Shown here piece by piece: positions 1-64,000 of a DNA stretch of 64,000 bases. The DNA is from Meiothermus sp. GTDB lineage: Bacteria > Deinococcota > Deinococci > Deinococcales > Thermaceae. Position numbers and translations under genes: made by a program. Position 1 is the first letter of the stretch; each line of letters opens with the position of its first letter. The stretch spans positions 2,272,041-2,336,040 of the forward strand of contig NZ_BPIK01000001.1 of assembly GCF_026004075.1 (NCBI RefSeq), in the 5' to 3' direction. Below the pieces are notes generated by a model. That model did not search any database. It saw only the letters and a list, made by a program, of their open reading frames with translations, and was not told the origin of the DNA.

Positions 1-145
<145 letters not shown>

Positions 146-182
146 AATGCTCGAGCCCTGTAACTCAGAGCCGAGGCTGGTT

Positions 183-212
183 TTGATGTGGTAGAATCCC
201 GCACGGTAGAAT
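183..212 (+). promoter_or_regulatory. acpP promoter candidate
   Basis: TTGATG at 183-188 and TAGAAT at 207-212 are separated by 18 bp and lie about 26 bases before the acpP ATG. A GGAGGT ribosome binding site follows at 227-232. This would let acpP be transcribed independently of fabG. Confidence 0.55.
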
Positions 213-238
213 AAACCCTAATCTATGGAGGTTAAAAC

Positions 239-472
239 ATGGCAATCCTAGACGATGTAAGAGAAGTGATCGTGGACAAACTCGGCGTGGATGCCGACAA
301 GGTAGTGCCCGAAGCCCGCTTTATCGAAGACCTTGGCGCCGACAGCCTCGATACCGTAGAGCTGATCATGGGCCTGGAGGACAAGTTCGGGCTGGAAATC
401 TCCGACGAAGACGCGGAAAAGATTCGCACCGTACAGGATGCGATCAACTTCATCCAGAGCAAGCAAGCCTAG
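239..472 (+). CDS. acpP: acyl carrier protein
   Basis: A 77-residue acidic protein of normal ACP length. Ser36 in the [10 protein letters not shown] motif is the site for the 4'-phosphopantetheine arm that carries growing acyl chains in cytoplasmic fatty acid synthesis. The ATG at 239 is preceded by a clear GGAGGT. It lies 93 bases after fabG, has its own promoter candidate, and is followed at once by a strong intrinsic terminator, so a high-level monocistronic transcript is likely. No anomalies seen. Confidence 0.97.
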
Positions 473-488
473 GTCGGTTTCGGTTGGC

Positions 489-527
489 ACCCAGTACAAC
501 AAGTGGTGTTGTGCTGGGTCTTTTTTT
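489..527 (+). terminator. intrinsic terminator of acpP
   Basis: The arm ACCCAGTACAAC pairs with GTTGTGCTGGGT around a short loop and is followed by seven T residues (521-527), 17 bases after the acpP stop codon. Confidence 0.9.
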
Positions 528-591
528 CCACATGGCGCGCCGCGCGGTTGCAAACCACCTGCACCAATCAATCAGAACCAGCCCTGCCCAT

Positions 592-624
592 AAGAAGCAA
601 GGAAGGGGCTTTGGTTGCCCCTCC
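592..624 (-). terminator. probable terminator of the cold-shock gene
   Basis: On the minus strand GGAGGGGC pairs with GCCCCTTCC over a 7-base loop and is followed by TTGCTTCTTA. It lies 18 bases past the csp stop. The T-tract is weak. Confidence 0.55.
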
Positions 625-641
625 CTTTAGGACGGTTACTC

Positions 642-869
642 TCAAAAACGCTTGGCCGGCTCGACCACACTCACGTTGGCGGCCTGAGGGCCTTTACCGT
701 TCTTTCCGGGCTCAATGTCGAAGGTTACTACGTCGCCTTCGTTCAGGGTACGAAAGCCACGAGACTGAATGGCGCTATAGTGCACAAATACGTCCGGCTC
801 CCCCTCTTCGCGCTGGATAAAGCCATAGCCCTTCTCTGCATTGAACCACTTGACCTTACCTTTTTGCAT
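642..869 (-). CDS. csp: cold-shock domain protein
   Basis: A 75-residue single cold-shock domain. The N-terminus [18 protein letters not shown] and the later VFVHYSAI are the RNP1 and RNP2 strands that bind single-stranded RNA and DNA. Such proteins act as RNA chaperones in the cytoplasm. I chose the ATG at 869 because it begins the conserved KGKVKWFN strand and has AAGGAG just upstream (minus strand); a longer in-frame extension to 917 has no family support. The roughly 250 bases upstream hold no gene and probably form promoter and 5' leader. Confidence 0.93.
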
Positions 870-1067
870 ACTGCTCCTTATCACGGGCAACTGGAACGTA
901 ACCCGGCCCGGGACCAAGGCGCTGAACTACCCAAACATCATCCGACCACCGCTAGCCATGGGCAACCCCCTTAGCCAGGCTGTGGACAAAACAACATGGG
1001 CCACCTCAGAAAACTCCCAGACGCCTCAAGATAGCACTACACAGCAAACCATGTCTACCCATCAAGC

Positions 1068-1098
1068 AAAACGCCCGCCGTCACCAGCGAGCGTTTTT
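1068..1098 (-). terminator. terminator after the binding-protein gene
   Basis: AAAACGCCCGC at 1068-1078 pairs imperfectly with GCGAGCGTTTTT at 1087-1098. The hairpin is flanked by A on one side and T on the other, so it could stop transcription in both directions. It lies just past the stop codon of the minus-strand gene. Confidence 0.6.
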
Positions 1099-1118
1099 CA
1101 ATTGGTCTGTCTCGGCCA

Positions 1119-1958
1119 TCAGGGGCGCCAGATCGGCACCGTGGTGGGATCGATACCCCATTCCTTGGCCAGGTAGGTCTGCGAAAGCTTCTTAAGGGTA
1201 CCGTCTTTTTCCAGAGCTTCCAGAATTTTGTCGACCTGGGCCCGGTTGGGGTTGCCTTTGGTAAACAGCGCTCCGTAGTTCTCGCCGGTCTTGAACTGGC
1301 CCACCACCGCCAGGGCTCCCCCCGACTTGGCCGCCTCCGAGAGCACGATGGAGGTGTCGATGATGAAGGCATCAATCTGACCGGCCCGCAGCGCCGTGAA
1401 GCCCGCAGCCACATCCGGGAAGACCCGGGTCAGGTTCTGGGGGTGCTTGAGGGTCTCGCTCAGAAACTTGGCCGCCGTGGTGGCCTGCTGCACCCCCAGG
1501 CGGGCGGTCTTGAGGCTGGCCGGTGCGTTGAACTTGGCTTTGTCGGCTGCCCGCACCAGCACGCCGATATCCGAGGAGAAGTAGGGCCTCGAGAAGTCCA
1601 CCACCCGCTTACGGGCCTCGGTGATGGTGATCTGCGAGAGGGCAAAGTCGAAGTTGCGGGTCTGGCCGGCAATCAGGGCATCCCAGGCCACGTTCTGCAC
1701 CACCACCTTGTCCAGCCCCGCGCGGTGGGCAATGTTGGCGGCCAGGCAGTACTCGAAGCCGTCCTTGATGGTGGCGGGGCTGTCGCCGTTCCAGAAGCCC
1801 GGCCCCGGCAGGTTGGTCTGCACCGTTAGCTGGCCGGCCACCGCCGGGCGGATGGGAAACTGGCCTTTGGGGCCGGTCACTTCGCAGTTGCCAATTTTGG
1901 TCTGGGCCATCCCCAGCGAAGCCAAAACCGCCAGTCCTAGAATCCCGATTTTTTTCAT
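1119..1958 (-). CDS. amino-acid-type ABC transporter substrate-binding protein (SBP family 3)
   Basis: A 279-residue exported protein with a signal peptide (MKKIGILGLAVLASLGMAQ). The body has family-3 solute-binding features: a GFEYCLAANIAHRAG lobe, the segment around DFALSQITITEARKRVVDFS, the FSRPYF strand, and a late DAFIIDTS hinge. These proteins deliver polar amino acids or related solutes to an inner-membrane ABC importer. The ATG at 1958 has AAGGAGGT upstream; a further in-frame start at 1997 would bury the signal peptide. No permease or ATPase gene is adjacent, so it is an orphan that must work with components encoded elsewhere. The ligand cannot be told from sequence alone. Confidence 0.87.
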   Translation of the reverse strand: MKKIGILGLAVLASLGMAQTKIGNCEVTGPKGQFPIRPAVAGQLTVQTNLPGPGFWNGDSPATIKDGFEYCLAANIAHRAGLDKVVVQNVAWDALIAGQTRNFDFALSQITITEARKRVVDFSRPYFSSDIGVLVRAADKAKFNAPASLKTARLGVQQATTAAKFLSETLKHPQNLTRVFPDVAAGFTALRAGQIDAFIIDTSIVLSEAAKSGGALAVVGQFKTGENYGALFTKGNPNRAQVDKILEALEKDGTLKKLSQTYLAKEWGIDPTTVPIWRP

Positions 1959-2223
1959 GGAAACCTCCTTAGGCACCCATCTATGCGCTCTGCTCAACTT
2001 TACAGAACCCAGTAGAGGGCGTCAATGCAGGGCAAGTATGAACCGCAGGCCGTCGTCTACCAGAGACATCACCTCGAGCAGCCCCAAGCCCACGCACCCC
2101 TCGAGGTCGTCCCTGTCGAGGGTGATTTACTTGGCACCCAAAACCCAGGTTGTCGTACTATTAATCTCAGAGTTCAGGTAGGCCCCAACCGTCAGGTTGA
2201 TGGACTCGAGCGCAGAAAAAATC

Positions 2224-2685
2224 ATGAGATTGAACCCTGTGCTTTTCCTCTGTTCATTGTTCCTTGGAGCCTGTAGCTTCGTTTACACAGGATCAACCGT
2301 TACACCACAACCCATCACCGAGACCGCTCTGTCCTCACGCTATGGCCTGATTGCACTGAACGCTGCCATTTTGGAAAGAGAGGAGGAAGGCGGGTGGGAA
2401 CGGGTGGTTTTTCGCTTACAACCCAACTACCCACTCCCGCTGGCAAACACAGGGGATCTGGGTCGCCACCTTCGAGCCCAGCTCGAGATTCGACAGTGGC
2501 GCTTGCAATGCGAGACCTCGAATTCCCTGCCCATCTTCGGCGGGCCTCACTACACCCTGCGGGTGGTTCGCGGGACGGAGGGAGCAGGCCTTTTCCTGCA
2601 ACCGGCAGGGGAGCCCGGCACCTACAGGCTGGAAGTGGGCCCTACAAACCCAGACCCGCCGCCTTTTTCTTGCCCATTCCGCTAA
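2224..2685 (+). CDS. small lipoprotein of unknown function
   Basis: A 153-residue protein whose N-terminus MRLNPVLFLCSLFLGACSF is a lipoprotein signal with lipobox LGAC (Cys17), so it is predicted to be lipid-anchored at the cell envelope. The remainder is mainly beta-strand-like and I recognise no family. The ATG at 2224 gives the signal peptide directly; an in-frame start at 2197 would add nine residues. No good ribosome binding site is visible. It sits 70 bases before lepA in the same direction, but lepA has its own -10 element. Confidence 0.6.
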   Translation: MRLNPVLFLCSLFLGACSFVYTGSTVTPQPITETALSSRYGLIALNAAILEREEEGGWERVVFRLQPNYPLPLANTGDLGRHLRAQLEIRQWRLQCETSNSLPIFGGPHYTLRVVRGTEGAGLFLQPAGEPGTYRLEVGPTNPDPPPFSCPFR

Positions 2686-2740
2686 TTACTCTTGCCTGCC
2701 AAGCGCCCGCCGTGATTACAGACTTTCCCACCGCATCGGC

Positions 2741-2746
2741 TACAAT
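2741..2746 (+). promoter_or_regulatory. lepA -10 element (leaderless or very short leader)
   Basis: TACAAT ends nine bases before the GTG start of lepA, and no Shine-Dalgarno sequence fits between them. I see no strong -35 box. Confidence 0.5.
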
Positions 2747-2755
2747 GGGTAGGCT

Positions 2756-4551
<1,796 letters not shown>

Positions 4552-4555
<4 letters not shown>

Positions 4556-5373
4556 TTCAGGCTAATTTCGCTGAGCCGCTGGGGCAGGTTACGAGGGGCT
4601 GCCTCAAAGCGCAGAGGGCTGGCTGGCACGCGGGAGTCACGCCCGCCCTGCCTTATCTCGCCCTGTAACGAAAAGCGCACCCGCACCGCGCTGTGCTCGG
4701 CCCGAAGCGGTACAGGTGGGGTGGTCGGGCAAGGCACCGGGGTGGCCAGACCTTCCTCGTCAAAGCCCAAGCAGTCGGCAAAATTCACCACAAAACCGCC
4801 CGGCTGCACATAGTCAGCCAGCAGGTTGCCGCTGCTGCCCGGTACGGTGGTGGGCATGATAGCCGGCAGTCCATTGGGCAGGCGGTTGCTGCCCACCACC
4901 AGGTTACGCTCGTAGATGTACAGCAGCCATTTATCGTTGTTGGCAGGGTCGGGGCCGGGGTTCTCGGCCCCGCTGGCCCGCGCGACCACCCAGCCCCGGT
5001 TGAGGGGGTAAATCATCACAAACTTCACCACTTCCACCCCACCCTCTACTCGAGGGGGCTGGAGCAGGGCAATGGCCGGATCCAGGCCAATCTGCCAGGT
5101 ATTGCTGTTGGTGCGCGGGTTGCGTACGCTATAACCCCCCGCACTTCCAATGGTGAGGGTTGTACCAGGGGGGTATATAAAAGCCGCCGTAGAAAGATAA
5201 TCGCTCACCAGGTTACCGGCATTGCGCAGGTCTTCGGTGAGGAGCTGGGCATTTTGTACAAAGCGAAGGCTATCGCTGCTGCTGCGCAACCCGGCGGCAA
5301 TTAAGGTCAGAATGGCCACCCCAACAACGGCTGCAATCAGCATTTCAACAAGGCTAAGACCGTTTTTGTGCAT
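4552..5373 (-). CDS. PilW-type minor pilin, operon A
   Basis: A 273-residue prepilin-like protein. The short basic leader MHKNG is followed by [20 protein letters not shown], with the conserved Glu five residues after the cleavage glycine and then a hydrophobic helix. Prepilin peptidase cuts after the glycine, and the helix anchors the subunit in the membrane and the pilus core. Size and position as last gene after FimT- and PilV-like genes match PilW. It begins seven bases after the preceding pilin gene stop. It is convergent with lepA and overlaps its end by four bases, so no terminator separates them. Confidence 0.85.
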
Positions 5374-5380
5374 AACGCCT

Positions 5381-5755
5381 CTACTGGGGTGGCCCTACCA
5401 CTTCGGTAACGAAACGGTAAGCCCGGTTTTGCGGGCCGGTGAATTGAAGGGTCACCCGGCGCAGCACCACCTGGGTTCCGATGGTTTGAACGTCTTCGGT
5501 GGCAACGGTGAGGTTTCTAAAACTGCTGGGAAGCGCTACGGAGGGGGGTGTTCCCGCAGTAAAAGCCGCCCTTGTCGACCAGCTAGCCCGCAGGGTGTCG
5601 AAGTAGCTGCGAGCAAAAGCCTGGGCCTGGGTGTCTATCTGGGCACCCCGGGTAAGAGAGAAGCTCGAGCCAAAGTAGCTCAACATCAAAATGGTGATGG
5701 AAAGGATGGCCAGGGCCACCATCACCTCTACCAGGGAGAAAGCGTTACGGCGCAC
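5381..5755 (-). CDS. PilV-type minor pilin, operon A
   Basis: A 124-residue prepilin. With a GTG start at 5755 the leader VRRNA precedes FSLVEVMVALAILSITILML, a class III/IV pilin helix with Glu at position 5. In place of the usual glycine before the mature Phe there is alanine, which prepilin peptidases tolerate in many minor pilins. The start overlaps the stop of the upstream FimT-like gene by 11 bases, showing tight translational coupling. A longer open frame upstream is ignored because it runs through the neighbour. The role is inferred from order and size. Confidence 0.8.
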   Translation of the reverse strand: MRRNAFSLVEVMVALAILSITILMLSYFGSSFSLTRGAQIDTQAQAFARSYFDTLRASWSTRAAFTAGTPPSVALPSSFRNLTVATEDVQTIGTQVVLRRVTLQFTGPQNRAYRFVTEVVGPPQ

Positions 5756-6200
5756 GCACCACCACCTTGCCGGTGCTGCCCACAATGTGCACATTAAGTA
5801 CCCGGTTGCCCGGCCCCCGGAGCGCAAAAGTACGGTTGGCCGCGTTGACAATACCGTACGGAGCCATAAAGGTAATGCTGCCTCCACCAGAAGGAACGCT
5901 CTGGAAAACCACGCCCGCAGGCAACGGCTTGCTGGTCAGCAACGCCAGCTCGCTGGTACGGCCCACTTTGTAGGTGCTGCCGCCAGCACTGGCTTGAAAG
6001 GAGAAGTTGAGCGACTGCCGGCGGGCTTGTTGGCGAATACTAAGGAGTTCAGTCGCGACCTGAGTAGCCGCCTCGCGGATGACCAGGCTTTGTCGGTACG
6101 CGTTTAGCGAGACAAAACCCACCCCCAGCAGGATGCCCAGCACGGCCAGCACAATCAGAAACTCCACCAGGCTAATGCCCCTTTGCGAATATCTGCTCAC
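5745..6200 (-). CDS. FimT/GspH-type minor pilin, operon A
   Basis: A 151-residue prepilin. The leader VSRYSQRG ends in glycine and is followed by ISLVEFLIVLAVLGILLGVG with Glu at +5. The C-terminal part is a beta-rich globular head of the GspH/FimT size. GTG at 6200 forms a GTGA overlap with the stop codon of the upstream large pilin gene, which fixes the start better than the ATG at 6218. FimT-like pilins in Thermus and other competent bacteria can bind DNA; this is family knowledge, not shown here. Confidence 0.83.
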   Translation of the reverse strand: MSRYSQRGISLVEFLIVLAVLGILLGVGFVSLNAYRQSLVIREAATQVATELLSIRQQARRQSLNFSFQASAGGSTYKVGRTSELALLTSKPLPAGVVFQSVPSGGGSITFMAPYGIVNAANRTFALRGPGNRVLNVHIVGSTGKVVVRAP

Positions 6201-8302
6201 TGCCCAATCACTTCCCATATACCTCTTCTAAGCTGGGCCTGCTGCCCACCGGGTACTCGAGGGCGCAGGCGGTTGTCGTGGTAGATGGTCAGGCCCGCGG
6301 TGCCGTCTCCGGGGCCCGGCACAAAGATGCCGGTGTCGGCAGCTACCAAAGCCCCGCGCAGATCCCAACGCCCGTTGAGCTTGGGGTACTTGCGCTGGGA
6401 CAGGCCAAAAATTGCATTGGCCGAGTAGAGCAGGCCATCGGTGCGGAGTGGGCCGGTGCCTCGAGCGTTCATGGAGTTGGCCCAGAGGTTCTTGAGAATG
6501 CCGTTGGTGAAGGTGCTCGAGGTCACCTCGTAACGGGCCGCGCGGGCCAGGATGCTCTGGGCCTGTTCAGCCGTGAGGGTGGTGCTGCTCAGCACCGTGT
6601 CGCCGCGGCAGAAGGAGACTCGAGCCCCTGCCGTAATGGTGCTGTACTCTGCATACCTTTGTGGTTGGTGGCTACAGCCAGCAGCAAAATAGATTTGATT
6701 CTCGCCAAAGGTATAAAAGCGCGACCGGTAACTGTTGTCGCGCAGGTAGCGTTGCAGCTCCCGCCGGTTGAAATTGGCTATCTCGGTAAGAGCCAGGTTG
6801 GGGCGCGGGCGCTCTTCTGGGTAGCAGGCAGCATTGGTGGGGTTTTCTCTACAAAAGCTGATGGTAGGTTGGTTGGAGCGTGCGCTGAGCATCTGCTCTT
6901 CGGTTAGGCTTTCTATGTCGCTTTGAACGGTCATAAAGTCGCCTACCGCTAAATTGCCGCCTGCTATTAGGTTGAGTTGGGGTAGGCGGCTGGGGTTGCT
7001 GTAATCGCAGGGAACCAGGGTACTCCCAGTACCGCAGTCGTAGGTCAGATCCCCCATCACGTAGAGGTTGCCGCGGGTCAGAAGGGTGCCACTGCCGCGA
7101 ACAAATCCCCTCAGCACCACATCTCCATTAATGAACACCGTACCGCTCAGCTCAATCGGGATGACAGAGCCATCCAGCAGCACATTCGTGGGGTTCTGGC
7201 CCAGATCGGCCGAGGTTCGGGTCTGCACCGCGCTCCCGCCCGGCCAGGCCACGCCGCCGCTGGGGTTGAGGACCATAGCCGCCCTAAGGGTGCCCGCGCT
7301 GTAGCTCTCGTTGGTTCCGGCCAGGCTCGAGCTCACCTCGGCGTTCCACTCGGCATCGTCGATGAGTCGGTTGTTGTTGGTATCCGGGATGGGCAGGGGA
7401 AAGCGATCGGGCAGCTCGCCATCGGGAAAGCGGTTGCCAAACGCCGCCAGATTGCTGCTATCGGGGTAGTTGTAGTAGAGGTTTTGCGGGGTGGTGCAGT
7501 TGCTAGGGGTCGAGCAGTCGGCCGGGGTGGCTGTAATGAGAGTGGTTGAGCGAATGCGGGTATCACCCGGGTTCATAGTGGTGTAGTAGCGGTTGGAGGG
7601 GCCTACAGCGCCGCTGTACTGCCGGCTGATGGTGCCTCGAGTCACCAGCGAGCCATGCACTACACCCGCTTCTTCGTCGTCGCGCATGATCAGGCTTTCC
7701 AGCACCCCCACCTTGGCCCGCCGCCACCAGGTGCTGGGGTCGCTGGGGTTGGGGTTACCCCGCAAAGCATCCAGGCTTTTTACGTCCAGGTGGCAGAAAA
7801 TGCACTCGGCATTGTTGGTCAGAAGGGCATAGTCGAACGGGAAGAAGGCCCGGTCTACCCGGAAGACCTGCCGCAAACGCCGGGTGGTTCCATCGGCCAG
7901 GGTGCCGGTGGAAGTGACAGTCAGCACGATGGCGTCGGGGTCGGTACTGGTATCGTCTTGTCGCGAGACCTGCACTACAAAGCTCGAGCCATCCCCCAGG
8001 CTTTGCGGAGCGCCAAACAGGCTGGCTATGGCAGCGCCGTTGGATAGGCCAATACGGTTTAGCTCAGCGGCATAGGCCGTCACGCTTCGAGAAGTGGCAT
8101 TGGCCAGCACCTGGTGCCACAGCCGGGCCACGGCCCGCTCGAGCCCTGCCTCAGCGGCGAATTGCGCCTGCGAGGTGCGCAGGGCATCCTGGGCATTGCG
8201 GCGGTTGGAGAGCGATGTAAGCGAGGCAATGCTAACCAGAATGATGACAATAAACATGAATACCAGCGTTGAAACCAGCGCAACACCTCGTGTCGTTAGC
8301 AT
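6197..8302 (-). CDS. large PilX/ComZ-type minor pilin with a CxxCH motif, operon A
   Basis: A 701-residue pilin-like protein, far larger than a normal minor pilin. The N-terminus MLTTRGVALVSTLVFMFIVI is a PilX-type prepilin with leader cleavage after Arg-Gly and no Glu at +5, as is common in PilX/GspK-type subunits. A helical stalk (residues 30-65) is followed by a long beta-rich, Ser/Thr/Asn-rich body. Cys167-Ile-Phe-Cys170-His171 is a CxxCH motif. Further Cys pairs (DCSTPSNC, YDCGTGSTLVPC) suggest extracellular disulfides. It is the first gene of a four-pilin operon and overlaps the next by four bases. The ATG at 8302 is chosen because it gives a six-residue leader. It is similar in plan to ComZ of Thermus and to the other two large pilins in this window. 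Confidence 0.8.
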   Translation of the reverse strand: MLTTRGVALVSTLVFMFIVIILVSIASLTSLSNRRNAQDALRTSQAQFAAEAGLERAVARLWHQVLANATSRSVTAYAAELNRIGLSNGAAIASLFGAPQSLGDGSSFVVQVSRQDDTSTDPDAIVLTVTSTGTLADGTTRRLRQVFRVDRAFFPFDYALLTNNAECIFCHLDVKSLDALRGNPNPSDPSTWWRRAKVGVLESLIMRDDEEAGVVHGSLVTRGTISRQYSGAVGPSNRYYTTMNPGDTRIRSTTLITATPADCSTPSNCTTPQNLYYNYPDSSNLAAFGNRFPDGELPDRFPLPIPDTNNNRLIDDAEWNAEVSSSLAGTNESYSAGTLRAAMVLNPSGGVAWPGGSAVQTRTSADLGQNPTNVLLDGSVIPIELSGTVFINGDVVLRGFVRGSGTLLTRGNLYVMGDLTYDCGTGSTLVPCDYSNPSRLPQLNLIAGGNLAVGDFMTVQSDIESLTEEQMLSARSNQPTISFCRENPTNAACYPEERPRPNLALTEIANFNRRELQRYLRDNSYRSRFYTFGENQIYFAAGCSHQPQRYAEYSTITAGARVSFCRGDTVLSSTTLTAEQAQSILARAARYEVTSSTFTNGILKNLWANSMNARGTGPLRTDGLLYSANAIFGLSQRKYPKLNGRWDLRGALVAADTGIFVPGPGDGTAGLTIYHDNRLRPRVPGGQQAQLRRGIWEVIGQ

Positions 8303-8346
8303 TAAATGCCCCCATACGCACATCAAGTCTCATGAATATGGTTGGA

Positions 8347-8352
8347 ATTATA
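8347..8352 (-). promoter_or_regulatory. -10 element of minor-pilin operon A
   Basis: A perfect TATAAT on the minus strand, 44 bases before the ATG at 8302. The leader contains GGGGG seven bases before the ATG. No clear -35 is seen, which would fit activator dependence. Confidence 0.55.
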
Positions 8353-8420
8353 ACCCATATCAAGCCCAGAAGCCCACTCCTCTCAACGCAGCGGGTGTCC
8401 AGCCAGGCCAGGGGTTCTCC

Positions 8421-9005
8421 CTATGTGTTCAGCAGCCCCAGGCTGCGGGCCCGCTCGAGCGCCTCCACGCGGTTGCGGGCCTCGAGTTTTTCATAGAGCC
8501 GCACCAGGTGATCCTTGACGGTTTCGGGCGAGATGTGCAGATGGCGGGCAATTTCTTTGGTGGAGAGGCCCTGGGCCATCCACTGCAAGACTTCTTGTTC
8601 GCGGGCGGTTAGTTTGGGCAGCTCGGGGGCCCGCAAGCGGGGCTCCAGCCCCAGGCCCAGCCTGCGCAGACGCTCAGCCAAAGCCTCCGGGGGCAGCTCT
8701 TTCGACCAGTAGGCGTCGGCACCGGCGTAGGCAGCTTGCTGAACCAGCACGGGTTCGTTAAAGGTGGTTAGCAGGGCAATAAGTCCGCCATAGCGCCGTT
8801 CTCGCAACATCCGAGTAGCCGCGATGCCATCCATCTGGGGCATGCGCACATCCAGCAGCACCCCATCGGGCAGCAGTTCCAGGCCCAGCTTGACTGCTTC
8901 CTGGCCATCACCCGCCTCGGCCACCACCGCAAAGCCCTCACGCTCGAGGGCCGCCCGCAGGCCCATGCGAAACAAAGGGTGGTCGTCGGCAATCAGAAGG
9001 CGCAT
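8421..9005 (-). CDS. NarL/LuxR-type response regulator
   Basis: A 194-residue regulator. The receiver domain has the acidic pair Asp7-Asp8, phospho-acceptor Asp52 in LLDVRMP, and Lys102 in AYWSKEL. The C-terminal LuxR helix-turn-helix spans about residues 130-190 (LTAREQEVLQWMAQGLSTKE, then HLHISPETVKDHL). The output is DNA binding after phosphorylation. The ATG at 9005 starts the receiver fold directly and is preceded by a leaderless-type -10 box; an upstream in-frame start adds an unrelated tail. No kinase gene is adjacent; the nearest is the kinase at 13030-14019 on the far side of pilin operon B. It may control the neighbouring pilin operons, which is inference from position. Confidence 0.9.
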   Translation of the reverse strand: MRLLIADDHPLFRMGLRAALEREGFAVVAEAGDGQEAVKLGLELLPDGVLLDVRMPQMDGIAATRMLRERRYGGLIALLTTFNEPVLVQQAAYAGADAYWSKELPPEALAERLRRLGLGLEPRLRAPELPKLTAREQEVLQWMAQGLSTKEIARHLHISPETVKDHLVRLYEKLEARNRVEALERARSLGLLNT

Positions 9006-9013
9006 CCAGCTAT

Positions 9014-9019
9014 AGATTA
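9014..9019 (-). promoter_or_regulatory. -10 element of the LuxR-type regulator gene, leaderless type
   Basis: TAATCT on the minus strand, eight bases before the ATG, with no ribosome binding site between. The terminator of operon B ends just upstream. Confidence 0.5.
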
Positions 9020-9036
9020 GCAAGTTGCAGCCTGAT

Positions 9037-9082
9037 AAAAAGCCTTCCACAGCCCCCCTGGCTTTTCAGGAAGCTGTGGAAG
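9037..9082 (-). terminator. intrinsic terminator of pilin operon B
   Basis: CTTCCACAGC pairs perfectly with GCTGTGGAAG (9044-9053 with 9073-9082), with an inner CCTG/CAGG stem, and is followed on the minus strand by TTTTT. It separates operon B from the response regulator gene. Confidence 0.85.
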
Positions 9083-9095
9083 CGTGAAAGCCCGG

Positions 9096-11000
9096 TTAGT
9101 ACACCTGCTCGCGCTGGCCAAAGCTGAGGGGGGTGGCCACGCTCACCTGCACCACCCCGGTGGTCGGGAAGAAGGGCGGCGCCCGGTCTTGCATGCGGGG
9201 GTCGTAGGTGAACTGGCGAGCATAGCCCTGAATCATCTGGCCTGTGGAGCTGTTGAACTGCCCGAAGGCCCCGTAGGTGTACTGGATAATCCCCCCCTGC
9301 AAGCGGATTGAACCGCGGGGAGAGATGCTGTTGTAGTTCTGCACCGCCACCTCGCCCCTCGAGGTCATCAGCACCCCATGAATGGTCAGATCCTGCAGGG
9401 AGCTGTTGGTGCCGTTGCCCAGTAGAATATCCCCATCCTGGCTGTATACCCCCAGGATATTGTCGGCGGAGAGGTTGTTGCAGGTAGCCCGCGTCACCGT
9501 GCTGCCGCTGCGGGTGGGCGTACCACTGCAGGCCGGGCTCTGGTACTTAAGGTCACCCTGGATTCGGATATTCTCACCGCTACCAGCGTTGGCTACGGTA
9601 ATCTGCGCAAAACTGGCCAGTGCCGGAGGAGCGGTGTTGGGATTGCTAGCATCGGAGCGGGCCGGGCCGGTGAGGTTGTTGATGCTGCCGTCGGCAAAGA
9701 TCATCCCGTTGAAACCCGTCCGCACCAGTACGCCGGGCCAGCTTCCGTTGTGGCGATAGAGCGCCCCGCTGGCGTCGTAGCGGTAAAGCTGGCGATCGCT
9801 GCCGGTACAGGCAGTGGTCCGGCAGACCTCGATGTACTGGTAGGGCGAGGTGGCCGGCGTACAAACCCCCGAGGCGTTGCAGGTAGGCCGCGTCCCACTG
9901 GCATCCCCTGCGTACAGGGTGATCCGTGCGACATCGAAGTTGAGGTATAACCCCCCGGCATTGGCCGCGTCGCGCTGGTTCTGGTTGTTGGCCGGCATGG
10001 GGATAAACGGCTCCTGCCAGTTCACCCTGGGATTGCCTTCAAAAACCGGGGCATGGGTAATGCCACCACTGGTCCAGGAAGGGGCATTGGGGTTGGTCAT
10101 CTGGCCGGGCGATAGGAAAGTAGAACTTGTACCTGACCCAAAAAAAGCACCGGGACTGATGGAGCCACTGCAACGGCTGGCCCCAGCATCGGTGCAGCCT
10201 GCGCTGGTCACATAGCCACCAAACCAGGGGTTGAAGGAGAACCGGAAGCGCTCATTGGTGTGCACAGGCCCATCAAACAGGGTATTGCCGGTAAACCAGA
10301 TCGAGCTATTGGCGCGGTTGCGGTGCCGGTTGGTAAACAGCGCGTAGCGGGCGAAGCTCCCGTTAGATAGCAAGAAACGATACTCACCCTGCACCATCAC
10401 GTTCCGCTGGTAAGGGGTGCCAGGAGAAGCCGTGACCACCATCACGTAGGGCAGGGCATACCCCTGCACCTGGCGGGTAAGGGGCGTGGCCGGGTTGTTG
10501 TCGTCGTCTACCACATATCCGGAAGGAAGCTGGGCCGAGGAGGGAAAGGCCTGGCCGCAGGCCGGGGCGGTGGTAAAGTGCACGCGCACTTGTACCGTGG
10601 CACCTGAACCATCCGGCGCAAAGTTGCGGCCACAGATGGCGGTATTGAGGCTGGTCTGAAGGGTATTGGCCAGCAAAGCCAGCCGGGCCGCTACCGTGGA
10701 GGCGATGGGCTGGGTGGCGTTGCCTCCGTAGTACCAGATATCGCTGGTACTGATGCCGCCCAGGCTGGGGTTCCCCGAACGTACGATACCCTCGAGGCTG
10801 GCCCGCACCTCGTAGGACATCAGCGCGCTAGCAGCCACAGCCCCTCCCCGGGCCAGGTTGATGGCCTGGGCCATGGCCGTGTTATCCCGGCTGGTACGCA
10901 AGTCGTTGATGGAACGTGTGAACATTAAGGTGCTTACCACGCTCAACAGCAGAATAATGGTCAGGGCTACCACAATCGCGATGCCCTGGCGATCCCTCAT
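9096..11000 (-). CDS. large ComZ/PilX-type minor pilin, operon B
   Basis: A 634-residue pilin-like protein. The N-terminus MRDRQGIAIVVALTIILLLS is a PilX-type signal cut after glycine, followed by a stalk helix (SINDLRTSRDNTAMAQAINLA) and a very long Ser/Asn/Gly-rich beta body with several Cys residues. In Thermus thermophilus the gene after three small pilin genes encodes ComZ, a large pilin-like protein needed for DNA uptake; gene order and size match here. The ATG at 11000 makes an ATGA overlap with the upstream gene stop. It is last in its operon and is followed by a strong terminator. Unlike the operon A protein it has no CxxCH. Confidence 0.8.
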   Translation of the reverse strand: MRDRQGIAIVVALTIILLLSVVSTLMFTRSINDLRTSRDNTAMAQAINLARGGAVAASALMSYEVRASLEGIVRSGNPSLGGISTSDIWYYGGNATQPIASTVAARLALLANTLQTSLNTAICGRNFAPDGSGATVQVRVHFTTAPACGQAFPSSAQLPSGYVVDDDNNPATPLTRQVQGYALPYVMVVTASPGTPYQRNVMVQGEYRFLLSNGSFARYALFTNRHRNRANSSIWFTGNTLFDGPVHTNERFRFSFNPWFGGYVTSAGCTDAGASRCSGSISPGAFFGSGTSSTFLSPGQMTNPNAPSWTSGGITHAPVFEGNPRVNWQEPFIPMPANNQNQRDAANAGGLYLNFDVARITLYAGDASGTRPTCNASGVCTPATSPYQYIEVCRTTACTGSDRQLYRYDASGALYRHNGSWPGVLVRTGFNGMIFADGSINNLTGPARSDASNPNTAPPALASFAQITVANAGSGENIRIQGDLKYQSPACSGTPTRSGSTVTRATCNNLSADNILGVYSQDGDILLGNGTNSSLQDLTIHGVLMTSRGEVAVQNYNSISPRGSIRLQGGIIQYTYGAFGQFNSSTGQMIQGYARQFTYDPRMQDRAPPFFPTTGVVQVSVATPLSFGQREQVY

Positions 11001-11863
11001 GGGTTGCATATGCTCACCACCTTGGCCTGATAGTAGAGGTTGTTGATCATGTCCACCTGCCCGGTGTAGGTTCGCTCCACGTTGCGCCCGCGCAACGGCA
11101 CCTGAACCCCTAGGGTGAACTGTAGCCGCCGCAGCGTAAACTCCGACCCACCGCTGGTGAAGTAGGGCTGTACCCGGCCGCTCACCAGATAGCCGCTGGG
11201 GTTGCGCTCTTCGCTAACCGAAGAATCGTTGCGCTGCTGATAGACGTAGTCGATGCGGAAACTACTCACATCGTAGGCCACATCGGTAGAAGCTGCATCG
11301 CCCAAAGCCTGGTAGACCAGCTTGCGGTTGGCTGCATCGTAGCTGTAGCCCAGCAGGCTAACCACCGAGGCCAGGGTCTGAGAGGTGGCGGTAACCGGCA
11401 GGTTGTTGCAGGTGGTGGTTAGAGTGTAGGTATTGACACCACTTAGCACAGGCAGCGCAGTGGTGCGGGTTAGCACCGCGTTATCGTTACCGTCTATAAC
11501 TACCAGCCGACTGCCCACAGGAATCTCAGCGGCGATGGTGGGCGAGCTACTCACCAAAGTGAGACTGTTACCAGCCACCGCAGTAATGGTGTAACCGGCC
11601 CCCCCAGCCACCTGGGCAAAGGAAATACTGGTGGCGTTGCTGTTGAAGGGGGTGTGGGTCACGATGGCAAACGCCGCCGTGCGCAAATCCTGGCTCATCA
11701 CTTCCAGCACCCGCCGGGCCTTGTTCTGGGCCGCGCTCACCGCCTCGTTGGATTGGTTGAGCTGTAGACCCTGGATGCTGGTATTAAAAGCCAGTGCCAT
11801 CACGATCACCAGCACCAGCAGGGCCAGCAGCAATTCCAGGACTGTGAAACCTCGAGGGCGCAA
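10997..11863 (-). CDS. PilW-type minor pilin, operon B
   Basis: A 288-residue prepilin with leader MRPRG and helix FTVLELLLALLVLVIVMALA including Glu at +5. A beta-rich head follows. The start has an AAGGAGGT ribosome binding site. Size and order correspond to PilA3 in the Thermus pilA1-pilA2-pilA3-comZ cluster. Its stop overlaps the start of the large ComZ-like gene by four bases, which implies coupled synthesis of the two subunits. Confidence 0.85.
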   Translation of the reverse strand: MRPRGFTVLELLLALLVLVIVMALAFNTSIQGLQLNQSNEAVSAAQNKARRVLEVMSQDLRTAAFAIVTHTPFNSNATSISFAQVAGGAGYTITAVAGNSLTLVSSSPTIAAEIPVGSRLVVIDGNDNAVLTRTTALPVLSGVNTYTLTTTCNNLPVTATSQTLASVVSLLGYSYDAANRKLVYQALGDAASTDVAYDVSSFRIDYVYQQRNDSSVSEERNPSGYLVSGRVQPYFTSGGSEFTLRRLQFTLGVQVPLRGRNVERTYTGQVDMINNLYYQAKVVSICNP

Positions 11864-11874
11864 AGTAACCTCCT

Positions 11875-12351
11875 TCAGTTGATACCGCTGTTAATCTCGG
11901 CTCCCACCCGTGCTGGGGAAGGGCCGATGATGCTCTGGTTGACACACTGTTCCCCCTCCGGACTGCGCCAGCAAACCTCAATGCGGTACTGGCTAATCTG
12001 CCAGTTGCTGCTGGCCCAGGAAGGGACTCCCTGGTTGGTTACGCTGGCACGATAGAGGGCCAGGTTGGCAAACTGCCGCTCGCTGGTAAGGCTGGGAAAG
12101 CCGCTGGTGGCGTTGGTTAACTGGCCATAACCCCAGGTGAGGCTCTCGCCCTCGTCAGGAACGGCCCGTTCATCGGCCTCGAGAATCTGCCGGCCCAAAA
12201 AAAGCCCCAGCTGATTGGCCTGTGCCCGGCCTCCCACAATGCTGGTCTGGCGCATATTGCCCACCAGCAAGGTGGTGAAAATGCCCAGTACAATGGCCAG
12301 CGCACCTGCAGCCACCACCACTTCAATAAGGGTCAGACCCCGGTTTCTCAT
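11875..12351 (-). CDS. PilV-type minor pilin, operon B
   Basis: A 158-residue prepilin: leader MRNRG, then LTLIEVVVAAGALAIVLGIF with Glu at +5. It corresponds in place and size to PilA2 of Thermus. The ATG at 12351 overlaps the stop of the preceding FimT-like gene by four bases. The head carries a Cys pair (VCWRSPEGEQC) that could form a disulfide outside the cell. Confidence 0.84.
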   Translation of the reverse strand: MRNRGLTLIEVVVAAGALAIVLGIFTTLLVGNMRQTSIVGGRAQANQLGLFLGRQILEADERAVPDEGESLTWGYGQLTNATSGFPSLTSERQFANLALYRASVTNQGVPSWASSNWQISQYRIEVCWRSPEGEQCVNQSIIGPSPARVGAEINSGIN

Positions 12352-12782
12352 TGCCGTCGCACCTCCCCAATCAGGGTTGCCGTCAGGGTAAAAGTCTGAC
12401 CCGCCGCCGTTACGGTGAACTGGCGGTTGGCTGGAAAGCTGCTGGAAAAAATTACTTTTCCAGGGGAGGTAAAGGTAGCCAGTGTGCCGTTGTTTAGGCT
12501 ACAGCTCACCCCATTCGGCAGGGTCACGCTCCGCAGTACGCTTCCATCCACCTGGGACTGCACCTGCAGGGTGTTGCCGCTGCGCACCAGCACAAAGTTG
12601 GTGCCGCCCCGGCTGGCTGCCGCCGTAGCCCCCTGCCAGAAAAGCTGGCGGATCTGATCCACCGTGGCCAACGCTTCTTGTCGCTGCCCGATATTACGTA
12701 TCTGGGGGATGCCGATCCCGGCCGCTACCCCCAGAATAGCCATCACCACAATGAGCTCCAGCAGGGTAAAACCCCCAGACAT
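12348..12782 (-). CDS. FimT/GspH-type minor pilin, operon B
   Basis: A 144-residue prepilin from the ATG at 12782: leader MSGG, then FTLLELIVVMAILGVAAGIG with Glu at +5 and a beta-rich head. It is the first gene of operon B and corresponds to PilA1 of Thermus. The start is uncertain. A GGAGG lies upstream, but it touches an in-frame ATG at 12818 and is 13 bases from a TTG at 12806. The TTG would give a 12-residue basic leader and is a real alternative. Upstream lies a region with direct repeats and a hairpin that may be the control region of the operon. Confidence 0.8.
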   Translation of the reverse strand: MSGGFTLLELIVVMAILGVAAGIGIPQIRNIGQRQEALATVDQIRQLFWQGATAAASRGGTNFVLVRSGNTLQVQSQVDGSVLRSVTLPNGVSCSLNNGTLATFTSPGKVIFSSSFPANRQFTVTAAGQTFTLTATLIGEVRRQ

Positions 12783-12855
12783 TCTTATCTGCTTACTAGC
12801 TTGCAAACACCTCGCCATACCTCCTCGAGTTTGGGCAGTTCGTTTGAGTTCAAGT

Positions 12856-12899
12856 ACCCCCAGATGGGGGTTGGTGCGTTACGTTAATAAGTCGTTAAT
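12856..12899 (-). promoter_or_regulatory. possible control region of pilin operon B
   Basis: Two copies of CGTTAAT start at 12882 and 12893, exactly 11 bases apart, and a related GCGTTA precedes them. Next to them ACCCCC/GGGGGT (12856-12871) forms a perfect hairpin. Direct repeats one helical turn apart are typical of response-regulator sites. The rest of the 12783-13029 gap shows nothing else I can name. Confidence 0.35.
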
Positions 12900-13029
12900 G
12901 CAGCACGAAACTGCCATAAGCGAATCTTTATTCGCTCTGGATAGGGTTGCCCGCTTCTTTCCAAAGATACCCGCCACCCATGGTCAAATATCACACGCTG
13001 GTTTGTGCAGCATGCTGGCTGCAAGGAGC

Positions 13030-14019
13030 TTAAGCTAACCGGACGCGCAGCCGGGTTCCCTCTCCCGGCAAAGCCAGGCTTTCCAGCCGTCCGCCGTGCA
13101 CCTCAGCCACCCGCCGGGCCACATACAGCCCCAACCCCGCACTGCCCGCCCGCACCCCACGCAGGCGCTGGCTGCGGAAAGGCTGGGTAAGGTTTTCCAG
13201 GTTGTCGGGCAATCCCGGGCCGTCGTCCTCGACCTCGAGCCAGCCATCCCCCGCTCGCAGCACCACCCGGCTTTGGGCATGGCGCAGGGCGTTCTCAACC
13301 AGGTTGGCCAGCGCCCGCTCGAGCAAGAGTCGCTCGGCACGAGCCTGCCCGGCTCCCTCAATTTCTAAGCGCAGACCGCGTTTTTGAGCCTGTTGGGCAT
13401 AGCGCAGGCGAAAGTCTTCCAGAATCGAGCGCAGGTTGAGGTTTTCCGGCTGAATGCGCTGGGCCTCGAGGCGGCTGGCCGTGAGCAGGTTTTCCACCAG
13501 TAAATAGCTCCGACTCAGCTCATCCCGCATGCTTCTCAGCAGTTCTTTGCGTCGCTCTGGCCCGATCTTGTCGGCCTCCTCCAGGTACTCCAGCGCCCGC
13601 AGGCTGGCCAGCAAAGGAGTCTTGAGATCGTGGGTCAGGGCCGCGTAGGTGGCTTCGCGCGCCTCCAGCAACTCGCGCAGGTGATCCAATACCTCCTCGA
13701 AACCCTCGCGTAGCTGGGCTATCTCGGCGGGGGGTGGCTGCTTGGGCGAGGGAAGCGAAAGCTCGGCCAGGGTGCGGCCTGCACCTCGCAGGTAGTAGAG
13801 ACTGCGGGTGAGTTCGTCCATAGGGCGCAGCAATATATTAGCTAGGAAATAACCCACACCGGCGGCAATCAGGGCCAGCACCAGCACCCAGATCAGCAAA
13901 AATAGCGAGGTTTCCAGCGACTGCCCTTGCAGCGAGGCCCAGAAGGTCAGGGCAATCACCAGGTTGGGAATAAAGGCCAGTAGACCAATCACCCAGGCCA
14001 GTTGGCGCTTGAGCGGCAT
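13030..14019 (-). CDS. membrane sensor histidine kinase
   Basis: A 329-residue kinase. Two membrane helices (about residues 7-30 and 38-62) are separated by only a few residues, so there is almost no external sensor domain. A HAMP-like linker leads to the dimerisation domain with the phospho-accepting His130 in ALTHDLKTPL. The ATPase domain shows the N box (LANLVENALRHA), G1 (DDGPGLPDN) and G2 (SAGLGLYVARRV). It lies between pilin operons C and B with a leaderless-type promoter of its own. No regulator gene is adjacent; the LuxR-type regulator at 8421-9005 is the nearest unpaired candidate, although this kinase class usually pairs with OmpR-type regulators. Confidence 0.9.
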   Translation of the reverse strand: MPLKRQLAWVIGLLAFIPNLVIALTFWASLQGQSLETSLFLLIWVLVLALIAAGVGYFLANILLRPMDELTRSLYYLRGAGRTLAELSLPSPKQPPPAEIAQLREGFEEVLDHLRELLEAREATYAALTHDLKTPLLASLRALEYLEEADKIGPERRKELLRSMRDELSRSYLLVENLLTASRLEAQRIQPENLNLRSILEDFRLRYAQQAQKRGLRLEIEGAGQARAERLLLERALANLVENALRHAQSRVVLRAGDGWLEVEDDGPGLPDNLENLTQPFRSQRLRGVRAGSAGLGLYVARRVAEVHGGRLESLALPGEGTRLRVRLA

Positions 14020-14025
14020 AATTCC

Positions 14026-14031
14026 AGTCTA
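14026..14031 (-). promoter_or_regulatory. -10 element of the histidine kinase gene, leaderless type
   Basis: TAGACT on the minus strand, six bases before the ATG at 14019. Confidence 0.5.
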
Positions 14032-14075
14032 CTGGCCCGCCCTGGCGATGGGTGGTTTCTAAAGCAGAACCCCTA

Positions 14076-15746
14076 CTAGCGCCGTTCGTAGGACATCACC
14101 TTGAAGGAAGCGATAATAGTATCCTCGGGAATGCGGGCCGCCACCGGGATGTTACCCATGGTGGGGACGTAGGTTACTTCGGCTTGTTGACCCGCGTTAC
14201 ACTGGCTACCGCCTGCACTGGTGGTGCAAAACTCATTGGATACCACGGTGCCTAGTGTGCGCTGGCTTCGCTGGGTTCGGAAGCGATTACCAGCATAAAA
14301 AATACCCATGGCATAGTCGGTAAGTTGCTCGATATTGTTCTGCGCCAGCAACCCCAGCACCTGGTTGGGAAAGGTGGCCGAGCTGGCATCGGGCAACAAG
14401 TTACCCTGGATGTAGATGCTGCCGCCTTCCACAAATATGGAGGCATTGCGCTCGGTGGGGTCGGTGAAGTCGAAAGCCCGGTAGTTTACGGCATTGCTGA
14501 ATCTCACGTTAATTCCGCTGGTGTGCAAAGTTCCATAAATCTCCAGCGTACCCGGATTGCCGCCTATGTAACGGAAACCGCCGGTCTTGCCATTTAGACT
14601 ATAGCGGCAGTCCATACTGGTGCTTCCAAAACGCAGTTCACCCCCACTCAGCAGGTTGCCCAATACGCACGACAGCGGACTGGTTGGTATTGCGCCCGTA
14701 GGGAAAAGAACAGCACTGCCAGTAATACGAAGGCCTCCGGTAGCTGCCTCATCGCGCACACAGGCCGCCCAGGTCTTGCTGGGGTCACTGGTGCAGGGGG
14801 TAGTGTTGAACTCGGGGAAGCGGGGGGCCAGAGCCGGAGGAAGGTCGAAGGCGCCCCGGTCGTCGGTGCAGATACCTCGGTTATTAGCGCATACATCGGA
14901 GGTATTACCGTAAATGTCGTTTACTGAATCACCCACATAAGCACCCAGGAGCTTGTTGCTTGGAGTGCCATAGCTCGAGCTTCCGCTTACCTCTACCCGG
15001 CCATACTGCACCCGTAACGTCGCACATAGGTTGGAGAGGCTGCGCATGTCGCTGTTAAGACGGTTGCTCAACACCGCATTGGAGCTATAGTTGTACTCGT
15101 TGAGCATGGCAAAATTGCCGGTAGAGCCAATTACCTCTTTGTCGGGATTTCCTGGGTCGCCCTGCACATACAGCCCACCCCGAACGGTGGCCCCACCGTT
15201 CAAGTGCTTGTTGGCAGCCCCGCGTCCGCTAAAGATGGCATAGTTCCAGGGGCCGGTGTTAGAAAGGTCGAAAGTGGCCTGGGCAATGGCCTGGGAGCCG
15301 CTGTAGCGGCCCACCGAACGCACCAGCATGAAGCGTGGGCGGGTGGGGTCTTGAGCTACCGTAATGGTGTAGGTGCCGGTACCCGTACCCATCGGAACAG
15401 TTCCGGTGCGGGTAGTGGGCAGGGTTTCGTTGCTTTCAATGGTTCCGTTGCGGTTCCAGTCCACACCGCCCGCCAGCACATTGCCGCATTCACTGCGGGT
15501 AGGGGTGCGGCTTCCAGCCGTGCGATCGATCGTCTGGTAAAGCTGCCAGCGGTAGGCCTGGAAAAGAAGGGTCTTCCATTGCTGCAGGCCGGTCTCGGCC
15601 ACGTAATAGGCTTCGGTTGCCCCGCGCTCGTTGCGGGCGCTCCACTGGCTGATCATGGTGGTAACCGAGGTAGCAAAGGCCAGCAGCGCAATTGCTACCA
15701 GGATAGCCAGCGTAACAACTAGAGCAATTCCTCGGGGTTGTCTCAT
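14076..15746 (-). CDS. large PilX/ComZ-type minor pilin, operon C
   Basis: A 556-residue pilin-like protein. The leader MRQPRG is followed by IALVVTLAILVAIALLAFAT and a stalk helix that includes GATEAYYVAETGLQQWKTLL, the YxAExGL pattern typical of PilX-like proteins. The body is beta-rich with many Ser, Asn and Cys residues, as in the large proteins of operons A and B. The ATG at 15746 shares a base with the TGA of the upstream PilW-like gene, so the in-frame extension to 15890 is rejected. It ends operon C. No PilV-like gene lies between it and the PilW-like gene, unlike in operons A and B. Confidence 0.8.
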   Translation of the reverse strand: MRQPRGIALVVTLAILVAIALLAFATSVTTMISQWSARNERGATEAYYVAETGLQQWKTLLFQAYRWQLYQTIDRTAGSRTPTRSECGNVLAGGVDWNRNGTIESNETLPTTRTGTVPMGTGTGTYTITVAQDPTRPRFMLVRSVGRYSGSQAIAQATFDLSNTGPWNYAIFSGRGAANKHLNGGATVRGGLYVQGDPGNPDKEVIGSTGNFAMLNEYNYSSNAVLSNRLNSDMRSLSNLCATLRVQYGRVEVSGSSSYGTPSNKLLGAYVGDSVNDIYGNTSDVCANNRGICTDDRGAFDLPPALAPRFPEFNTTPCTSDPSKTWAACVRDEAATGGLRITGSAVLFPTGAIPTSPLSCVLGNLLSGGELRFGSTSMDCRYSLNGKTGGFRYIGGNPGTLEIYGTLHTSGINVRFSNAVNYRAFDFTDPTERNASIFVEGGSIYIQGNLLPDASSATFPNQVLGLLAQNNIEQLTDYAMGIFYAGNRFRTQRSQRTLGTVVSNEFCTTSAGGSQCNAGQQAEVTYVPTMGNIPVAARIPEDTIIASFKVMSYERR

Positions 15747-16423
15747 CACAGCACCTCGTCGGTTTTCAGGTTGCGAATCGGCACCCGCTGGGCGATGGTG
15801 TAGGTGTAGGTTCCCTGGGGCGAAGTTGCCGTAATGGTGACCAGCGCAGCCCGCACAAACCGTTCGGTGGGATTGGTCACCACCGTGCATCCGCTGGGCA
15901 AGCCCACCTCGGTAGCTGCAGAGTCGCCGCAGACATAGCGAATGCTGAGCTGGGTGATGTTGGGAGCGAACTCGCGGTAGCTACTGGCAGCTATCAGGCC
16001 GGTAGGAGCCTGACTGCAAGGCACGTCGGCCCGTAGAAGCGTGGTTCCATCGAAGGTATAACCCACCGAGCGGCACTCCTGTCCGTTGGGGTAAAGGCTG
16101 GTGTGGTAGCGGGTAACGAAGGTATCGCGCTCGCTGTGGTCGGTGCCGGAAAGACAGGGGGTTCCGGGCGCACAGGAGACCCAGTTGGCTTCATCGAAGC
16201 GCACCTCGTTGTTACGGACGTAGCGGCTCGAGCCCGCCAGAATCAAGTCCTGGCTAACCATCTGTAACACCAGACGGGCCCGGTCTTGCACTTCGTTGCG
16301 CTCCTGAATGATGCGGGTATCCTGCGACTGGCTGGCCAGGAAACGCGTAGCGATGGTCAAAACTCCGGTGAAAATAGCCAGAACCACCAGCAGCTCGAGG
16401 ATTGTAAAACCATAGGTGCGCAT
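15746..16423 (-). CDS. PilW-type minor pilin, operon C
   Basis: A 225-residue prepilin with leader MRTYG and helix FTILELLVVLAIFTGVLTIA, Glu at +5. The head has several Cys residues (SCAPGTPC, VPCSQ, YVCGD) that probably form disulfides. The start lies nine bases after the stop codon of the broken FimT-like gene, so translation was once coupled to it. Since the insertion sequence sits upstream, expression of this gene now depends on read-through or on a promoter inside the insertion. Confidence 0.84.
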   Translation of the reverse strand: MRTYGFTILELLVVLAIFTGVLTIATRFLASQSQDTRIIQERNEVQDRARLVLQMVSQDLILAGSSRYVRNNEVRFDEANWVSCAPGTPCLSGTDHSERDTFVTRYHTSLYPNGQECRSVGYTFDGTTLLRADVPCSQAPTGLIAASSYREFAPNITQLSIRYVCGDSAATEVGLPSGCTVVTNPTERFVRAALVTITATSPQGTYTYTIAQRVPIRNLKTDEVL

Positions 16424-16608
16424 ATCAAGCTCCTAGTTGGGCCTGGGGCAGGGCTCGAGGCTACCCACCCCGATAGCAGCCGTACGGGAAGCAAAGCTGT
16501 CGTAGCATGAAACTTTTGTCGCCAGGTTGATGGTGATGCCCTGGCTGGTAGCCGACGATTGGATTAGAATCTACAAACCACCTTACCCAAATCAGGCACT
16601 GCAGTTAT

Positions 16609-17436
16609 GTTTAGAGCATGAACCGCCGTGCTTACCCATCGGACGTCCGTGATGAGGAATGGGCTCTGGTGCTGCCCTATTTGACCCTCGCCCCGCTGGA
16701 AGCACCCCAGCGCAAGTACGACCTGCGCGAAGTGTTCAACGCCCTGCGCTGGATGGTTCGAACCGGTGCTCAGTGGGACTACCTGCCCCACGACTTCCCA
16801 CCCCCCCATATCGTTCAGGCGCAAGCCTACCGCTGGATGAACCGGGGGGTCTTCGAAGACCTGGTACACGACCTGCGCATGACCCTGCGAATGCTCCAGG
16901 GCAAAGCCGCCCATCCCAGCGCTGCCATCTACGATGCTCGCACCCTACAGTCCACCCCGCAAAGTGGGGAGCGGGCCGGATACGATGGGTACAAACGACG
17001 CAAGGGAAGCAAAGTTCACCTGGCGGTAGATACCCTGGGGCATCTGCTGGCCCTGGTAGTAACGGCGGCCAGTGAACAGGAACGGGCCCAGGTGGGAGCC
17101 CTCAGTCAACAGGTGCAGGAAGTGACGGGGGAGCAGGTGGAAGTGGCCTTTGTGGATCAGGGTTACACTGGGGAGGAAGCGGCACAAGCGGCAGAGGCGG
17201 AAGGCATCGCCCTGTGTGTGGTCAAGGTGGAAGGGGCCAAACGAGGATTCGTGCTGCTGCCGAAGCGTTGGGTGGTGGAACGTTCGTTTGCCTGGACATC
17301 CCGGTTTCGCAGGCTGGCGCGAGACTATGAGCGGCTGGCTGAGACCTTGCGAGGTTGGCACTGGTTGGCTTTTTCGATTCTGATGACAGCGAAAACTGTG
17401 GAGCTTTTACGAACAGCTAGTTAGCAGGCTCTAAAC
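16609..17436 (+). mobile_element. IS5-family insertion sequence
   Basis: About 828 bp. The left end GTTTAGAGCATG and the right end (reverse complement GTTTAGAGCCTG) match at 11 of 12 bases as terminal inverted repeats, and a single intact transposase gene fills the element. I see no target-site duplication: the left flank ends TTAT and the right begins CATC. That fits insertion followed by deletion, or recombination between two copies. The exact left boundary is uncertain by some tens of bases. Confidence 0.75.
16618..17424 (+). CDS. IS5-family transposase (single-frame type)
   Basis: A 268-residue intact DDE transposase. The N-terminal region ([17 protein letters not shown], then [15 protein letters not shown]) is the DUF4096-like domain of IS5-family enzymes. 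Catalytic acids are visible as Asp in AAIYDART, Asp in [10 protein letters not shown] and Glu in WVVERSFAW. It cuts and joins the ends of its element. The start codon lies within the left inverted repeat, usual for small IS5-type elements. The gene contains no CTCGAG hexamer, which is very frequent in surrounding host genes, in keeping with recent arrival. Confidence 0.9.
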
Positions 17437-17522
17437 CATCCACCCCCCAGCGCAATCAGAATACCAAGGATGGTGATGACAATGATCAGCTCGATTACGC
17501 TCATTCCGTGTGCGCGCTTCAC

Positions 17523-17867
17523 AGACCCCCCCCACCCAGCACCCTTGGCACCTTAAGGTCATCCTGAGCGTTCAGCCACCCCATATCTACGGACAACCTA
17601 CTGCCTTAGCCGGACTTCCTAAGTGATATATAACCCAAAAATGTGTGTTGGGGACGAGAAAAAAGTCATTTTTGATTAATGGCAGATTGGCGTAAGAAAG
17701 GGTAAGTTTGGGTCTTGAGTGACCAATAAATTAACATCCACTCCCCCCAATCGGGGGGCCAGGGCAGCTCCGCTCCAAGGTGGGCAAATCTCTTCTAGCA
17801 AATCCTTCTTCACATGGGAAGCTGAGTCACTACCACCCACCACCGCCCAACCGCTACGCTAGACCCC
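17523..17867. other. 345-bp intergenic region with no gene
   Basis: It separates the divergent broken pilin gene and trmI. It is more AT-rich than its surroundings, contains a TATATAT block near 17626 that could be a minus-strand -10 for pilin operon C, and a perfect CCCCCC/GGGGGG hairpin near 17743-17758. No open frame with coding character is present. Confidence 0.5.
17855..17860 (+). promoter_or_regulatory. -10 element of trmI, leaderless type
   Basis: TACGCT ends seven bases before the ATG at 17868 and there is no ribosome binding site. Confidence 0.45.
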
Positions 17868-18698
17868 ATGACCTATGGCGACTGGGTTCTGCTGCAGGAC
17901 CGGCGGGGCCGGATGTATCTGTTTCGTCTGCAAGAAGGCGGTATGTTCAATTACCATCGGGGTTCCATCCGCCATGAGGCCATCGTCCAGGCCGGGGTCG
18001 GGCAGTTCATTGCCACCCCCCAAGGCGAGCGCCTCAGCATCCACCGCCCCACCCTGGAAGACTATGTGCTCCAGATGCCCCGCGAAGCCACCCCCACCTA
18101 CCCCAAGGATGCTGCCACCATCTGCTTTCTGCTCGACCTGGCCCCGGGTATGCAGGTGCTGGAAGCGGGTTCAGGCTCGGGTGGTCTGACGCTGTATCTG
18201 GCGCGGGCAGTGGGGCCTACGGGCCAGGTCTGGAGCTACGAGGCCCGTCCCCGGCACCTAGAACGAGCCAGACGCAACCTGAGCCAATTTGAGGATTGGG
18301 GCAATGTAAGCTGGGTGGAAGCCGACGTGTCTCAAGCCGAATTGCCGCCCAATTTCTTCGATGGCATTGCGCTGGACCTGATGGAACCCTGGACGGTGCT
18401 CCCCACCCTCACCCCTGCCCTTAAGCCAGACCGCTTCCTGGTCTGCTACCTGCCCAACCTGACCCAGGTAATTACGCTGCTCGAACAGCTCAAAACCCTG
18501 CAACTCCCGTTTTTGCACGAGCGCACCCTGGAGGTGCAGCACCGGGAGTGGGATGTGCGACCCCCCATCGCCCACCCCAGGTTTCAGCAGGTGGGGCATA
18601 CGGCATTTTTGGTGCAGCTCAGGCGGGTTGGGCAAGCCCGGAAAAACACATCGGGGGAGGCCACCGTCTTACAGCCAAACCGTAAAGTCGATCCATAA
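17868..18698 (+). CDS. trmI: tRNA (adenine-58-N1)-methyltransferase
   Basis: A 276-residue class I methyltransferase of TrmI type. The small N-terminal beta domain (GDWVLLQDRRGRMYLF, then HRGSIRHEAIV) is followed by the SAM-binding motif VLEAGSGSGGLTLYLA and the catalytic-side LDLMEPW. In Thermus TrmI methylates A58 in the T-loop of tRNAs and is needed for growth at high temperature. The enzyme is a cytoplasmic tetramer. The start is fixed by the leaderless-type -10 and by the conserved N-terminus. It stands alone. Confidence 0.93.
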   Translation: MTYGDWVLLQDRRGRMYLFRLQEGGMFNYHRGSIRHEAIVQAGVGQFIATPQGERLSIHRPTLEDYVLQMPREATPTYPKDAATICFLLDLAPGMQVLEAGSGSGGLTLYLARAVGPTGQVWSYEARPRHLERARRNLSQFEDWGNVSWVEADVSQAELPPNFFDGIALDLMEPWTVLPTLTPALKPDRFLVCYLPNLTQVITLLEQLKTLQLPFLHERTLEVQHREWDVRPPIAHPRFQQVGHTAFLVQLRRVGQARKNTSGEATVLQPNRKVDP

Positions 18699-18819
18699 TG
18701 CGCCTCCAGGGTAGGCCCTGCACGCACCATTTACCATCCGTCTGTTCAACAACGACTCGAGTTTGGGAAAAAATGAACACCCCGCCCCCCAACAAGCGAT
18801 AGAATCTGGTGAATCAGCT

Positions 18820-19476
18820 ATGCGCATTTTACTGGTCGAGGACAGTACAGATCTGGCAGGGCCGCTGGTGGCCCTGCTGCGGCGGGAGCGATACGAGGTG
18901 GAATGGGCCGACAGTATGGCCCAGGCCCAAAAGCTGATAGACGAACTCGAGCCCGACCTGATAGCCCTGGACGTGATGTTGCCGGAAGGGGACGATGCCG
19001 GTTTTCGTCTGGCCAAACAACTCCGCCGGGAAGGGTTTGGGGGGGCTATCCTGTTTCTGACCGCACGCGATACCGTAGAGGATCGGGTGCTAGGGCTGGA
19101 TTTAGGCGGAGACGATTACCTGGTGAAGCCTTTTTCCCTCGAGGAGTTTTTGGCGCGGATCCGGGCGCTGCTGCGGCGAGGCGGTACCGTGCGCCAGAAC
19201 ATCCTCGAGCGTGGCCCCCTGCGGGTAGAGTTTGATAGCCGTAAGGTGTATTGGAACCAGCGGCCGGTTTCGCTTTCGGACAAAGAGTTTGCTCTGCTCG
19301 AGCGCCTGGCTATGTACCCCGAGCGGATTTTCGGGGTGGATGAGTTGCTCAGTAAGGTATTCCCCAACACCGAGTCGGGCCACCGGATTCTGCGGGTCTA
19401 TGTACATCGCCTGAGGGAGAAGCTGGGGGAGAATGTAATTGTCACCCTACCAGGGGGATATACCTTGGGGGTCTAA
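18820..19476 (+). CDS. OmpR-type response regulator
   Basis: A 218-residue regulator. The receiver has Glu7-Asp8, phospho-acceptor Asp51 in IALDVMLP and Lys103 in YLVKPFS. The C-terminal winged helix (about 125-218) ends RVYVHRLREKLGENVIVTLP with GGYTLGV. The ATG at 18820 starts the receiver fold exactly; an in-frame start at 18763 would add 19 residues that fit nothing. TAGAAT at 18800-18805 is a good -10. The partner kinase gene follows four bases after the stop codon, and both probably work on one target set. Confidence 0.93.
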   Translation: MRILLVEDSTDLAGPLVALLRRERYEVEWADSMAQAQKLIDELEPDLIALDVMLPEGDDAGFRLAKQLRREGFGGAILFLTARDTVEDRVLGLDLGGDDYLVKPFSLEEFLARIRALLRRGGTVRQNILERGPLRVEFDSRKVYWNQRPVSLSDKEFALLERLAMYPERIFGVDELLSKVFPNTESGHRILRVYVHRLREKLGENVIVTLPGGYTLGV

Positions 19477-19480
19477 TCGG

Positions 19481-20809
19481 ATGGGAGTGCTGCCGCGCAA
19501 AACCGCTGGAGCCCTGCCCGTTTCGTTATCCGGGCCCAAAGGGCGGTGGCTGGGCGGGTTTCGCAATCGCTTGCTGCTGAGCCTATCAGCTGTGGTGGTG
19601 CTAACGGCGTTGTTGGTAGGGGCGCTGGGTTTCGTGCAATTTCAGAGCACCCTAAGCCGGGAAACCCGGCAGGTTCTCGATTCTGTAATCAACGCGGTAG
19701 AGCAGGCTTTGCTGGTTACTCCTGAGCGGGTCGTGCTCAGCCCGGATCGCCTACCGCGGCTGGCTCAGTTGAGCAGTAGCCGATTCCGGGTGATACGGGC
19801 CGAGCAGGTGTTTTTGGAAATTGGCGGTCGCTACCCTGCCGAGGCTGAGGGCTGGTTCAAAACCGAGCGGTTGCTGGAACATGGGTTCGTACTGCAAGCC
19901 GCGCTCGAGACCCGCAGCCAGCGCGAAGCCTTGCGAGCCTTCTGGCACACCGAACTCCTGGCCCTGCCCATCTCGCTGCTGCTGGCTCTGGTTGTAGCCT
20001 ACCTGCTTTTTGGCTACCTGATGCACCCAGTACGGCACCTGACCGAAGCCACCCACGCCATTGCTCAGCAGCGCTTCCCCAAACCAATTCCAGTACCCCC
20101 CGGCCAGGATGAGCTCTCCAACCTGGCCGAGAGCTTCAACCGCATGGCCCAGGCAGTGGAGGGGTTTTTGGAGCGTGAGCGCAATTTTTCACGCTATGCC
20201 TCGCACGAGCTACGCACCCCTTTAGCGGCTTTGCGGGCGCAAATTGAAGCCCTAGAGCAGGGGTTGCTCACACCCCAGGAATCGCTACCGGCCATCAAGA
20301 GGAGTCTGGAGCGCTTGGAGCGCTTGCTAGCAGCCCTGACGGCCTTAACCCACAGTCCCCGCAAAGACCCCGAGCCAGTGGAGGTGGGATTAACGTTACG
20401 CTTGGTGGTGCAAAACCTGAGCACAGAAGAGCAGCGGCGTATTACCCTAGAGGGTGACCTGGGGGCTCGAGTGCTGGGCTATGAAGAACTGCTGCAGCAG
20501 GCCTTAAGCAACCTGGTGAGCAATGCCCTCAAATTCAGCCAGGGGCGTGTGGAGGTCGAGGTGAAGCAGGGAACGGTGGTTCAAATCCACATTCGTGACC
20601 GGGGGCCCGGGGTGCCCGAGGAAGATTTGCCCCGCCTGGGTAACCCCTTTCTGCGCATGCAGCCCAGGGTAGAGGGAATGGGGCTGGGGCTGGCTTTGGT
20701 TCGACACATTGCCTCTGTGATGGGAGGTAGGCTCGAGTTTTGCAATCGCCCTGGGGGTGGCCTCGAGGCTACCCTGAGCCTGCCCAGACTCGAGGTAAGC
20801 CATGCTTAG
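19481..20809 (+). CDS. sensor histidine kinase, partner of the OmpR-type regulator
   Basis: A 442-residue membrane kinase. Two helices (about residues 29-52 and 158-180) flank an external domain of about 105 residues. Then come a HAMP domain, the dimerisation domain with His242 in YASHELRTPLAAL, and an ATPase domain with the N box (LSNLVSNALKFS), G1 (DRGPGVPEED) and G2 (GMGLGLALVRHIASVMGG). The ATG at 19481 is four bases after the regulator gene. The 3' end overlaps the following exported-protein gene by eight bases, so all three genes are probably one operon and the last may be a target or accessory of the sensor. Confidence 0.92.
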   Translation: MGVLPRKTAGALPVSLSGPKGRWLGGFRNRLLLSLSAVVVLTALLVGALGFVQFQSTLSRETRQVLDSVINAVEQALLVTPERVVLSPDRLPRLAQLSSSRFRVIRAEQVFLEIGGRYPAEAEGWFKTERLLEHGFVLQAALETRSQREALRAFWHTELLALPISLLLALVVAYLLFGYLMHPVRHLTEATHAIAQQRFPKPIPVPPGQDELSNLAESFNRMAQAVEGFLERERNFSRYASHELRTPLAALRAQIEALEQGLLTPQESLPAIKRSLERLERLLAALTALTHSPRKDPEPVEVGLTLRLVVQNLSTEEQRRITLEGDLGARVLGYEELLQQALSNLVSNALKFSQGRVEVEVKQGTVVQIHIRDRGPGVPEEDLPRLGNPFLRMQPRVEGMGLGLALVRHIASVMGGRLEFCNRPGGGLEATLSLPRLEVSHA

Positions 20810-21587
20810 TATCCGCAGCGCACTCTTACTATGGATTGCCCTTGCCTTGGCCATGCCCTCCGGCTTGGCTGCCCAGGTCAATGCCAGCAGTCAACCCGAC
20901 CTTGTGCCCGATACTCAAGTTATTGTTCAGCGTGGCGGCGGCAACGGGAATGGCAATGGCAAGGGAAATGGTAACAGTGGCGGTAATAACGGTAACGCTG
21001 GTGGAAACGGTAACGCTGGTGGAAACGGTAACACCGGGGGCAGCAACGCCGCCGGGAACGGTAACAGCAACGCGGCTGGGAACAGCCCGAACCCCAGTTC
21101 CAACCCCTCGAGCACCCGCCAACCCCGCAGCTACATGGGCCAGGTAACGATCAGTGCTGGCGGCCTGGTTATTTCGGGGAGCGTGCGCATCCAGAGCAAT
21201 TCGCCCTGGTTGAGCCTGGCCGTGCCGGGCATGTGGCTCGAGGCCACCGGTGTCTGGGAAGACGATGTGTTTGTGGCTACCGATGTCAAGCTGCACAGCC
21301 CCGTACCCTGGGCTTTTTACCAGGGGCCAGGCAGCCTGGTGGGGGCCAGTCAGTACCAGTTTGTGAGCGCATGGCTTACCAATAACCGCAACGACCCTTT
21401 CCTGGCGCTTCGGGCTGCCGACGAGCAGTCCCAGGTTCGGGTGGTGGCCTATTTCGATGGAAACAAGTTTCGGGCGCTTCCGAGTAGTTTTCCAGTACCC
21501 CCTGGGCTCAAACCTGGTTGGTACGAGTTGATAGGTACTGCGGGCCCCCAAGGGCTGGTCTGGTCTTCGAGCAAAACCTTCCCGTAG
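20802..21587 (+). CDS. exported Gly/Asn-rich protein with a DUF5666-like domain
   Basis: A 261-residue protein. Residues 1-24 form a signal peptide (MLSIRSALLLWIALALAMPS, then GLAAQ). Residues 45-95 are a low-complexity Gly/Asn stretch made by imperfect short repeats. The rest (about 110-261) is beta-rich, with GSVRIQSNSPWLSLAVPGMW and FVATDVKLHS, resembling DUF5666-type beta barrels. The function is unknown. The gene starts inside the 3' end of the kinase gene, so its synthesis is coupled to the two-component system. A role as a signal-modifying periplasmic partner is possible but only inferred. Confidence 0.75.
   Translation: MLSIRSALLLWIALALAMPSGLAAQVNASSQPDLVPDTQVIVQRGGGNGNGNGKGNGNSGGNNGNAGGNGNAGGNGNTGGSNAAGNGNSNAAGNSPNPSSNPSSTRQPRSYMGQVTISAGGLVISGSVRIQSNSPWLSLAVPGMWLEATGVWEDDVFVATDVKLHSPVPWAFYQGPGSLVGASQYQFVSAWLTNNRNDPFLALRAADEQSQVRVVAYFDGNKFRALPSSFPVPPGLKPGWYELIGTAGPQGLVWSSSKTFP
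20935..21090 (+). repeat. short tandem repeats encoding the Gly/Asn linker
   Basis: The 18-base unit GGTAACGCTGGTGGAAAC occurs twice exactly (20991-21008 and 21009-21026) within a longer degenerate GGNAAY array. Unit number could change by slippage without shifting the reading frame. Confidence 0.75.
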
Positions 21588-21743
21588 AACCGCAAAAGAA
21601 ACTATCAAGTACGCCAAGGGTATAGTTGCAAACCGCACCTGAAAAATCCGCCGAATACCTTTTGGGATCTTACCCGGGCATTTTCTGAATAACCGGGCCG
21701 CTCGAGGCTTCACCAAAGGCCTATACTTGGCCGGGAGGCTCGG

Positions 21744-23261
21744 ATGGAAGGTTTGCAGATACACACAGTGGTGCGCACGCTGGCCCCCCAGCTACCCCGG
21801 CGCAGCCTGGGCTGGGCGTTCCCCGACGAGGGCACCGCTGCCCTGCTTCTGGAAGGGCTGGGCAATCTATTGTTGCGCTACCGCCCACCCCATCCCCTTC
21901 TGGCACTGGAGGCCGATCGTGTGGCGGGCGAGGCCAAAACCCCTTTTCAGCGCCTCCTCGAGGCCCGCTGCAAAGGGCGCTTGCTAAAAATTGAACAGCT
22001 CAAGCTCGACCGGGTGGTGTTTTTGGAGTTCGAAGGGGAAAAGGGCTTTGTGGACACCGCCCCCACCCGGCTGGTCTTCGAGCTCACGGGCCGCAACGCC
22101 AACCTGATGGTTTTGGATCTCGAGGGCCGGATTATCGGCATAGACCGCCCGGTTACGCCCGCCATCAACCGCTACCGCGAACTGCGGAGCGGGCTTTTTT
22201 ATACCCCGCCCCCGCCCTACCAGAAGCTCGACCCCCGCACCCTGCAGGAAGACGAACTGAAACCCTTTGTGGGCCAGCCCCTCGCGCAGCTCATCAAAAA
22301 CCTGGACGGGATGGGCCAGGCCCTGGGGGCCGAGCTCTGCCGCCGCGCACACCTGAGCCCGGAAACCCCGCTCGAGCCCGCGCACCTGCCACTTATCCAC
22401 AGGGTTATCCACAGCCTGGTCGAGCAACCCAGCCTGCAAACCACCACTCCCGACCTCCAGGCCGCCTGGGCGCAGGAAGAAGCTGAAGCCCTGCGCAAAC
22501 CCCTGCGCGAGGCCCTTGAGCGGCAGATGCGAACCCTGCAGGCCCGCCTGGGGGATGCCCACAACGCCCTGGAGCGCCTGGAGGAGGCCCAGCGCCTGCG
22601 GAACTGGGGCGACTTGCTGATGGCCTACGGCCACCAGCTTCAGCCGGGGCCAAAGGCCACGCTGGAGGATTTTTCCGGCCAGATGGTGGAAATTCCCCTG
22701 GAAGCCGGGCTCTCCCCCATTCAAAACGCCAGCCGCTTCTATGCCCGGGCCAAGCGCCTCGAGGCCAACGCCGAGCGGGCTCTGGAGCAGATACCGGCCC
22801 TGGAGGCCCAGATCGCCGGGCTCGAGCAGGAGCTGGCCCAGCTCGAGCAGCGCTCCCGCCAGGAGTTGCAGGCCCTGGGCCGCAAAACCCGCGAGAAAGG
22901 CCCCCAGGTGGGTCTGCGCCTCACCAGCCCCAGCGGCTTCGAGGTCTGGGTGGGGCGCAACAGCAAGGAAAACGACCTCCTGACCCGCATGGCCCACTCC
23001 GAAGACCTCTGGTTCCACGCCCAGGGCCTCCCCGGTTCGCACGTGATCCTGCGCACCCAGGGCCGCAGTGCACCCCTGCCCGACCTGCTCTACGCCGCAC
23101 AGCTCGCCGCCCACCACTCCAAGGCCCGGGGCGAGAAAAACGTACCGGTGGACTATACCGCCAAAAAACACGTCTGGCGGCCCCGCAAAGCGGCCCCCGG
23201 CCAGGTGCTGTATACCCAGGGCAGGACGCTCTTCGTGGATGCCGAGCTGCCTGCGGGTTGA
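21744..23261 (+). CDS. rqcH: Rqc2 homologue RqcH, NFACT family
   Basis: A 505-residue NFACT protein. The N-terminal NFACT-N region (with FVDTAPTRLVFELTGRNAN and IDRPVTPAINRYRELRSG) is followed by a helical/coiled-coil middle (about 240-385) and the NFACT-R domain with SEDLWFHAQGLPGSHVIL. RqcH binds split 50S subunits carrying stalled peptidyl-tRNA and adds C-terminal alanine tails that mark the peptide for degradation. The start has GGGAGG upstream and a TATACT -10 at 21722-21727. The gene is convergent with the antiporter gene; a GGGGGT/ACCCCC hairpin lies in the 27-base gap between them. Confidence 0.9.
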   Translation: MEGLQIHTVVRTLAPQLPRRSLGWAFPDEGTAALLLEGLGNLLLRYRPPHPLLALEADRVAGEAKTPFQRLLEARCKGRLLKIEQLKLDRVVFLEFEGEKGFVDTAPTRLVFELTGRNANLMVLDLEGRIIGIDRPVTPAINRYRELRSGLFYTPPPPYQKLDPRTLQEDELKPFVGQPLAQLIKNLDGMGQALGAELCRRAHLSPETPLEPAHLPLIHRVIHSLVEQPSLQTTTPDLQAAWAQEEAEALRKPLREALERQMRTLQARLGDAHNALERLEEAQRLRNWGDLLMAYGHQLQPGPKATLEDFSGQMVEIPLEAGLSPIQNASRFYARAKRLEANAERALEQIPALEAQIAGLEQELAQLEQRSRQELQALGRKTREKGPQVGLRLTSPSGFEVWVGRNSKENDLLTRMAHSEDLWFHAQGLPGSHVILRTQGRSAPLPDLLYAAQLAAHHSKARGEKNVPVDYTAKKHVWRPRKAAPGQVLYTQGRTLFVDAELPAG

Positions 23262-23288
23262 GGGGGTTGTACACAGTACCCCCATGGG

Positions 23289-24518
23289 CTACCGGCTACC
23301 CACCGCTTCAGAAGGCGGTGAGGCCGCTGCTTCATCCTCGGCGCGCACCCGCAGCCCACGGGCCACCAGGGGCAGGGTGGTACCCTGTACCAGCACCGAA
23401 AACAGCACCACGAAGAAGGTGACATTGAATATCTTTTGCGCCGATTCGACCCCGGCCAGCAAAGGAAAGGTGGCCAGCACGATGGGAATGGCCCCCCGCA
23501 AACCCACCCAGGCAACAAAGACTTTTTCGTTGAGGGCAAAGCGGCGATTGGGCAGGCTCAGGAAAACCGCCACAGGCCGGGCCACCAGCATCAGAAAGAG
23601 CGCCAGCAGAATGGCCCCTACCGCCACCGAGGGAAGCTGTGAGGGAAAGACCAGCAGGCCCAGGGTGAGGAACATCCCAATCTCCATCAGCCAGGTGTTG
23701 CCCTCATGAAAGGCCAGCAGCGCCGTCTTGCGGGGAAAGTCGCTGTTGCCCACCACCACCCCCGCCACATAAGCCGCCAAAAAGCCACTGCCGCCCAGCA
23801 CGGCAGTGAGCGAAAACACCAGAAGCATCAGCGTGACCGACAGAACTGCATACAGCCCATCGAAGCTGAGCCGGATGTTTTGCAAAATCCAGGCCACCGC
23901 CCGCCCCAGGCTGTAACCCAGCAGAAGGCCCAACAGCATCTGCTGGACGAACATGGGCAGAATCTGCCAGGCGCTCATCTCGGGGCGGGTCAGAAGGGCG
24001 GTCAGGCCAATGGTCAGAAACACCGCCATGGGGTCGTTGGTGCCCGACTCGAACTCGAGCAGAGGCCGCAGGTGCTTGCGCAGGCGCACAGCCCGCTCGC
24101 GCAGCACCCCAAACACCGCGCTGGCATCGGTGCTGGAAACAATCGCACCGAGCAGGAGGGCCTCGAGCCAATCCAGGTCTAGCACCCAATGGGCGAACAT
24201 GCCCGTTAGGAGCATGGTGAAGAACACACCCAAAGTAGCCAGGGACAGACCAGCCCCCAGCACCGGACGTACCGCATTCCAGCGGGTAAAGAGCCCACCC
24301 GAATAGAGGATGAAGACAAGGGCCACCGTGCCGATGAGTTGGGCCACGTAGTAGTTATCGAACCAGATACCCCCCGGCCCATCGCTGCCAGCCAGCATCC
24401 CTATGAGCAAAAACAAGAGCAGCCCTGGCACCCCCAGCCGCCCACCCAGCTTGGTGGCCAGCACGCTGAGAAGCAGCAGGATGCTGGCGATCAGCAGAAG
24501 GGTCTCCGGTCTCGGCAA
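23289..24518 (-). CDS. cation:proton antiporter, CPA1/NhaP type
   Basis: A 409-residue integral membrane protein with about 12 helices. Conserved features include VSSTDASAVFGVLRE and EFESGTNDPMAVFLT, which hold the acidic residues for ion exchange, and VAWVGLRGAIPIVLA near the end. It exchanges Na+ or K+ for H+ across the inner membrane. I place the start at TTG 24518 because GGGGAGG lies five bases upstream; the longer frame to 24581 adds a hydrophilic tail with no family support, and GTG at 24524 overlaps the ribosome binding site. The long C-terminal regulatory domain of many NhaP2 proteins is absent. Confidence 0.87.
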   Translation of the reverse strand: MPRPETLLLIASILLLLSVLATKLGGRLGVPGLLLFLLIGMLAGSDGPGGIWFDNYYVAQLIGTVALVFILYSGGLFTRWNAVRPVLGAGLSLATLGVFFTMLLTGMFAHWVLDLDWLEALLLGAIVSSTDASAVFGVLRERAVRLRKHLRPLLEFESGTNDPMAVFLTIGLTALLTRPEMSAWQILPMFVQQMLLGLLLGYSLGRAVAWILQNIRLSFDGLYAVLSVTLMLLVFSLTAVLGGSGFLAAYVAGVVVGNSDFPRKTALLAFHEGNTWLMEIGMFLTLGLLVFPSQLPSVAVGAILLALFLMLVARPVAVFLSLPNRRFALNEKVFVAWVGLRGAIPIVLATFPLLAGVESAQKIFNVTFFVVLFSVLVQGTTLPLVARGLRVRAEDEAAASPPSEAVGSR

Positions 24519-24623
24519 ATACACCTCCCCCGTCTCCCGGCAAAACTGCCGGGCAACATAGCGCTCTGGTGCGCGAAGCACCCTAGGCCCAGTATGCTGC
24601 CAAATCGGGCCTAAAGCAGGGGT

Positions 24624-25400
24624 TTAGTTCCCAATTCGCGTATGCAGGTCGCCGATGCCCTCGATGGCTACCTCCACGTGGTCGCCGGGCTTGAGCTCGC
24701 CCACCCCTTCGGGGGTGCCGGTCAGTACCACATCGCCGGGCTCGAGGGTCATAAAGCTGCTGATGTAGGAGAGAATTTTAGCCACCGGGAAGATCATCAG
24801 GCTGGTGTGGGCCTCCTGGCGCAGCTCGCCGTTGACGTAGGTGCGCAAGGTGGTGTTCTGGGGATCGAGCGAGGTCACCAGCCAGGGCCCCAGGGGGCAG
24901 AACTTGTCGGCGGACTTGGCCCGTACCCACTGCAGGTCGGTTTTTTGCTTGTCGCGGGCGGTGACGTCCAGGGCGCAGGTATAGCCCAGCACGTGCTCGA
25001 GGGCCTCGCTCTCGGGCACGTTTTTCATGCGACTTTCAATCACCACCGCCAGCTCCCCTTCGTAGTGCAGCAGGTTGGTGAAGCTGGGGTAGGGCACCAC
25101 ATCGCCCGAGCGCTCGGGGCGGGCCGGGTTGGCCGGGTGGGCCAGGGTGTTGGGGCCTTTCAGGAACAGACCCGGCTCCTTGGGCAGATCCCCGCCGAAG
25201 TCGTGGCCCATCTCGCGGATGTGGTCGAGGTAATTGCGCCCCACGCAGACAATCTTGGTAGGGGCGGCCGGGGCCAGCAGGGTCACGCCCCCCAGGTCAA
25301 AATGACGGCCCGTGGGGTTGCCCGCCGGGCCGTCGGTTTCGTGAATGGTCTCGCCTTCCAGTATCCCCCATTGACCCGCATCGAACCGTACAATCTTCAT
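24624..25400 (-). CDS. fumarylacetoacetate hydrolase (FAH) family protein
   Basis: A 258-residue protein of the size of single FAH-domain enzymes. Family features are [36 protein letters not shown] with a metal-binding Glu, DVTARDKQ and [17 protein letters not shown]. Such enzymes cleave C-C bonds or decarboxylate and isomerise beta-keto acids using Mg2+ or Mn2+; oxaloacetate decarboxylase and fumarylpyruvate hydrolase are both in the family, so the substrate is not assigned. It stands alone with a leaderless-type -10 box. Confidence 0.88.
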
Positions 25401-25409
25401 AGTGGCTCA

Positions 25410-25415
25410 AGTATA
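25410..25415 (-). promoter_or_regulatory. -10 element of the FAH-family gene, leaderless type
   Basis: TATACT on the minus strand, nine bases before the ATG at 25400. Confidence 0.5.
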
Positions 25416-25538
25416 CCGTTGTCCGAGGCTCCTGCCCTGGGACGTTTGACTTACTCCACCGGCGTTACAAAAAATCTGCACTGCAAAGTGTTAGAGTCTA
25501 CAGCAGGCAACCTCGAGGTCGTTGCGAAAGGAGCTGGC

Positions 25539-26330
25539 ATGAACGCACTCTTACTCTGGATTCTGGGCATTCTGGGCGTGCTTATTTTGCTTTGGGGCCT
25601 CACCCGCCTATCGCGCGGTGGGCTGGCCTGGATGGGCTTTGGTTTGATGCTGGGCTTGGCCGGGCTGGGCGGAGCCTGGCTGCACCAGCAGTACGGCACC
25701 GCGGTGTTCTGGGGCCTGGGGGTGCTGGGAGTGCTGTTGCTGGTCTGGGCCCTGCTCAACCTCAGAAGTCGCCTGGCGGGCTGGATCACCGCCCTGGCGG
25801 TGCTGCTGGCCCTCACCGGCTTTGGCAGCATCGTGCTGCTGAATAGCAGCAGCCCCAACCTGCTCACCTCGGGCACCATCCCCAACCCGCTCGACAACCT
25901 CCAGACAAGCCCCACCGCACCCGACAGCTCCACGCCCACCCCACCGGCCGAAACCGCCCCCGAACCAACCCCCACCCCGCCCGAGCCCAGTCCCCTGCCC
26001 ACGCCGGAACCCGCCCCTACCCCATCTTCACCTACCCCGGAGCCGCTACCCCCAACATCTAGCCCCACCCCGCCCGCTGCTACGGGCAGTCTGCGCGAGG
26101 TGGAGCCGGCCTGCCCCTGTCTCCTCAATGTGCAGGTGAAAGCACCCAACCCCACGGTGCGCATTCTGCAGGGCACCACCGAGGTAGCCAGCAGTCGGCA
26201 GGAGCGCTCGAGCTTCCTGCTCGAGGCCGGCGACTACACCCTGCAGGTCGAGGCCCCCGGCTACCGGACGTTTAGCGCACTGATCAACGTACCTAACAAC
26301 AAAAACCTCGAGATCGAGCTGGCGCAGTAA
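25539..26330 (+). CDS. membrane protein with a Pro-rich linker and a PEGA domain
   Basis: A 263-residue protein. Three hydrophobic segments (about residues 1-20, 30-48 and 55-105) form the membrane part. Residues 130-190 are a Pro/Thr/Ser/Glu linker. The C-terminal 65 residues match a PEGA domain: FLLEAGDYTLQVEAPGYRTF, then a beta strand ending NKNLEIELAQ. PEGA domains are found in surface-exposed bacterial proteins, so the tail is probably outside the membrane. The ATG at 25539 has AAAGGAG upstream; the frame continues open far upstream over the FAH gene but is antisense there and is not used. Function unknown. Confidence 0.75.
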   Translation: MNALLLWILGILGVLILLWGLTRLSRGGLAWMGFGLMLGLAGLGGAWLHQQYGTAVFWGLGVLGVLLLVWALLNLRSRLAGWITALAVLLALTGFGSIVLLNSSSPNLLTSGTIPNPLDNLQTSPTAPDSSTPTPPAETAPEPTPTPPEPSPLPTPEPAPTPSSPTPEPLPPTSSPTPPAATGSLREVEPACPCLLNVQVKAPNPTVRILQGTTEVASSRQERSSFLLEAGDYTLQVEAPGYRTFSALINVPNNKNLEIELAQ

Positions 26331-26338
26331 GGATTTGC

Positions 26339-26372
26339 TTGCACGTTACACTACACCCCGGTATGGTGTAGT
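26339..26372 (+). promoter_or_regulatory. promoter with overlapping palindromic operator
   Basis: TTGCAC (26339-26344) and TATGGT (26362-26367) are 17 bp apart and the -10 ends nine bases before a GTG start. ACTACACC (26350-26357) and GGTGTAGT (26365-26372) form a perfect 8-bp inverted repeat with a 7-base spacer that covers the spacer and -10. A repressor bound here would block RNA polymerase. Confidence 0.6.
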
Positions 26373-26376
26373 TACT

Positions 26377-29142
26377 GTGGGTGAAGTGAGTACACTCTGG
26401 CAATCGTACCTGGAAGCCCTGCGGCCTCATCTGAGCGGGCGCGACCACCGGGGCAAAAAAGGCAGCCTGCGCTGGCTGGAAGCCGCCGTGGCCGAGCGGG
26501 GCGGGCGGGCCGGAACGGTACGCAACATTTTGTACAAAGACCTGGGGAGTCCCGAGGAGAAGCTCCGGCTCTTCGAGGTGATCGGCGATCTGTACACCGA
26601 GTCGGGGCTGGAGGCCCCTCCGCTGCCCTCGGAGCTGGCCCTCGAGTCGGCCCGGCGGGCTTTGGGGCGCGACAAACGCCGGCTCTTCCGCCGCTTCGTG
26701 CGGGCCCTGGAGCAGGGCGATAAACCCCAGATGGTGGTGGTGGGGGGCGCGGCTACCGGCAAAGGCGTCTTGCTGGCGGCGGTGGAGCGGGCCGTGCCGG
26801 GCTGTCTGATGGTGAACCTGGGGGGTGAACTGGCCCAACACCTTCACCCCCTGGCCGAAAAACTGGGGCTGGAGCTCGAGGGCATCCTCTCCCAGCTCTC
26901 CCCCACCCAGCCCTACGCGCTGCAAGCCGCCTTGCAGGACGAGCTGCGCAGCGCGCTGGCCCGGGCCCTCAATGCCTACGGGCGGCCCCTGCTTCTGCGG
27001 GCAGAAAAAGAAGGGCAGATCGGCGGCCTGAATCTGCGCGATACCCAGGGCAACCCGGTGGGGCTGGCGGCCTGGATCGAGCCGCTGCTGCGCCGCCTGA
27101 CCATTCCCTTTCTGGCCGGGCTCTCCGAGCCCCCGCCCAACCTGGCCTGGCACCCGCTCTCGGCCCCCAGCCGGGCCGAGGCCCGCCGCTACGTGAAAGA
27201 CCGCCTGCCCGACCTGCCCCCCGAGCGGGTGGAGGCGCTGGTGAACCAGGCCGGGCGCAACTTTGCCGAGCTTTCGCGGCTGGTGCTGCTGGAGGCCGCC
27301 CAGATTCATGGCAGCACCCCCACCAACCTATCCCAGGATCACACCCTGCGCCCCATTTTGCAGGCGCTGGCGGTGCTTTCGCCGGAGGCCGACCCCGGCG
27401 TTCCGGTCGCGCTTTTGGAAAAGGTGCTCGGCAAAAGGCTAGAGCACCTCTCCCAGGCCGAACGCGCCCTGCTGGCCCCCCTGGGCGAGGGCAAGGTGCG
27501 CCCCGCGCTGCGCACCCTGCTACCGGAAGTTCCCGAAAAAGAGGCGCGCAAACTGCACCTGCTGGCGCTGGACTACTTCAAGGGCGATCTGTTCCGCGAG
27601 CTTTACCACGCCCACGGGGCGCACCGGCTGGATCGGCTGCTCGAGCTCCTCTCGCGTGACCCCAGCCGGCTCTCACTGCTGCCCACCCTATGGACTGAGT
27701 CACAGGCCTGGCCCACCCTCGAGCGGGAAAAGCTCGCCATGGCAGTGGTGCGCTACCGGGCCGTGCTGGGCCAGTACGCCCACCCCGAGGCCCTGGAGGC
27801 CCTCGAGCTGCTCTTCCACTCCACCGACCCCGCGGTGCAGGCCTGGGCCCGGGTCAAGGCCGCCGAAGCCCGGGTAGACGCCGGGGATTTTCCCGCCGCC
27901 CTGCAACTGCTGCCCCCACCCGAGGCCCTCTCGGGCGAGATCGGGGCCGAGGGGCTGCTGGTCTGGGCCGCTGTGGAGCGCTGGCAGGGCGACTACGCCC
28001 AGGCCGAAGCCTATGTCCAGCAGGCCCTCTCGCTGCCCATCCAGCCCTTTTTGGCCGACCGGGTACGGCTGTGGCAGGGCCTGGTAGCCAAGGACGCGGG
28101 CCGCTTCGAGGAGGCCCTGGAAGCCCTGCGGCAGGTTGCGCACGACCCCCTCTTGGTCGGGCGGGCCCGCTACCAGTCGGGCGACCTGCTCCTGCGCATT
28201 GGACGGGTCTACGAGGCCGAGGCCCAGATGCGGCAGGGCCTCGAGGCCCTGGAGTCCTCGGGGGCGCCGCCCGAGGAGGTGGCCCGGGTGCGGGCCCGCT
28301 TTGGTACGGCCCTGCGGCGCATCGGCAACTTTGCCGAGGCGGAAAAATACCTGTATCAGTCTATTCGCGAGGCTTCCGACGAGTTCATCCGGGCCCGGGC
28401 CATGAGCGAGGCCAGCGTGCTCGAGCTGGCTCGAGGCCGCCCCCTGGAAGCCCTGGCCCTGCTGGCCGAGGCCGAGGCCTACCTGCGCGAGGTGCGCGAA
28501 CGCCCCGAGGAAGCCCACTACCGCCACCGCCGCACCCTGTACCGCATTGCCGTGGCCTACTGGGTACGGGCCAGCGGACTGCCCTACCTACCCCCCTACG
28601 TGGGAGGCCAGCAGGCCCCCCAGAGCGAAAAAATCCTGCGCGAGTTGCGCGAAGAACTCCTGACCAAGAAGCTCCCCGGCGACCGCTACATCGCCTTGGC
28701 CATTGACGTAGCCCTGAAGCTCTCCCTGCTGATGCCGGCCCCCCAGGCCGAAGCTATGATGCAGGGCTGCTTGCAGCAAAGCGACCCCTACTTCCAGGCC
28801 CAGGCCCGCCTGGGTTATGCCGAGACCCTGGCGAGGCAGGAGAAATGGGCCGAGGCGCTGGCCCAGGTGGTGCAGATTGGCGACCTGCAAGACCCAGGGG
28901 TGCAGAGCTGGAAGCTGGGCCTGGAGACCCAGGCGCTGCTGGGCTTAGGCCAGGAAGAGGCCGCCTGGAAGAAGCTCCAGGCCTGCGCAGGCCTCCCGGC
29001 CCCCTACCGCGCCCAGCTGGGCCGGGTGCTGGGCAAAATCTGGCCGACCGAGGCCCTGCGTGCGCGGCTCAACACCCAGTCGCCCTTGGCTCTGGACGAC
29101 TGTCTAGCCCTGCACCTGAGCCAGGCCGAACCCACTCATTGA
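26377..29142 (+). CDS. large P-loop/TPR protein, possible STAND-type regulator
   Basis: A 921-residue protein. Residues 1-75 are a small helical domain (RNILYKDLGSPEEKLRLFEV). Next comes an ATPase-like region with VVVGGAATGKGVLLAAVE at about 117-134, a Walker A in which the usual Ser/Thr after GK is Gly. Residues about 420-900 are TPR-like helical repeats (GDFPAALQLL, GDYAQAEAYVQQAL, GRFEEALEALRQV, GNFAEAEKYLYQSI). ATPase plus TPR resembles MalT-like signal-transducing ATPases, but I see no C-terminal DNA-binding domain. GTG at 26377 is chosen because a leaderless-type promoter lies just upstream; an in-frame TTG at 26335 lies before that promoter. The 3' end overlaps the convergent hydrolase gene by seven bases. 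Confidence 0.7.
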   Translation: MGEVSTLWQSYLEALRPHLSGRDHRGKKGSLRWLEAAVAERGGRAGTVRNILYKDLGSPEEKLRLFEVIGDLYTESGLEAPPLPSELALESARRALGRDKRRLFRRFVRALEQGDKPQMVVVGGAATGKGVLLAAVERAVPGCLMVNLGGELAQHLHPLAEKLGLELEGILSQLSPTQPYALQAALQDELRSALARALNAYGRPLLLRAEKEGQIGGLNLRDTQGNPVGLAAWIEPLLRRLTIPFLAGLSEPPPNLAWHPLSAPSRAEARRYVKDRLPDLPPERVEALVNQAGRNFAELSRLVLLEAAQIHGSTPTNLSQDHTLRPILQALAVLSPEADPGVPVALLEKVLGKRLEHLSQAERALLAPLGEGKVRPALRTLLPEVPEKEARKLHLLALDYFKGDLFRELYHAHGAHRLDRLLELLSRDPSRLSLLPTLWTESQAWPTLEREKLAMAVVRYRAVLGQYAHPEALEALELLFHSTDPAVQAWARVKAAEARVDAGDFPAALQLLPPPEALSGEIGAEGLLVWAAVERWQGDYAQAEAYVQQALSLPIQPFLADRVRLWQGLVAKDAGRFEEALEALRQVAHDPLLVGRARYQSGDLLLRIGRVYEAEAQMRQGLEALESSGAPPEEVARVRARFGTALRRIGNFAEAEKYLYQSIREASDEFIRARAMSEASVLELARGRPLEALALLAEAEAYLREVRERPEEAHYRHRRTLYRIAVAYWVRASGLPYLPPYVGGQQAPQSEKILRELREELLTKKLPGDRYIALAIDVALKLSLLMPAPQAEAMMQGCLQQSDPYFQAQARLGYAETLARQEKWAEALAQVVQIGDLQDPGVQSWKLGLETQALLGLGQEEAAWKKLQACAGLPAPYRAQLGRVLGKIWPTEALRARLNTQSPLALDDCLALHLSQAEPTH

Positions 29143-29849
29143 AGCTCGGCCAAGAAGCCCCGCAGGGCTGTGTTAAAAGCTTTGGGGTTCTCCAGGTTGC
29201 TCAGGTGCCCCGCCTCGGGCAGGATCAGCATCCGGCTATCGGGAATCTGGGTGGCCATCTGCCGAGCATCGGCGGGCGGGGTGAGGGTATCTTCCTCGCC
29301 CACCAGCACCAGGGCCGGCACCGAGATGCTGGAGAGCAGCGGCACCGAGTCGGGCCGGCGGGCCAGGGCCTCGAGGCTCTTGGCCACCCGGCTGGGGTCT
29401 GCCTCGAGCTGGGCCTGCCGTACCTGGGCCACCAGCTCGGGGCGGCGGGCATGGGTGGTAGCCCCCAGGTGCCCCTTGAGGGTGGCCTCCGGGAAGAACT
29501 GCATCCCTTCCCGGCGGATGCGCTCGGCCTGCTCCAGGCGCAGGTGAGCCCCCTCGGGGGTGTCCGGGGTGGCGCGGGTGTCGGCCAGCACCATCCCCGA
29601 GAAGCGCTCGGGCTCGAGGTTCCACAGTCTGAAAATCACGTAGCCCCCCATGGAAAGCCCCACAAACACCGCTTTCTGCCAGCCCAGGTTGTCCATCTCG
29701 ACCAGCACGTGGGCGGCTGCGCTTTCCAGGCTCTCGAACCCCAGGATGTCGGGGTAGAGAACCGGATGCCCTTTGACGACCTCGAGCTGCCCTGCCCACA
29801 TGGCCGGGCTGTAGGGAAAGGCGTGTAGAAAGACTACAGGAACCGACAT
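29136..29849 (-). CDS. alpha/beta-hydrolase
   Basis: A 237-residue hydrolase. The nucleophile elbow is VGLSMGGY with Ser66; the acid is probably Asp in GEEDTLTPP and the base His in EAGHLSNLE. The oxyanion-side motif is FLHAFPYS near the N-terminus. This pattern fits small esterases and 3-oxoadipate enol-lactonase-like enzymes, but with no pathway genes nearby the substrate is unknown. The start is supported by a leaderless-type -10 box six bases upstream. Confidence 0.85.
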   Translation of the reverse strand: MSVPVVFLHAFPYSPAMWAGQLEVVKGHPVLYPDILGFESLESAAAHVLVEMDNLGWQKAVFVGLSMGGYVIFRLWNLEPERFSGMVLADTRATPDTPEGAHLRLEQAERIRREGMQFFPEATLKGHLGATTHARRPELVAQVRQAQLEADPSRVAKSLEALARRPDSVPLLSSISVPALVLVGEEDTLTPPADARQMATQIPDSRMLILPEAGHLSNLENPKAFNTALRGFLAELQ

Positions 29850-29855
29850 ATTCTC

Positions 29856-29861
29856 AGCATA
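29856..29861 (-). promoter_or_regulatory. -10 element of the hydrolase gene, leaderless type
   Basis: TATGCT on the minus strand, six bases before the ATG at 29849. Confidence 0.5.
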
Positions 29862-29876
29862 GCCTAAAAAATAGGG

Positions 29877-31160
29877 TCAGGTTTCCCTCTCCAAAACCCT
29901 CAGGGCCGCCTGGTATAGCTTTTCCAGGTCGGTCTCGCCAGTCTCGAGCTGCCATTCGTAGGCGGCTTTGAGCATCTGGCCAAAGGCCTTCCCCGGCTTG
30001 TGGCCCCGCTCGATTAAATGGCGGCCCAGCAGCACCGGCTGTACCGGCACTGGCTGGGGCTCAAAGAACTTCCAGGACTCCTTGGGCCGCCGCTCGGCCC
30101 CATCGGCTTCGTACAGGGCTTTCAGGGCCATCAGGTGCGGGCCGGCCTGGGCCTGGAACCTGCGGATGGCCGCAGGGGTGGGCTTGGTAAAGACCGGCAC
30201 CATGTGCAAAGCGGTGGTCACCACCAGCTCGTCCCGCAGATGGTTGGGCAGGCGCAGGTCGCGGGCGATGCGGGGTATCAGCGCGGCCCCCACCCGCTCG
30301 TGCCCATAAAAGCTATACCAGCCCTCGGGCCTCCAGCGCGCGGTGTCTTTTTTGCCGATGTCGTGCAGCAGGGCGTGCCAGCGGTACGGCGGCGGCGCCC
30401 GATCCACCACCTGCAGCACATGGGTTAGCACATCCCCCTCGGGGTGCCAGCGGGGGTTTTGTAAGAGCAGGTGGGTATCTTCAAACTCGGGAATCAGGCG
30501 TTGCAGAATTTCCAGGTCGTAGAGGTAGCGCAGAAAGCGGCTGGGGGTGCCGTTCTGAAAGGCTTTGTCGAACTCCGCACTCACCCGCTCAACAGCCACG
30601 TGCGAGAGCACCTCCGGGGCTGCTTCCCGCGCAGCTTGCAGGGTTTTGGGCTCGATCTGGAAGCCGTAGCGCGCCGCAAAGCGGCCCGCCCGGATCACCC
30701 GCAGGTAGTCTTCCCGGAAGCGCTGGGCCGGGTCGCCCACCGCCCGCAAGACGCCGGCCTCGAGGTCCTGCTGTCCGCCGTAGGGGTCTATCACCCGCCC
30801 CGAGGCATCCATGGCGATGGCCCCGATGGTGAAGTCGCGCCGGGCCAGGTCTTCCTCGATGCGCTGCCCCCAGGCCACCTTGGCCCTGCGCCCATAGGTC
30901 TCCACATCGCGGCGAAAGGTGGTGACCTCGTAGGGGTGGTGGTCAATCAGGATGGTGACCGTACCGTGCTCGAGGCCGGTAGGGATGGCCCCCAGGCCCT
31001 GGGCTTTAGCCAGACGCATCACCTCCTCCGGGGGCGCCGAGGTGGCAAAGTCCAGGTCTTCGGGCGTCTGGCCCAGCAGAATGTCGCGCACCGCCCCGCC
31101 CACCAGGTAGAGATCGGGCAGGAAGGAAAGTTGTTGCAGAACTTGGCGGTAGTCCATCAT
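29877..31160 (-). CDS. CCA tRNA nucleotidyltransferase-type protein with HD domain
   Basis: A 427-residue protein. The polymerase-beta-like head has LVGGAVRDILLG and EDLDFATSA with the metal-binding Asp pair, then RRDFTIGAIAMD. A neck and body follow (FREDYLRVIRAGRFAARYGF), then an HD phosphohydrolase domain (LLHDIGKKDTARW, with His after it in YGHE). The family adds or repairs the 3' CCA of tRNAs. Some bacteria, including Deinococcus and Aquifex, split CC- and A-addition between two such enzymes, so this could be a full CCA enzyme, a CC-adding or an A-adding enzyme. Two ATG codons are adjacent at the start; the first is listed. Confidence 0.87.
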   Translation of the reverse strand: MMDYRQVLQQLSFLPDLYLVGGAVRDILLGQTPEDLDFATSAPPEEVMRLAKAQGLGAIPTGLEHGTVTILIDHHPYEVTTFRRDVETYGRRAKVAWGQRIEEDLARRDFTIGAIAMDASGRVIDPYGGQQDLEAGVLRAVGDPAQRFREDYLRVIRAGRFAARYGFQIEPKTLQAAREAAPEVLSHVAVERVSAEFDKAFQNGTPSRFLRYLYDLEILQRLIPEFEDTHLLLQNPRWHPEGDVLTHVLQVVDRAPPPYRWHALLHDIGKKDTARWRPEGWYSFYGHERVGAALIPRIARDLRLPNHLRDELVVTTALHMVPVFTKPTPAAIRRFQAQAGPHLMALKALYEADGAERRPKESWKFFEPQPVPVQPVLLGRHLIERGHKPGKAFGQMLKAAYEWQLETGETDLEKLYQAALRVLERET

Positions 31161-31207
31161 GGCAGGCAGGCAACCAAAGTCTAGAGGTTAGCACTCGCAG
31201 AGCCAAA

Positions 31208-31315
31208 TGCCTAGCGCGCGTTGGTTTGAACGAAACCACCACACCGGCTTATCAAATCGCCCAGGCGTTCAACCTCCAGATCAAAGTTGGGGTAGTGTCT
31301 GGCAGGGAGTCCTAG
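31208..31315 (+). pseudogene. possible gene remnant between two minus-strand genes
   Basis: In the 159-base gap a plus-strand frame ending at TAG 31313-31315 reads RVGLNETTTPAYQIAQAFNL and continues IKVGVVSGRES. The amphipathic pattern looks protein-like and recalls the core strand-helix of glycosidase barrels, but there is no start codon with a ribosome binding site. Very short, so chance is a real alternative. Confidence 0.2.
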
Positions 31316-31319
31316 CCAG

Positions 31320-32102
31320 CTACGACCATCCCGCCAACAAATCGTCTACCGGCATGGCCGGGAAAGAACCCCGCAGCCCGCCCAGCACGAAGGTCTCTTC
31401 TTCCAGCAGACCCGGCCAGTCCAGCAGCACCTGAGAAAAGTTCTCCTCGGGCCCGGCCTGCGAAGCATGGGCCAGTACCGCCGCCCGGATGGTCGGAGCC
31501 AGGGGGCGCACGTCCACCCGCACCGCCACCGAGCAGGGCGAAACCCCATAGCGCTCGGGGTCGAACCTGGTCTGGGCCACCCGCTCTTTGGTGCGTACCG
31601 GAAAAAAGAGGCGCTTGGGCGGTTCGGGCATCACATTACCGGCCCGCCAGAAGGCCCCCAGGGTGGCCCGGTGGAGGTGGATGTGGTCGGCATGGCCGTA
31701 GTAGCCCTGGGGGTCGAACCCAATGACCACCTGGGGCTTTAGCTGGGCCATATACCCCAGCAGGACATCCTCGATCTGCTGCAGGTTCTGGTGCATGAAG
31801 CCCCTGGGGTTAGCCTGGGCGACCTCGAGCGGATACCCCGAGTCCTGGTAGCCCAGAAAGATGGGGGGACGCAGGCCCAGAGTGGTGCAGGCGGCCTCGA
31901 GCTCCTTTTCACGCAGCTTGCCCAGGGCCTCACCCTTGGGATATAGCGAAGCATCGAGGGCCGGATGCCGGATCCGGCCCTGCTCCCCGCGCGTGGCGCA
32001 GATCAGGTAAACTTCGTGCCCCAAAGCCGCATACTTAGCTAAGGTTCCGGCGCAGAAAAACGACTCGTCGTCGGGGTGGGCGAAGATGGCGAGTAGGCGC
32101 AT
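31320..32102 (-). CDS. LmbE/PIG-L family deacetylase
   Basis: A 260-residue zinc hydrolase. The metal and catalytic residues are in AHPDDESFF (His9, Asp11, Asp12) near the N-terminus and in YGHADHIHLHRA. The family removes N-acetyl groups from GlcNAc-linked substrates; in bacillithiol makers the BshB enzyme belongs here, and Deinococcota do make bacillithiol, but nothing nearby proves that role. The start is fixed by the conserved N-terminus and by a leaderless-type -10. It is divergent from the defence island and marks its left edge. Confidence 0.85.
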   Translation of the reverse strand: MRLLAIFAHPDDESFFCAGTLAKYAALGHEVYLICATRGEQGRIRHPALDASLYPKGEALGKLREKELEAACTTLGLRPPIFLGYQDSGYPLEVAQANPRGFMHQNLQQIEDVLLGYMAQLKPQVVIGFDPQGYYGHADHIHLHRATLGAFWRAGNVMPEPPKRLFFPVRTKERVAQTRFDPERYGVSPCSVAVRVDVRPLAPTIRAAVLAHASQAGPEENFSQVLLDWPGLLEEETFVLGGLRGSFPAMPVDDLLAGWS

Positions 32103-32111
32103 ACAGGGCCT

Positions 32112-32161
32112 AGTCTAACCGGTTATGCGCACCCACCTTATCGCTTTTTTGCTCATAGAAT
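32112..32161. promoter_or_regulatory. divergent promoters at the left edge of the defence island
   Basis: TAGACT (minus strand, 32112-32117) lies nine bases before the deacetylase ATG. TAGAAT (plus strand, 32156-32161) lies six bases before the DUF499 ATG. Between them the perfect palindrome TAACCGGTTA (32116-32125) touches the minus-strand -10. Both genes appear to make leaderless mRNAs. Confidence 0.5.
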
Positions 32162-32167
32162 AGCAGC

Positions 32168-35100
32168 ATGAAGGCCTATAATCACCTGGGTCAAGCTCTC
32201 AAACTGTATGCAGATGCATTAAAGCCTTTTTTCTTACAAGCGCTCAAGCAAGCACACGGTGAGGGGCGGGGCTGGGTTGAAGCTTACCTGGGTTCTTTGA
32301 GTGAGAACCGGCGTGGGCTGGTACTCGAGGAGATGAAGCGTGGCAAAACCGCCGAGGAGACGCTCGACCTCAATCACTTCAAAGACATTTTGTTGGGCCA
32401 GCGGGAGGTTTTCCGGGGTGTTTTAGGCCGGAACTACAACCGAGCCGTCACCTGGGCCGACGAGATTAGCGAGGTACGCAACGACTGGGCACACCAAAAG
32501 GAACTCCTCGAAGACGATGTCAACCGAGCCCTGGATAGCATGGCCCGGCTGCTCCGAATCATCGGCGCGGAAGAGACTGCCCAACAGGTACGAAAGCTGA
32601 TGGCGCGTGAGCTGCCCAAGGCACCTCAGGGTAGCCTCCCTCCCTGGTGGCAGTTGGCTGAGCCCGATGAGGTCATCCGTCGGGGGGACTTCGACGAGAA
32701 CACCTTTGCAGCGAAGCTCGACGACGTGGTGGCCGGGCGGGCGCCGGCTGAGTACCGCCATGCCGAGCTTTTCTTCAAGAAAACCTACCTAACCCAAGAA
32801 CTCGCTACCATCCTGAAAGACACCTTGCGGCGGCTTTCAGGGCTGGGTGGGGAGGCTGTAACACAGCTCCGCACCCCTTTTGGTGGCGGCAAAACCCACA
32901 CCCTCATTGCGCTATATCACCTGGTCAAGGCGTACAGCGAGCTCTTGGATCTTCCCGAGGTACAGAGCCTGTTGCAAGAAGCCGGGCTCAGAGACATGCC
33001 CAAAGCCCGGGTGGCCGTGCTGGTAGGCACTGAACTCTCAGCCCAGGGGCGCAAGATAGAAGGTTTGCACCTGCACACCCTGTGGGGCGAGCTGGCCTAC
33101 CAGCTTGGGGGTCGAAACGGCTACGAAAAGCTACAGGCTGCCGACGAAAACCGAAGCCCTCCCGGTAAGCAGGCTTTACGCGAGCTGCTGGAGGCTTACA
33201 GCCCGGTTCTCATTCTGATTGACGAGCTACTGGTCTATCAGGTCAAGGCCGCCTCGGTTGCGCTAGGCCATACCAACCTACAAGCCCAGACCTTCGCTTT
33301 CTTACAGGAGCTTAGCGAGGTGGTAGGAGGCTTGCCCAACGCTGCGCTCATCACCACCTTCCCCGAGTCGCACCTCGAGTACTACGACCACCAGGAAGCA
33401 CCCCAGGTCTTTGCCCGGCTGGAGAAAATCTTCGGGCGGGTACAGGCAGTGCGAATGCCGGTGCAGGGTGAGGAAATCTTCGAGGTACTGAGGCGACGCC
33501 TGTTCGAGCGGATTGACGGAGAGGCAGCCAAGCATGTGGTAGCGGCCTACATGAAAACCTACGATGCCTACCGCAACGAACTCCCCAGCGAGGTACGCAG
33601 CGGCGAGTACGGCCGCAAGATGCTCAAGGCCTTCCCCTTCCATCCCACACTGGTGGAGGTGCTCTACGAGCGCTGGGGCACCCTCCAGACCTTCCAAAAA
33701 ACCCGTGGCGTACTGCGTCTACTGGCTCGGGTTGTTGAGACCGACTACCTAAGCCCCACCGCCCGGCCTCTGATTGGGCTTGGAGATGCAACCCTGGGGG
33801 ACGCCGACCTGAGGGCCACCATAACCAGCGTGCTGGGTGAGGCCAACTGGGAGTCGGTTCTGGCCTCGGACATCGTCCCTCCCGAGGGGAAGGCCCATCT
33901 GCTCGACCGCGAGCTAGGGGGCGAGTATGCCCGTCATCGGCTGGGTCAATCACTAGCCACCGCAATTTTTATGTACTCCCACTCCGGCGGGGCCCAGCAA
34001 GGGGCCACCCGTCCCCAGCTTAACCTGGCCCTGGCCTACCCCGAGGGGATTACCCCTCTTCTGGTAGGGGATGCGCTGGACAATCTAAAGGGACGGCTTT
34101 ATTACCTTTATGCCAACGGGAGCTGGAGTTTCAAAGCCCAGCCCAACCTGAACGCCGTACTGGCCGACCGCATGGCCCAGGTCAAGGCAGAAGCGCTGGA
34201 GACCCTCCTCCAGAGCCAGGTAGAGAAGGTAGCGGGGTCAGGGCCGTTCAAGGTCTTTGTTTGGCCGCAGAGCCACCGCGAGGTGCCTGACTCGTCCCAG
34301 CTCAAGCTTGTGCTGCTTGGACCCGAAGCTCCCCACGACGACGAAGAAGCCCTGAAACGGCTTTATCACATCATCCAGGACAATCACGCCTCGGGGCCAC
34401 GGATCAACAAAAACACCACACTCTACCTTGCTCTTGCCAAAACCCCCTATCTGCGGGCCCAGGAAGCAGCCCGCAAACTGCTGGCACTCGAAGATATTCA
34501 GTCCGACCGGGGCCTGGTGCTCTCGGAAGAGCAGAAGGCTGAACTCACCCGGCTGTTGAAAGAGGCCCGTGAAGCCCTACCGGTGTTGCTCAAGAGCAGC
34601 TATACAGGCATGCTGGAACCCCAAGACGCCAAAGGCTCCTACCGATTCTTCGACCTCACCGCCTACGCCCGTACCCAGCCTACGCTCCAGGCCGCCGTAA
34701 CCGAGGTGTTGAGAGCCGAGGAGCTGCTGCTGAACAAGCTTGACCCGGCCTATTTGGTGCATGGTCCCTGGGGCTTATGGCCTCAGGATGAACCCTATCT
34801 GAACCTGCGCGAGTTGCGCGAGTACTTCCTGCGCCTGCCCCAACTGCCATTTTTGGAGCAAGACGAGGTGCTGAAGAATGCCATCCTCCAGGGCATCCGC
34901 ATCCACCTGTTCGAGCTGGGGGTGAAGGGAAACGATGGGTTCACCCAGGTCTGGGATGCCAGTCGGCCTCCTGGGACAGAGCAGGTTTTCTTTGGCGAGG
35001 CCTATGTGCTGGCCCGACCTGGCAAACTACCGCGCCCAGGATCAGAGCCTGGGCATTCTACAGATACCAACGAGAACGAAGATTTAGATCAAGACGAGCC

Positions 35101-35359
35101 CGTATCGCCTCCCAATAATGGCTCGGACAAGAAGACTGTTAAAACCAAGGTAAGGGTGACCCTCGAGCAGCTCGAGCTTTCGCGCATCCCTACACTGGTG
35201 GACTTGGCCAAGAGTTTGCGCGATGCTGGGGGCACGGTGCAGCTCCGGGTGGAAATCGAGGCCACCAGTCCAAAAGGGCTTGACGAGGGTGTGCTCAACA
35301 CCTCGGCAAAAGAAATTCTCGACCAGCACGGTCTTAAGTACGAGTGGCACGAGGAATAG
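32168..35359 (+). CDS. DUF499 AAA+-type ATPase with N-terminal Swt1-like HEPN region
   Basis: A 1063-residue protein. Residues 1-145 are helical and contain EVRNDWAHQ, i.e. Arg104-x4-His109, the RX4-6H motif of HEPN domains, in the context of Swt1-like HEPN regions. The DUF499 ATPase follows: Walker A TPFGGGKTHT (Gly239-Thr243), Walker B VLILIDELL (Asp352-Glu353). The C-terminus (about 990-1063) has a charged linker and a small alpha/beta domain. DUF499 ATPases occur beside DUF1156 methyltransferases and SNF2 helicases in predicted defence clusters. The gene has a leaderless-type promoter and is followed two bases later by the helicase gene. Biochemical role unknown; ATP-driven DNA engagement is inferred. 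Confidence 0.85.
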   Translation: MKAYNHLGQALKLYADALKPFFLQALKQAHGEGRGWVEAYLGSLSENRRGLVLEEMKRGKTAEETLDLNHFKDILLGQREVFRGVLGRNYNRAVTWADEISEVRNDWAHQKELLEDDVNRALDSMARLLRIIGAEETAQQVRKLMARELPKAPQGSLPPWWQLAEPDEVIRRGDFDENTFAAKLDDVVAGRAPAEYRHAELFFKKTYLTQELATILKDTLRRLSGLGGEAVTQLRTPFGGGKTHTLIALYHLVKAYSELLDLPEVQSLLQEAGLRDMPKARVAVLVGTELSAQGRKIEGLHLHTLWGELAYQLGGRNGYEKLQAADENRSPPGKQALRELLEAYSPVLILIDELLVYQVKAASVALGHTNLQAQTFAFLQELSEVVGGLPNAALITTFPESHLEYYDHQEAPQVFARLEKIFGRVQAVRMPVQGEEIFEVLRRRLFERIDGEAAKHVVAAYMKTYDAYRNELPSEVRSGEYGRKMLKAFPFHPTLVEVLYERWGTLQTFQKTRGVLRLLARVVETDYLSPTARPLIGLGDATLGDADLRATITSVLGEANWESVLASDIVPPEGKAHLLDRELGGEYARHRLGQSLATAIFMYSHSGGAQQGATRPQLNLALAYPEGITPLLVGDALDNLKGRLYYLYANGSWSFKAQPNLNAVLADRMAQVKAEALETLLQSQVEKVAGSGPFKVFVWPQSHREVPDSSQLKLVLLGPEAPHDDEEALKRLYHIIQDNHASGPRINKNTTLYLALAKTPYLRAQEAARKLLALEDIQSDRGLVLSEEQKAELTRLLKEAREALPVLLKSSYTGMLEPQDAKGSYRFFDLTAYARTQPTLQAAVTEVLRAEELLLNKLDPAYLVHGPWGLWPQDEPYLNLRELREYFLRLPQLPFLEQDEVLKNAILQGIRIHLFELGVKGNDGFTQVWDASRPPGTEQVFFGEAYVLARPGKLPRPGSEPGHSTDTNENEDLDQDEPVSPPNNGSDKKTVKTKVRVTLEQLELSRIPTLVDLAKSLRDAGGTVQLRVEIEATSPKGLDEGVLNTSAKEILDQHGLKYEWHEE

Positions 35360-35361
35360 CC

Positions 35362-38300
35362 GTGCAGTGGAATTCCCTCATAGACCGGGTAGTGGAGGCC
35401 CCCTACTGGCCCGAACCAGTACGGGTGCTGCGGCTTAGCCAGGCCGGGGGCCGCTTTGCCCTGGCGGTAGAAGGGCTCAAAAGCCGCCAGGTCTTCCACC
35501 GGCTGCTGAGCACGGATGAGGTAAGCGGACTGCTGCGCCTGACCCAGGCCGAGGCCGAGCCCTTTGGCGGCGACGGCGAACTGTTCGCTCTGGGCCTCGA
35601 GGCCCGTCGCATCCAGCTCGGCTACCTCTTTGACCCCTTTTTTGCTGTCTCGGCCAGCCGCATTGACCCTCTACCGCACCAGCTCGAGGCCGTCTATGGC
35701 GTGCTTCTGAAAAAGTCGCGGGTGCGCTTTCTGCTAGCCGACGACCCCGGTGCTGGCAAGACCATCATGGCCGGGCTATTGCTCAAGGAACTCCAGTACC
35801 GCGGCCTGCTGGAGCGGGTCTTGATTGTGACCCCGGCCAACCTAACCGACCAGTGGCGACGCGAACTCAAAGAGAAATTCGGCGAAACCTTCGAGGTCAT
35901 GAACCGCAACACCACCACCGCCCTCTACCAGGAAAACCCCTGGCTCAAGCGGCCCAAACTCATCACCAGCCTGGACTTTGCCAAGCGAGAGGAAAACCTA
36001 CGCCTCCTGGAACAGGCCTCCTGGGATATGGTGGTGGTGGACGAGGCCCACAAGCTCTCGGCCACCCGCTACGGGCCCGAGGTCAAAAAATCGCAGCGCT
36101 ACCGCCTGGGCGAGGTGCTTGCCCGCCAAAGCCACCACCTGCTCTTCCTTACCGCCACCCCTCACCAGGGCGACGATGAAAAGTTCCGGCTCCTGCTCGA
36201 CCTGCTGGAGCCCGACCTCTTCGCCCATACCACCTTGCTGGAAGAAGCAGCCCGGGCTGGGGAAAATCCCATCCTGCTACGGCGTCTCAAAGAAGACATG
36301 ACCGACTTTGAGGGTAAGCCCCTCTTCCCACCTCGCTATGTACACAGCCTATCCTTCCGACTCTCGCCCAGCGAGCAGGCACTATATGCCAGGGTTAGTG
36401 CGTACGTGGCCAAACACTTCAAGCGGGCCTGGGAGGAACAGCGGCGCAACGTGGGACTGGCTATGACGGTCTTACAGCGGCGCTTAGCCAGCAGCAGCTA
36501 TGCCATTGCCCAAAGCCTGGAAAACCGGCTCAGGCGTCTTTCCTCGCTGCGGGAGCAGGTGCTCAAGCTCCAGGAAAACCCCTACGGCGACTACACCGAA
36601 GAAGACCTCGAGGAGATGAGCGAAGAAGAGCGTTGGGAGTTGGAAAATAGCCTGTCTGAGCGGTTAACTCTGGCCCGCAACCTCCCCGAACTCGAGGGCG
36701 AACTTGCCGAGTTGGAAGACCTGGCCAAAGAGGCCCGCACCCTGGCCCGGCTGGAAGACGACCGCAAGCTAAAAGAGTTGTTGGCGGTTCTGGAGGGGCT
36801 ACGACAGGAGAAACTGCTCATCTTCACCGAGCACAAGGCCACCCTGGAATTTCTGGTAGGGGTACTCAAAAAGCGCGGCTATGCCGTCACCTCGATTGAC
36901 GGCTCCATGAGGCTGGAAGAACGGGTCTCGCGCGAGCGCGAATTCCGCGACAGCGCCCAGGTGATGGTGGCTACCGAGGCCGCAGGCGAAGGCATTAACC
37001 TGCAATTTTGCGCGGTAATGGTCAACTACGACCTACCCTGGAACCCCACCCGCCTCGAGCAGCGCATGGGCCGTGTGCACCGGTATGGTCAGCGGTTCGA
37101 CGTGCACATCTACAACCTAATCGCCCAGGGCACCCGCGAGGGCGAGGTGCTGCAGGTGGTGCTGGACAAGCTGGAAGTTATGCGGGCGCAGATGGGCTCC
37201 GACCGGGTTTACGATGTGGTTGGCGAGCTGCTTTCCGACGTTAACCTGGAAGCCCTCATCCTGGAACACCTGACCGGCCGCAAATCCCTGGCCCAAATCC
37301 GGGCCATGGTGGAGGCCCGCCTGTCGCCCGAACGGCTGGCCTACCTGCGAGAAGTCACCCTGGAAGCCCTGGCCCAACGCGAACTCGACCTCTCCCGCTT
37401 GCGCGAGGAGCGCGAACGCTCGGAGGAACACCGTTTGCAGCCCGAGTACACCCAGCGGTTCTTTGTGCGGGCCCTCACCCGTCTGGGCGGGGGCGTGGAA
37501 CGACGGAGCGACGGCCTGTTTCGGATCGCAGTGCCATACGACCTGGTTCGTAAGCAGCCGGGGGTACTGGCCCGCGAGTACGGAAAGACCACTTTCGACC
37601 CCAAAGCCCGCCTCGAGGCCGAACTCATCGCCCCCGGCCATCCCCTTTTCGACCTGGTTCTGGAGGAGATGCTCTCCCAGGCCGCACCCGTGCTGCGCCA
37701 GGGGGCTGTTTTCCAGACCGACCAGGGCGCCGAAGGGGTGCTGGGCTACCTGGAGCTGAGCGTGGTAGACGGGTTGGGGCAGACGGTATCCCGCAGGCTT
37801 TACGCCGCACTCGCAGGGGAAGCAGTAGAGCCCGTACCGCCGGAGGTCATCGTAGATGCCGAGCCTGCCCCAGCTACAAAGCCCCTGGCAAGTGGGGCTG
37901 GCGCAGAAGAAAAACTACTCGCCTGGGCTTATGAACATGTGCTGGAAGACTTCTACCGCCAGGTAGCCCAGGCGCGGCAGCGGGAAGTCGCCATTCGGCG
38001 GAAGTACGCCAGCCGAAGCCTGGAGTATTTGATTGACGCGTCGGTAAAGAAACTGACCCAGTACAAACTTAAGTCGGATGAAGGGGAGGCGATGCGTCTG
38101 GCTATATTGCAGGAAGAACGCCGACTGCAGGAGCTCGAGGCCCGCCAGCGCTCCCTCGAGGAAGAACTCCGGCGGGCCGAAACCCTGCACCCTGAACCTG
38201 CCCAGGTCGTGGCGCTGGCCTACCTATACCCCCGCCCCTCTGGAATACCCAGCGAAGACGATCCCGCTACACGCCAGGCCGTGGAGGAGGCCGCCATGCA

Positions 38301-38634
38301 AGTGGCGCTGGCCTACGAGCGCAAGGCAGGCCGCCACCCCCAGGATGTAAGCCGCGAGAACCTGGGCTACGACATTCGCTCCGAGGGCCGTCACATCGAG
38401 GTCAAGGGCCGTGCCGGGGTGGGGCCGGTGGTCCTCACCCCTAACGAGTGGATTGCCTCCAAGCGGCTGGGCGAGCAGTACTGGCTTTACATCGTGACCG
38501 AGGCCCTCACCAGCCCCCGCCTGTACCTCATCCAAAACCCAGCAGCCAAGCTCACCCCAGGGGAAGAGGTGAGCGTGGTGCGGTATGTCCTGGACCTGGC
38601 AGCCTGGCAGCGGGTGGCGCAGCCTTCCGGTTAA
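35362..38634 (+). CDS. SNF2-type helicase with C-terminal DUF3883 domain
   Basis: A 1090-residue superfamily 2 enzyme. Motif I is DDPGAGKT (127-134), motif II DEAH (227-230), motif III ATPHQG; the second RecA fold carries SIDGSMRLEERVSRE, ATEAAGEGINLQFC and RLEQRMGRVHRYGQ (motif VI). A coiled region interrupts the lobes. The C-terminus (about 985-1075) is DUF3883-like, with GYDIRSEGRHIEVKGRAG, an Asp...Glu-x-Lys arrangement seen in PD-(D/E)xK folds. The helicase part resembles DrmD of class 1 DISARM. GTG at 35362 has GAGGA upstream and lies two bases after the DUF499 stop, so the two are co-translated. Nuclease activity of the tail is inference. Confidence 0.86.
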   Translation: MQWNSLIDRVVEAPYWPEPVRVLRLSQAGGRFALAVEGLKSRQVFHRLLSTDEVSGLLRLTQAEAEPFGGDGELFALGLEARRIQLGYLFDPFFAVSASRIDPLPHQLEAVYGVLLKKSRVRFLLADDPGAGKTIMAGLLLKELQYRGLLERVLIVTPANLTDQWRRELKEKFGETFEVMNRNTTTALYQENPWLKRPKLITSLDFAKREENLRLLEQASWDMVVVDEAHKLSATRYGPEVKKSQRYRLGEVLARQSHHLLFLTATPHQGDDEKFRLLLDLLEPDLFAHTTLLEEAARAGENPILLRRLKEDMTDFEGKPLFPPRYVHSLSFRLSPSEQALYARVSAYVAKHFKRAWEEQRRNVGLAMTVLQRRLASSSYAIAQSLENRLRRLSSLREQVLKLQENPYGDYTEEDLEEMSEEERWELENSLSERLTLARNLPELEGELAELEDLAKEARTLARLEDDRKLKELLAVLEGLRQEKLLIFTEHKATLEFLVGVLKKRGYAVTSIDGSMRLEERVSREREFRDSAQVMVATEAAGEGINLQFCAVMVNYDLPWNPTRLEQRMGRVHRYGQRFDVHIYNLIAQGTREGEVLQVVLDKLEVMRAQMGSDRVYDVVGELLSDVNLEALILEHLTGRKSLAQIRAMVEARLSPERLAYLREVTLEALAQRELDLSRLREERERSEEHRLQPEYTQRFFVRALTRLGGGVERRSDGLFRIAVPYDLVRKQPGVLAREYGKTTFDPKARLEAELIAPGHPLFDLVLEEMLSQAAPVLRQGAVFQTDQGAEGVLGYLELSVVDGLGQTVSRRLYAALAGEAVEPVPPEVIVDAEPAPATKPLASGAGAEEKLLAWAYEHVLEDFYRQVAQARQREVAIRRKYASRSLEYLIDASVKKLTQYKLKSDEGEAMRLAILQEERRLQELEARQRSLEEELRRAETLHPEPAQVVALAYLYPRPSGIPSEDDPATRQAVEEAAMQVALAYERKAGRHPQDVSRENLGYDIRSEGRHIEVKGRAGVGPVVLTPNEWIASKRLGEQYWLYIVTEALTSPRLYLIQNPAAKLTPGEEVSVVRYVLDLAAWQRVAQPSG

Positions 38635-38680
38635 GTTTTATTCAAGTGCAATTCTCACAGCTAAACTAAGCTTATCCCCA

Positions 38681-38686
38681 TATCGT
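38681..38686 (+). promoter_or_regulatory. -10 element of the RecQ-PRTase gene, leaderless type
   Basis: TATCGT ends eight bases before the ATG at 38695, in an AT-rich gap of 60 bases after the helicase gene. It suggests independent expression of the RecQ/DprA pair. Confidence 0.4.
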
Positions 38687-38694
38687 TTTTGCGT

Positions 38695-40674
38695 ATGCAA
38701 GAGGAAGCTCTAACACATCTTCTTCAAAACAAGTTTCGTCTTCCATCCTTTCGCCCCGGCCAGCTCGAGGCCATTCAAGCAGCACTGGCCGGGGAGCGGG
38801 TGCTACTAGTTCAACCTACGGGCTGGGGCAAAAGCCTGGTTTACCAGATGATTGCCGCCGTTAAGGGGCTGACCGTGGTCTTCACCCCCTTGCGGGCCCT
38901 TATGCGTGACCAGGTCAAAGAAGCAGATCAGTACGGCCTGCGGGCTCAGACTCTCAACTCCGATCAGGACGAGTCACTGCATACAGCAATCCTGGAGCAA
39001 GCTAAGAAGGGGCAGCTCGATTTGCTTTTCATCTCGCCCGAGCGCATAAAAAACTCTCTCTGGAAAGAATTTTTGCCCGAATTGCCCATCAAAGCTCTGG
39101 TTATAGACGAAGCCCACTGCATCTCTACCTGGGGGCACGACTTCCGCCCAGATTATCGGAGAATTGTTGAGCTTGTTCAGCACTTACCCCCTCAAACACC
39201 CGTTGTAGCCGTCACAGCTACTGCCACAAAAAGGGTCGAGCAGGACATCGAAAGTCAACTGGGTGCGAAAGCAAAGGTGATTCGGGGCAACCTGGTACGC
39301 TCCAATTTCTGGCTGAACGTTATTCCGGTCAGCAGCGAAGCAGAAAAGCTCGCGTGGGTGGACTACTGGGTCAGCACGCTCGAGGGCACCGGTATCGTTT
39401 ACTGCGCCACAAAAGCCATGACTGAAAACGTAGCTAGCTACCTGGGCAATCTTGGGATAAAAACCACCTACTATCACAGCGATCTGAGCCCGGATGAGCG
39501 TCTAGAACGCGAAAGGGGCTTGATGGAGAATGCCTTCAAAGTAATTGCGGCAACCAACTCCTTAGGCATGGGCCTGAACAAACCCGACATTCGCTTCATC
39601 ATCCACACCGAGTTCCCCGGCTCCATGCTGCACTACTATCAAGAGATTGGCCGCGCAGGGCGCGATCAGCAACCCGCTCGTCTGATTCTGCTTTATAACC
39701 CAGAGGATAGAAGCATACAGGAAAGCTTCATTAATGGAAGCAAACCCAGCCCGGATAGCTACCACCAGGTTCTTTCACTGTTGCATAAATCCGCTTTGAG
39801 AGAAAGAGACATTATGCTACAGACCGGGCTCTCGCAAACAGCCGTACGCAATATTATCGCCGATTTGCAGGAGCAAAAGTTAGTGGGGGAGAAAGATCCG
39901 CAAGGCTATTACCGAGCCATTGCCCACGGAACCCCAAGTTTTGATGCTCAAAACGAGCTGCGCCAGCATAAACTGGCCGACCTCGAGGCCATGATTGCGT
40001 ATGTAAACACCCAGACCTGCCGGATGGTGTACCTGTGCAATTATCTGGGCGACCCGGAAACCAAGCCCTGCAGGCAGTGCGATAACTGCCGCCAGGATGC
40101 TTTACCTTCCCTAACCGCCGATTTGGTGCAGCGGGCGAGAGAACATGTAACACACCCCAAGCTTCACCTGAAAGCCCCAGTATTCGAAGATGGCCGAGCC
40201 CTGGACTACTACAAGGACACCCGGGTGGGAGAAGCCGTTCATGCAAGCAAGTACAAAACGCATACCCCATTCCCCGACTGGCTTGTACAAGACTCCTCCA
40301 GGGTGATTTGGAAGTACTGGGCCGACCAGGGGATTTCTGGTGTAGTTGCTGTACCTTCTACCAAAAGCGGGGGCTTGGTGGAAGACTTTGCAAAGCGGCT
40401 GGCTCAAAGTTTGGGGATACCTTTTCTGGATGTGGTTTGCAAGGTAAGGGAAACGGAGCCGCAAAAAAACTTCACCAATCGAACCCAAAAGCGCGAAAAC
40501 CTCAAAGACGCCTTCCTGGGCAGGCCGGGCATCCAGGGAAACCTGCTGGTAGTAGATGATGTGATGGATTCAGGGGTAACCTTAGAGGAGGTGGGCAAGG
40601 CATTGAAGCGGGCAGGAGCTGGCCGGCTCTTTGCCTTCGCACTAGCCAAGACCCGCCACAGTGACGACGTATGA
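38695..40674 (+). CDS. RecQ helicase fused to a phosphoribosyltransferase domain
   Basis: A 659-residue fusion. Residues 1-350 are a RecQ-type helicase: Walker A PTGWGKS (41-47), DEAH (138-141) followed by CISTWGHDFRPDY, and a second lobe with GMGLNKPDIRF and QEIGRAGRDQQ. A winged-helix-like stretch and the RecQ zinc cysteines (CRMVYLCNYLG, then CRQCDNC) follow. The last 180 residues are a ComF-like phosphoribosyltransferase, with the PRPP loop VVDDVMDSGVT at about 619-629. Base composition is more AT-rich than in the flanking helicase gene, suggesting separate acquisition. Its stop overlaps the DprA-like start (ATGA). I know of no standard housekeeping RecQ with such a tail. Confidence 0.85.
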   Translation: MQEEALTHLLQNKFRLPSFRPGQLEAIQAALAGERVLLVQPTGWGKSLVYQMIAAVKGLTVVFTPLRALMRDQVKEADQYGLRAQTLNSDQDESLHTAILEQAKKGQLDLLFISPERIKNSLWKEFLPELPIKALVIDEAHCISTWGHDFRPDYRRIVELVQHLPPQTPVVAVTATATKRVEQDIESQLGAKAKVIRGNLVRSNFWLNVIPVSSEAEKLAWVDYWVSTLEGTGIVYCATKAMTENVASYLGNLGIKTTYYHSDLSPDERLERERGLMENAFKVIAATNSLGMGLNKPDIRFIIHTEFPGSMLHYYQEIGRAGRDQQPARLILLYNPEDRSIQESFINGSKPSPDSYHQVLSLLHKSALRERDIMLQTGLSQTAVRNIIADLQEQKLVGEKDPQGYYRAIAHGTPSFDAQNELRQHKLADLEAMIAYVNTQTCRMVYLCNYLGDPETKPCRQCDNCRQDALPSLTADLVQRAREHVTHPKLHLKAPVFEDGRALDYYKDTRVGEAVHASKYKTHTPFPDWLVQDSSRVIWKYWADQGISGVVAVPSTKSGGLVEDFAKRLAQSLGIPFLDVVCKVRETEPQKNFTNRTQKRENLKDAFLGRPGIQGNLLVVDDVMDSGVTLEEVGKALKRAGAGRLFAFALAKTRHSDDV

Positions 40675-41627
40675 ACCCCCTGTACTGGATGCTTCTGGCG
40701 CACTCAGGCCTCAAGACTGCCGAGAAAATGCAGATTTTGCGGGCAGCGGGTGGAAACCTCGAGGGCTTCGTCGAGGGTGGTCTGCCAGGGCTATCCGGTA
40801 ACACCAGGGCCGTGATGGAAAAAATCCTGGAAGAAGCAGCGGCAACAGGGTTTCTTCTAGAGGAGCTGAAACGTCAGGGAATACGGGTCATACCGGGGGC
40901 GGCCCCCGAGTACCCCGTTCGGCTCAAACAAACCCTACGCCAGAACACGCCATTGGTGCTTTACGTGGCGGGTGAAGTTAGTCTGCTGCAGAGTAAGCGC
41001 TCAATTGCCATCGTGGGCTCGAGGAACGCCAGCCCGGAGGCCCTCGAGCTCACCCGAAGGGCTGGGCGGTATTTCGGGAAGGAAGGCTACGCAGTGGTTA
41101 CCGGCATGGCCCGTGGCGCAGACCTCGAGGCTTTCCACGGGGTCAGGGAGGTAGCTGGGAAGGCCATCGGGGTTTTGCCGTATGGGATTTCAGCCAAGGA
41201 AACTTTCAAGCTTTTGCGAGAGTATCAAGAGGATATTTTCTCGGGGCGGCTGGCCTTGCTTTCGGAATTGCACCCGGACGCACCCTGGAAAGCCCAGTAC
41301 GCCATGATGCGAAACCGCATTGTAGTGGCTCTGTCGGATGCATTATTGGTAGCCCAAACAGGTCTCAAAGAAACTGTAGAACAGGGCAAAAAACGCATGA
41401 GCGGCACCTGGGATGCCGTGGCTCAGGCCAAGCGCCTGGGTCGGCCAGCATTTGTATTCGATCTTCCTATAGAGGGCAACCAAGCCCTTATCGCCCAGGG
41501 CATGGCCCAACCCCTGCCTGCTTTCCCAGGCGACCAAACCTTCATGCAACTGGAAGATACCCTGTCCCCACCAGCAAAGAAATCCCGAGAAACGCCTATC
41601 CAACCGCCCCTTCTGACGCCAGAGTGA
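40671..41627 (+). CDS. DprA/Smf-like protein paired with the RecQ-PRTase
   Basis: A 318-residue protein. Residues 1-65 are a helical, SAM-like N-terminus; then GIRVIPGAAPEYPVRLKQTL and the Rossmann fold with IVGSRNASPEALELTRRAG (about 114-132) and VTGMARGADLEAFHG, the Smf/DprA signature. DprA proteins bind single-stranded DNA and load RecA during transformation, but this copy lies in a defence island, overlaps a PRTase gene by four bases and has a divergent C-terminus. In the ShosTA pair a DprA-like protein neutralises a PRTase-type toxin, so an antitoxin or regulatory role is plausible. That assignment is inference. Confidence 0.82.
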   Translation: MNPLYWMLLAHSGLKTAEKMQILRAAGGNLEGFVEGGLPGLSGNTRAVMEKILEEAAATGFLLEELKRQGIRVIPGAAPEYPVRLKQTLRQNTPLVLYVAGEVSLLQSKRSIAIVGSRNASPEALELTRRAGRYFGKEGYAVVTGMARGADLEAFHGVREVAGKAIGVLPYGISAKETFKLLREYQEDIFSGRLALLSELHPDAPWKAQYAMMRNRIVVALSDALLVAQTGLKETVEQGKKRMSGTWDAVAQAKRLGRPAFVFDLPIEGNQALIAQGMAQPLPAFPGDQTFMQLEDTLSPPAKKSRETPIQPPLLTPE

Positions 41628-41674
41628 TGAGTGAAGCGGCATACCCCTGGGGCCGAATGCTGGCTAGTACAACA

Positions 41675-41680
41675 TAGAAT
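41675..41680 (+). promoter_or_regulatory. -10 element of the AlbA_2 regulator gene, leaderless type
   Basis: TAGAAT ends six bases before the GTG at 41687; the 59-base gap after the DprA-like gene has no ribosome binding site. Confidence 0.5.
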
Positions 41681-41686
41681 AGTCCT

Positions 41687-43384
41687 GTGACGGAAGCCGA
41701 GCTGTTGGCCTTAGTAAACCAAGGGGAATCCCTACACTGCGAGTTCAAACGTGATTCCCCCATCCCCGATGTTGAGCTGGCTGAGGCGGTAGCCTGCCTG
41801 GCCAACACCGAAGGGGGATGGCTTCTGCTGGGGGTGGAGGATGACGGCAGCATCAGCGGGCTCCACCCTAAGCGCTTGCCGGTCAATCCCCACCTTCTGC
41901 AAGCCCTTATCGCCAACAAGACCAGCCCCGGTGTTCAGGTTGAGGTGCACCAGGTGCAAACCCGCGATGGGGTGGTGGTGGCCTTGAGGGTGGCGAGGGC
42001 TCCTCACCTGGTGGCCCTCACCGATGGCCGGGTGCCGCGTCGCTTCATCGTGGGCCGCGGTCAGCCGGAGTGCCGCTTCCTTCAGCCGCACGAGCTGGCT
42101 TCTCGCTTGGCCGAGCTGTACCAGCACGACTACACCGCCCAGGCCCTGCAAAAAGCGACATGGGAGGACCTGAACCCCCTGGAGTTTGAGCGCCTGCGTC
42201 AGACCATCCAGCGCAACCCTCGAGCCGACAAAACCCTGCTCGACCTCCCGGACGAGGAATTGGCGCAGGCCTTGGGCCTGGTGGTCAGCGGCGACGGGCG
42301 ACTCCTGCCCACGGTGGCGGGGGTGCTCCTGCTGGGCAGGGACGAGGCCATCCGCCGACTGGTGCCCACCCACGAGGCCGCTTTCCAGGTGTTGCGCGAA
42401 GACCGGCAGGTGGCCGTCAACGAGTTTTTCCATGAGCCCCTGCTCAAGCTGTTCGAGCGCCTTGAGCAACGTCTGCAGGCTCATAACCCCGAGGAAGAGT
42501 TCTCCTTCGGTCTGTATCGAATCCCAGTGCCCCTCTTTCCCCCGGAGGCTTTCCGCGAGGCGTTGGCCAATGCTCTGGTGCACCGAGACTATGCCCTCTT
42601 GCAGGCGGTTTATGTGCGCCTTGACCCGGACGCCGGGGGCTTGGTCATCAGCAACCCTGGGGGGTTCGTGGAGGGGGTGACCCTGGACAACCTCCTGGTG
42701 GTGGAGCCCAGGCCACGCAACCGCACCCTGGCCGATGCCTTCAAGCGTCTGGGCCTGGTGGAGCGCACCGGACGTGGCATTGACCGCATCTTCCGCGAGG
42801 TGCTGGGTTTGGGTAGGCGCCCACCCGACTATTCTGGAACCACTCGAGACACGGTAAAAGTGGTGCTGCCGGGGGGCAAGGCCGACCTGAACTTTGTCCG
42901 CCTCATCCTTGAGGTCCAAGACCGCCAGAGAAGGGAGCTTGGCTGGCCCCACCTCCTGGTATTGCGCCAGGTAACCAACGAGGGAGAACTCACCGTGGCC
43001 GAGACCGCACGCCTCATTCAGCAGGGCGAGTCAAGAGCCCGAACCCTATTAGAGGAGATGGTAGAGATGGGTCTGTTGGAGGCCAGGGGGGCCAAGAGAG
43101 GACGGGTCTATCACCTGAGCGCGGGGGTGTACAAGCGTCTGGGGAGGCCTTCGGCCTATGTTCATCGCCGTGGTTTCGACGCCCTTCAACAGGAACAGAT
43201 GGTTCTCACCTACCTCAAAAGCCACGGTAGCATCACCCGCGGGGAAGTTGCTGGGCTATGCCATCTGACCCCATCCCAGGCCGAGTATCTGATGCGTAAG
43301 CTGAAAAAAGCTGGGAAAGTGCGCCTGGTGGGCAAAGGTCGTTCAGCCCACTACGAGTATCTCAGCATAAACTCTGAAAGTTGA
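41687..43384 (+). CDS. AlbA_2/Schlafen-like ATP-binding transcriptional regulator
   Basis: A 565-residue protein. Residues about 8-130 are an AlbA_2 (Schlafen-like) domain: ESLHCEFKRDSPIP, then ANTEGGWLLLGVEDDG. A GHKL-type region (HATPase_c_4) follows with REALANALVHRDY and RTGRGIDRIF. The C-terminus has two winged-helix segments (LTVAETARLIQQGESRARTL; ITRGEVAGLCHLTPSQAEYL). Related proteins are often annotated as RecG-like or DNA-binding regulators and are common in defence islands. It starts from a leaderless-type promoter, and an operator-like palindrome lies directly after its stop codon before the methyltransferase gene, so control of the modification enzyme is a reasonable guess. Confidence 0.82.
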   Translation: MTEAELLALVNQGESLHCEFKRDSPIPDVELAEAVACLANTEGGWLLLGVEDDGSISGLHPKRLPVNPHLLQALIANKTSPGVQVEVHQVQTRDGVVVALRVARAPHLVALTDGRVPRRFIVGRGQPECRFLQPHELASRLAELYQHDYTAQALQKATWEDLNPLEFERLRQTIQRNPRADKTLLDLPDEELAQALGLVVSGDGRLLPTVAGVLLLGRDEAIRRLVPTHEAAFQVLREDRQVAVNEFFHEPLLKLFERLEQRLQAHNPEEEFSFGLYRIPVPLFPPEAFREALANALVHRDYALLQAVYVRLDPDAGGLVISNPGGFVEGVTLDNLLVVEPRPRNRTLADAFKRLGLVERTGRGIDRIFREVLGLGRRPPDYSGTTRDTVKVVLPGGKADLNFVRLILEVQDRQRRELGWPHLLVLRQVTNEGELTVAETARLIQQGESRARTLLEEMVEMGLLEARGAKRGRVYHLSAGVYKRLGRPSAYVHRRGFDALQQEQMVLTYLKSHGSITRGEVAGLCHLTPSQAEYLMRKLKKAGKVRLVGKGRSAHYEYLSINSES

Positions 43385-43390
43385 TTTCTT

Positions 43391-43407
43391 AACTCTGAAT
43401 CAGAGTT
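43391..43407 (+). promoter_or_regulatory. operator-like palindrome before the methyltransferase gene
   Basis: AACTCTGAATCAGAGTT is a perfect inverted repeat (8-base arms, one central base). A further half site AACTCTGA lies about 20 bases upstream, at the end of the regulator gene. It could also act as a small hairpin with TTT after it, a weak terminator. The ATG at 43430 and its CAGGAG follow. Confidence 0.5.
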
Positions 43408-43429
43408 TTTGTCGAGTTCAGGAGTTAAT

Positions 43430-46210
43430 ATGAACCCAAAACGCCGCCTCATCGAGCACCGCTTACCCCTCAAGGAAATCTCGGAGGCCTCCGCCAAGGA
43501 GAAGTCCATCCGCCACGGCCACATCTCCACCCTGCACATCTGGTGGGCCCGCCGCCCCCTGGCCGCCAGCCGCGCCGCGGTGTTCGCCACGCTGGTGCCC
43601 GACACCGACGAAAACTACGAGCTGGTGAAGCAAATCGTCCCCTGGGAGGCCGTGAAGGACGGCAACAACGCGGCCATTCTGGAAGCCCGCCGCCGGGTGC
43701 TGGAGGCCAACGGGGGCCAGCCGCCCAAGGTGCTCGACCCCTTCGGCGGGGGCGGGGCCATTCCGCTCGAAGCCCTGCGCCTGGGCTGTGAGGTGTACAG
43801 CCTCGACCTCAACCCAGTTGCCCACCTTATCCAGCGGGCCACGCTGGAGTACCCGCAAAAGTACGGCCAGCCCGGCAGCCGCCCGGTGCCCGAGTACATC
43901 CGGGCCAAGGACAACGCCAAAAGCAAAGGCCGCCAGTCGCTGGACTTTGGCGAGGGGGACGATCCCCTGTCGGGACGTTCTACGCCCGTGCACCAGGGGG
44001 AGTGGGCAAGCAGCTACCAGCAAAACCCGCTGGCCGCCGAGGTGCGCTACTGGGGCGAGTGGGTGCTGGAACGGGCCAAGGCCGAGCTATCCGAGTTCTA
44101 CCCCCCCGACCCCGACGGCAAAACCCCCGTGGCCTACCTGTGGGCCCGCACCGTCACCTGCACCAACCCCACCTGCCGGGCCGAGGTTCCTCTGGTGCGC
44201 CAGTGGTGGCTGGCTAAAAAAGACAAAAAGCGCATTGCCCTGAAGCCAAAGGTAAACACCGCGGCCAAGACCATTGCCTTCGAGGTGGTAAGCGTCGGCA
44301 AAAGCGAGGAGTGGCCGGAAGAAGGGACAATCACACGGGGTAGCGCCGTCTGCCCTGTATGCGGCAGTGCGGTTGCTAATGACTCGATTCGTCAGCAAGG
44401 CACTGAAGGTCGGATGGGGCAAAGACTCCTTGCTGTTGTGCTCTCTACGGAAAAGGATGGGAAATCCTATCGAACTGCAACCCCGGAAGACCTCCGTGTT
44501 TTTGAAGCAGCCCAAGAGCAATTAGATAAAACGCTGAGAGACCTGCAAAACCATTTTGTAGTGAACGAATCCCCTCTAAACCCATTACCCGACGAACCTA
44601 TCAATGTTGCCGACAAGCGCAACTTCTGGGTTGGCGAGTACGGGCCGAATACTTGGGGCCAGCTCTTCAACCCCCGCCAGGCCCTGGCCCTGGTCACCTT
44701 CGCCAAATGGGTGCGCGAGGCCCACGCCGAGATGTTGAAGGTGGGGATGGATGAAGAGTGGGCTCGAGGGGTGGCGACGTATTTGGGCGTTGCCTTAGAT
44801 AAGGTCGCAGACTATAACTCAAACATCTGCACGTGGGCCAATCATGGTGAGTACATCGGTCACACATTTGTACGGCAGGCTTTGCCAATGGTATGGGATT
44901 ATGCTGAGACGGTTCCAATAGCAGAAACATCAGGAAACTGGGAAGGTGGAATTGACTGGAGCGTTCGTGTCGCTGAATCTACAGCTCTTGCATCACACAA
45001 TGCTGCAAACGTTTTACGCGGCACTGCCACCCGCCTTCCTCTGGAAGATAACTCCCTGGACGCCATCGTTACCGACCCGCCTTACTACGATGCCGTTCCC
45101 TATTCCGACCTCTCCGACTTTTTTTATGTCTGGCTCAAGCGCACCATCGGCCACCTGTACCCCGAGCACTTCCGCACGCCCCTAACGCCCAAGCGCGAGG
45201 AGGCCGTGCAGAACCCGGTGCGTCACGGGGGCGACAACCAGAAGGCCAAGGAGTTCTTCGAGCAGATGATGAGCGAGGCCTTTCGGGAGATGCACCGGGT
45301 GCTAAAGCCCTCGGGCGAGGCCACCATTGTGTTTGCTCACAAGAGCACCGAGGCCTGGGAGACCCTTATTAGCGCGCTCATCAAAGCGGGGTTCCAGGTA
45401 GAGGCTTCCTGGCCTATGCACACCGAGATGCAAACGCGGCTGCGGGCGCGGGAGTCGGCGGCGCTGGCTTCGTCTACCTTCCTCAACTGCACCAAGCGGG
45501 AGGGGGGCGGGGTGGGCTTCTTTACCGACGTGCGCCGCGAGATGCAGGAGGCCATTCGTCCGCAGCTACTGGAGTTCTGGGAGGCCGGGATTCGCGGGGC
45601 CGACTTTTTTATGTCGGCCATTGGGCCGGGGCTCGAGGCCTATAGCCGCTACGACGTGGTCAGGCGGGCCGATGGGCGCGAGGTGGGGGTGGGGGAGTTT
45701 CTGGACGAGGTACGAAAAATTGTGCTGGAGTTTGCCCTCGAGCAGGTGCTGGGCGCAAAGGCCATGGGCATGGTGGATGGGCCTACCCAGTTTGCCCTCC
45801 TTACCCTGTGGGCCTACGGCTCCGAGCTACCCTCCGACGAGGCCCGCAAACTGGCCCAAAGCGCGGGGGTAGAGCTGGCCGAGCTGGGCAGCTTGGTGGA
45901 AGTCAAAGGGGAAAAAACCCGCCTACGCACCGCTAAAGAGCGGGCTCGAGACAAACACCTCGCCCAGCCGGGGTCAGACGGCATCGCCATTGTAGATGCC
46001 CTGCACCGCACCCTGCTTCTGATGCGCGAAGGCAAGCAGGCCATAGCCGACTACCTGTCCGAAGCCGGCCACCTGGAGAGCGAAACCTTCTGGCAGGTAG
46101 CCCAGGCCCTGGCCGAGGTGCAGGAAGGCAGCGAGGAGGGCCGCAGCCTCCAGGAACTCCTCGCGGTGCGGCAGGGCCTGCCCAGGCCCAGCAACGCGCG
46201 GCTGCTGTAG
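43430..46210 (+). CDS. DUF1156 adenine-type DNA methyltransferase
   Basis: A 926-residue methyltransferase. The N-terminal DUF1156 part has RLIEHRLPLKEISEASAKEK and HISTLHIWWARRPLAASRAA. The SAM-binding motif is LDPFGGGGAIPLEALRLG (102-119). Zinc-ribbon-like Cys pairs lie at CTNPTCRAEV and CPVCGSAV (about 240-320). The catalytic motif is TDPPYYD with DPPY at 549-552, typical of N6-adenine or N4-cytosine enzymes. ATG 43430 has CAGGAG upstream; earlier in-frame starts add seven unrelated residues. Bases about 44240-45050 are clearly more AT-rich than both ends of the gene, hinting at a swapped recognition segment. It is presumed to mark self DNA. It ends directly against the convergent debranching-enzyme gene. 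Confidence 0.87.
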   Translation: MNPKRRLIEHRLPLKEISEASAKEKSIRHGHISTLHIWWARRPLAASRAAVFATLVPDTDENYELVKQIVPWEAVKDGNNAAILEARRRVLEANGGQPPKVLDPFGGGGAIPLEALRLGCEVYSLDLNPVAHLIQRATLEYPQKYGQPGSRPVPEYIRAKDNAKSKGRQSLDFGEGDDPLSGRSTPVHQGEWASSYQQNPLAAEVRYWGEWVLERAKAELSEFYPPDPDGKTPVAYLWARTVTCTNPTCRAEVPLVRQWWLAKKDKKRIALKPKVNTAAKTIAFEVVSVGKSEEWPEEGTITRGSAVCPVCGSAVANDSIRQQGTEGRMGQRLLAVVLSTEKDGKSYRTATPEDLRVFEAAQEQLDKTLRDLQNHFVVNESPLNPLPDEPINVADKRNFWVGEYGPNTWGQLFNPRQALALVTFAKWVREAHAEMLKVGMDEEWARGVATYLGVALDKVADYNSNICTWANHGEYIGHTFVRQALPMVWDYAETVPIAETSGNWEGGIDWSVRVAESTALASHNAANVLRGTATRLPLEDNSLDAIVTDPPYYDAVPYSDLSDFFYVWLKRTIGHLYPEHFRTPLTPKREEAVQNPVRHGGDNQKAKEFFEQMMSEAFREMHRVLKPSGEATIVFAHKSTEAWETLISALIKAGFQVEASWPMHTEMQTRLRARESAALASSTFLNCTKREGGGVGFFTDVRREMQEAIRPQLLEFWEAGIRGADFFMSAIGPGLEAYSRYDVVRRADGREVGVGEFLDEVRKIVLEFALEQVLGAKAMGMVDGPTQFALLTLWAYGSELPSDEARKLAQSAGVELAELGSLVEVKGEKTRLRTAKERARDKHLAQPGSDGIAIVDALHRTLLLMREGKQAIADYLSEAGHLESETFWQVAQALAEVQEGSEEGRSLQELLAVRQGLPRPSNARLL

Positions 46211-48079
46211 CTATACCCGAACCGTGCCCAGCGCCAAAAGGCCCTGCACCGGGTGCTTGCGGTTGATCTCCTGAATGAGCCGCAGCATATACACCACCGC
46301 CGCCGCGTCCCAGGCTTGGGGCCTACAGGAAGCCGGGTACGGCACCGGCGGTTCCCCTTCGTGCTTGGGGTAGCCCCCCACCAGCTCCGGCAGGCGCCAG
46401 TCGGGCTGGGTCATGGCCAGGCGGAAGAGCGCCTCCATGGCCCGCAGGGCTTCTTCGTAAAAGCCGTAGCGCACCAGTCCTCCAATCAATAGCGCGTTGT
46501 CGTGCGGCCAGACCGAGCCGTTGTGGTACGAGAGCGGGTTGTAGCGCACCTCCCCTGCGCCCAGCGTGCGCACCCCCCAGCCGCTAAAAAGCGCCTCGGA
46601 GAAGAGGGTCTCGACCAGTTGGGGGGCCACCTCCTCCGGCACGATGCCGCTCCACAGCAAGTGGCCGGGGTTGGAGGTGAGGATGGCCATGGGCCGTTTT
46701 TCCCCGTCCAGGCCGGCCGCGTAGGTGCGCAGTTCGGGCAGCCAGAAGGCCTGGTGGAAGCGGGCTCGGAGGGTCTGGGCTCGAGACTCCCATGCTTCGG
46801 CTTGACCGGTCTGGCCCAGCGCCCGGTAAAACGCCGCCGCAGACTGATAGGCCATATAGGCATAGCCCTGTACTTCGCAAACCGCAATGGCCCCCTGGGC
46901 CAGCGAGCCGTCGCGGTGGCTCTGGGAGTCGAAGGAGTCTTTCCAGGACTGCACCAGGTGGCCCTTCTGGGTGTTGGGGGCGTACTCCAGAAAGCCGTCC
47001 TGGTCGGGGTCGGCGTAGTCGGTCATCCAGGCCAGGGCCGCCTCCCAGTGGGGCTGCAAGCGGCGCACAAAGGCCATATCGCCGCTGTCTTTCCAGTACC
47101 GGTGCAGCAGAACGACAAAGAGCGGGGTGGCATCCACGGTGCCGTAGTAGCGGGCAAAGGGCACCTGGCCGGTGCGCGAAAGCTCGCCTAAGCGCATCTC
47201 GTGGATGATCTTGCCGGGGGTCTCGTCCAAAAACGGGTTCACCTCCCGGCCCTGGTACCTGGCGAGGTAGGTCAGTACCCCCTGGGTTACGTCGCTGGCC
47301 CAGGGCTGCATCATGTAGGCTGTCAGCAGGGAGTCGCGGCCAAAAGGGCAGACATACCAGGGAATCCCCGCCGCCGGGAACAGCCCTTCGGGCAGGGAGA
47401 AGAGCAAGGCCCGCAGGTCGGTGATGGCCTGCTCCAAGACCCGCTGGCTGCGTCCGCTTTCCATATGGAGGGGGAAGCGTTGCTGCCAGTCCTGGTAGCT
47501 GGGCAGGGGCGGGGTGTGGGGCTCGAAGGGGCTTTCGAAGCGGCCTTTCAGGTGCAAAAGAACTTTCTGTTTGGGTGCCAGGGCAAAGCGCCAGGTGTAC
47601 ACCGCGCCGCCCTCGAGCGCTGTTTCTTGAACGGGCGGGGGGTCGAAGGTGAGGCGGGTAGCCAGGCGCAGGCCGTCGGGAGCGGTGTACTCGAGGCCCT
47701 CCAGCCGCCGCTCCACCCTGTGCCAGCCCTTGGCCTCGAAAAGGTCGGCAAAGTCGGCCTGGGCCTGCAGGGCAATCTCCAAAGTATGGGCTTCCAGTGC
47801 GGTGTTCTCCAGTTCCAGCCGCTCCCAGAACCCACCCCGTTCCATCTGGAGTTCCCGCCGCACCCCCACCACCTGGTCGGGGCCCTTAATCCAGCTCCAG
47901 TGCTGCACCAACCGGTCGGGGCGGGGGCTATGCGAGAGCAGCAGGCGAAAGCCCGGCAGCACCCAGGTGTAGCTCGAGAGGTAGCGGGTATCGTGCCGGT
48001 AAAAGCCCTGCTCCCCTGCTTCCACCAGGCCCTGGTCTGATAAAACTGCGTAAGTATCGTCTTCTTTGAGCGGAAGCAT
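46211..48079 (-). CDS. glycogen-debranching-type (amylo-alpha-1,6-glucosidase-like) enzyme
   Basis: A 622-residue protein. The N-terminal beta domain (about 1-200; GEQGFYRHDTRYLSSYTWVL) is of GDE_N type. The C-terminal alpha/alpha toroid has GIPWYVCPFGRDSLLTAYMM, HEMRLGELSR, YYGTVDATPLFVVLLHRY and YNPLSYHNGSVWPHDNALL, which carry the conserved acidic and His residues of the family. It would cleave branch linkages in glycogen or other alpha-glucans, with no signal peptide seen, so in the cytoplasm. It is last in an operon with a LacI regulator and a sugar ABC importer, which points to use of imported oligosaccharides. Its stop abuts the end of the methyltransferase gene. Confidence 0.87.
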   Translation of the reverse strand: MLPLKEDDTYAVLSDQGLVEAGEQGFYRHDTRYLSSYTWVLPGFRLLLSHSPRPDRLVQHWSWIKGPDQVVGVRRELQMERGGFWERLELENTALEAHTLEIALQAQADFADLFEAKGWHRVERRLEGLEYTAPDGLRLATRLTFDPPPVQETALEGGAVYTWRFALAPKQKVLLHLKGRFESPFEPHTPPLPSYQDWQQRFPLHMESGRSQRVLEQAITDLRALLFSLPEGLFPAAGIPWYVCPFGRDSLLTAYMMQPWASDVTQGVLTYLARYQGREVNPFLDETPGKIIHEMRLGELSRTGQVPFARYYGTVDATPLFVVLLHRYWKDSGDMAFVRRLQPHWEAALAWMTDYADPDQDGFLEYAPNTQKGHLVQSWKDSFDSQSHRDGSLAQGAIAVCEVQGYAYMAYQSAAAFYRALGQTGQAEAWESRAQTLRARFHQAFWLPELRTYAAGLDGEKRPMAILTSNPGHLLWSGIVPEEVAPQLVETLFSEALFSGWGVRTLGAGEVRYNPLSYHNGSVWPHDNALLIGGLVRYGFYEEALRAMEALFRLAMTQPDWRLPELVGGYPKHEGEPPVPYPASCRPQAWDAAAVVYMLRLIQEINRKHPVQGLLALGTVRV

Positions 48080-48151
48080 TAATAAACCTCATTTAAAACG
48101 CACAGTTCCACACCTTCGATTCTGGGCGTGAACTAGCGACAGGCATCGGCC

Positions 48152-49534
48152 TCATCCCTTGAGCGCACTGGTGGAGACCCCTTCCACGAAGTAGCGCTGG
48201 AAGACCACGAACAAGATGATAATGGGAATCATGGAAAGGAAGGCGCTGGCCAGCATCAGGCCCCAGTCACCCGCCACCCCGTAGGCGCTGCGGAAGAAGG
48301 AAAGGCCCAGGGGCAGGGTGTAGCTGGCCTGCTGGCCCGAGAGCACCACCGCCGCCTTGAAGAACTCGTTCCACATGCCCTGGAAGGTTAGGATGGTCAG
48401 CGCCCCCAGCGCGGGCGTGGCTATGGGCAGGATGATGCGGAAAAAGGTGGTGACGGGGGTGGCGCCATCCATCAGGGCGGCCTCCTCGATCTCGCGGGGG
48501 ATGGACTCGAAGAACTGCTTCATGATAAAAACCGCCCCGGCCCCCACCGCGCTCCAGACAATCATGCCCCACAGGCTCCCCAGCAGGCCCAGGTCGCGCA
48601 GCACCAGGTAGTTGGAGATGAAGGTGGCCTGGCTGGGCACGGTCATGGTAAAGACGATGAAAGCGAACAGATAGTTTTTGCCCGGCAGGTACATGCGGGC
48701 CAGGGCGTAGCCCCCCAGCGAGGCAAAGAGCAGGGTGGTGAGCACCACCGCCAGGCTCACAAAAAAGCTATTGGCCGTCCAGCGCAAAAAGAAGCTGGCC
48801 CCGGTGTTGGGGTCGCGGGCCTCGTTGAAGACCCGCACATAGTTGCGGAAAACATAGCCAAAGAAGCCCGGCGTCACGCTGTCCCAGCTCGCCACCCGTC
48901 CGCGGCGCTCGAGGCGGTTGGGGTCGAGGGTGGCCGCATAGTACTGCTGGCCCCTGGGGGCCTCCACATCCAGGGGCAGGCGGGGAATGGTCGGTTGGTT
49001 GGCCGCAGCATCGCCCTTGGGATAGCGGATGGTGAAGGCGTAGGTCACAATCTGGCCCGGCTGACCGCCCACCACCGCCGGACGGCGGCTCACCTCCTGC
49101 ACCTCGGAAACCTGGGCGTACTGGGCCGCCTGCACCTCGTCGAAGATGGCCCCCAGGCCGGCCCCGGCCCGCCGGGTGGGCACCGTGACGGTAGGGGGCT
49201 CGGGCTCCTGCCCCTCCTCCAAAAAATAGCTGATCTGAAAGGGAATCTCGGCCCCAGGTGCAAACCCCCCCGTCCAGGGGTTACCCGCGCCCAACTGCCC
49301 CAGCCGCCAGGCCGCCGCCCAGTTTTTGGGCTGGGTCTGGGCAAAGCTGTAGCGGAAGGGCCACTCGAGGGGGTTGTCCTTCAGGCTGCCAAGAAACGCC
49401 ACATAAAAGGGCCCGATAAAAAAGACCGCCAGCGCCAGCATGGCGCCATACACCCAGCCGGCCCGCGCCCAGCGCTGGCGGGCCAGGTGGCGCTCGTCCA
49501 GTTTGCGTACCGGTCGGATCGCTTTTGTCGCCAT
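48152..49534 (-). CDS. sugar ABC transporter permease, MalG type, with a large extracytoplasmic insertion
   Basis: A 460-residue permease against about 280-300 for typical MalG proteins. The first helix (residues about 27-47) is followed by an insertion of roughly 170 hydrophilic residues before the conserved core resumes at FFLRWTANSFFVSLAVVL. The EAA loop for contact with the ATPase is IPREIEEAALMDGATPVTTF. The C-terminus is normal (YFVEGVSTSALKG). It forms the inner-membrane channel with the MalF-type partner encoded just before it. The ATG at 49534 starts the basic N-terminus; the longer frame overlaps the partner gene. Confidence 0.88.
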   Translation of the reverse strand: MATKAIRPVRKLDERHLARQRWARAGWVYGAMLALAVFFIGPFYVAFLGSLKDNPLEWPFRYSFAQTQPKNWAAAWRLGQLGAGNPWTGGFAPGAEIPFQISYFLEEGQEPEPPTVTVPTRRAGAGLGAIFDEVQAAQYAQVSEVQEVSRRPAVVGGQPGQIVTYAFTIRYPKGDAAANQPTIPRLPLDVEAPRGQQYYAATLDPNRLERRGRVASWDSVTPGFFGYVFRNYVRVFNEARDPNTGASFFLRWTANSFFVSLAVVLTTLLFASLGGYALARMYLPGKNYLFAFIVFTMTVPSQATFISNYLVLRDLGLLGSLWGMIVWSAVGAGAVFIMKQFFESIPREIEEAALMDGATPVTTFFRIILPIATPALGALTILTFQGMWNEFFKAAVVLSGQQASYTLPLGLSFFRSAYGVAGDWGLMLASAFLSMIPIIILFVVFQRYFVEGVSTSALKG

Positions 49535-49544
49535 CCCGCACCCC

Positions 49545-50636
49545 CTAGTGGGCCTTCTCCGAGATGCCCAGGGCCCGCTGCAAAAGCACAATAGCGAAGG
49601 TCAGCCCGGCCAGAATCAGGGCCGCCGCCGAGGCCAGCCCCACCTTGCCCTCTCCGCTAAACACGTTGTTGTAGACGTAATAGGCCAGCACGATAATCGA
49701 GTCCAGCGGGGCCGCGTCGCCCATCAGGGCCACCTGGTCGAACATCTGCAAGGTGCCAATGAGCGACAAAGTAATCACCAAAAAGGTCACCGGGCGCAGC
49801 ATGGGCACGGTCACGCTAAAGAACTGCTGCAACGGGGTTGCGCCATCGATGGAGGCCGCCTCGTAGAGGCTCCTGGGAATGTCCTGCAGACCTGCTAAAA
49901 AAATCAGCATCAGGGTGGGGATGGTGGTGAAGGTGTTAAGGATAACGATGCTCCAAAGCGGGATGGGAATCCCCAGAAAGCGGTCGGGGTTGGTGAGCCA
50001 GGTAAACTCGGGGGGACGGGCCTCGAGGGGCCGCACCACCCCCAGCCCCACCAGCCCCCAGGTGAGGGCCAGCGCCACCACCAGCGAGATGGTGGCCAGG
50101 GCCGGGTCGAGCCAGGGCACCGGCACCCCCCGCCAGCGTTCCCAGCCCACCTGCACCGCCTGGGCCAGTACAAAAAGGCCCCCAAAGGCCAGGAGCACCG
50201 GGGCCACCGAGCCGATATACCCAATAAAGGTGTTCAGGAAACCGGTTTTCTGGAAAAACCAGATGGCAATTACCGTCACGGCGGCCGAGGAGAGCACGCT
50301 GGGGATGTAGTAAACCGTGCGGAAAAAGGTAATCCCGCGCAGCCGCTGGTTGAGCACCGCCGCCAGGGCCAGCGCTAAGAGGGTTTGCAGGGTGGTGACC
50401 ACCAGCATAAAGCTGATGGAGTGGGTGAGGGCAGCCAAAAAGCGCGGCTCGCGGAAAAGCTCCACGAAGTTCGAGAAGCCCACAAACCGGCTCGACTGCC
50501 CAATCAGGGTGGCATCGGTAAAGCTAAAGCCCACCGTGCGGACAAAGGCAAAGACGAAGAAAATACCCAGGTGAATCAGAAACGGGGCCAGAAACAGCAG
50601 CGCATACAGCGCTTCGGTTCGTTGCGAACGAAGCAT
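49545..50636 (-). CDS. sugar ABC transporter permease, MalF type
   Basis: A 363-residue permease with about seven or eight membrane helices. Core features are FFRTVYYIPSVLSSAAVTVI and the EAA loop IPRSLYEAASIDGATPLQQF. Like its partner it has extra sequence in the middle (about 150-220), although shorter. The ATG at 50636 is chosen because GGGGGT lies just upstream; a GTG two codons earlier overlaps this site. No ATPase gene is in the operon, so a shared MsmX/MalK-type ATPase from elsewhere must drive transport. Confidence 0.9.
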   Translation of the reverse strand: MLRSQRTEALYALLFLAPFLIHLGIFFVFAFVRTVGFSFTDATLIGQSSRFVGFSNFVELFREPRFLAALTHSISFMLVVTTLQTLLALALAAVLNQRLRGITFFRTVYYIPSVLSSAAVTVIAIWFFQKTGFLNTFIGYIGSVAPVLLAFGGLFVLAQAVQVGWERWRGVPVPWLDPALATISLVVALALTWGLVGLGVVRPLEARPPEFTWLTNPDRFLGIPIPLWSIVILNTFTTIPTLMLIFLAGLQDIPRSLYEAASIDGATPLQQFFSVTVPMLRPVTFLVITLSLIGTLQMFDQVALMGDAAPLDSIIVLAYYVYNNVFSGEGKVGLASAAALILAGLTFAIVLLQRALGISEKAH

Positions 50637-50692
50637 GCACACCCCCTAAGGGCTGGAGCAGGGCCGGGCCCTGCTCCACAAATCAACAACCT

Positions 50693-51925
50693 TTAGCGGA
50701 CGATGCGGTTCAGCTCGGCCTGGGCGTCGGCAATGGCCTGATCCACCGACTTCTTGCCGGTAATCACCGCCTGCAAGGCCTCGTTGATGGGACGCATCCA
50801 GTTACCCCCGTCCAGCGCACCAAACTTGAAGGGCAGCACCGCCCCGCCCACACCGGTCGAGCCCTGGAAGACCACCCGGTTCAGCTCGTTTTCCTTGCCG
50901 GGGCGCTGGAAAATGGGGCTGTTGGCCAGCGCGCTGCGGCTGGGCAGGGCCAGCCCACGGGAGAGAATCCAGTTCTGGGCCTCGGGGCTGGTGAGGGCCC
51001 GCAACACCTTGGCCGCCGCCTCCTTGTTCTTGGAGGCCGCGTTCATGCTCCAGGAGACCGTAAATATGAAATTGCCCCGCTGCTTGGTGACCGGGTCGAG
51101 GGGAATCAGGGTGGTGCCATAGCGCATGTTGGGGGCCTTGTCGCGCAGGAAGCCGCCGATCCAGGCCCCCTCGATAGCCACCGCGGCCTTCTCGGCCCCA
51201 AAGCAGCCGCCCGTCCAGCCCTCGCCCAGATCCTGGGCGTACTTACCGGCCCCATCCTTGACCAGGCTGGTGTACCACTCGAAGGCCCGGCGGAAGTTGG
51301 CGTCCAGCACGGTGCGGCCCTGGGCGTTGAAGGGCCGCCAGCCGGTGGCGTAGGCGAAGGCCCCGAAGCGGGCATGGTCGGCCACCACGCAAAGCCCGGC
51401 CACATCCTTGAGGGCAGCCTGTATGCGCTTGAGCTTGTCCTTGAAGGTCTCCCAGGTGTCGGTCTGGTTGAGGTAGGGCACCTTGGCTTCGTCGAAGAGG
51501 TCTTTGTTGAACTGCACAGCCAGGGTGTTGAAGTCCTTGGGCAGGCCGTAGACGTTGCCGCGCAGGGTGAAGGCATTCAGCAGGTTGCGGTTGAAGACGG
51601 CCAGTTCCTGCGGGGTGAAGTATTTGTTCAGGGGCTCCACCCGGCCCGAAGCGAACAGGGGCTCCGACCAAAAAATATCCACGTAAAAGAGGTCGGCAGC
51701 GGTGCCCGCCGAGAGGGCGTTGAGCAAAGCCGCGCGGTAATCGCCCTCGATGCCCTGGTACTCGGCCCGGATGCCCTCTTTCTCCAGGGCCGGGTTTACA
51801 ATCTCCCGCACCAGGCTGCTGATGATGGCGGTATCGTTTCCGCCGAAACCTTGTAGCTTTACTACCGTTTGCGCCGAGGCCAGGCCCAGCATAGCCAGGG
51901 CCAGGGTTACGAGTATTTTCTTCAT
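50693..51925 (-). CDS. sugar ABC transporter substrate-binding protein
   Basis: A 410-residue exported protein of family-1 solute-binding type. Signal peptide MKKILVTLALAMLGLASAQ; the mature part has DLFYVDIFWSEPLFASGRVEPL, a central FGAEKAAVAIEGAWIGGFLR and FIFTVSWSMNAASKNKEAA, all typical of MalE/ThuE-like proteins. It would bind an oligosaccharide outside the membrane and hand it to the two permeases that follow. The AGGAGG ribosome binding site is strong, as expected for the most abundant component. The sugar is not known; the debranching-type enzyme suggests an alpha-glucan product. Confidence 0.92.
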   Translation of the reverse strand: MKKILVTLALAMLGLASAQTVVKLQGFGGNDTAIISSLVREIVNPALEKEGIRAEYQGIEGDYRAALLNALSAGTAADLFYVDIFWSEPLFASGRVEPLNKYFTPQELAVFNRNLLNAFTLRGNVYGLPKDFNTLAVQFNKDLFDEAKVPYLNQTDTWETFKDKLKRIQAALKDVAGLCVVADHARFGAFAYATGWRPFNAQGRTVLDANFRRAFEWYTSLVKDGAGKYAQDLGEGWTGGCFGAEKAAVAIEGAWIGGFLRDKAPNMRYGTTLIPLDPVTKQRGNFIFTVSWSMNAASKNKEAAAKVLRALTSPEAQNWILSRGLALPSRSALANSPIFQRPGKENELNRVVFQGSTGVGGAVLPFKFGALDGGNWMRPINEALQAVITGKKSVDQAIADAQAELNRIVR

Positions 51926-51986
51926 GGATTCCTCCTAAAGAAATGACGCCTTTAACCGATTTATCTGCTTCTGTTGGGATATCTTC

Positions 51987-52967
51987 CTACCCTCCCACCT
52001 CCTTCAGGCAGGTTGTGCCCCGTACCACCAGGCGCACCGGCACCCGCACCCCATAGGGGGGAACCCCCGCCAGGGCTTCTTTGAGCAGGCGGGCCGTGGT
52101 ACGGGCAATCTCTGCGATCTCCTGCCGCACGGTGGTGAGCTGTTCGCCCACCTCGGGCAGGTCGTCGTAGCCCACCAGCGAGACGTCTTGTGGCACCCGC
52201 TGGCCCACATCCTCCAAGGCCGCCTGGGCTCCCACCGCCATCTCGTCGGAAGCTGCAAAAAGGGCGCTGAAGCGCAGGCCCCCTTCCCAGGCCTTGCGCA
52301 CCACCCGGTAGGCCGTAAGGGTAGAAAAGTCGCCGTCCAGCACCAGCTCGGGCCGGTAGGGTACCTGGTAGGCCTCGAGCGCCCGTCGGTAGCCGCGCAG
52401 CCGCTCCCGTCCGGCCTGGTGTTGGGGCTGGCCGGTCAGGTGGGCAATCTCGCGGTGGCCGAGCTCGAGCAGGTGCCGGGTGGCCGCATAGGCCCCGCCC
52501 TCGTCGTCCGGCGCTACCCAGAAAGCCCCCGGATACACCCCCACCAGCACATGGGGCGTCCGGGCCTGGGCCAGGGCCTCGAGCCGGGGGTCGTGGTCGT
52601 GCGCCCCCAGCAGGATGTAGCCTTTGGCCGGTTTGAGGGGCAGGCCGGCGGGGTCGGTGGAGGTCTCCTCCAGGCGCAGCCCGGCCTGCCAGAGCGCCTC
52701 GGAAAGGTGTTCGAACAACAGCACAAAGTACGGGATGTAGCGCCGCACCCCAGGGGCCAGCAGTATGCCCACGGTGTCGCCCTTGCCGGTTAGTTCGCGG
52801 GCGGCCTGCATGGGCACGTAGCCCAGGCGCTGCACCACCTCGAGCACCCGGGTTCTGGTCTCGGGGTGTACCCCTGGCCGTTGGTTGAGCACCCGGCTGA
52901 CCGTGCCAGTGGATACCCCGGCCAGGCGGGCCACATCTTGAATGGTGGGGGTTTGTTGGTGTTCCAT
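51987..52967 (-). CDS. LacI-family transcriptional repressor
   Basis: A 326-residue regulator. The N-terminal helix-turn-helix is TIQDVARLAGVSTGTVSRVL with hinge helix GYVPMQAARELTG; the rest is a periplasmic-binding-protein-like sugar domain (FAASDEMAVGAQAALEDVG, VPQDVSLVGYDDLPE). It is the first gene of the operon with the sugar importer and the debranching-type enzyme. Two palindromic LacI-type operators lie upstream, so it probably represses itself and the operon until the sugar arrives. Confidence 0.93.
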   Translation of the reverse strand: MEHQQTPTIQDVARLAGVSTGTVSRVLNQRPGVHPETRTRVLEVVQRLGYVPMQAARELTGKGDTVGILLAPGVRRYIPYFVLLFEHLSEALWQAGLRLEETSTDPAGLPLKPAKGYILLGAHDHDPRLEALAQARTPHVLVGVYPGAFWVAPDDEGGAYAATRHLLELGHREIAHLTGQPQHQAGRERLRGYRRALEAYQVPYRPELVLDGDFSTLTAYRVVRKAWEGGLRFSALFAASDEMAVGAQAALEDVGQRVPQDVSLVGYDDLPEVGEQLTTVRQEIAEIARTTARLLKEALAGVPPYGVRVPVRLVVRGTTCLKEVGG

Positions 52968-52978
52968 AACCCGGTTTT

Positions 52979-52992
52979 TGTAATCGTTTACG
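52979..52992. promoter_or_regulatory. LacI-type operator, gene-proximal
   Basis: TGTAATCGTTTACG, a near-palindrome (12 of 14 positions of the distal site), 12 bases before the repressor start. Confidence 0.65.
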
Positions 52993-53066
52993 AACTGTTG
53001 CTTGATAATAAATGCATCTAATATGGCCTGTCAATAGCAAGCAAATAAACTTTTGCCCCGGTATTT

Positions 53067-53080
53067 TGTAATCGCTTACA
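53067..53080. promoter_or_regulatory. LacI-type operator, distal
   Basis: TGTAATCGCTTACA has perfect TGTAA/TTACA arms around TCGC. It lies 88 bases from the proximal site and 72 bases before the divergent nucleotidyltransferase gene, so it could affect both directions or allow looping. Confidence 0.7.
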
Positions 53081-53152
53081 GTAGCTTGCAAACCTACCCA
53101 AGCCTCCGCTCCACAGCACATTGCACCAAACCCCTATAGAAAGCTTGATAAG

Positions 53153-54229
53153 ATGAATCCCGAAATGAAAGGACTCATTCTCGCCGCTGGACGGGGTACC
53201 CGGCTTCGTCCCCTCACCCACACGCGCCCCAAGCCGGTCATCCGGCTGGCTGGCAAGCCCATCATTCGCTATGCAGTGGACAACCTGCTCGAGGCGGGCA
53301 TTACCGAGGTGGGGGTGGTGGTCTCCCCCGACACCATCGAAGACATCAAGCTGGCCCTCAAAGATTGCTCAGGCGTGCAGATTACCTACATTGTGCAGGA
53401 AGAAGCCCTGGGCATTGCCCATGCGGTCGGCACGGCCAAAGACTGGCTGGGGCAGAGCCCTTTTGTGCTGTATCTGGGCGATAACCTCTTTCAAAAAGGC
53501 GTCAAGTCCTTTGTGGAAGCCTACCAGCCCGGCATAAGCGCGGTGATTGCCCTGGTGCGCGTACCCGACCCCCGGCAGTTTGGGGTGGCGGTGTTGGAAC
53601 AGGGGCGCATCGTCAAGCTGCTGGAGAAGCCCAAAGAACCGCCTTCGGATCTAGCCGTGGCCGGGGTGTACGTATTCAGTCCGGCCATCATGGAGATTAT
53701 TGCCAACCTCAAGCCCAGCACCCGGGGCGAGTACGAAATTACCGACGCTATTCAGGCCCTGGTGGATCAGGGCCACACCGTGCTGGGGCAGGAAATTGTC
53801 GGCTGGTGGAAGGATACCGGACGCCCCGCCGACCTGCTGGACGCCAACCGGCTCTTGCTGGTGGAGCAAAAAAGCCCCACCCCGGTGATCGAAGGGCAGG
53901 TACATGAGAGCCAGGTCACCGGGCGGGTGGTCATCGAAAAGGGCGCGGTGGTCAAGAACAGCACTATTCTGGGCCCGGTACACATCGCCCAGAACGCCAT
54001 TGTCGAAGGTGCTTACATCGGCCCTTTTACCTCGGTAGGCCCCAACGCTGTGGTGCGCCAGGCCGAGGTGGAGTATTCCATCCTGGAAGATAGTGCCGTG
54101 GTCGAGGATGTGCCGCTGCGACTCCATGAGTGCATTCTGGGGGTTGGAGCCAGAGTAACCAGGCGCCAAAGCCTGCCCAAAGCCCACAAACTGGTGCTGG
54201 GCGACCTGAGCAGCCTCGAGCTGGCCTAG
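53153..54229 (+). CDS. glucose-1-phosphate thymidylyltransferase, long form
   Basis: A 358-residue enzyme. The nucleotidyltransferase domain has GLILAAGRGTRLRPLTHTRP, the metal-binding YLGDN, and VGWWKDTGRPADLLDANR. The C-terminal 120 residues form a left-handed beta-helix (VIEKGAVVKNSTILGPVHI, IVEGAYIGPFTSVGPNA). This long form is typical of archaeal and thermophile sugar-1-phosphate dTTP transferases that feed deoxysugar or glycan pathways; the exact sugar is open. ATG at 53153 is listed; an ATG at 53165 (MKGLILAAG) is an alternative. No other deoxysugar genes are nearby. Confidence 0.85.
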   Translation: MNPEMKGLILAAGRGTRLRPLTHTRPKPVIRLAGKPIIRYAVDNLLEAGITEVGVVVSPDTIEDIKLALKDCSGVQITYIVQEEALGIAHAVGTAKDWLGQSPFVLYLGDNLFQKGVKSFVEAYQPGISAVIALVRVPDPRQFGVAVLEQGRIVKLLEKPKEPPSDLAVAGVYVFSPAIMEIIANLKPSTRGEYEITDAIQALVDQGHTVLGQEIVGWWKDTGRPADLLDANRLLLVEQKSPTPVIEGQVHESQVTGRVVIEKGAVVKNSTILGPVHIAQNAIVEGAYIGPFTSVGPNAVVRQAEVEYSILEDSAVVEDVPLRLHECILGVGARVTRRQSLPKAHKLVLGDLSSLELA

Positions 54230-54313
54230 CCCCCACCAAGCATTGACCCCTGCCGGGCCGGCTTGCATAATCTTTTTACATACCCAGGGTATAGTCGCAG
54301 TTGGAGGTAGGTT

Positions 54314-55006
54314 ATGTGGCCGTTTGGAAAGTCATTATCTGCTCGAGTTCAGGATGCAATCAACCAGTGGCCCCCCCTACAGGGGCTGGGCCTCAACATT
54401 CAAGAACAGGGCGGTAATGTTCGCATTACCGGCGCGGTGCCCCGCCAGCCCCATTTGTCGCTCCTGCAGGCTACGGTGGAGGGCGTCAAGGGGGTTAAGT
54501 CGGTGGATTTGAGCGGGGTGATTGTGGCCCAGCAGGAGGTCTCCGAGGCCGCCATTGCTACCGAAGAGGAGGCCATCCGCAAGGCCACCGAGGCCAGCAA
54601 GCTGGCCAAAAAAGTGCTGGCTACCCTCGAAGCCAACGGCGAACTCAAAGACGACCCCATCGCCGTGCTGCAAAAGGGCACCGGGGTGGTGCTGCAAGGC
54701 GCGGTGGACAGCCAGCACGAGTTCAACCTGGCCGTACAGCTCGCCAAGCAGGCCGGGGCCACCGAGGTGGATGCCAGCGGGCTGAAAGTGGTAGAGGGCG
54801 CTAAGGCCCGTTTTGCTGCCGAGCAGGGCGGGGTCAACATCCCCGACGAGTGGTACACCGTGCAGCCGGGCGATACCCTCTCGGGCATTGCCCTCAAGTT
54901 CTACGGCGATGCTTCCCGCGAAAGCTACATGAAAATCGCCAAAGCCAACAATATCGCCAACCCCGACCTGATTCGGGTGGGGCAGAAGCTGCAAATTCCC
55001 CGATAA
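54314..55006 (+). CDS. BON-like and LysM domain protein
   Basis: A 230-residue protein without a signal peptide. The N-terminal 75 residues resemble a BON domain (VEGVKGVKSVDLSG). A helical region follows (about 75-125; EEEAIRKATEASKLAKKVLA), then a second BON-like unit, and a C-terminal LysM (about 180-230; YTVQPGDTLSGIALKFYGDA, ending LIRVGQKLQIPR). The layout recalls Kbp/YgaU of E. coli, a cytoplasmic potassium-binding BON-LysM protein, though this one is longer. It has a GGAGG site and is followed by a hairpin and a terminator. Confidence 0.8.
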   Translation: MWPFGKSLSARVQDAINQWPPLQGLGLNIQEQGGNVRITGAVPRQPHLSLLQATVEGVKGVKSVDLSGVIVAQQEVSEAAIATEEEAIRKATEASKLAKKVLATLEANGELKDDPIAVLQKGTGVVLQGAVDSQHEFNLAVQLAKQAGATEVDASGLKVVEGAKARFAAEQGGVNIPDEWYTVQPGDTLSGIALKFYGDASRESYMKIAKANNIANPDLIRVGQKLQIPR

Positions 55007-55052
55007 TATCGGTTCCGCTTGAATCCTTCACCTTTGGGTGTAATCGAGGTGA

Positions 55053-55163
55053 AAGATGCGAGTCGACCGAAGAGAGCAGGAGTGCATTCCGGCAGAAAAA
55101 ACGATGCTGCCGGAATGCGTATAAAACTACTCACTCAAAAAGCCCCCGGATGGGGGCTTTTTT
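55053..55163 (+). ncRNA. possible small structured RNA
   Basis: TTGAAT (55019-55024) and TAATCG (55041-55046), 16 bp apart, could start a transcript near 55053. It would contain a perfect 12-bp stem, GCATTCCGGCAG (55084-55095) with CTGCCGGAATGC (55107-55118), and end at the strong terminator at 55137-55163. No open frame fits. The stem may instead be part of the 3' end of the LysM mRNA. Confidence 0.3.
55137..55163. terminator. bidirectional intrinsic terminator
   Basis: AAAAAGCCCCC and GGGGGCTTTTTT form a perfect stem with a short GGAT loop and A/T tracts on both sides. It serves the LysM gene side (plus) and the metallopeptidase gene (minus). Confidence 0.92.
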
Positions 55164-55177
55164 GTCAGCAGCGCAGC

Positions 55178-55561
55178 CTATCGGCCTTCCCGGTAACGCC
55201 TGAGGTTCTCTATGTCTTCCTGTACCAGGTCGTCCCGCCAGGCCAGCGACTCCAGGTGGTGGCGCAGTTCGTGCAGCAGGGTTTCCCAGATCTCGCCCTC
55301 CCAGTCGAAGTCGGGGTCTTCGGCAGCCAGTGCCGCAAAAGAGCCGTAAAACAGGGCAATGTGCCGCCCTATGCCCTCAAATCCCCCCAGCACCGAGGGA
55401 TAGCCAGGGTCGTAGTACTCACCCAGCCATAGCAGTTCGGGTTCGTCGGGATCGGGTTTGAGGTGTTCCAACACGTGAAGGCCGTGTAAGCCTTGCTTGT
55501 ACTCAGCTGGAATTTCATCCCACAGCCGCTCGGCTGTTTCGACAAAGGCCTCGTAGGTCAT
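55178..55561 (-). CDS. small zincin-like metallopeptidase
   Basis: A 127-residue acidic protein. LLHELRHHLE is an HExxH zinc motif near residue 93, with a downstream acidic residue as probable third ligand. The N-terminal half (FVETAERLWDEIPAEYKQGL and GEYYDPGYPSVLGGFEG) matches the small 'metallopeptidase family' proteins widespread in actinobacteria and Deinococcota, whose substrates are unknown. Cytoplasmic by absence of a signal peptide. It is monocistronic with a clear terminator. Confidence 0.8.
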   Translation of the reverse strand: MTYEAFVETAERLWDEIPAEYKQGLHGLHVLEHLKPDPDEPELLWLGEYYDPGYPSVLGGFEGIGRHIALFYGSFAALAAEDPDFDWEGEIWETLLHELRHHLESLAWRDDLVQEDIENLRRYREGR

Positions 55562-55612
55562 GGGGCCCAGTCTGGCACAGATGCTGTAGAACGACCGTGA
55601 GGATGGGCAAGC

Positions 55613-55668
55613 TTGACAGATTTTTAGTTATGCCTAAAAATAAGGGCCTACTGGGCTAGGTTTGCCTA
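55613..55668 (+). promoter_or_regulatory. promoter and two DtxR/MntR-type operators of the metal transport operon
   Basis: TTGACA (55613-55618) is a consensus -35; TAAAAA/AAAAAT at about 55635-55641 is the -10. TTTTTAG (55621-55627) and CTAAAAA (55634-55640) form a perfect inverted repeat across the spacer. A second repeat TAGGTTTGCCTA (55657-55668) lies 11 bases before the regulator ATG. Both suit a dimeric metal-dependent repressor blocking transcription. Confidence 0.65.
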
Positions 55669-55679
55669 AATCTCAAGCT

Positions 55680-56399
55680 ATGAACAGGACTACCCACCAC
55701 ACCCCCCTCTCCGAGGCCCAGGAAGACTATCTAAAGCAGGTCTTGCTGCTGGGCAGTGGGGAGGGTATGGGCCGGCTCGAGGACACCTTGCCGGTATCCA
55801 CCCAGTCGCTGGCCGACCGGATGCAGGTCAAGCCCGCCTCCGTCACCGGGATGCTCAAGAAGCTGGCCGAGCTGGGCCTGGTGGAGTACGAGGCCTACCG
55901 GGGCGTGCGGCTTACCGAGGCCGGCTACAAGGTGGCCCTCGAGGTGCTCCGCCACCACCGGCTCATCGAGGCCTATCTGCACCAGGCCCTGGGCTATGGC
56001 TGGGAGGAGGTGCACGCCGAAGCAGAAAAGCTCGAGCACCACATCTCAGAAGCCTTCGAACAACGCATCGCCGAGTGGCTGGGCCACCCTTCCCACGACC
56101 CCCACGGCGACGTCATCCCCAGCGCGGCCCTCGAGCTGCCCCCCACCACCCCCAACCTCCGCCTGGTGGCCCTGCAAAGCGGCCAGCACGGCAGGGTGGC
56201 GCGGGTGGCCACCCAGGATCAGGACGCGCTCAACCTGCTAGCCCGTCTGGGTCTTAAGCCCGGGGCTACGCTGCACCTGCTCGAGCAGGGGGCCGAGGGC
56301 AGCCGCATACAGGTGGGGGGCCAGCGCTACCTGCTGCCCACCAGCCTGGCCCAGGTGCTGTGGATACAGATCGAGGAGGATCGGGATGCAAATCCGTAA
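55680..56399 (+). CDS. DtxR/MntR-family metal-dependent repressor
   Basis: A 239-residue regulator. The N-terminal winged helix (about 10-75; QSLADRMQVKPASVTGMLKK and LVEYEAYRGVRLTEAG) is followed by the metal-binding dimerisation domain (LRHHRLIEAYLHQALGYGWE, EAEKLEHHISEAFEQRI, LGHPSHDPHGDVIP) and a C-terminal SH3-like FeoA domain (LKPGATLHLLEQGAEGSRIQVG). The ATG at 55680 starts ahead of the HTH; an upstream in-frame start overlaps the operator. It heads a metal ABC operon and overlaps the next gene by 14 bases. Mn(II) or Fe(II) is the likely co-repressor. Confidence 0.92.
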   Translation: MNRTTHHTPLSEAQEDYLKQVLLLGSGEGMGRLEDTLPVSTQSLADRMQVKPASVTGMLKKLAELGLVEYEAYRGVRLTEAGYKVALEVLRHHRLIEAYLHQALGYGWEEVHAEAEKLEHHISEAFEQRIAEWLGHPSHDPHGDVIPSAALELPPTTPNLRLVALQSGQHGRVARVATQDQDALNLLARLGLKPGATLHLLEQGAEGSRIQVGGQRYLLPTSLAQVLWIQIEEDRDANP

Positions 56400-57351
56400 C
56401 CACCTAAGACTTCTTGTACTGCTGGCCCTGCTGGCGCCGGGCCTGGCAACCCAGGCCGCCGCCCAGCCGGACAAAATCGCCCAGCTTCAACCGGTGCGGC
56501 AAACCCCGGTGCGGGTGGTGACCACGGTCAACTTCATCACCGACCTGGTGCAGCAGGTGGGGGGCGACCGCGTCCGGGTGGAGGGCCTGATGGGGGCCGG
56601 GGTAGACCCCCACCTCTACAAGGCCTCGGCGGGCGATGTGCGTCGGCTCCAGCAGGCCGACCTGGTCTTCTACGCCGGGCTGCACCTCGAGGGCAAGATG
56701 GTGGAACTGCTGGAACGCCTACCCAAGGCCATCGCGGTAACCGACGCCATCCCCCGCGAGCGCCTGATTCGGCCCGCTGGCGGCTTCCAGGGGCAGTACA
56801 CCTACGACCCGCACGTCTGGTTCGATGTAACCCTCTGGCAGCTCACCATCAACCAGGTACGGGATGCGCTCAGCAGAGTAGACCCCGCCGGGGCCAACCG
56901 CTACCGGGCCAATGCCGAAGCCTACCGCAAGCGCCTCGAGCAACTGGATGCCTTCATCCGCCAGCAAATTGCCCAGGTTCCGCCCCAGCAACGGGTGCTG
57001 ATCACCGCCCACGACGCCTTTAACTATCTGGGCAGGCGGTACGGCCTCGAGGTGCGGGGCTTGCAGGGCATCTCCACCGTATCCGAGGCCGGCACCCGCG
57101 ACGTGCAGGCCCTGGCCGACTTCATCGTCGAGCGCAGGATTCGCGCCATCTTCGTGGAGTCCAGCGTGCCCCGGCGCGCCATCGAGGCGGTGGTGGCAGC
57201 GGTGCGGGCTCGAGGCTGGCGCGTAACCATCGGGGGTGAGCTTTTTTCCGACGCCGCCGGCAGCCCCGGCACCCCCGAGGGCACCTATGTGGGCATGATG
57301 GAGCACAACATCCGCACCATCGTGAACGGGCTGCTGGGGAGGGAACCGTGA
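56386..57351 (+). CDS. metal ABC transporter substrate-binding protein, TroA/ZnuA type
   Basis: A 321-residue exported protein with signal peptide (residues 1-27, ending AAAQ). Likely metal ligands are His76 (DPHLYK), His143 (DPHVWFD), His209 (TAHDAF) and Asp289 (FSDAAG). The three-His/one-Asp set is the TroA/ZnuA pattern, while Mn proteins of PsaA type have Glu at the third place; zinc or manganese are both possible. GAGGAGG precedes the ATG, which lies inside the end of the repressor gene. The stop overlaps the ATPase start. Confidence 0.92.
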
Positions 57352-58115
57352 TCGCCCAGCCCAAAACCGCTCGGCACCCGGAATCCGGGGCCTCGAGCCC
57401 CCTCAGCGTGCGCGACCTGACCGTGGTCTACCGGGAGAAGCCGGCCTTGTGGGATGTGGATCTGGAAGTACCCGCCGGGCAGCTTTGCGCCATCGTGGGC
57501 CCCAATGGGGCGGGCAAATCCACCCTGATTAAGGCCGTCCTGGGGCTGGTGCCGGTGGCCTCGGGGCAGGTGCGTTTTTTCGGCCAGAGCCTGGAACAGG
57601 CCCGCAAACGCATCGGCTATGTGCCCCAGCGGGGCTCGGTGGACTGGGACTTCCCCACCAGCGTGCTGGACGTGGTGATGATGGGGCTCTACGGCCGGCT
57701 GGGCTGGTTCAGGCGGCCTGGGAGGCTCGAGCGCGAGGCAGCCCTACGCTGCCTGGAGCAGGTCTCGATGAGCGAGTTCGCCGAGCGGCAAATCTCCCAG
57801 CTTTCGGGCGGGCAGCAGCAGCGGGTGTTTCTGGCCCGCGCCCTGGCCCAGAACGCCGATCTCTACTTTATGGACGAGCCCTTCGCCGGGGTGGATGCCG
57901 TGACCGAGGAAGCCATCCTGCACGTCCTGCACCAGCTCAAAGGGCAGGGCAAAACCGTGGTGGTGGTGCACCACGACCTGCAAACCGTGCGCGACTACTT
58001 CGACCACCTGACCCTGCTCAACGTGCAGGTCATTGCCAGCGGGCCCATGGACGAGACCTTCACCCCCGAGAACCTGAAGCGAACCTACGGGGAGCGGATG
58101 CGGTGGGAAGCCTAA
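57348..58115 (+). CDS. metal ABC transporter ATP-binding protein
   Basis: A 255-residue ABC ATPase with a GTG start that overlaps the binding-protein stop (GTGA). Walker A is [11 protein letters not shown], the signature is [10 protein letters not shown], Walker [12 protein letters not shown] and the switch His is in [10 protein letters not shown]. It powers metal uptake through the two permeases encoded next. Typical family length and no anomalies. Confidence 0.94.
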
Positions 58116-58127
58116 ACGGGAGTGGGT

Positions 58128-59261
58128 ATGTCCGACCTCCTGCTCATCTTTACCGACTACACCCTGCGCAACGTGGCGCTGGGCTCGGCCATGCTGGGGA
58201 TGGTGGGCGGGGTGCTGGGGGTTTTTGCCGTCCTGCGCCGCCAGAGCCTGCTGGGGGATGTGCTGGCTCACGCCGCGCTACCGGGTATCTGCCTGGCCTT
58301 CATCCTCACCGGCGCCAAGGCCCCGCTCATTCTGCTGGTAGGCGGGGGCCTGGCCGGCTGGCTGGCCGCCTGGCTGGTGCTGGCCGTATTGCGCCATAGC
58401 CGCCTGCCCGAGGACTCGGCTCTGGGGGTAATGCTCAGCAGCTTTTTTGGGTTTGGCGTGGCCCTGCTCACCTTTATCCAGCACAGCAACAACGCCAGTC
58501 AGGCCGGGCTGGATCAGTACATCTTCGGACAGGCTGCGACCATTGTGGCCTCCGACGTGCTGAACTTTACGGTGCTGGGCGGGCTGGCCCTGCTCACCGT
58601 GGGCCTCTTCTACAAAGAGTTCAAGCTGCTGGCCTTCGACCCCGCCTACGCCCACAGCCTGGGCCTGCCGGTGCGGGGGCTGAACACCCTCCTCACCTCG
58701 CTAACGGTGCTGGCGGTCATGGTGGGGCTCCAGACGGTGGGAGTGGTCTTGATGGCGGCCATGCTGATTGCCCCGGCAGCCGCCGCAAGGCAGTGGACCG
58801 ACCGGCTCAGCCACATGATTGGGCTTTCGGCGCTGTTTGGGGCGATGGCTGGGGTGAGCGGGGCTTTGATCTCGGCCACCCGCGAAAACCTGCCCACCGG
58901 CCCGCTGGTGGTGCTCTCGATGAGCGCCATCCTGCTGGTCTCGCTCTTTTTCGCCCCACTCAGGGGGCTGGTGTGGGACTGGGCCCGCACCCAGCTGCAC
59001 CGCCACCGGGTGCGCCTCGAGCGCCTCCTGCTGGACGCCCACGTGCTGCACGCCCACGGAACCCTGACCCCGCAGGCCCTGGCAGAGCGCCGGCGCGAGC
59101 CGGTGGCAGTGGCCTTACAGAACCTCGAGGCCCTGCGGTCTTTGGGCTGGGTACAGGAACACCCGCAGGGCTTTATCCTCACACCGACCGGCGAACAAAA
59201 AGCCCACGAACTCGAGCAGGCCATGCGGGTTTTGCCGCATAGGGTGGAGGGCTCGTCATGA
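58128..59261 (+). CDS. metal ABC transporter permease with C-terminal winged-helix-like tail
   Basis: A 377-residue protein. Residues 1-285 are an ABC-3 permease with about eight helices (GVLGVFAVLRRQSLLGDVLA, HAALPGICLAF, GVVLMAAMLIAPAAAARQWT). The last 85 residues are soluble and end in LRSLGWVQEHPQGFILTPTGEQKA, like a winged helix with its beta wing. Such a tail is absent from ordinary ABC-3 permeases; in Chlamydia a related permease is fused to a DtxR-like repressor. The ATG at 58128 follows GGGAG. The stop overlaps the next permease start by four bases. Confidence 0.87.
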   Translation: MSDLLLIFTDYTLRNVALGSAMLGMVGGVLGVFAVLRRQSLLGDVLAHAALPGICLAFILTGAKAPLILLVGGGLAGWLAAWLVLAVLRHSRLPEDSALGVMLSSFFGFGVALLTFIQHSNNASQAGLDQYIFGQAATIVASDVLNFTVLGGLALLTVGLFYKEFKLLAFDPAYAHSLGLPVRGLNTLLTSLTVLAVMVGLQTVGVVLMAAMLIAPAAAARQWTDRLSHMIGLSALFGAMAGVSGALISATRENLPTGPLVVLSMSAILLVSLFFAPLRGLVWDWARTQLHRHRVRLERLLLDAHVLHAHGTLTPQALAERRREPVAVALQNLEALRSLGWVQEHPQGFILTPTGEQKAHELEQAMRVLPHRVEGSS

Positions 59262-60352
59262 ACGCCGACCTGGTCATCATCCTTACCGCCATCCTGGTCT
59301 CCACGGCCTCGGCCCTGGTGGGCAGCTTCCTGGTGCTGCGGCGCATGGCCCTGCTGTCCGACGCCATCTCCCACGCGGTGCTACCGGGCATCGTGCTGGC
59401 CTACTGGCTCTCCGGCGGCGAGCGGGCCACGTTGCCAGCTTTGCTGGGGGCCGCCGCCGCGGGCCTCGCTACCGTGGTACTGGTGGAATGGCTAACCCGC
59501 ACCGGCAGGGTCAAAAACGATGCGGCCATCGGCATTGTGTTCCCTGCGCTGTTTAGCCTGGGGGTCTTGGCGGTCTCGCTTTTCTTCCGCAACGTACACC
59601 TGGACATGGACGCCGTGCTCTACGGCGAGATCGCCTATGCGCCCTTCAACACCCTGAGCCTGTGGGGCCGGGAGGTTCCCGAGTCGTGGCTGGTGATGGG
59701 CTCGCTGACCCTGCTCAACCTGCTGTTTGTGCTGCTTTTTTACAAGGAGCTCAAACTCGCCACCTTCGATCCCGGCCTGGCTGCCACGTTGGGCTTCGCC
59801 CCCGGTGCGCTGTACTACGGCCTGATGACCCTGGTCTCCTTCACCTCGGTGGGGGCTTTCCAGTCGGTGGGGGCCATTTTGATTGTGGCCTTTCTGATTA
59901 TCCCCCCCGCCACAGCTTATCTGCTCACACAGCGCCTGCCGGTCATGCTTGCCCTGGCGGTGGGGGTCGGGGTGGTTTCCAGCCTGGCGGGGTATGCGCT
60001 GGCCATCTGGCTGGACGCTTCCATCGCCGGCATGATGGCTACGGTAGCCGGCCTCTGCTTTGCCCTGGCCTTCCTCTTTTCGCCCGTGGAGGGCTATCTC
60101 ACCACCCGCCTGCGCCGGGAACGGCAGCGCCTCGAGGTCGCCGCCCGTCTGCTGGTCGCGCACCTGGCCCATCACAGCCAGCCGGTTCCCGAACAGGAGG
60201 TGCTCGAGGAGTTCGGTTGGAACCCCAGGTTTCTCGGGCAGGTCAGGGAAAAAGCCCTGCAAGCGGGCTGGCTCGAGGTGGTGCGGGAGGGGCTGCGCCC
60301 AACAGCGCGTGGCCTCGCCATGAGCAGCGCCCGGCTCGAGCTCAACCCATAG
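59258..60352 (+). CDS. second metal ABC transporter permease with C-terminal winged-helix-like tail
   Basis: A 364-residue ABC-3 permease (residues 1-280; SALVGSFLVLRRMALLSDAI, SHAVLPGIVLAYWL, GAILIVAFLIIPPATAYLL). A soluble tail of about 80 residues (LLVAHLAHHSQPVPEQEVLE, then FLGQVREKALQAGWLEVVRE) again looks like a winged helix and is parallel to that of its partner. It starts in an ATGA overlap with the preceding permease. It ends the operon; no terminator is visible, and a convergent gene lies one base away. Confidence 0.87.
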   Translation: MNADLVIILTAILVSTASALVGSFLVLRRMALLSDAISHAVLPGIVLAYWLSGGERATLPALLGAAAAGLATVVLVEWLTRTGRVKNDAAIGIVFPALFSLGVLAVSLFFRNVHLDMDAVLYGEIAYAPFNTLSLWGREVPESWLVMGSLTLLNLLFVLLFYKELKLATFDPGLAATLGFAPGALYYGLMTLVSFTSVGAFQSVGAILIVAFLIIPPATAYLLTQRLPVMLALAVGVGVVSSLAGYALAIWLDASIAGMMATVAGLCFALAFLFSPVEGYLTTRLRRERQRLEVAARLLVAHLAHHSQPVPEQEVLEEFGWNPRFLGQVREKALQAGWLEVVREGLRPTARGLAMSSARLELNP

Positions 60353-60353
60353 G

Positions 60354-61004
60354 TCAGCGACTCACATCCACGCTGGTGCGGTTGCCAGCCGCGTCCACGG
60401 CAATCAGGGTCACGCGCCGCACCGGCAGCTCCACGTAAAAACTGACCTCTTTGCCTTTGGGCAGCGACAGCGGGCTAAAGGTGCGGTCGTACTGCAAGGT
60501 AACCCGATCCACCCCGGTATCGTCCAGCACCCGCCCGGAGATTTGCAGGGTGGACTCGGTGCGGGCCGGGATTTCCTCCTCGGTGCCATCGGGCAGGGTG
60601 CGCTTGCGGGCCGGTTGCACCACGGTAACCACGCGCTCGGCCCGCTCGATGACGATCTGCGGGGGACGGGCATCCAGCACCAGCGGCAGGCGCACGGTGC
60701 GGGTCTGGCCGCTCATATCGGTGGCTTCCACCTTGATTTCCACCTGCCCCGACTGGGGGGCCTGCACCCGGAAGCTGAAGCGCACCAGCTTCTGCCCCCG
60801 GCTGGCCTCGGGAAGCAGCTCCTTTCCACCGGCTTTCACACTCTGCACGCCCACATCGTCGAGGGCGTACCCCTGTACCTGCAAAGAACGCTGGGAAAGC
60901 ACCCCGCTTTTAGGCTGGGTGATGCCAATCAGGGGCGGCTGGGTATCTCCCGGCCGCTGGCATGCCGAAAGCAGCAATAAAAAAAGAAGGGGCGCGTACC
61001 GCAC
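60354..61004 (-). CDS. lipoprotein with Ig-like repeats, function unknown
   Basis: A 216-residue protein with signal peptide and lipobox LLSAC (Cys15). Two Ig-like beta repeats are visible: GITQPKSGVLSQRSLQVQGY with VEATDMSGQTRTVRLPL, and a second with LQISGRVLDDTGVDRVTLQY and AVDAAGNRTSVDV. The pattern fits Big/cadherin-like adhesion or structural modules at the outer envelope. The GTG start is preceded by TAGGAT six bases upstream (leaderless type), though GAAGGG could also serve as a ribosome site. It may be read with the upstream 61025-61483 gene, 20 bases away. Confidence 0.7.
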   Translation of the reverse strand: MRYAPLLFLLLLSACQRPGDTQPPLIGITQPKSGVLSQRSLQVQGYALDDVGVQSVKAGGKELLPEASRGQKLVRFSFRVQAPQSGQVEIKVEATDMSGQTRTVRLPLVLDARPPQIVIERAERVVTVVQPARKRTLPDGTEEEIPARTESTLQISGRVLDDTGVDRVTLQYDRTFSPLSLPKGKEVSFYVELPVRRVTLIAVDAAGNRTSVDVSR

Positions 61005-61024
61005 CCCTTCATCCTAACAGTTGC

Positions 61025-61483
61025 TCAGGGTCTGAAAATTAGGCCAGCCCGTCCGTTAAAGTCCAGGCCACCTACCCCTGCCACGCCACCTGTAAAGATG
61101 CCAAAGCCAACTTGGAGCTCGCCATAGACACTAAAGGGTTGTCCCGGAAAGGCATACTCGATACCCGCTAGACCATGAGGGAAGATGTAGATGCCGCCCA
61201 CACCACTGAAGGTCCAAAAGCCCACCGAGGCTCCGGCGCCGGCGTACCAGCTCAGGTCAAAGCCCGGTGCAGCCGGGATGGCCTGCTCGAGCACGATGTA
61301 ATCGGCCCCAGCCCCCAGCCCTGCGAATGCAAGGCCAGCCCCCAAGCGGAAGTTGCTGACCTGGTACTGCACACCAATCCAGGTCGGGAAGCCCGAGTAA
61401 AGGCCAAAACCATCCGACTGGGCCTTACCGAGAGAGCCAAACAGCAACGCAAACAACACAACCAAGGGTGCTACACGTTTCAT
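61025..61483 (-). CDS. exported beta-barrel-like protein, function unknown
   Basis: A 152-residue protein with a clear signal peptide (residues 1-22, ending GKAQ) and a mature part rich in Gly, Phe and Tyr in alternating strands (FRLGAGLAFAGLGAGADYIV; GEQLQVGF-like strands near the end), ending FNGRAGLIFRP with terminal aromatic-Arg-Pro. This suggests a small outer-membrane or periplasmic beta-barrel. No family recognised. GGAGGTGAG lies before the ATG. Confidence 0.65.
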   Translation of the reverse strand: MKRVAPLVVLFALLFGSLGKAQSDGFGLYSGFPTWIGVQYQVSNFRLGAGLAFAGLGAGADYIVLEQAIPAAPGFDLSWYAGAGASVGFWTFSGVGGIYIFPHGLAGIEYAFPGQPFSVYGELQVGFGIFTGGVAGVGGLDFNGRAGLIFRP

Positions 61484-61537
61484 CTTTTGCTCACCTCCAA
61501 GGGTAGTTTAGCACCTTTGCGTTATTTTTGCGTTACT

Positions 61538-62680
61538 CTAGGTGGTATAGAGCGCATTAATTCGCACGTAGCCCTCGGTAAGGTCGCATCCCCAGGCCGT
61601 TCCCTGCCCCTCCCCCAGCCCCAGGTCGGCCTCGACCAGCACTTCTTCGGCTTGCATGGCCTGGCTGGCCTGGGCCCGGTCGAAAGGGAGCACCTTCCCG
61701 GCATAGAGGGGAATGCCCTGCAGGGTAATGCGCACTTTGTCGGGCTCGAGCGCCACCCCCGCCTTGCCCAGCGCCATCATGACGCGGCCCCAGTTGGGGT
61801 CGTTGCCGTAGACCGCGCTTTTCCACAAAGGGCTGGCCGCTACCGACAGGGCGGCTTTACGGGCCTCTGAGTCGCTGACGGCTCCCGTCACCCTCACGGT
61901 CAGCAGCTTGGTAGCCCCTTCACCATCGCGGGCCAGCTTGCGGGCCAGCTCCACACAAACCCGCTCCACCGCCTGCCAGAACTCGGCTAAATCTACCGGC
62001 CCCGCCGCGCCGTTGGTCATCAGAACGGCCATGTCGTTGGTGGAGGTGTCGGTGTCCACGGTCACCTGGTTGAAGCTTTTATCCACCACGCCCTGCCAGC
62101 CCCGGCGCAGCTCTTCCTGGGGAACCGCCGCGTCCGAGACGATATAGGCCAGCATGGTGGCCATGTTGGGGGCAATCATGCCGCTCCCCTTGCAAACCCC
62201 CACCACCCGCGCCCCGCTCGAGAGGGTGGCCTCGGCCATCTTGGGCACCAGGTCGGTGGTCATGATGGCCTCCATAAAGGGGTCTATTTCCAGTCCCAGC
62301 CGAATCTGAGGCAAGGCAGCCTCGATCTTTTCCACCGGCAAGGGCTGCCCAATCACCCCGGTAGAGGCGGTGAGAACCATCTCAGGTGCAAGCTGTAGCT
62401 GTGCCGCTGCCAGTTCGGCCATGCGGGCATCGGCCCAGATGCCCTGCTCACCCGTGGCGCAGTTGGCGTTGCCAGCATTGACCACAATGGCTTGCAGACC
62501 CTGGCCGCTGCGTAGCAGTTGGCGGCCTCGAGCCACACAGGGCGCAGCGGCTTTGTTCAGGGTTCCCACAAAAGCCCAGTTACAGGGCGTTCCCGAGACC
62601 AGAAGGGCTAGGTCGGGCTTGCCAGAAGGCTTGATACCAGCCTGGGTTGCACCTGCACGAAAACCAATGGGGAGTCGCAT
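61538..62680 (-). CDS. argJ: glutamate N-acetyltransferase / amino-acid N-acetyltransferase
   Basis: A 380-residue ArgJ. It transfers acetyl from N-acetylornithine to glutamate, and in bifunctional forms also makes N-acetylglutamate from acetyl-CoA, in arginine biosynthesis. The self-cleavage site is in [11 protein letters not shown], between Ala and Thr, giving alpha and beta chains; other family motifs are [25 protein letters not shown] and [16 protein letters not shown]. The ATG at 62680 is fixed by a leaderless-type -10 and by the conserved start; the frame upstream overlaps the next gene and is not used. No other arg genes are adjacent. Confidence 0.95.
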
Positions 62681-62686
62681 AACAGC

Positions 62687-62692
62687 AGCATA
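62687..62692 (-). promoter_or_regulatory. -10 element of argJ, leaderless type
   Basis: TATGCT on the minus strand, six bases before the ATG at 62680. Confidence 0.5.
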
Positions 62693-62744
62693 TCTTTTCC
62701 AATGGCGATTGGAAAAGCGAACGCGCCTACCGCCCCATCTCCTT

Positions 62745-63572
62745 CTAACCAAACAAGAAGCGCATCATCTCGGGGAAGCGCCGCGCCCAGTGGCCCTCGT
62801 TGTGCACCCCTTCTTTGTCTTCTACATAGAGGTAGTCATGGCCCGGCTGCCAGCCTTTTCGCAATAGCAAGCGGTGCATGCGCCGTACCCCTTCCAGGTA
62901 GCGGCGGCTGCTTACGTGGGAGAGGGTGAGTTCGCGGAAGCCCACATCCATGTAGAGCCTGCCGGGCACCTGAGGCGCTTTCTCCACAAAGTTGTAGATG
63001 GCCCCATCGGCAAACCAGAACGCGGGACTCACCACCCCGGCAATGCCAAAAACCTCGGGGTGCAGGTAATAGGCACACAAGCTGATAAAGCCGCCCATCG
63101 AAGAGCCCATCACGCCGGTATGCTCGCGGCCCGGCAGGGTGCGAAACTCGTCGTCTATAAAGGGCTTAACGGTCTCGATTAGGAATTTGAGGTACTTCTC
63201 GCCCTTGCCGCCGCCGTGCTTGGGGTCGCGGAAGGGGCTGTATTCGTTTAGGCGCTCCACCCCCATGTTGGGAATGCCCACCACAATGGCTTCTATCCCC
63301 TCTCGAGCCAGCATTTCCATGCTCTCGTCTACCTGCCACTCGCCCACATAGCTGGTGGCCTCGTCGAAGATGTTCTGCCCATCGTGCATATAGAGCACCG
63401 GGTAGCGGCGGCTGCTCTTACGGTAGGAAGGCGGCAGGTAGACCAGGATGTCGCGCTGGTTGCCCAGTTGTGGGCTGCGCAGGCCCTCGTACACCAGTAC
63501 CTCTCCTATCACAGTGTGGCCGGGGCCGGTGGGGTACGGTTTCCATACTTGTGCCTGAGCGGAATAGCCCAT
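62745..63572 (-). CDS. enterochelin-esterase-like alpha/beta-hydrolase
   Basis: A 275-residue putative esterase (esterase D / Fes-like). Features are [30 protein letters not shown], the nucleophile elbow [13 protein letters not shown], an acidic residue after VGFRELT, and the late His in [11 protein letters not shown]. Such enzymes hydrolyse ester bonds in siderophores or acetylated sugars; with no siderophore genes nearby the substrate is open. The ATG at 63572 is chosen over 63599 because TACAAT lies six bases upstream of it. It lies 64 bases before argJ in the same direction. Confidence 0.85.
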
Positions 63573-63578
63573 TGGCGT

Positions 63579-63584
63579 ATTGTA
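63579..63584 (-). promoter_or_regulatory. -10 element of the esterase gene, leaderless type
   Basis: TACAAT on the minus strand six bases before the ATG; TCGACT 16 bases further upstream may be the -35. Confidence 0.55.
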
Positions 63585-63695
63585 CGGGCTTACCGCCAAA
63601 AGTCGAGCTCAAGCGAACAGGCGCACCTGAACGATTTTTTGAGCAATGTCAGATGCTTCCACATTTCCCTGAAGCTAAAAGCTCACATTGGTGGT

Positions 63696-64000
63696 ATGAA
63701 AGCCTGGGTTTTTGGCCTGGTGCTATGGTTGGGCGGTCTGGCGCTGGGCAATCTTTGCTCGAGCCCCTTCTATCCCACCGACCCCAGCCTGCGCTGGCGC
63801 TACCGCGACCTGAGCAGCAACCAAACCTATCTCCAAACCTTTACACCCACCGGCCCCAGCACCCTGCTCGAGCAACGCCGCTACCCCGACCGCACCGAGA
63901 CCACCCAGTGGGTGTGCACCCCCCAGGGTTTGCGCACCTTGCCAGAGGGCGAGCGGGCCATTCCGGGGGGTAGCCTGCGGTTCACCAGGTTGACGGGGGT
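63696..64000 (+). CDS. putative lipoprotein, N-terminal part (runs off the window)
   Basis: An open frame from the ATG at 63696 to the window end encodes at least 101 residues. The N-terminus MKAWVFGLVLWLGGLALGNL ends in a Cys21 lipobox-like LGNLC, then a hydrophilic, beta-rich region (SLRWRYRDLSSNQTYLQTFT). Codon use with G/C at third positions supports coding. No family recognised from this part. The gene is divergent from the esterase gene. Confidence 0.6.
   Translation, partial: MKAWVFGLVLWLGGLALGNLCSSPFYPTDPSLRWRYRDLSSNQTYLQTFTPTGPSTLLEQRRYPDRTETTQWVCTPQGLRTLPEGERAIPGGSLRFTRLTG

Follow-up and report, generated by a model that had tools for sequence, protein, structure and literature searches.

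The locus analysed here corresponds to the Hma system, which was named by Payne et al. in 2021 and consists of a helicase (HmaA), a methylase (HmaB) and an ATPase (HmaC) (PMC8565338). In 2026 it was reclassified as the Type-1 DUF499-centred BREX-related (BR) system, and that work gives the HEPN-fused form in 1370 taxa (PMC12839542). In Type-1 BR systems the ATPase is often fused to HEPN, and the helicase usually ends in a PD-(D/E)XK nuclease. A restriction mechanism like the one favoured below, including HEPN and Schlafen proteins, is already proposed in the same work, where the Schlafen-HATPase-wHTH class is also noted near these systems. Hma/Type-1 BR systems are widespread, and few direct experiments on them were found in the literature.

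Further defence genes are known to lie between Hma genes. Such Hma-embedded candidates (HEC) come from a 2024 preprint by Payne et al., as related in two later papers (PMC12111858, PMC12255303). One of them, HEC-04, is reported to give resistance on its own (PMC12111858). A comparable arrangement is found with DarTG2, a toxin-antitoxin within a type I restriction-modification (R-M) island; the island to which it belongs gives E. coli a defence against phages (PMC12255303). RqlHI, the PsyrTA homologue in E. coli, has been shown experimentally to be a toxin-antitoxin-like pair, in which a genotoxic phosphoribosyltransferase (PRTase) is restrained by a DprA-like partner (PMC4670107). A DprA/PRTase pair also gives E. 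coli protection against T7 and lambda (PMC9122126).

The window, meaning the whole stretch of 64,000 nucleotides of Meiothermus sp. DNA that was analysed, carries six intact genes in the interval 32168-46210, all on the + strand, as found by an ORF check and by Pfam and PADLOC scans (Table 1). They are arranged as HmaC-HmaA-PsyrT-PsyrA-Schlafen protein-HmaB, with PsyrTA and the Schlafen gene standing between HmaA and HmaB. An initial annotation of this DNA had described four genes. Its three co-directional core frames are intact by ORF, Pfam and PADLOC, but it had missed both the RecQ-PRTase gene and the DprA-like gene.

Table 1. Positions of the island, its genes and its neighbours in the window.
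Feature	Position	Strand	Description
PIG-L deacetylase gene	31320-32102	-	left neighbour of the island
Whole island	32103-46210	.	inserted between PIG-L deacetylase gene and glycogen-debranching-type gene
HmaC	32168-35359	+	N-terminal Swt1-type HEPN fused to DUF499 AAA+ ATPase
HmaA	35344-38634	+	SNF2/DrmD-like helicase, C-terminal NOV_C/DUF3883
PsyrT	38689-40674	+	RecQ helicase, zinc-binding domain, C-terminal phosphoribosyltransferase; ATG at 38695
PsyrA	40671-41627	+	DprA-like (SLOG) antitoxin; 4-bp overlap (ATGA) with PsyrT stop
Schlafen protein	41687-43384	+	Pfam SLFN_AlbA_2, HATPase_c_4, HTH_24 (winged HTH)
Candidate operator	43370-43407	.	half site AACTCTGA (43370) and palindrome AACTCTGAATCAGAGTT (43391-43407)
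HmaB	43409-46210	+	DUF1156 and amino-methyltransferase
Glycogen-debranching-type gene	46211-48079	-	right neighbour of the island

Judged by its protein families, the locus is a HEPN-fused Hma (Type-1 BREX-related) operon and thus belongs to a known, widespread defence family; it is not a new system. Pfam, PADLOC and motifs together identify a HEPN-fused DUF499 ATPase, a DUF1156 methyltransferase and an SNF2 helicase with NOV_C. The profile searches that the annotation had proposed name the core HmaC, HmaA and HmaB, each matching its PADLOC model over most of its length. The annotation had called the system uncharacterised and a distinct type. This does not hold, since the three-gene system has been Hma since 2021 and Type-1 BREX-related since 2026; PADLOC and the two defining papers (PMC8565338, PMC12839542) rule out a separate type. 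Its broader proposal, a BREX-related self/non-self system made of a methylase, a helicase(-nuclease) and a large ATPase, is supported by the family matches and by the co-occurrence of the core.

The locus differs from most Hma systems in three respects. Its order is C-A-B as opposed to A-B-C in nearly all survey loci, its HmaC has an extra N-terminal HEPN domain outside the PADLOC HmaC model, and PsyrTA and a Schlafen gene are embedded in it. With Type-1 BR systems, as set out in the main text describing them, it shares a HEPN-DUF499 ATPase, a DUF1156 N6-methyltransferase and a helicase with a C-terminal PD-(D/E)XK domain, as well as a Schlafen-kinase-like-wHTH protein of the kind listed there among linked auxiliary effectors; that main text makes no mention of RecQ/PRTase/DprA cargo (PMC12839542). 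BREX type 3 likewise combines a methylase, a helicase and a large ATPase, but PglZ, which the annotation had found lacking at the locus, is without a match in the entire genome, and membership of BREX types 1-6 is ruled out. The DrmD-like helicase is shared with DISARM. Membership of DISARM is also ruled out, as none of the six proteins is DrmA or DrmB, in agreement with the annotation, and the DrmA match of HmaA is far weaker than its HmaA match. The DUF1998/MZB proteins of the genome sit elsewhere.

The core proteins have kept their motifs. HmaC matches Pfam HEPN_Swt1 (7e-20) and DUF499 (4e-28), both over the Pfam cut-offs, and PADLOC HmaC (1e-157). Its HEPN domain covers residues 9-133 and has the motif R-N-D-W-A-H; the RN(x)3H pattern is kept in all aligned HEPN-fused HmaC proteins of Thermaceae. 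In the ATPase, Walker A (GGGKT) and Walker B (IDE) are both kept in aligned relatives. The HEPN fusion is also found outside the C-A-B clade, and the HEPN-fused and HEPN-less states need three to four changes on the trees, so that more than one gain or loss of HEPN probably took place.

HmaA matches PADLOC HmaA (2.6e-208) and Pfam SNF2, Helicase_C and NOV_C. Its start is likely the GTG at 35362, just past the HmaC stop, where homologues begin. The NOV_C/DUF3883 domain (window 38281-38532) carries G-Y-D...I-E-V-K, a PD-(D/E)XK pattern, and G-[YFW]-D...[IL]-E-V-K occurs in every aligned sequence; the helicase motifs are conserved too. When an AlphaFold model of the C-terminus (pLDDT 88.9), dominated by long helices, was searched against PDB folds, no match was significant, and the weak ones include PD-(D/E)XK nucleases; the nucleases I-Ssp6803I, RecU and NhoI are among them. 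The assignment as a nuclease, which is likely, therefore rests on Pfam, on motifs and on published analysis (PMC12839542).

HmaB matches Pfam DUF1156 (2.9e-24) and PADLOC HmaB (5e-155), and likely starts at the ATG at 43430, where homologues start. It has DPFGGGG as motif I and TDPPYYD, at about 45071-45091, as motif IV, both conserved across relatives. In general, DPPY is a mark of adenine-N6 (or cytosine-N4) methylases and not of the C5 class. By sequence, no relative of solved structure was detectable for HmaB or HmaC.

The two genes following HmaA have the arrangement that defines PsyrTA, a RecQ-PRTase toxin gene adjoining a DprA-like antitoxin gene in one operon. PsyrT matches PADLOC PDLC03928 (2.8e-235, 781 bits; residues 4-659 to profile positions 4-688 of 689) and Pfam RecQ_Zn_bind and Pribosyltran, and its PRTase domain lies at 40372-40629 with the PRPP motif VVDDVMDSGVT. 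PsyrA matches PADLOC PDLC03927 (6.9e-60), ShosA (5e-35) and Pfam DNA_processg_A (3.5e-36). As in RqlHI (PMC4670107), the genes overlap within one operon, and PsyrT matches in full and PsyrA for the greater part; the difference is that the pair in the window is placed between two Hma core genes. A putative toxin-antitoxin role is assigned to it because of RqlHI and because of the phage protection given by the E. coli DprA/PRTase pair. The next gene had been taken for a regulator. The gene is indeed there, but its SLFN_AlbA_2, HATPase_c_4 and winged HTH domains make an effector or a sensor more likely than a plain regulator.

Conservation of the core was followed in 18 genomes of the genus, in 50 genomes of Thermaceae, and in a contig survey of 80 loci from many phyla and archaea. 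An HmaB match is present in 13 of the 18 genus genomes, and HmaA and HmaC stand beside every complete HmaB locus. The survey has all three core genes in 54 of its 80 loci and at least one partner of HmaB in 73. The annotation had named rare co-occurrence of the core genes as a finding that would count against it, and they do co-occur. HmaB stands alone in seven survey loci, four of them on contigs no longer than 6.5 kb; the three longer ones (L088, L101, L146) have no detectable HmaA or HmaC. Pairwise distances of HmaA, HmaB and HmaC correlate with r = 0.96, 0.96 and 0.92 over 44 loci (no permutation out of 2000 reached such values), a correlation that partly reflects shared species history, in loci that span phyla and occur patchily. 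Because the three genes co-occur across many phyla and their distances correlate, the association is not due to chance, and the core co-evolves. The three trees show the same main clades, each placing the window in one clade with G006, G007, G020 and G034.

The order A-B-C is found in 53 of the 54 complete survey loci, the sole exception being M. hypogaeus, a relative of the window. Within Thermaceae, the C-A-B form is found in six of the 50 genomes (G000, G003, G006, G007, G020, G034) and nowhere else among the loci surveyed. The order C-A-[slot]-B is a detail new to this analysis.

The six C-A-B loci, with identities of at least 73%, differ in what lies between HmaA and HmaB. PsyrTA and Schlafen genes are found in two, the window and M. 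hypogaeus (G003). DarTG is found in another two, with DarT at 4.8e-73 and DarG at 5.9e-130 in G006, and a homologous module with an open DarT frame in G020. The last two are empty, with a gap of 31 bp in G007 and an overlap of 4 bp in G034. Since close relatives differ in this way, the space is a site of cassette exchange, and sequence comparison indicates a slot in which modules are swapped by recombination. The main interest of the window locus is that a suicide-type toxin-antitoxin lies inside Hma where close relatives carry DarTG or nothing. With a shared core and differing slots, these closely related operons form a ready natural series for comparison. The core can do without the embedded genes, since G007 and G034 have it with nothing in the slot.

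Insertions of this kind are common beyond the clade. Gaps of more than 250 bp occur between HmaA and HmaB in 41 of 70 survey loci and between HmaB and HmaC in 26 of 56, and 105 of the 119 slot ORFs, a mechanical list that includes some shadow ORFs, are co-directional with the operon. Among their Pfam families are Schlafen (7), OLD-like ATPases (6), HD (3), and DarT, DprA, HEPN, Fic and NYN (2 each), and several match PADLOC HEC models. The A-B-C slots of Thermaceae hold HigBA-, HicB-, Schlafen-, PIN-, NYN- and macrodomain-like genes, named by inspection of the sequences except for Schlafen, which was found by HMM. In many Thermus A-B-C loci, the gap between HmaB and HmaC (L191-L198) has small HTH-like genes of about 140 and 185 aa just before HmaC, often with a RelE/HigB-like gene. 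These are possibly a conserved operon regulator or a toxin-antitoxin.

The chromosomal site is patchily occupied. The PIG-L and debranching-enzyme genes adjoin directly, with no island between them, in five genomes (G003, G005, G009, G010, G014), and in G007 Hma stands beside the same debranching gene as in the window. In G001 the site holds a 71-residue C-terminal remnant of HmaB (L024:10059-10373) and no slot module, which reads as a decayed island that has lost nearly all of its length. In G013 a PsyrTA pair about 94% identical to that of the window lies directly beside the same PIG-L gene (L075:7937-11007). HmaC and HmaA are gone there, as are Schlafen and HmaB, and an IS605/TnpB-like gene is near; from its sequence, PsyrTA has outlived the Hma system at this site. 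PsyrTA is also present away from Hma in G019. Because PsyrTA stands without Hma in these two genomes, its functional coupling to the core is a candidate only.

A repeat element precedes HmaB. The palindrome AACTCTGAATCAGAGTT has the form AACTCTGA-N-TCAGAGTT, with a half site AACTCTGA 21 bp upstream; it occurs once in the 3.25-Mb genome, and 22 bp separate it from the likely start of HmaB. The same element is found before HmaB in G006 and G020, whose DarTG cassettes are unrelated to that of the window (L022:4947 and L188:11426). M. hypogaeus has at this place a different double palindrome, ATAATTGC-N5-GCAATTAT twice, and the slot-empty C-A-B loci G007 and G034 have no palindrome before HmaB. 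The last codons of the Schlafen gene in the window (AAC TCT GAA AGT TGA) lie inside the element. It stands alone after DarG in G006 and G020, and the C-terminal tail of the M. hypogaeus Schlafen protein differs there. We read the element as a candidate operator and also as a recombination junction, the right-hand scar of the slot. The 17-bp palindrome might instead be a transcription terminator, though with a 7-bp stem and a short T run it would be a weak one, and an operator is preferred. The DarTG2 island resembles the locus in having a toxin-antitoxin in a restriction operon, a hotspot-like slot and a repeat operator; it differs in its type I R-M core and in encoding its own repressor, RptR (PMC12255303), whereas no regulator or repressor of the candidate operator was identified in the island of the window.

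Taken as a whole, the locus is probably a HEPN-fused Hma defence operon acting like restriction-modification, with two embedded backup modules. We infer methylation, restriction, toxicity and guarding at the locus as follows. HmaB would methylate adenines in a host motif and so mark self. HmaC, an ORC/STAND-like AAA+ ATPase, would assemble a scanning complex on DNA, and HmaA, as a translocating helicase-nuclease, would degrade unmarked DNA. The HEPN domain of HmaC, PsyrTA and the Schlafen protein would act as a second line, poisoning the infected cell when restriction is survived or disabled by the phage. The PRTase of PsyrT would be restrained by PsyrA, which may sense single-stranded DNA or nucleotides, and the Schlafen protein probably cuts RNA. 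A further step is doubtful: in the C-A-B lineage of Thermaceae, the HmaA-HmaB junction may be a dedicated guard slot, in which interchangeable modules (PsyrTA and Schlafen, or DarTG) sit between HmaA and an operator-controlled HmaB, and the toxin is set free when the Hma core fails or is inhibited, or when the methylase is lost. If so, restriction and abortive infection would be one regulated unit.

That Hma, PsyrTA and Schlafen are independent units sharing an island, each working alone, with the slot a neutral insertion point and no guarding, has a chance only slightly below even. This view has the core claim in common with the backup-module explanation and differs from it only in coupling, so that the two estimates overlap. 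It fits the finding of PsyrTA by itself beside PIG-L in G013 and at a distance from Hma in G019, the two relatives with an empty slot, and the resistance reported for HEC-04 alone (PMC12111858). Against it, insertions keep the orientation of the operon and recur at the A-B and B-C junctions; being co-oriented, they would therefore share expression, which is no proof of coupling.

It is rather unlikely that PsyrTA and Schlafen are addiction modules, which stabilise the island and do not defend, with loss of the operon killing the cell and the slot selected for retention of Hma. Slots in Thermaceae do commonly hold toxin-antitoxin-type genes (DarTG; HicAB and Fic on T. thermophilus pVV8; HigBA-like in other Thermus), and G013 kept PsyrTA after losing HmaC, HmaA and HmaB at the site. 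However, no module accompanies the Hma genes kept in G007 and G034, none remains in G001 after the loss of nearly all of its island, and the PRTase/DprA pair gives E. coli phage resistance (PMC9122126). A quite different proposal is that the operon, with RecQ, DprA and the SNF2 helicase, serves DNA repair or competence in a thermophile capable of natural transformation. The RecQ and DprA families include named factors of repair and transformation, and Thermaceae are transformable. Yet the RecQ protein has a PRTase attached and matches PsyrT from end to end, and the DprA-like protein reaches 105 bits against the NCBIfam DprA cut-off of 191 and matches PsyrA/ShosA. The patchy distribution, the empty site in close relatives and the co-occurrence of methylase and HEPN favour defence. 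On family matches and patchiness this proposal is ruled out, and we give it hardly any weight.

A second candidate defence locus lies some 25 kb past the end of the window (L208:9400-18258, genome about 2361400-2370260). Its overlapping operon encodes a 1458-aa DUF1998/YprA-like helicase, a 1181-aa DpdF/RecQ-like protein and a 315-aa protein with no PADLOC match.

Another, related HEPN-Hma locus is found on plasmid pVV8 of T. thermophilus HB8, a strain in standard laboratory use (L210, NC_017767.1, record 3900-16487), with Fic and HicAB embedded. Its order is Fic-HmaB-HicA-HicB-HTH-HTH-HmaC, and a divergent helicase-related gene takes the place of HmaA. No published methylation motif for its DUF1156 enzyme was found in the literature. 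The pVV8 locus makes the question of coupling between embedded toxin and core approachable in a tractable host.
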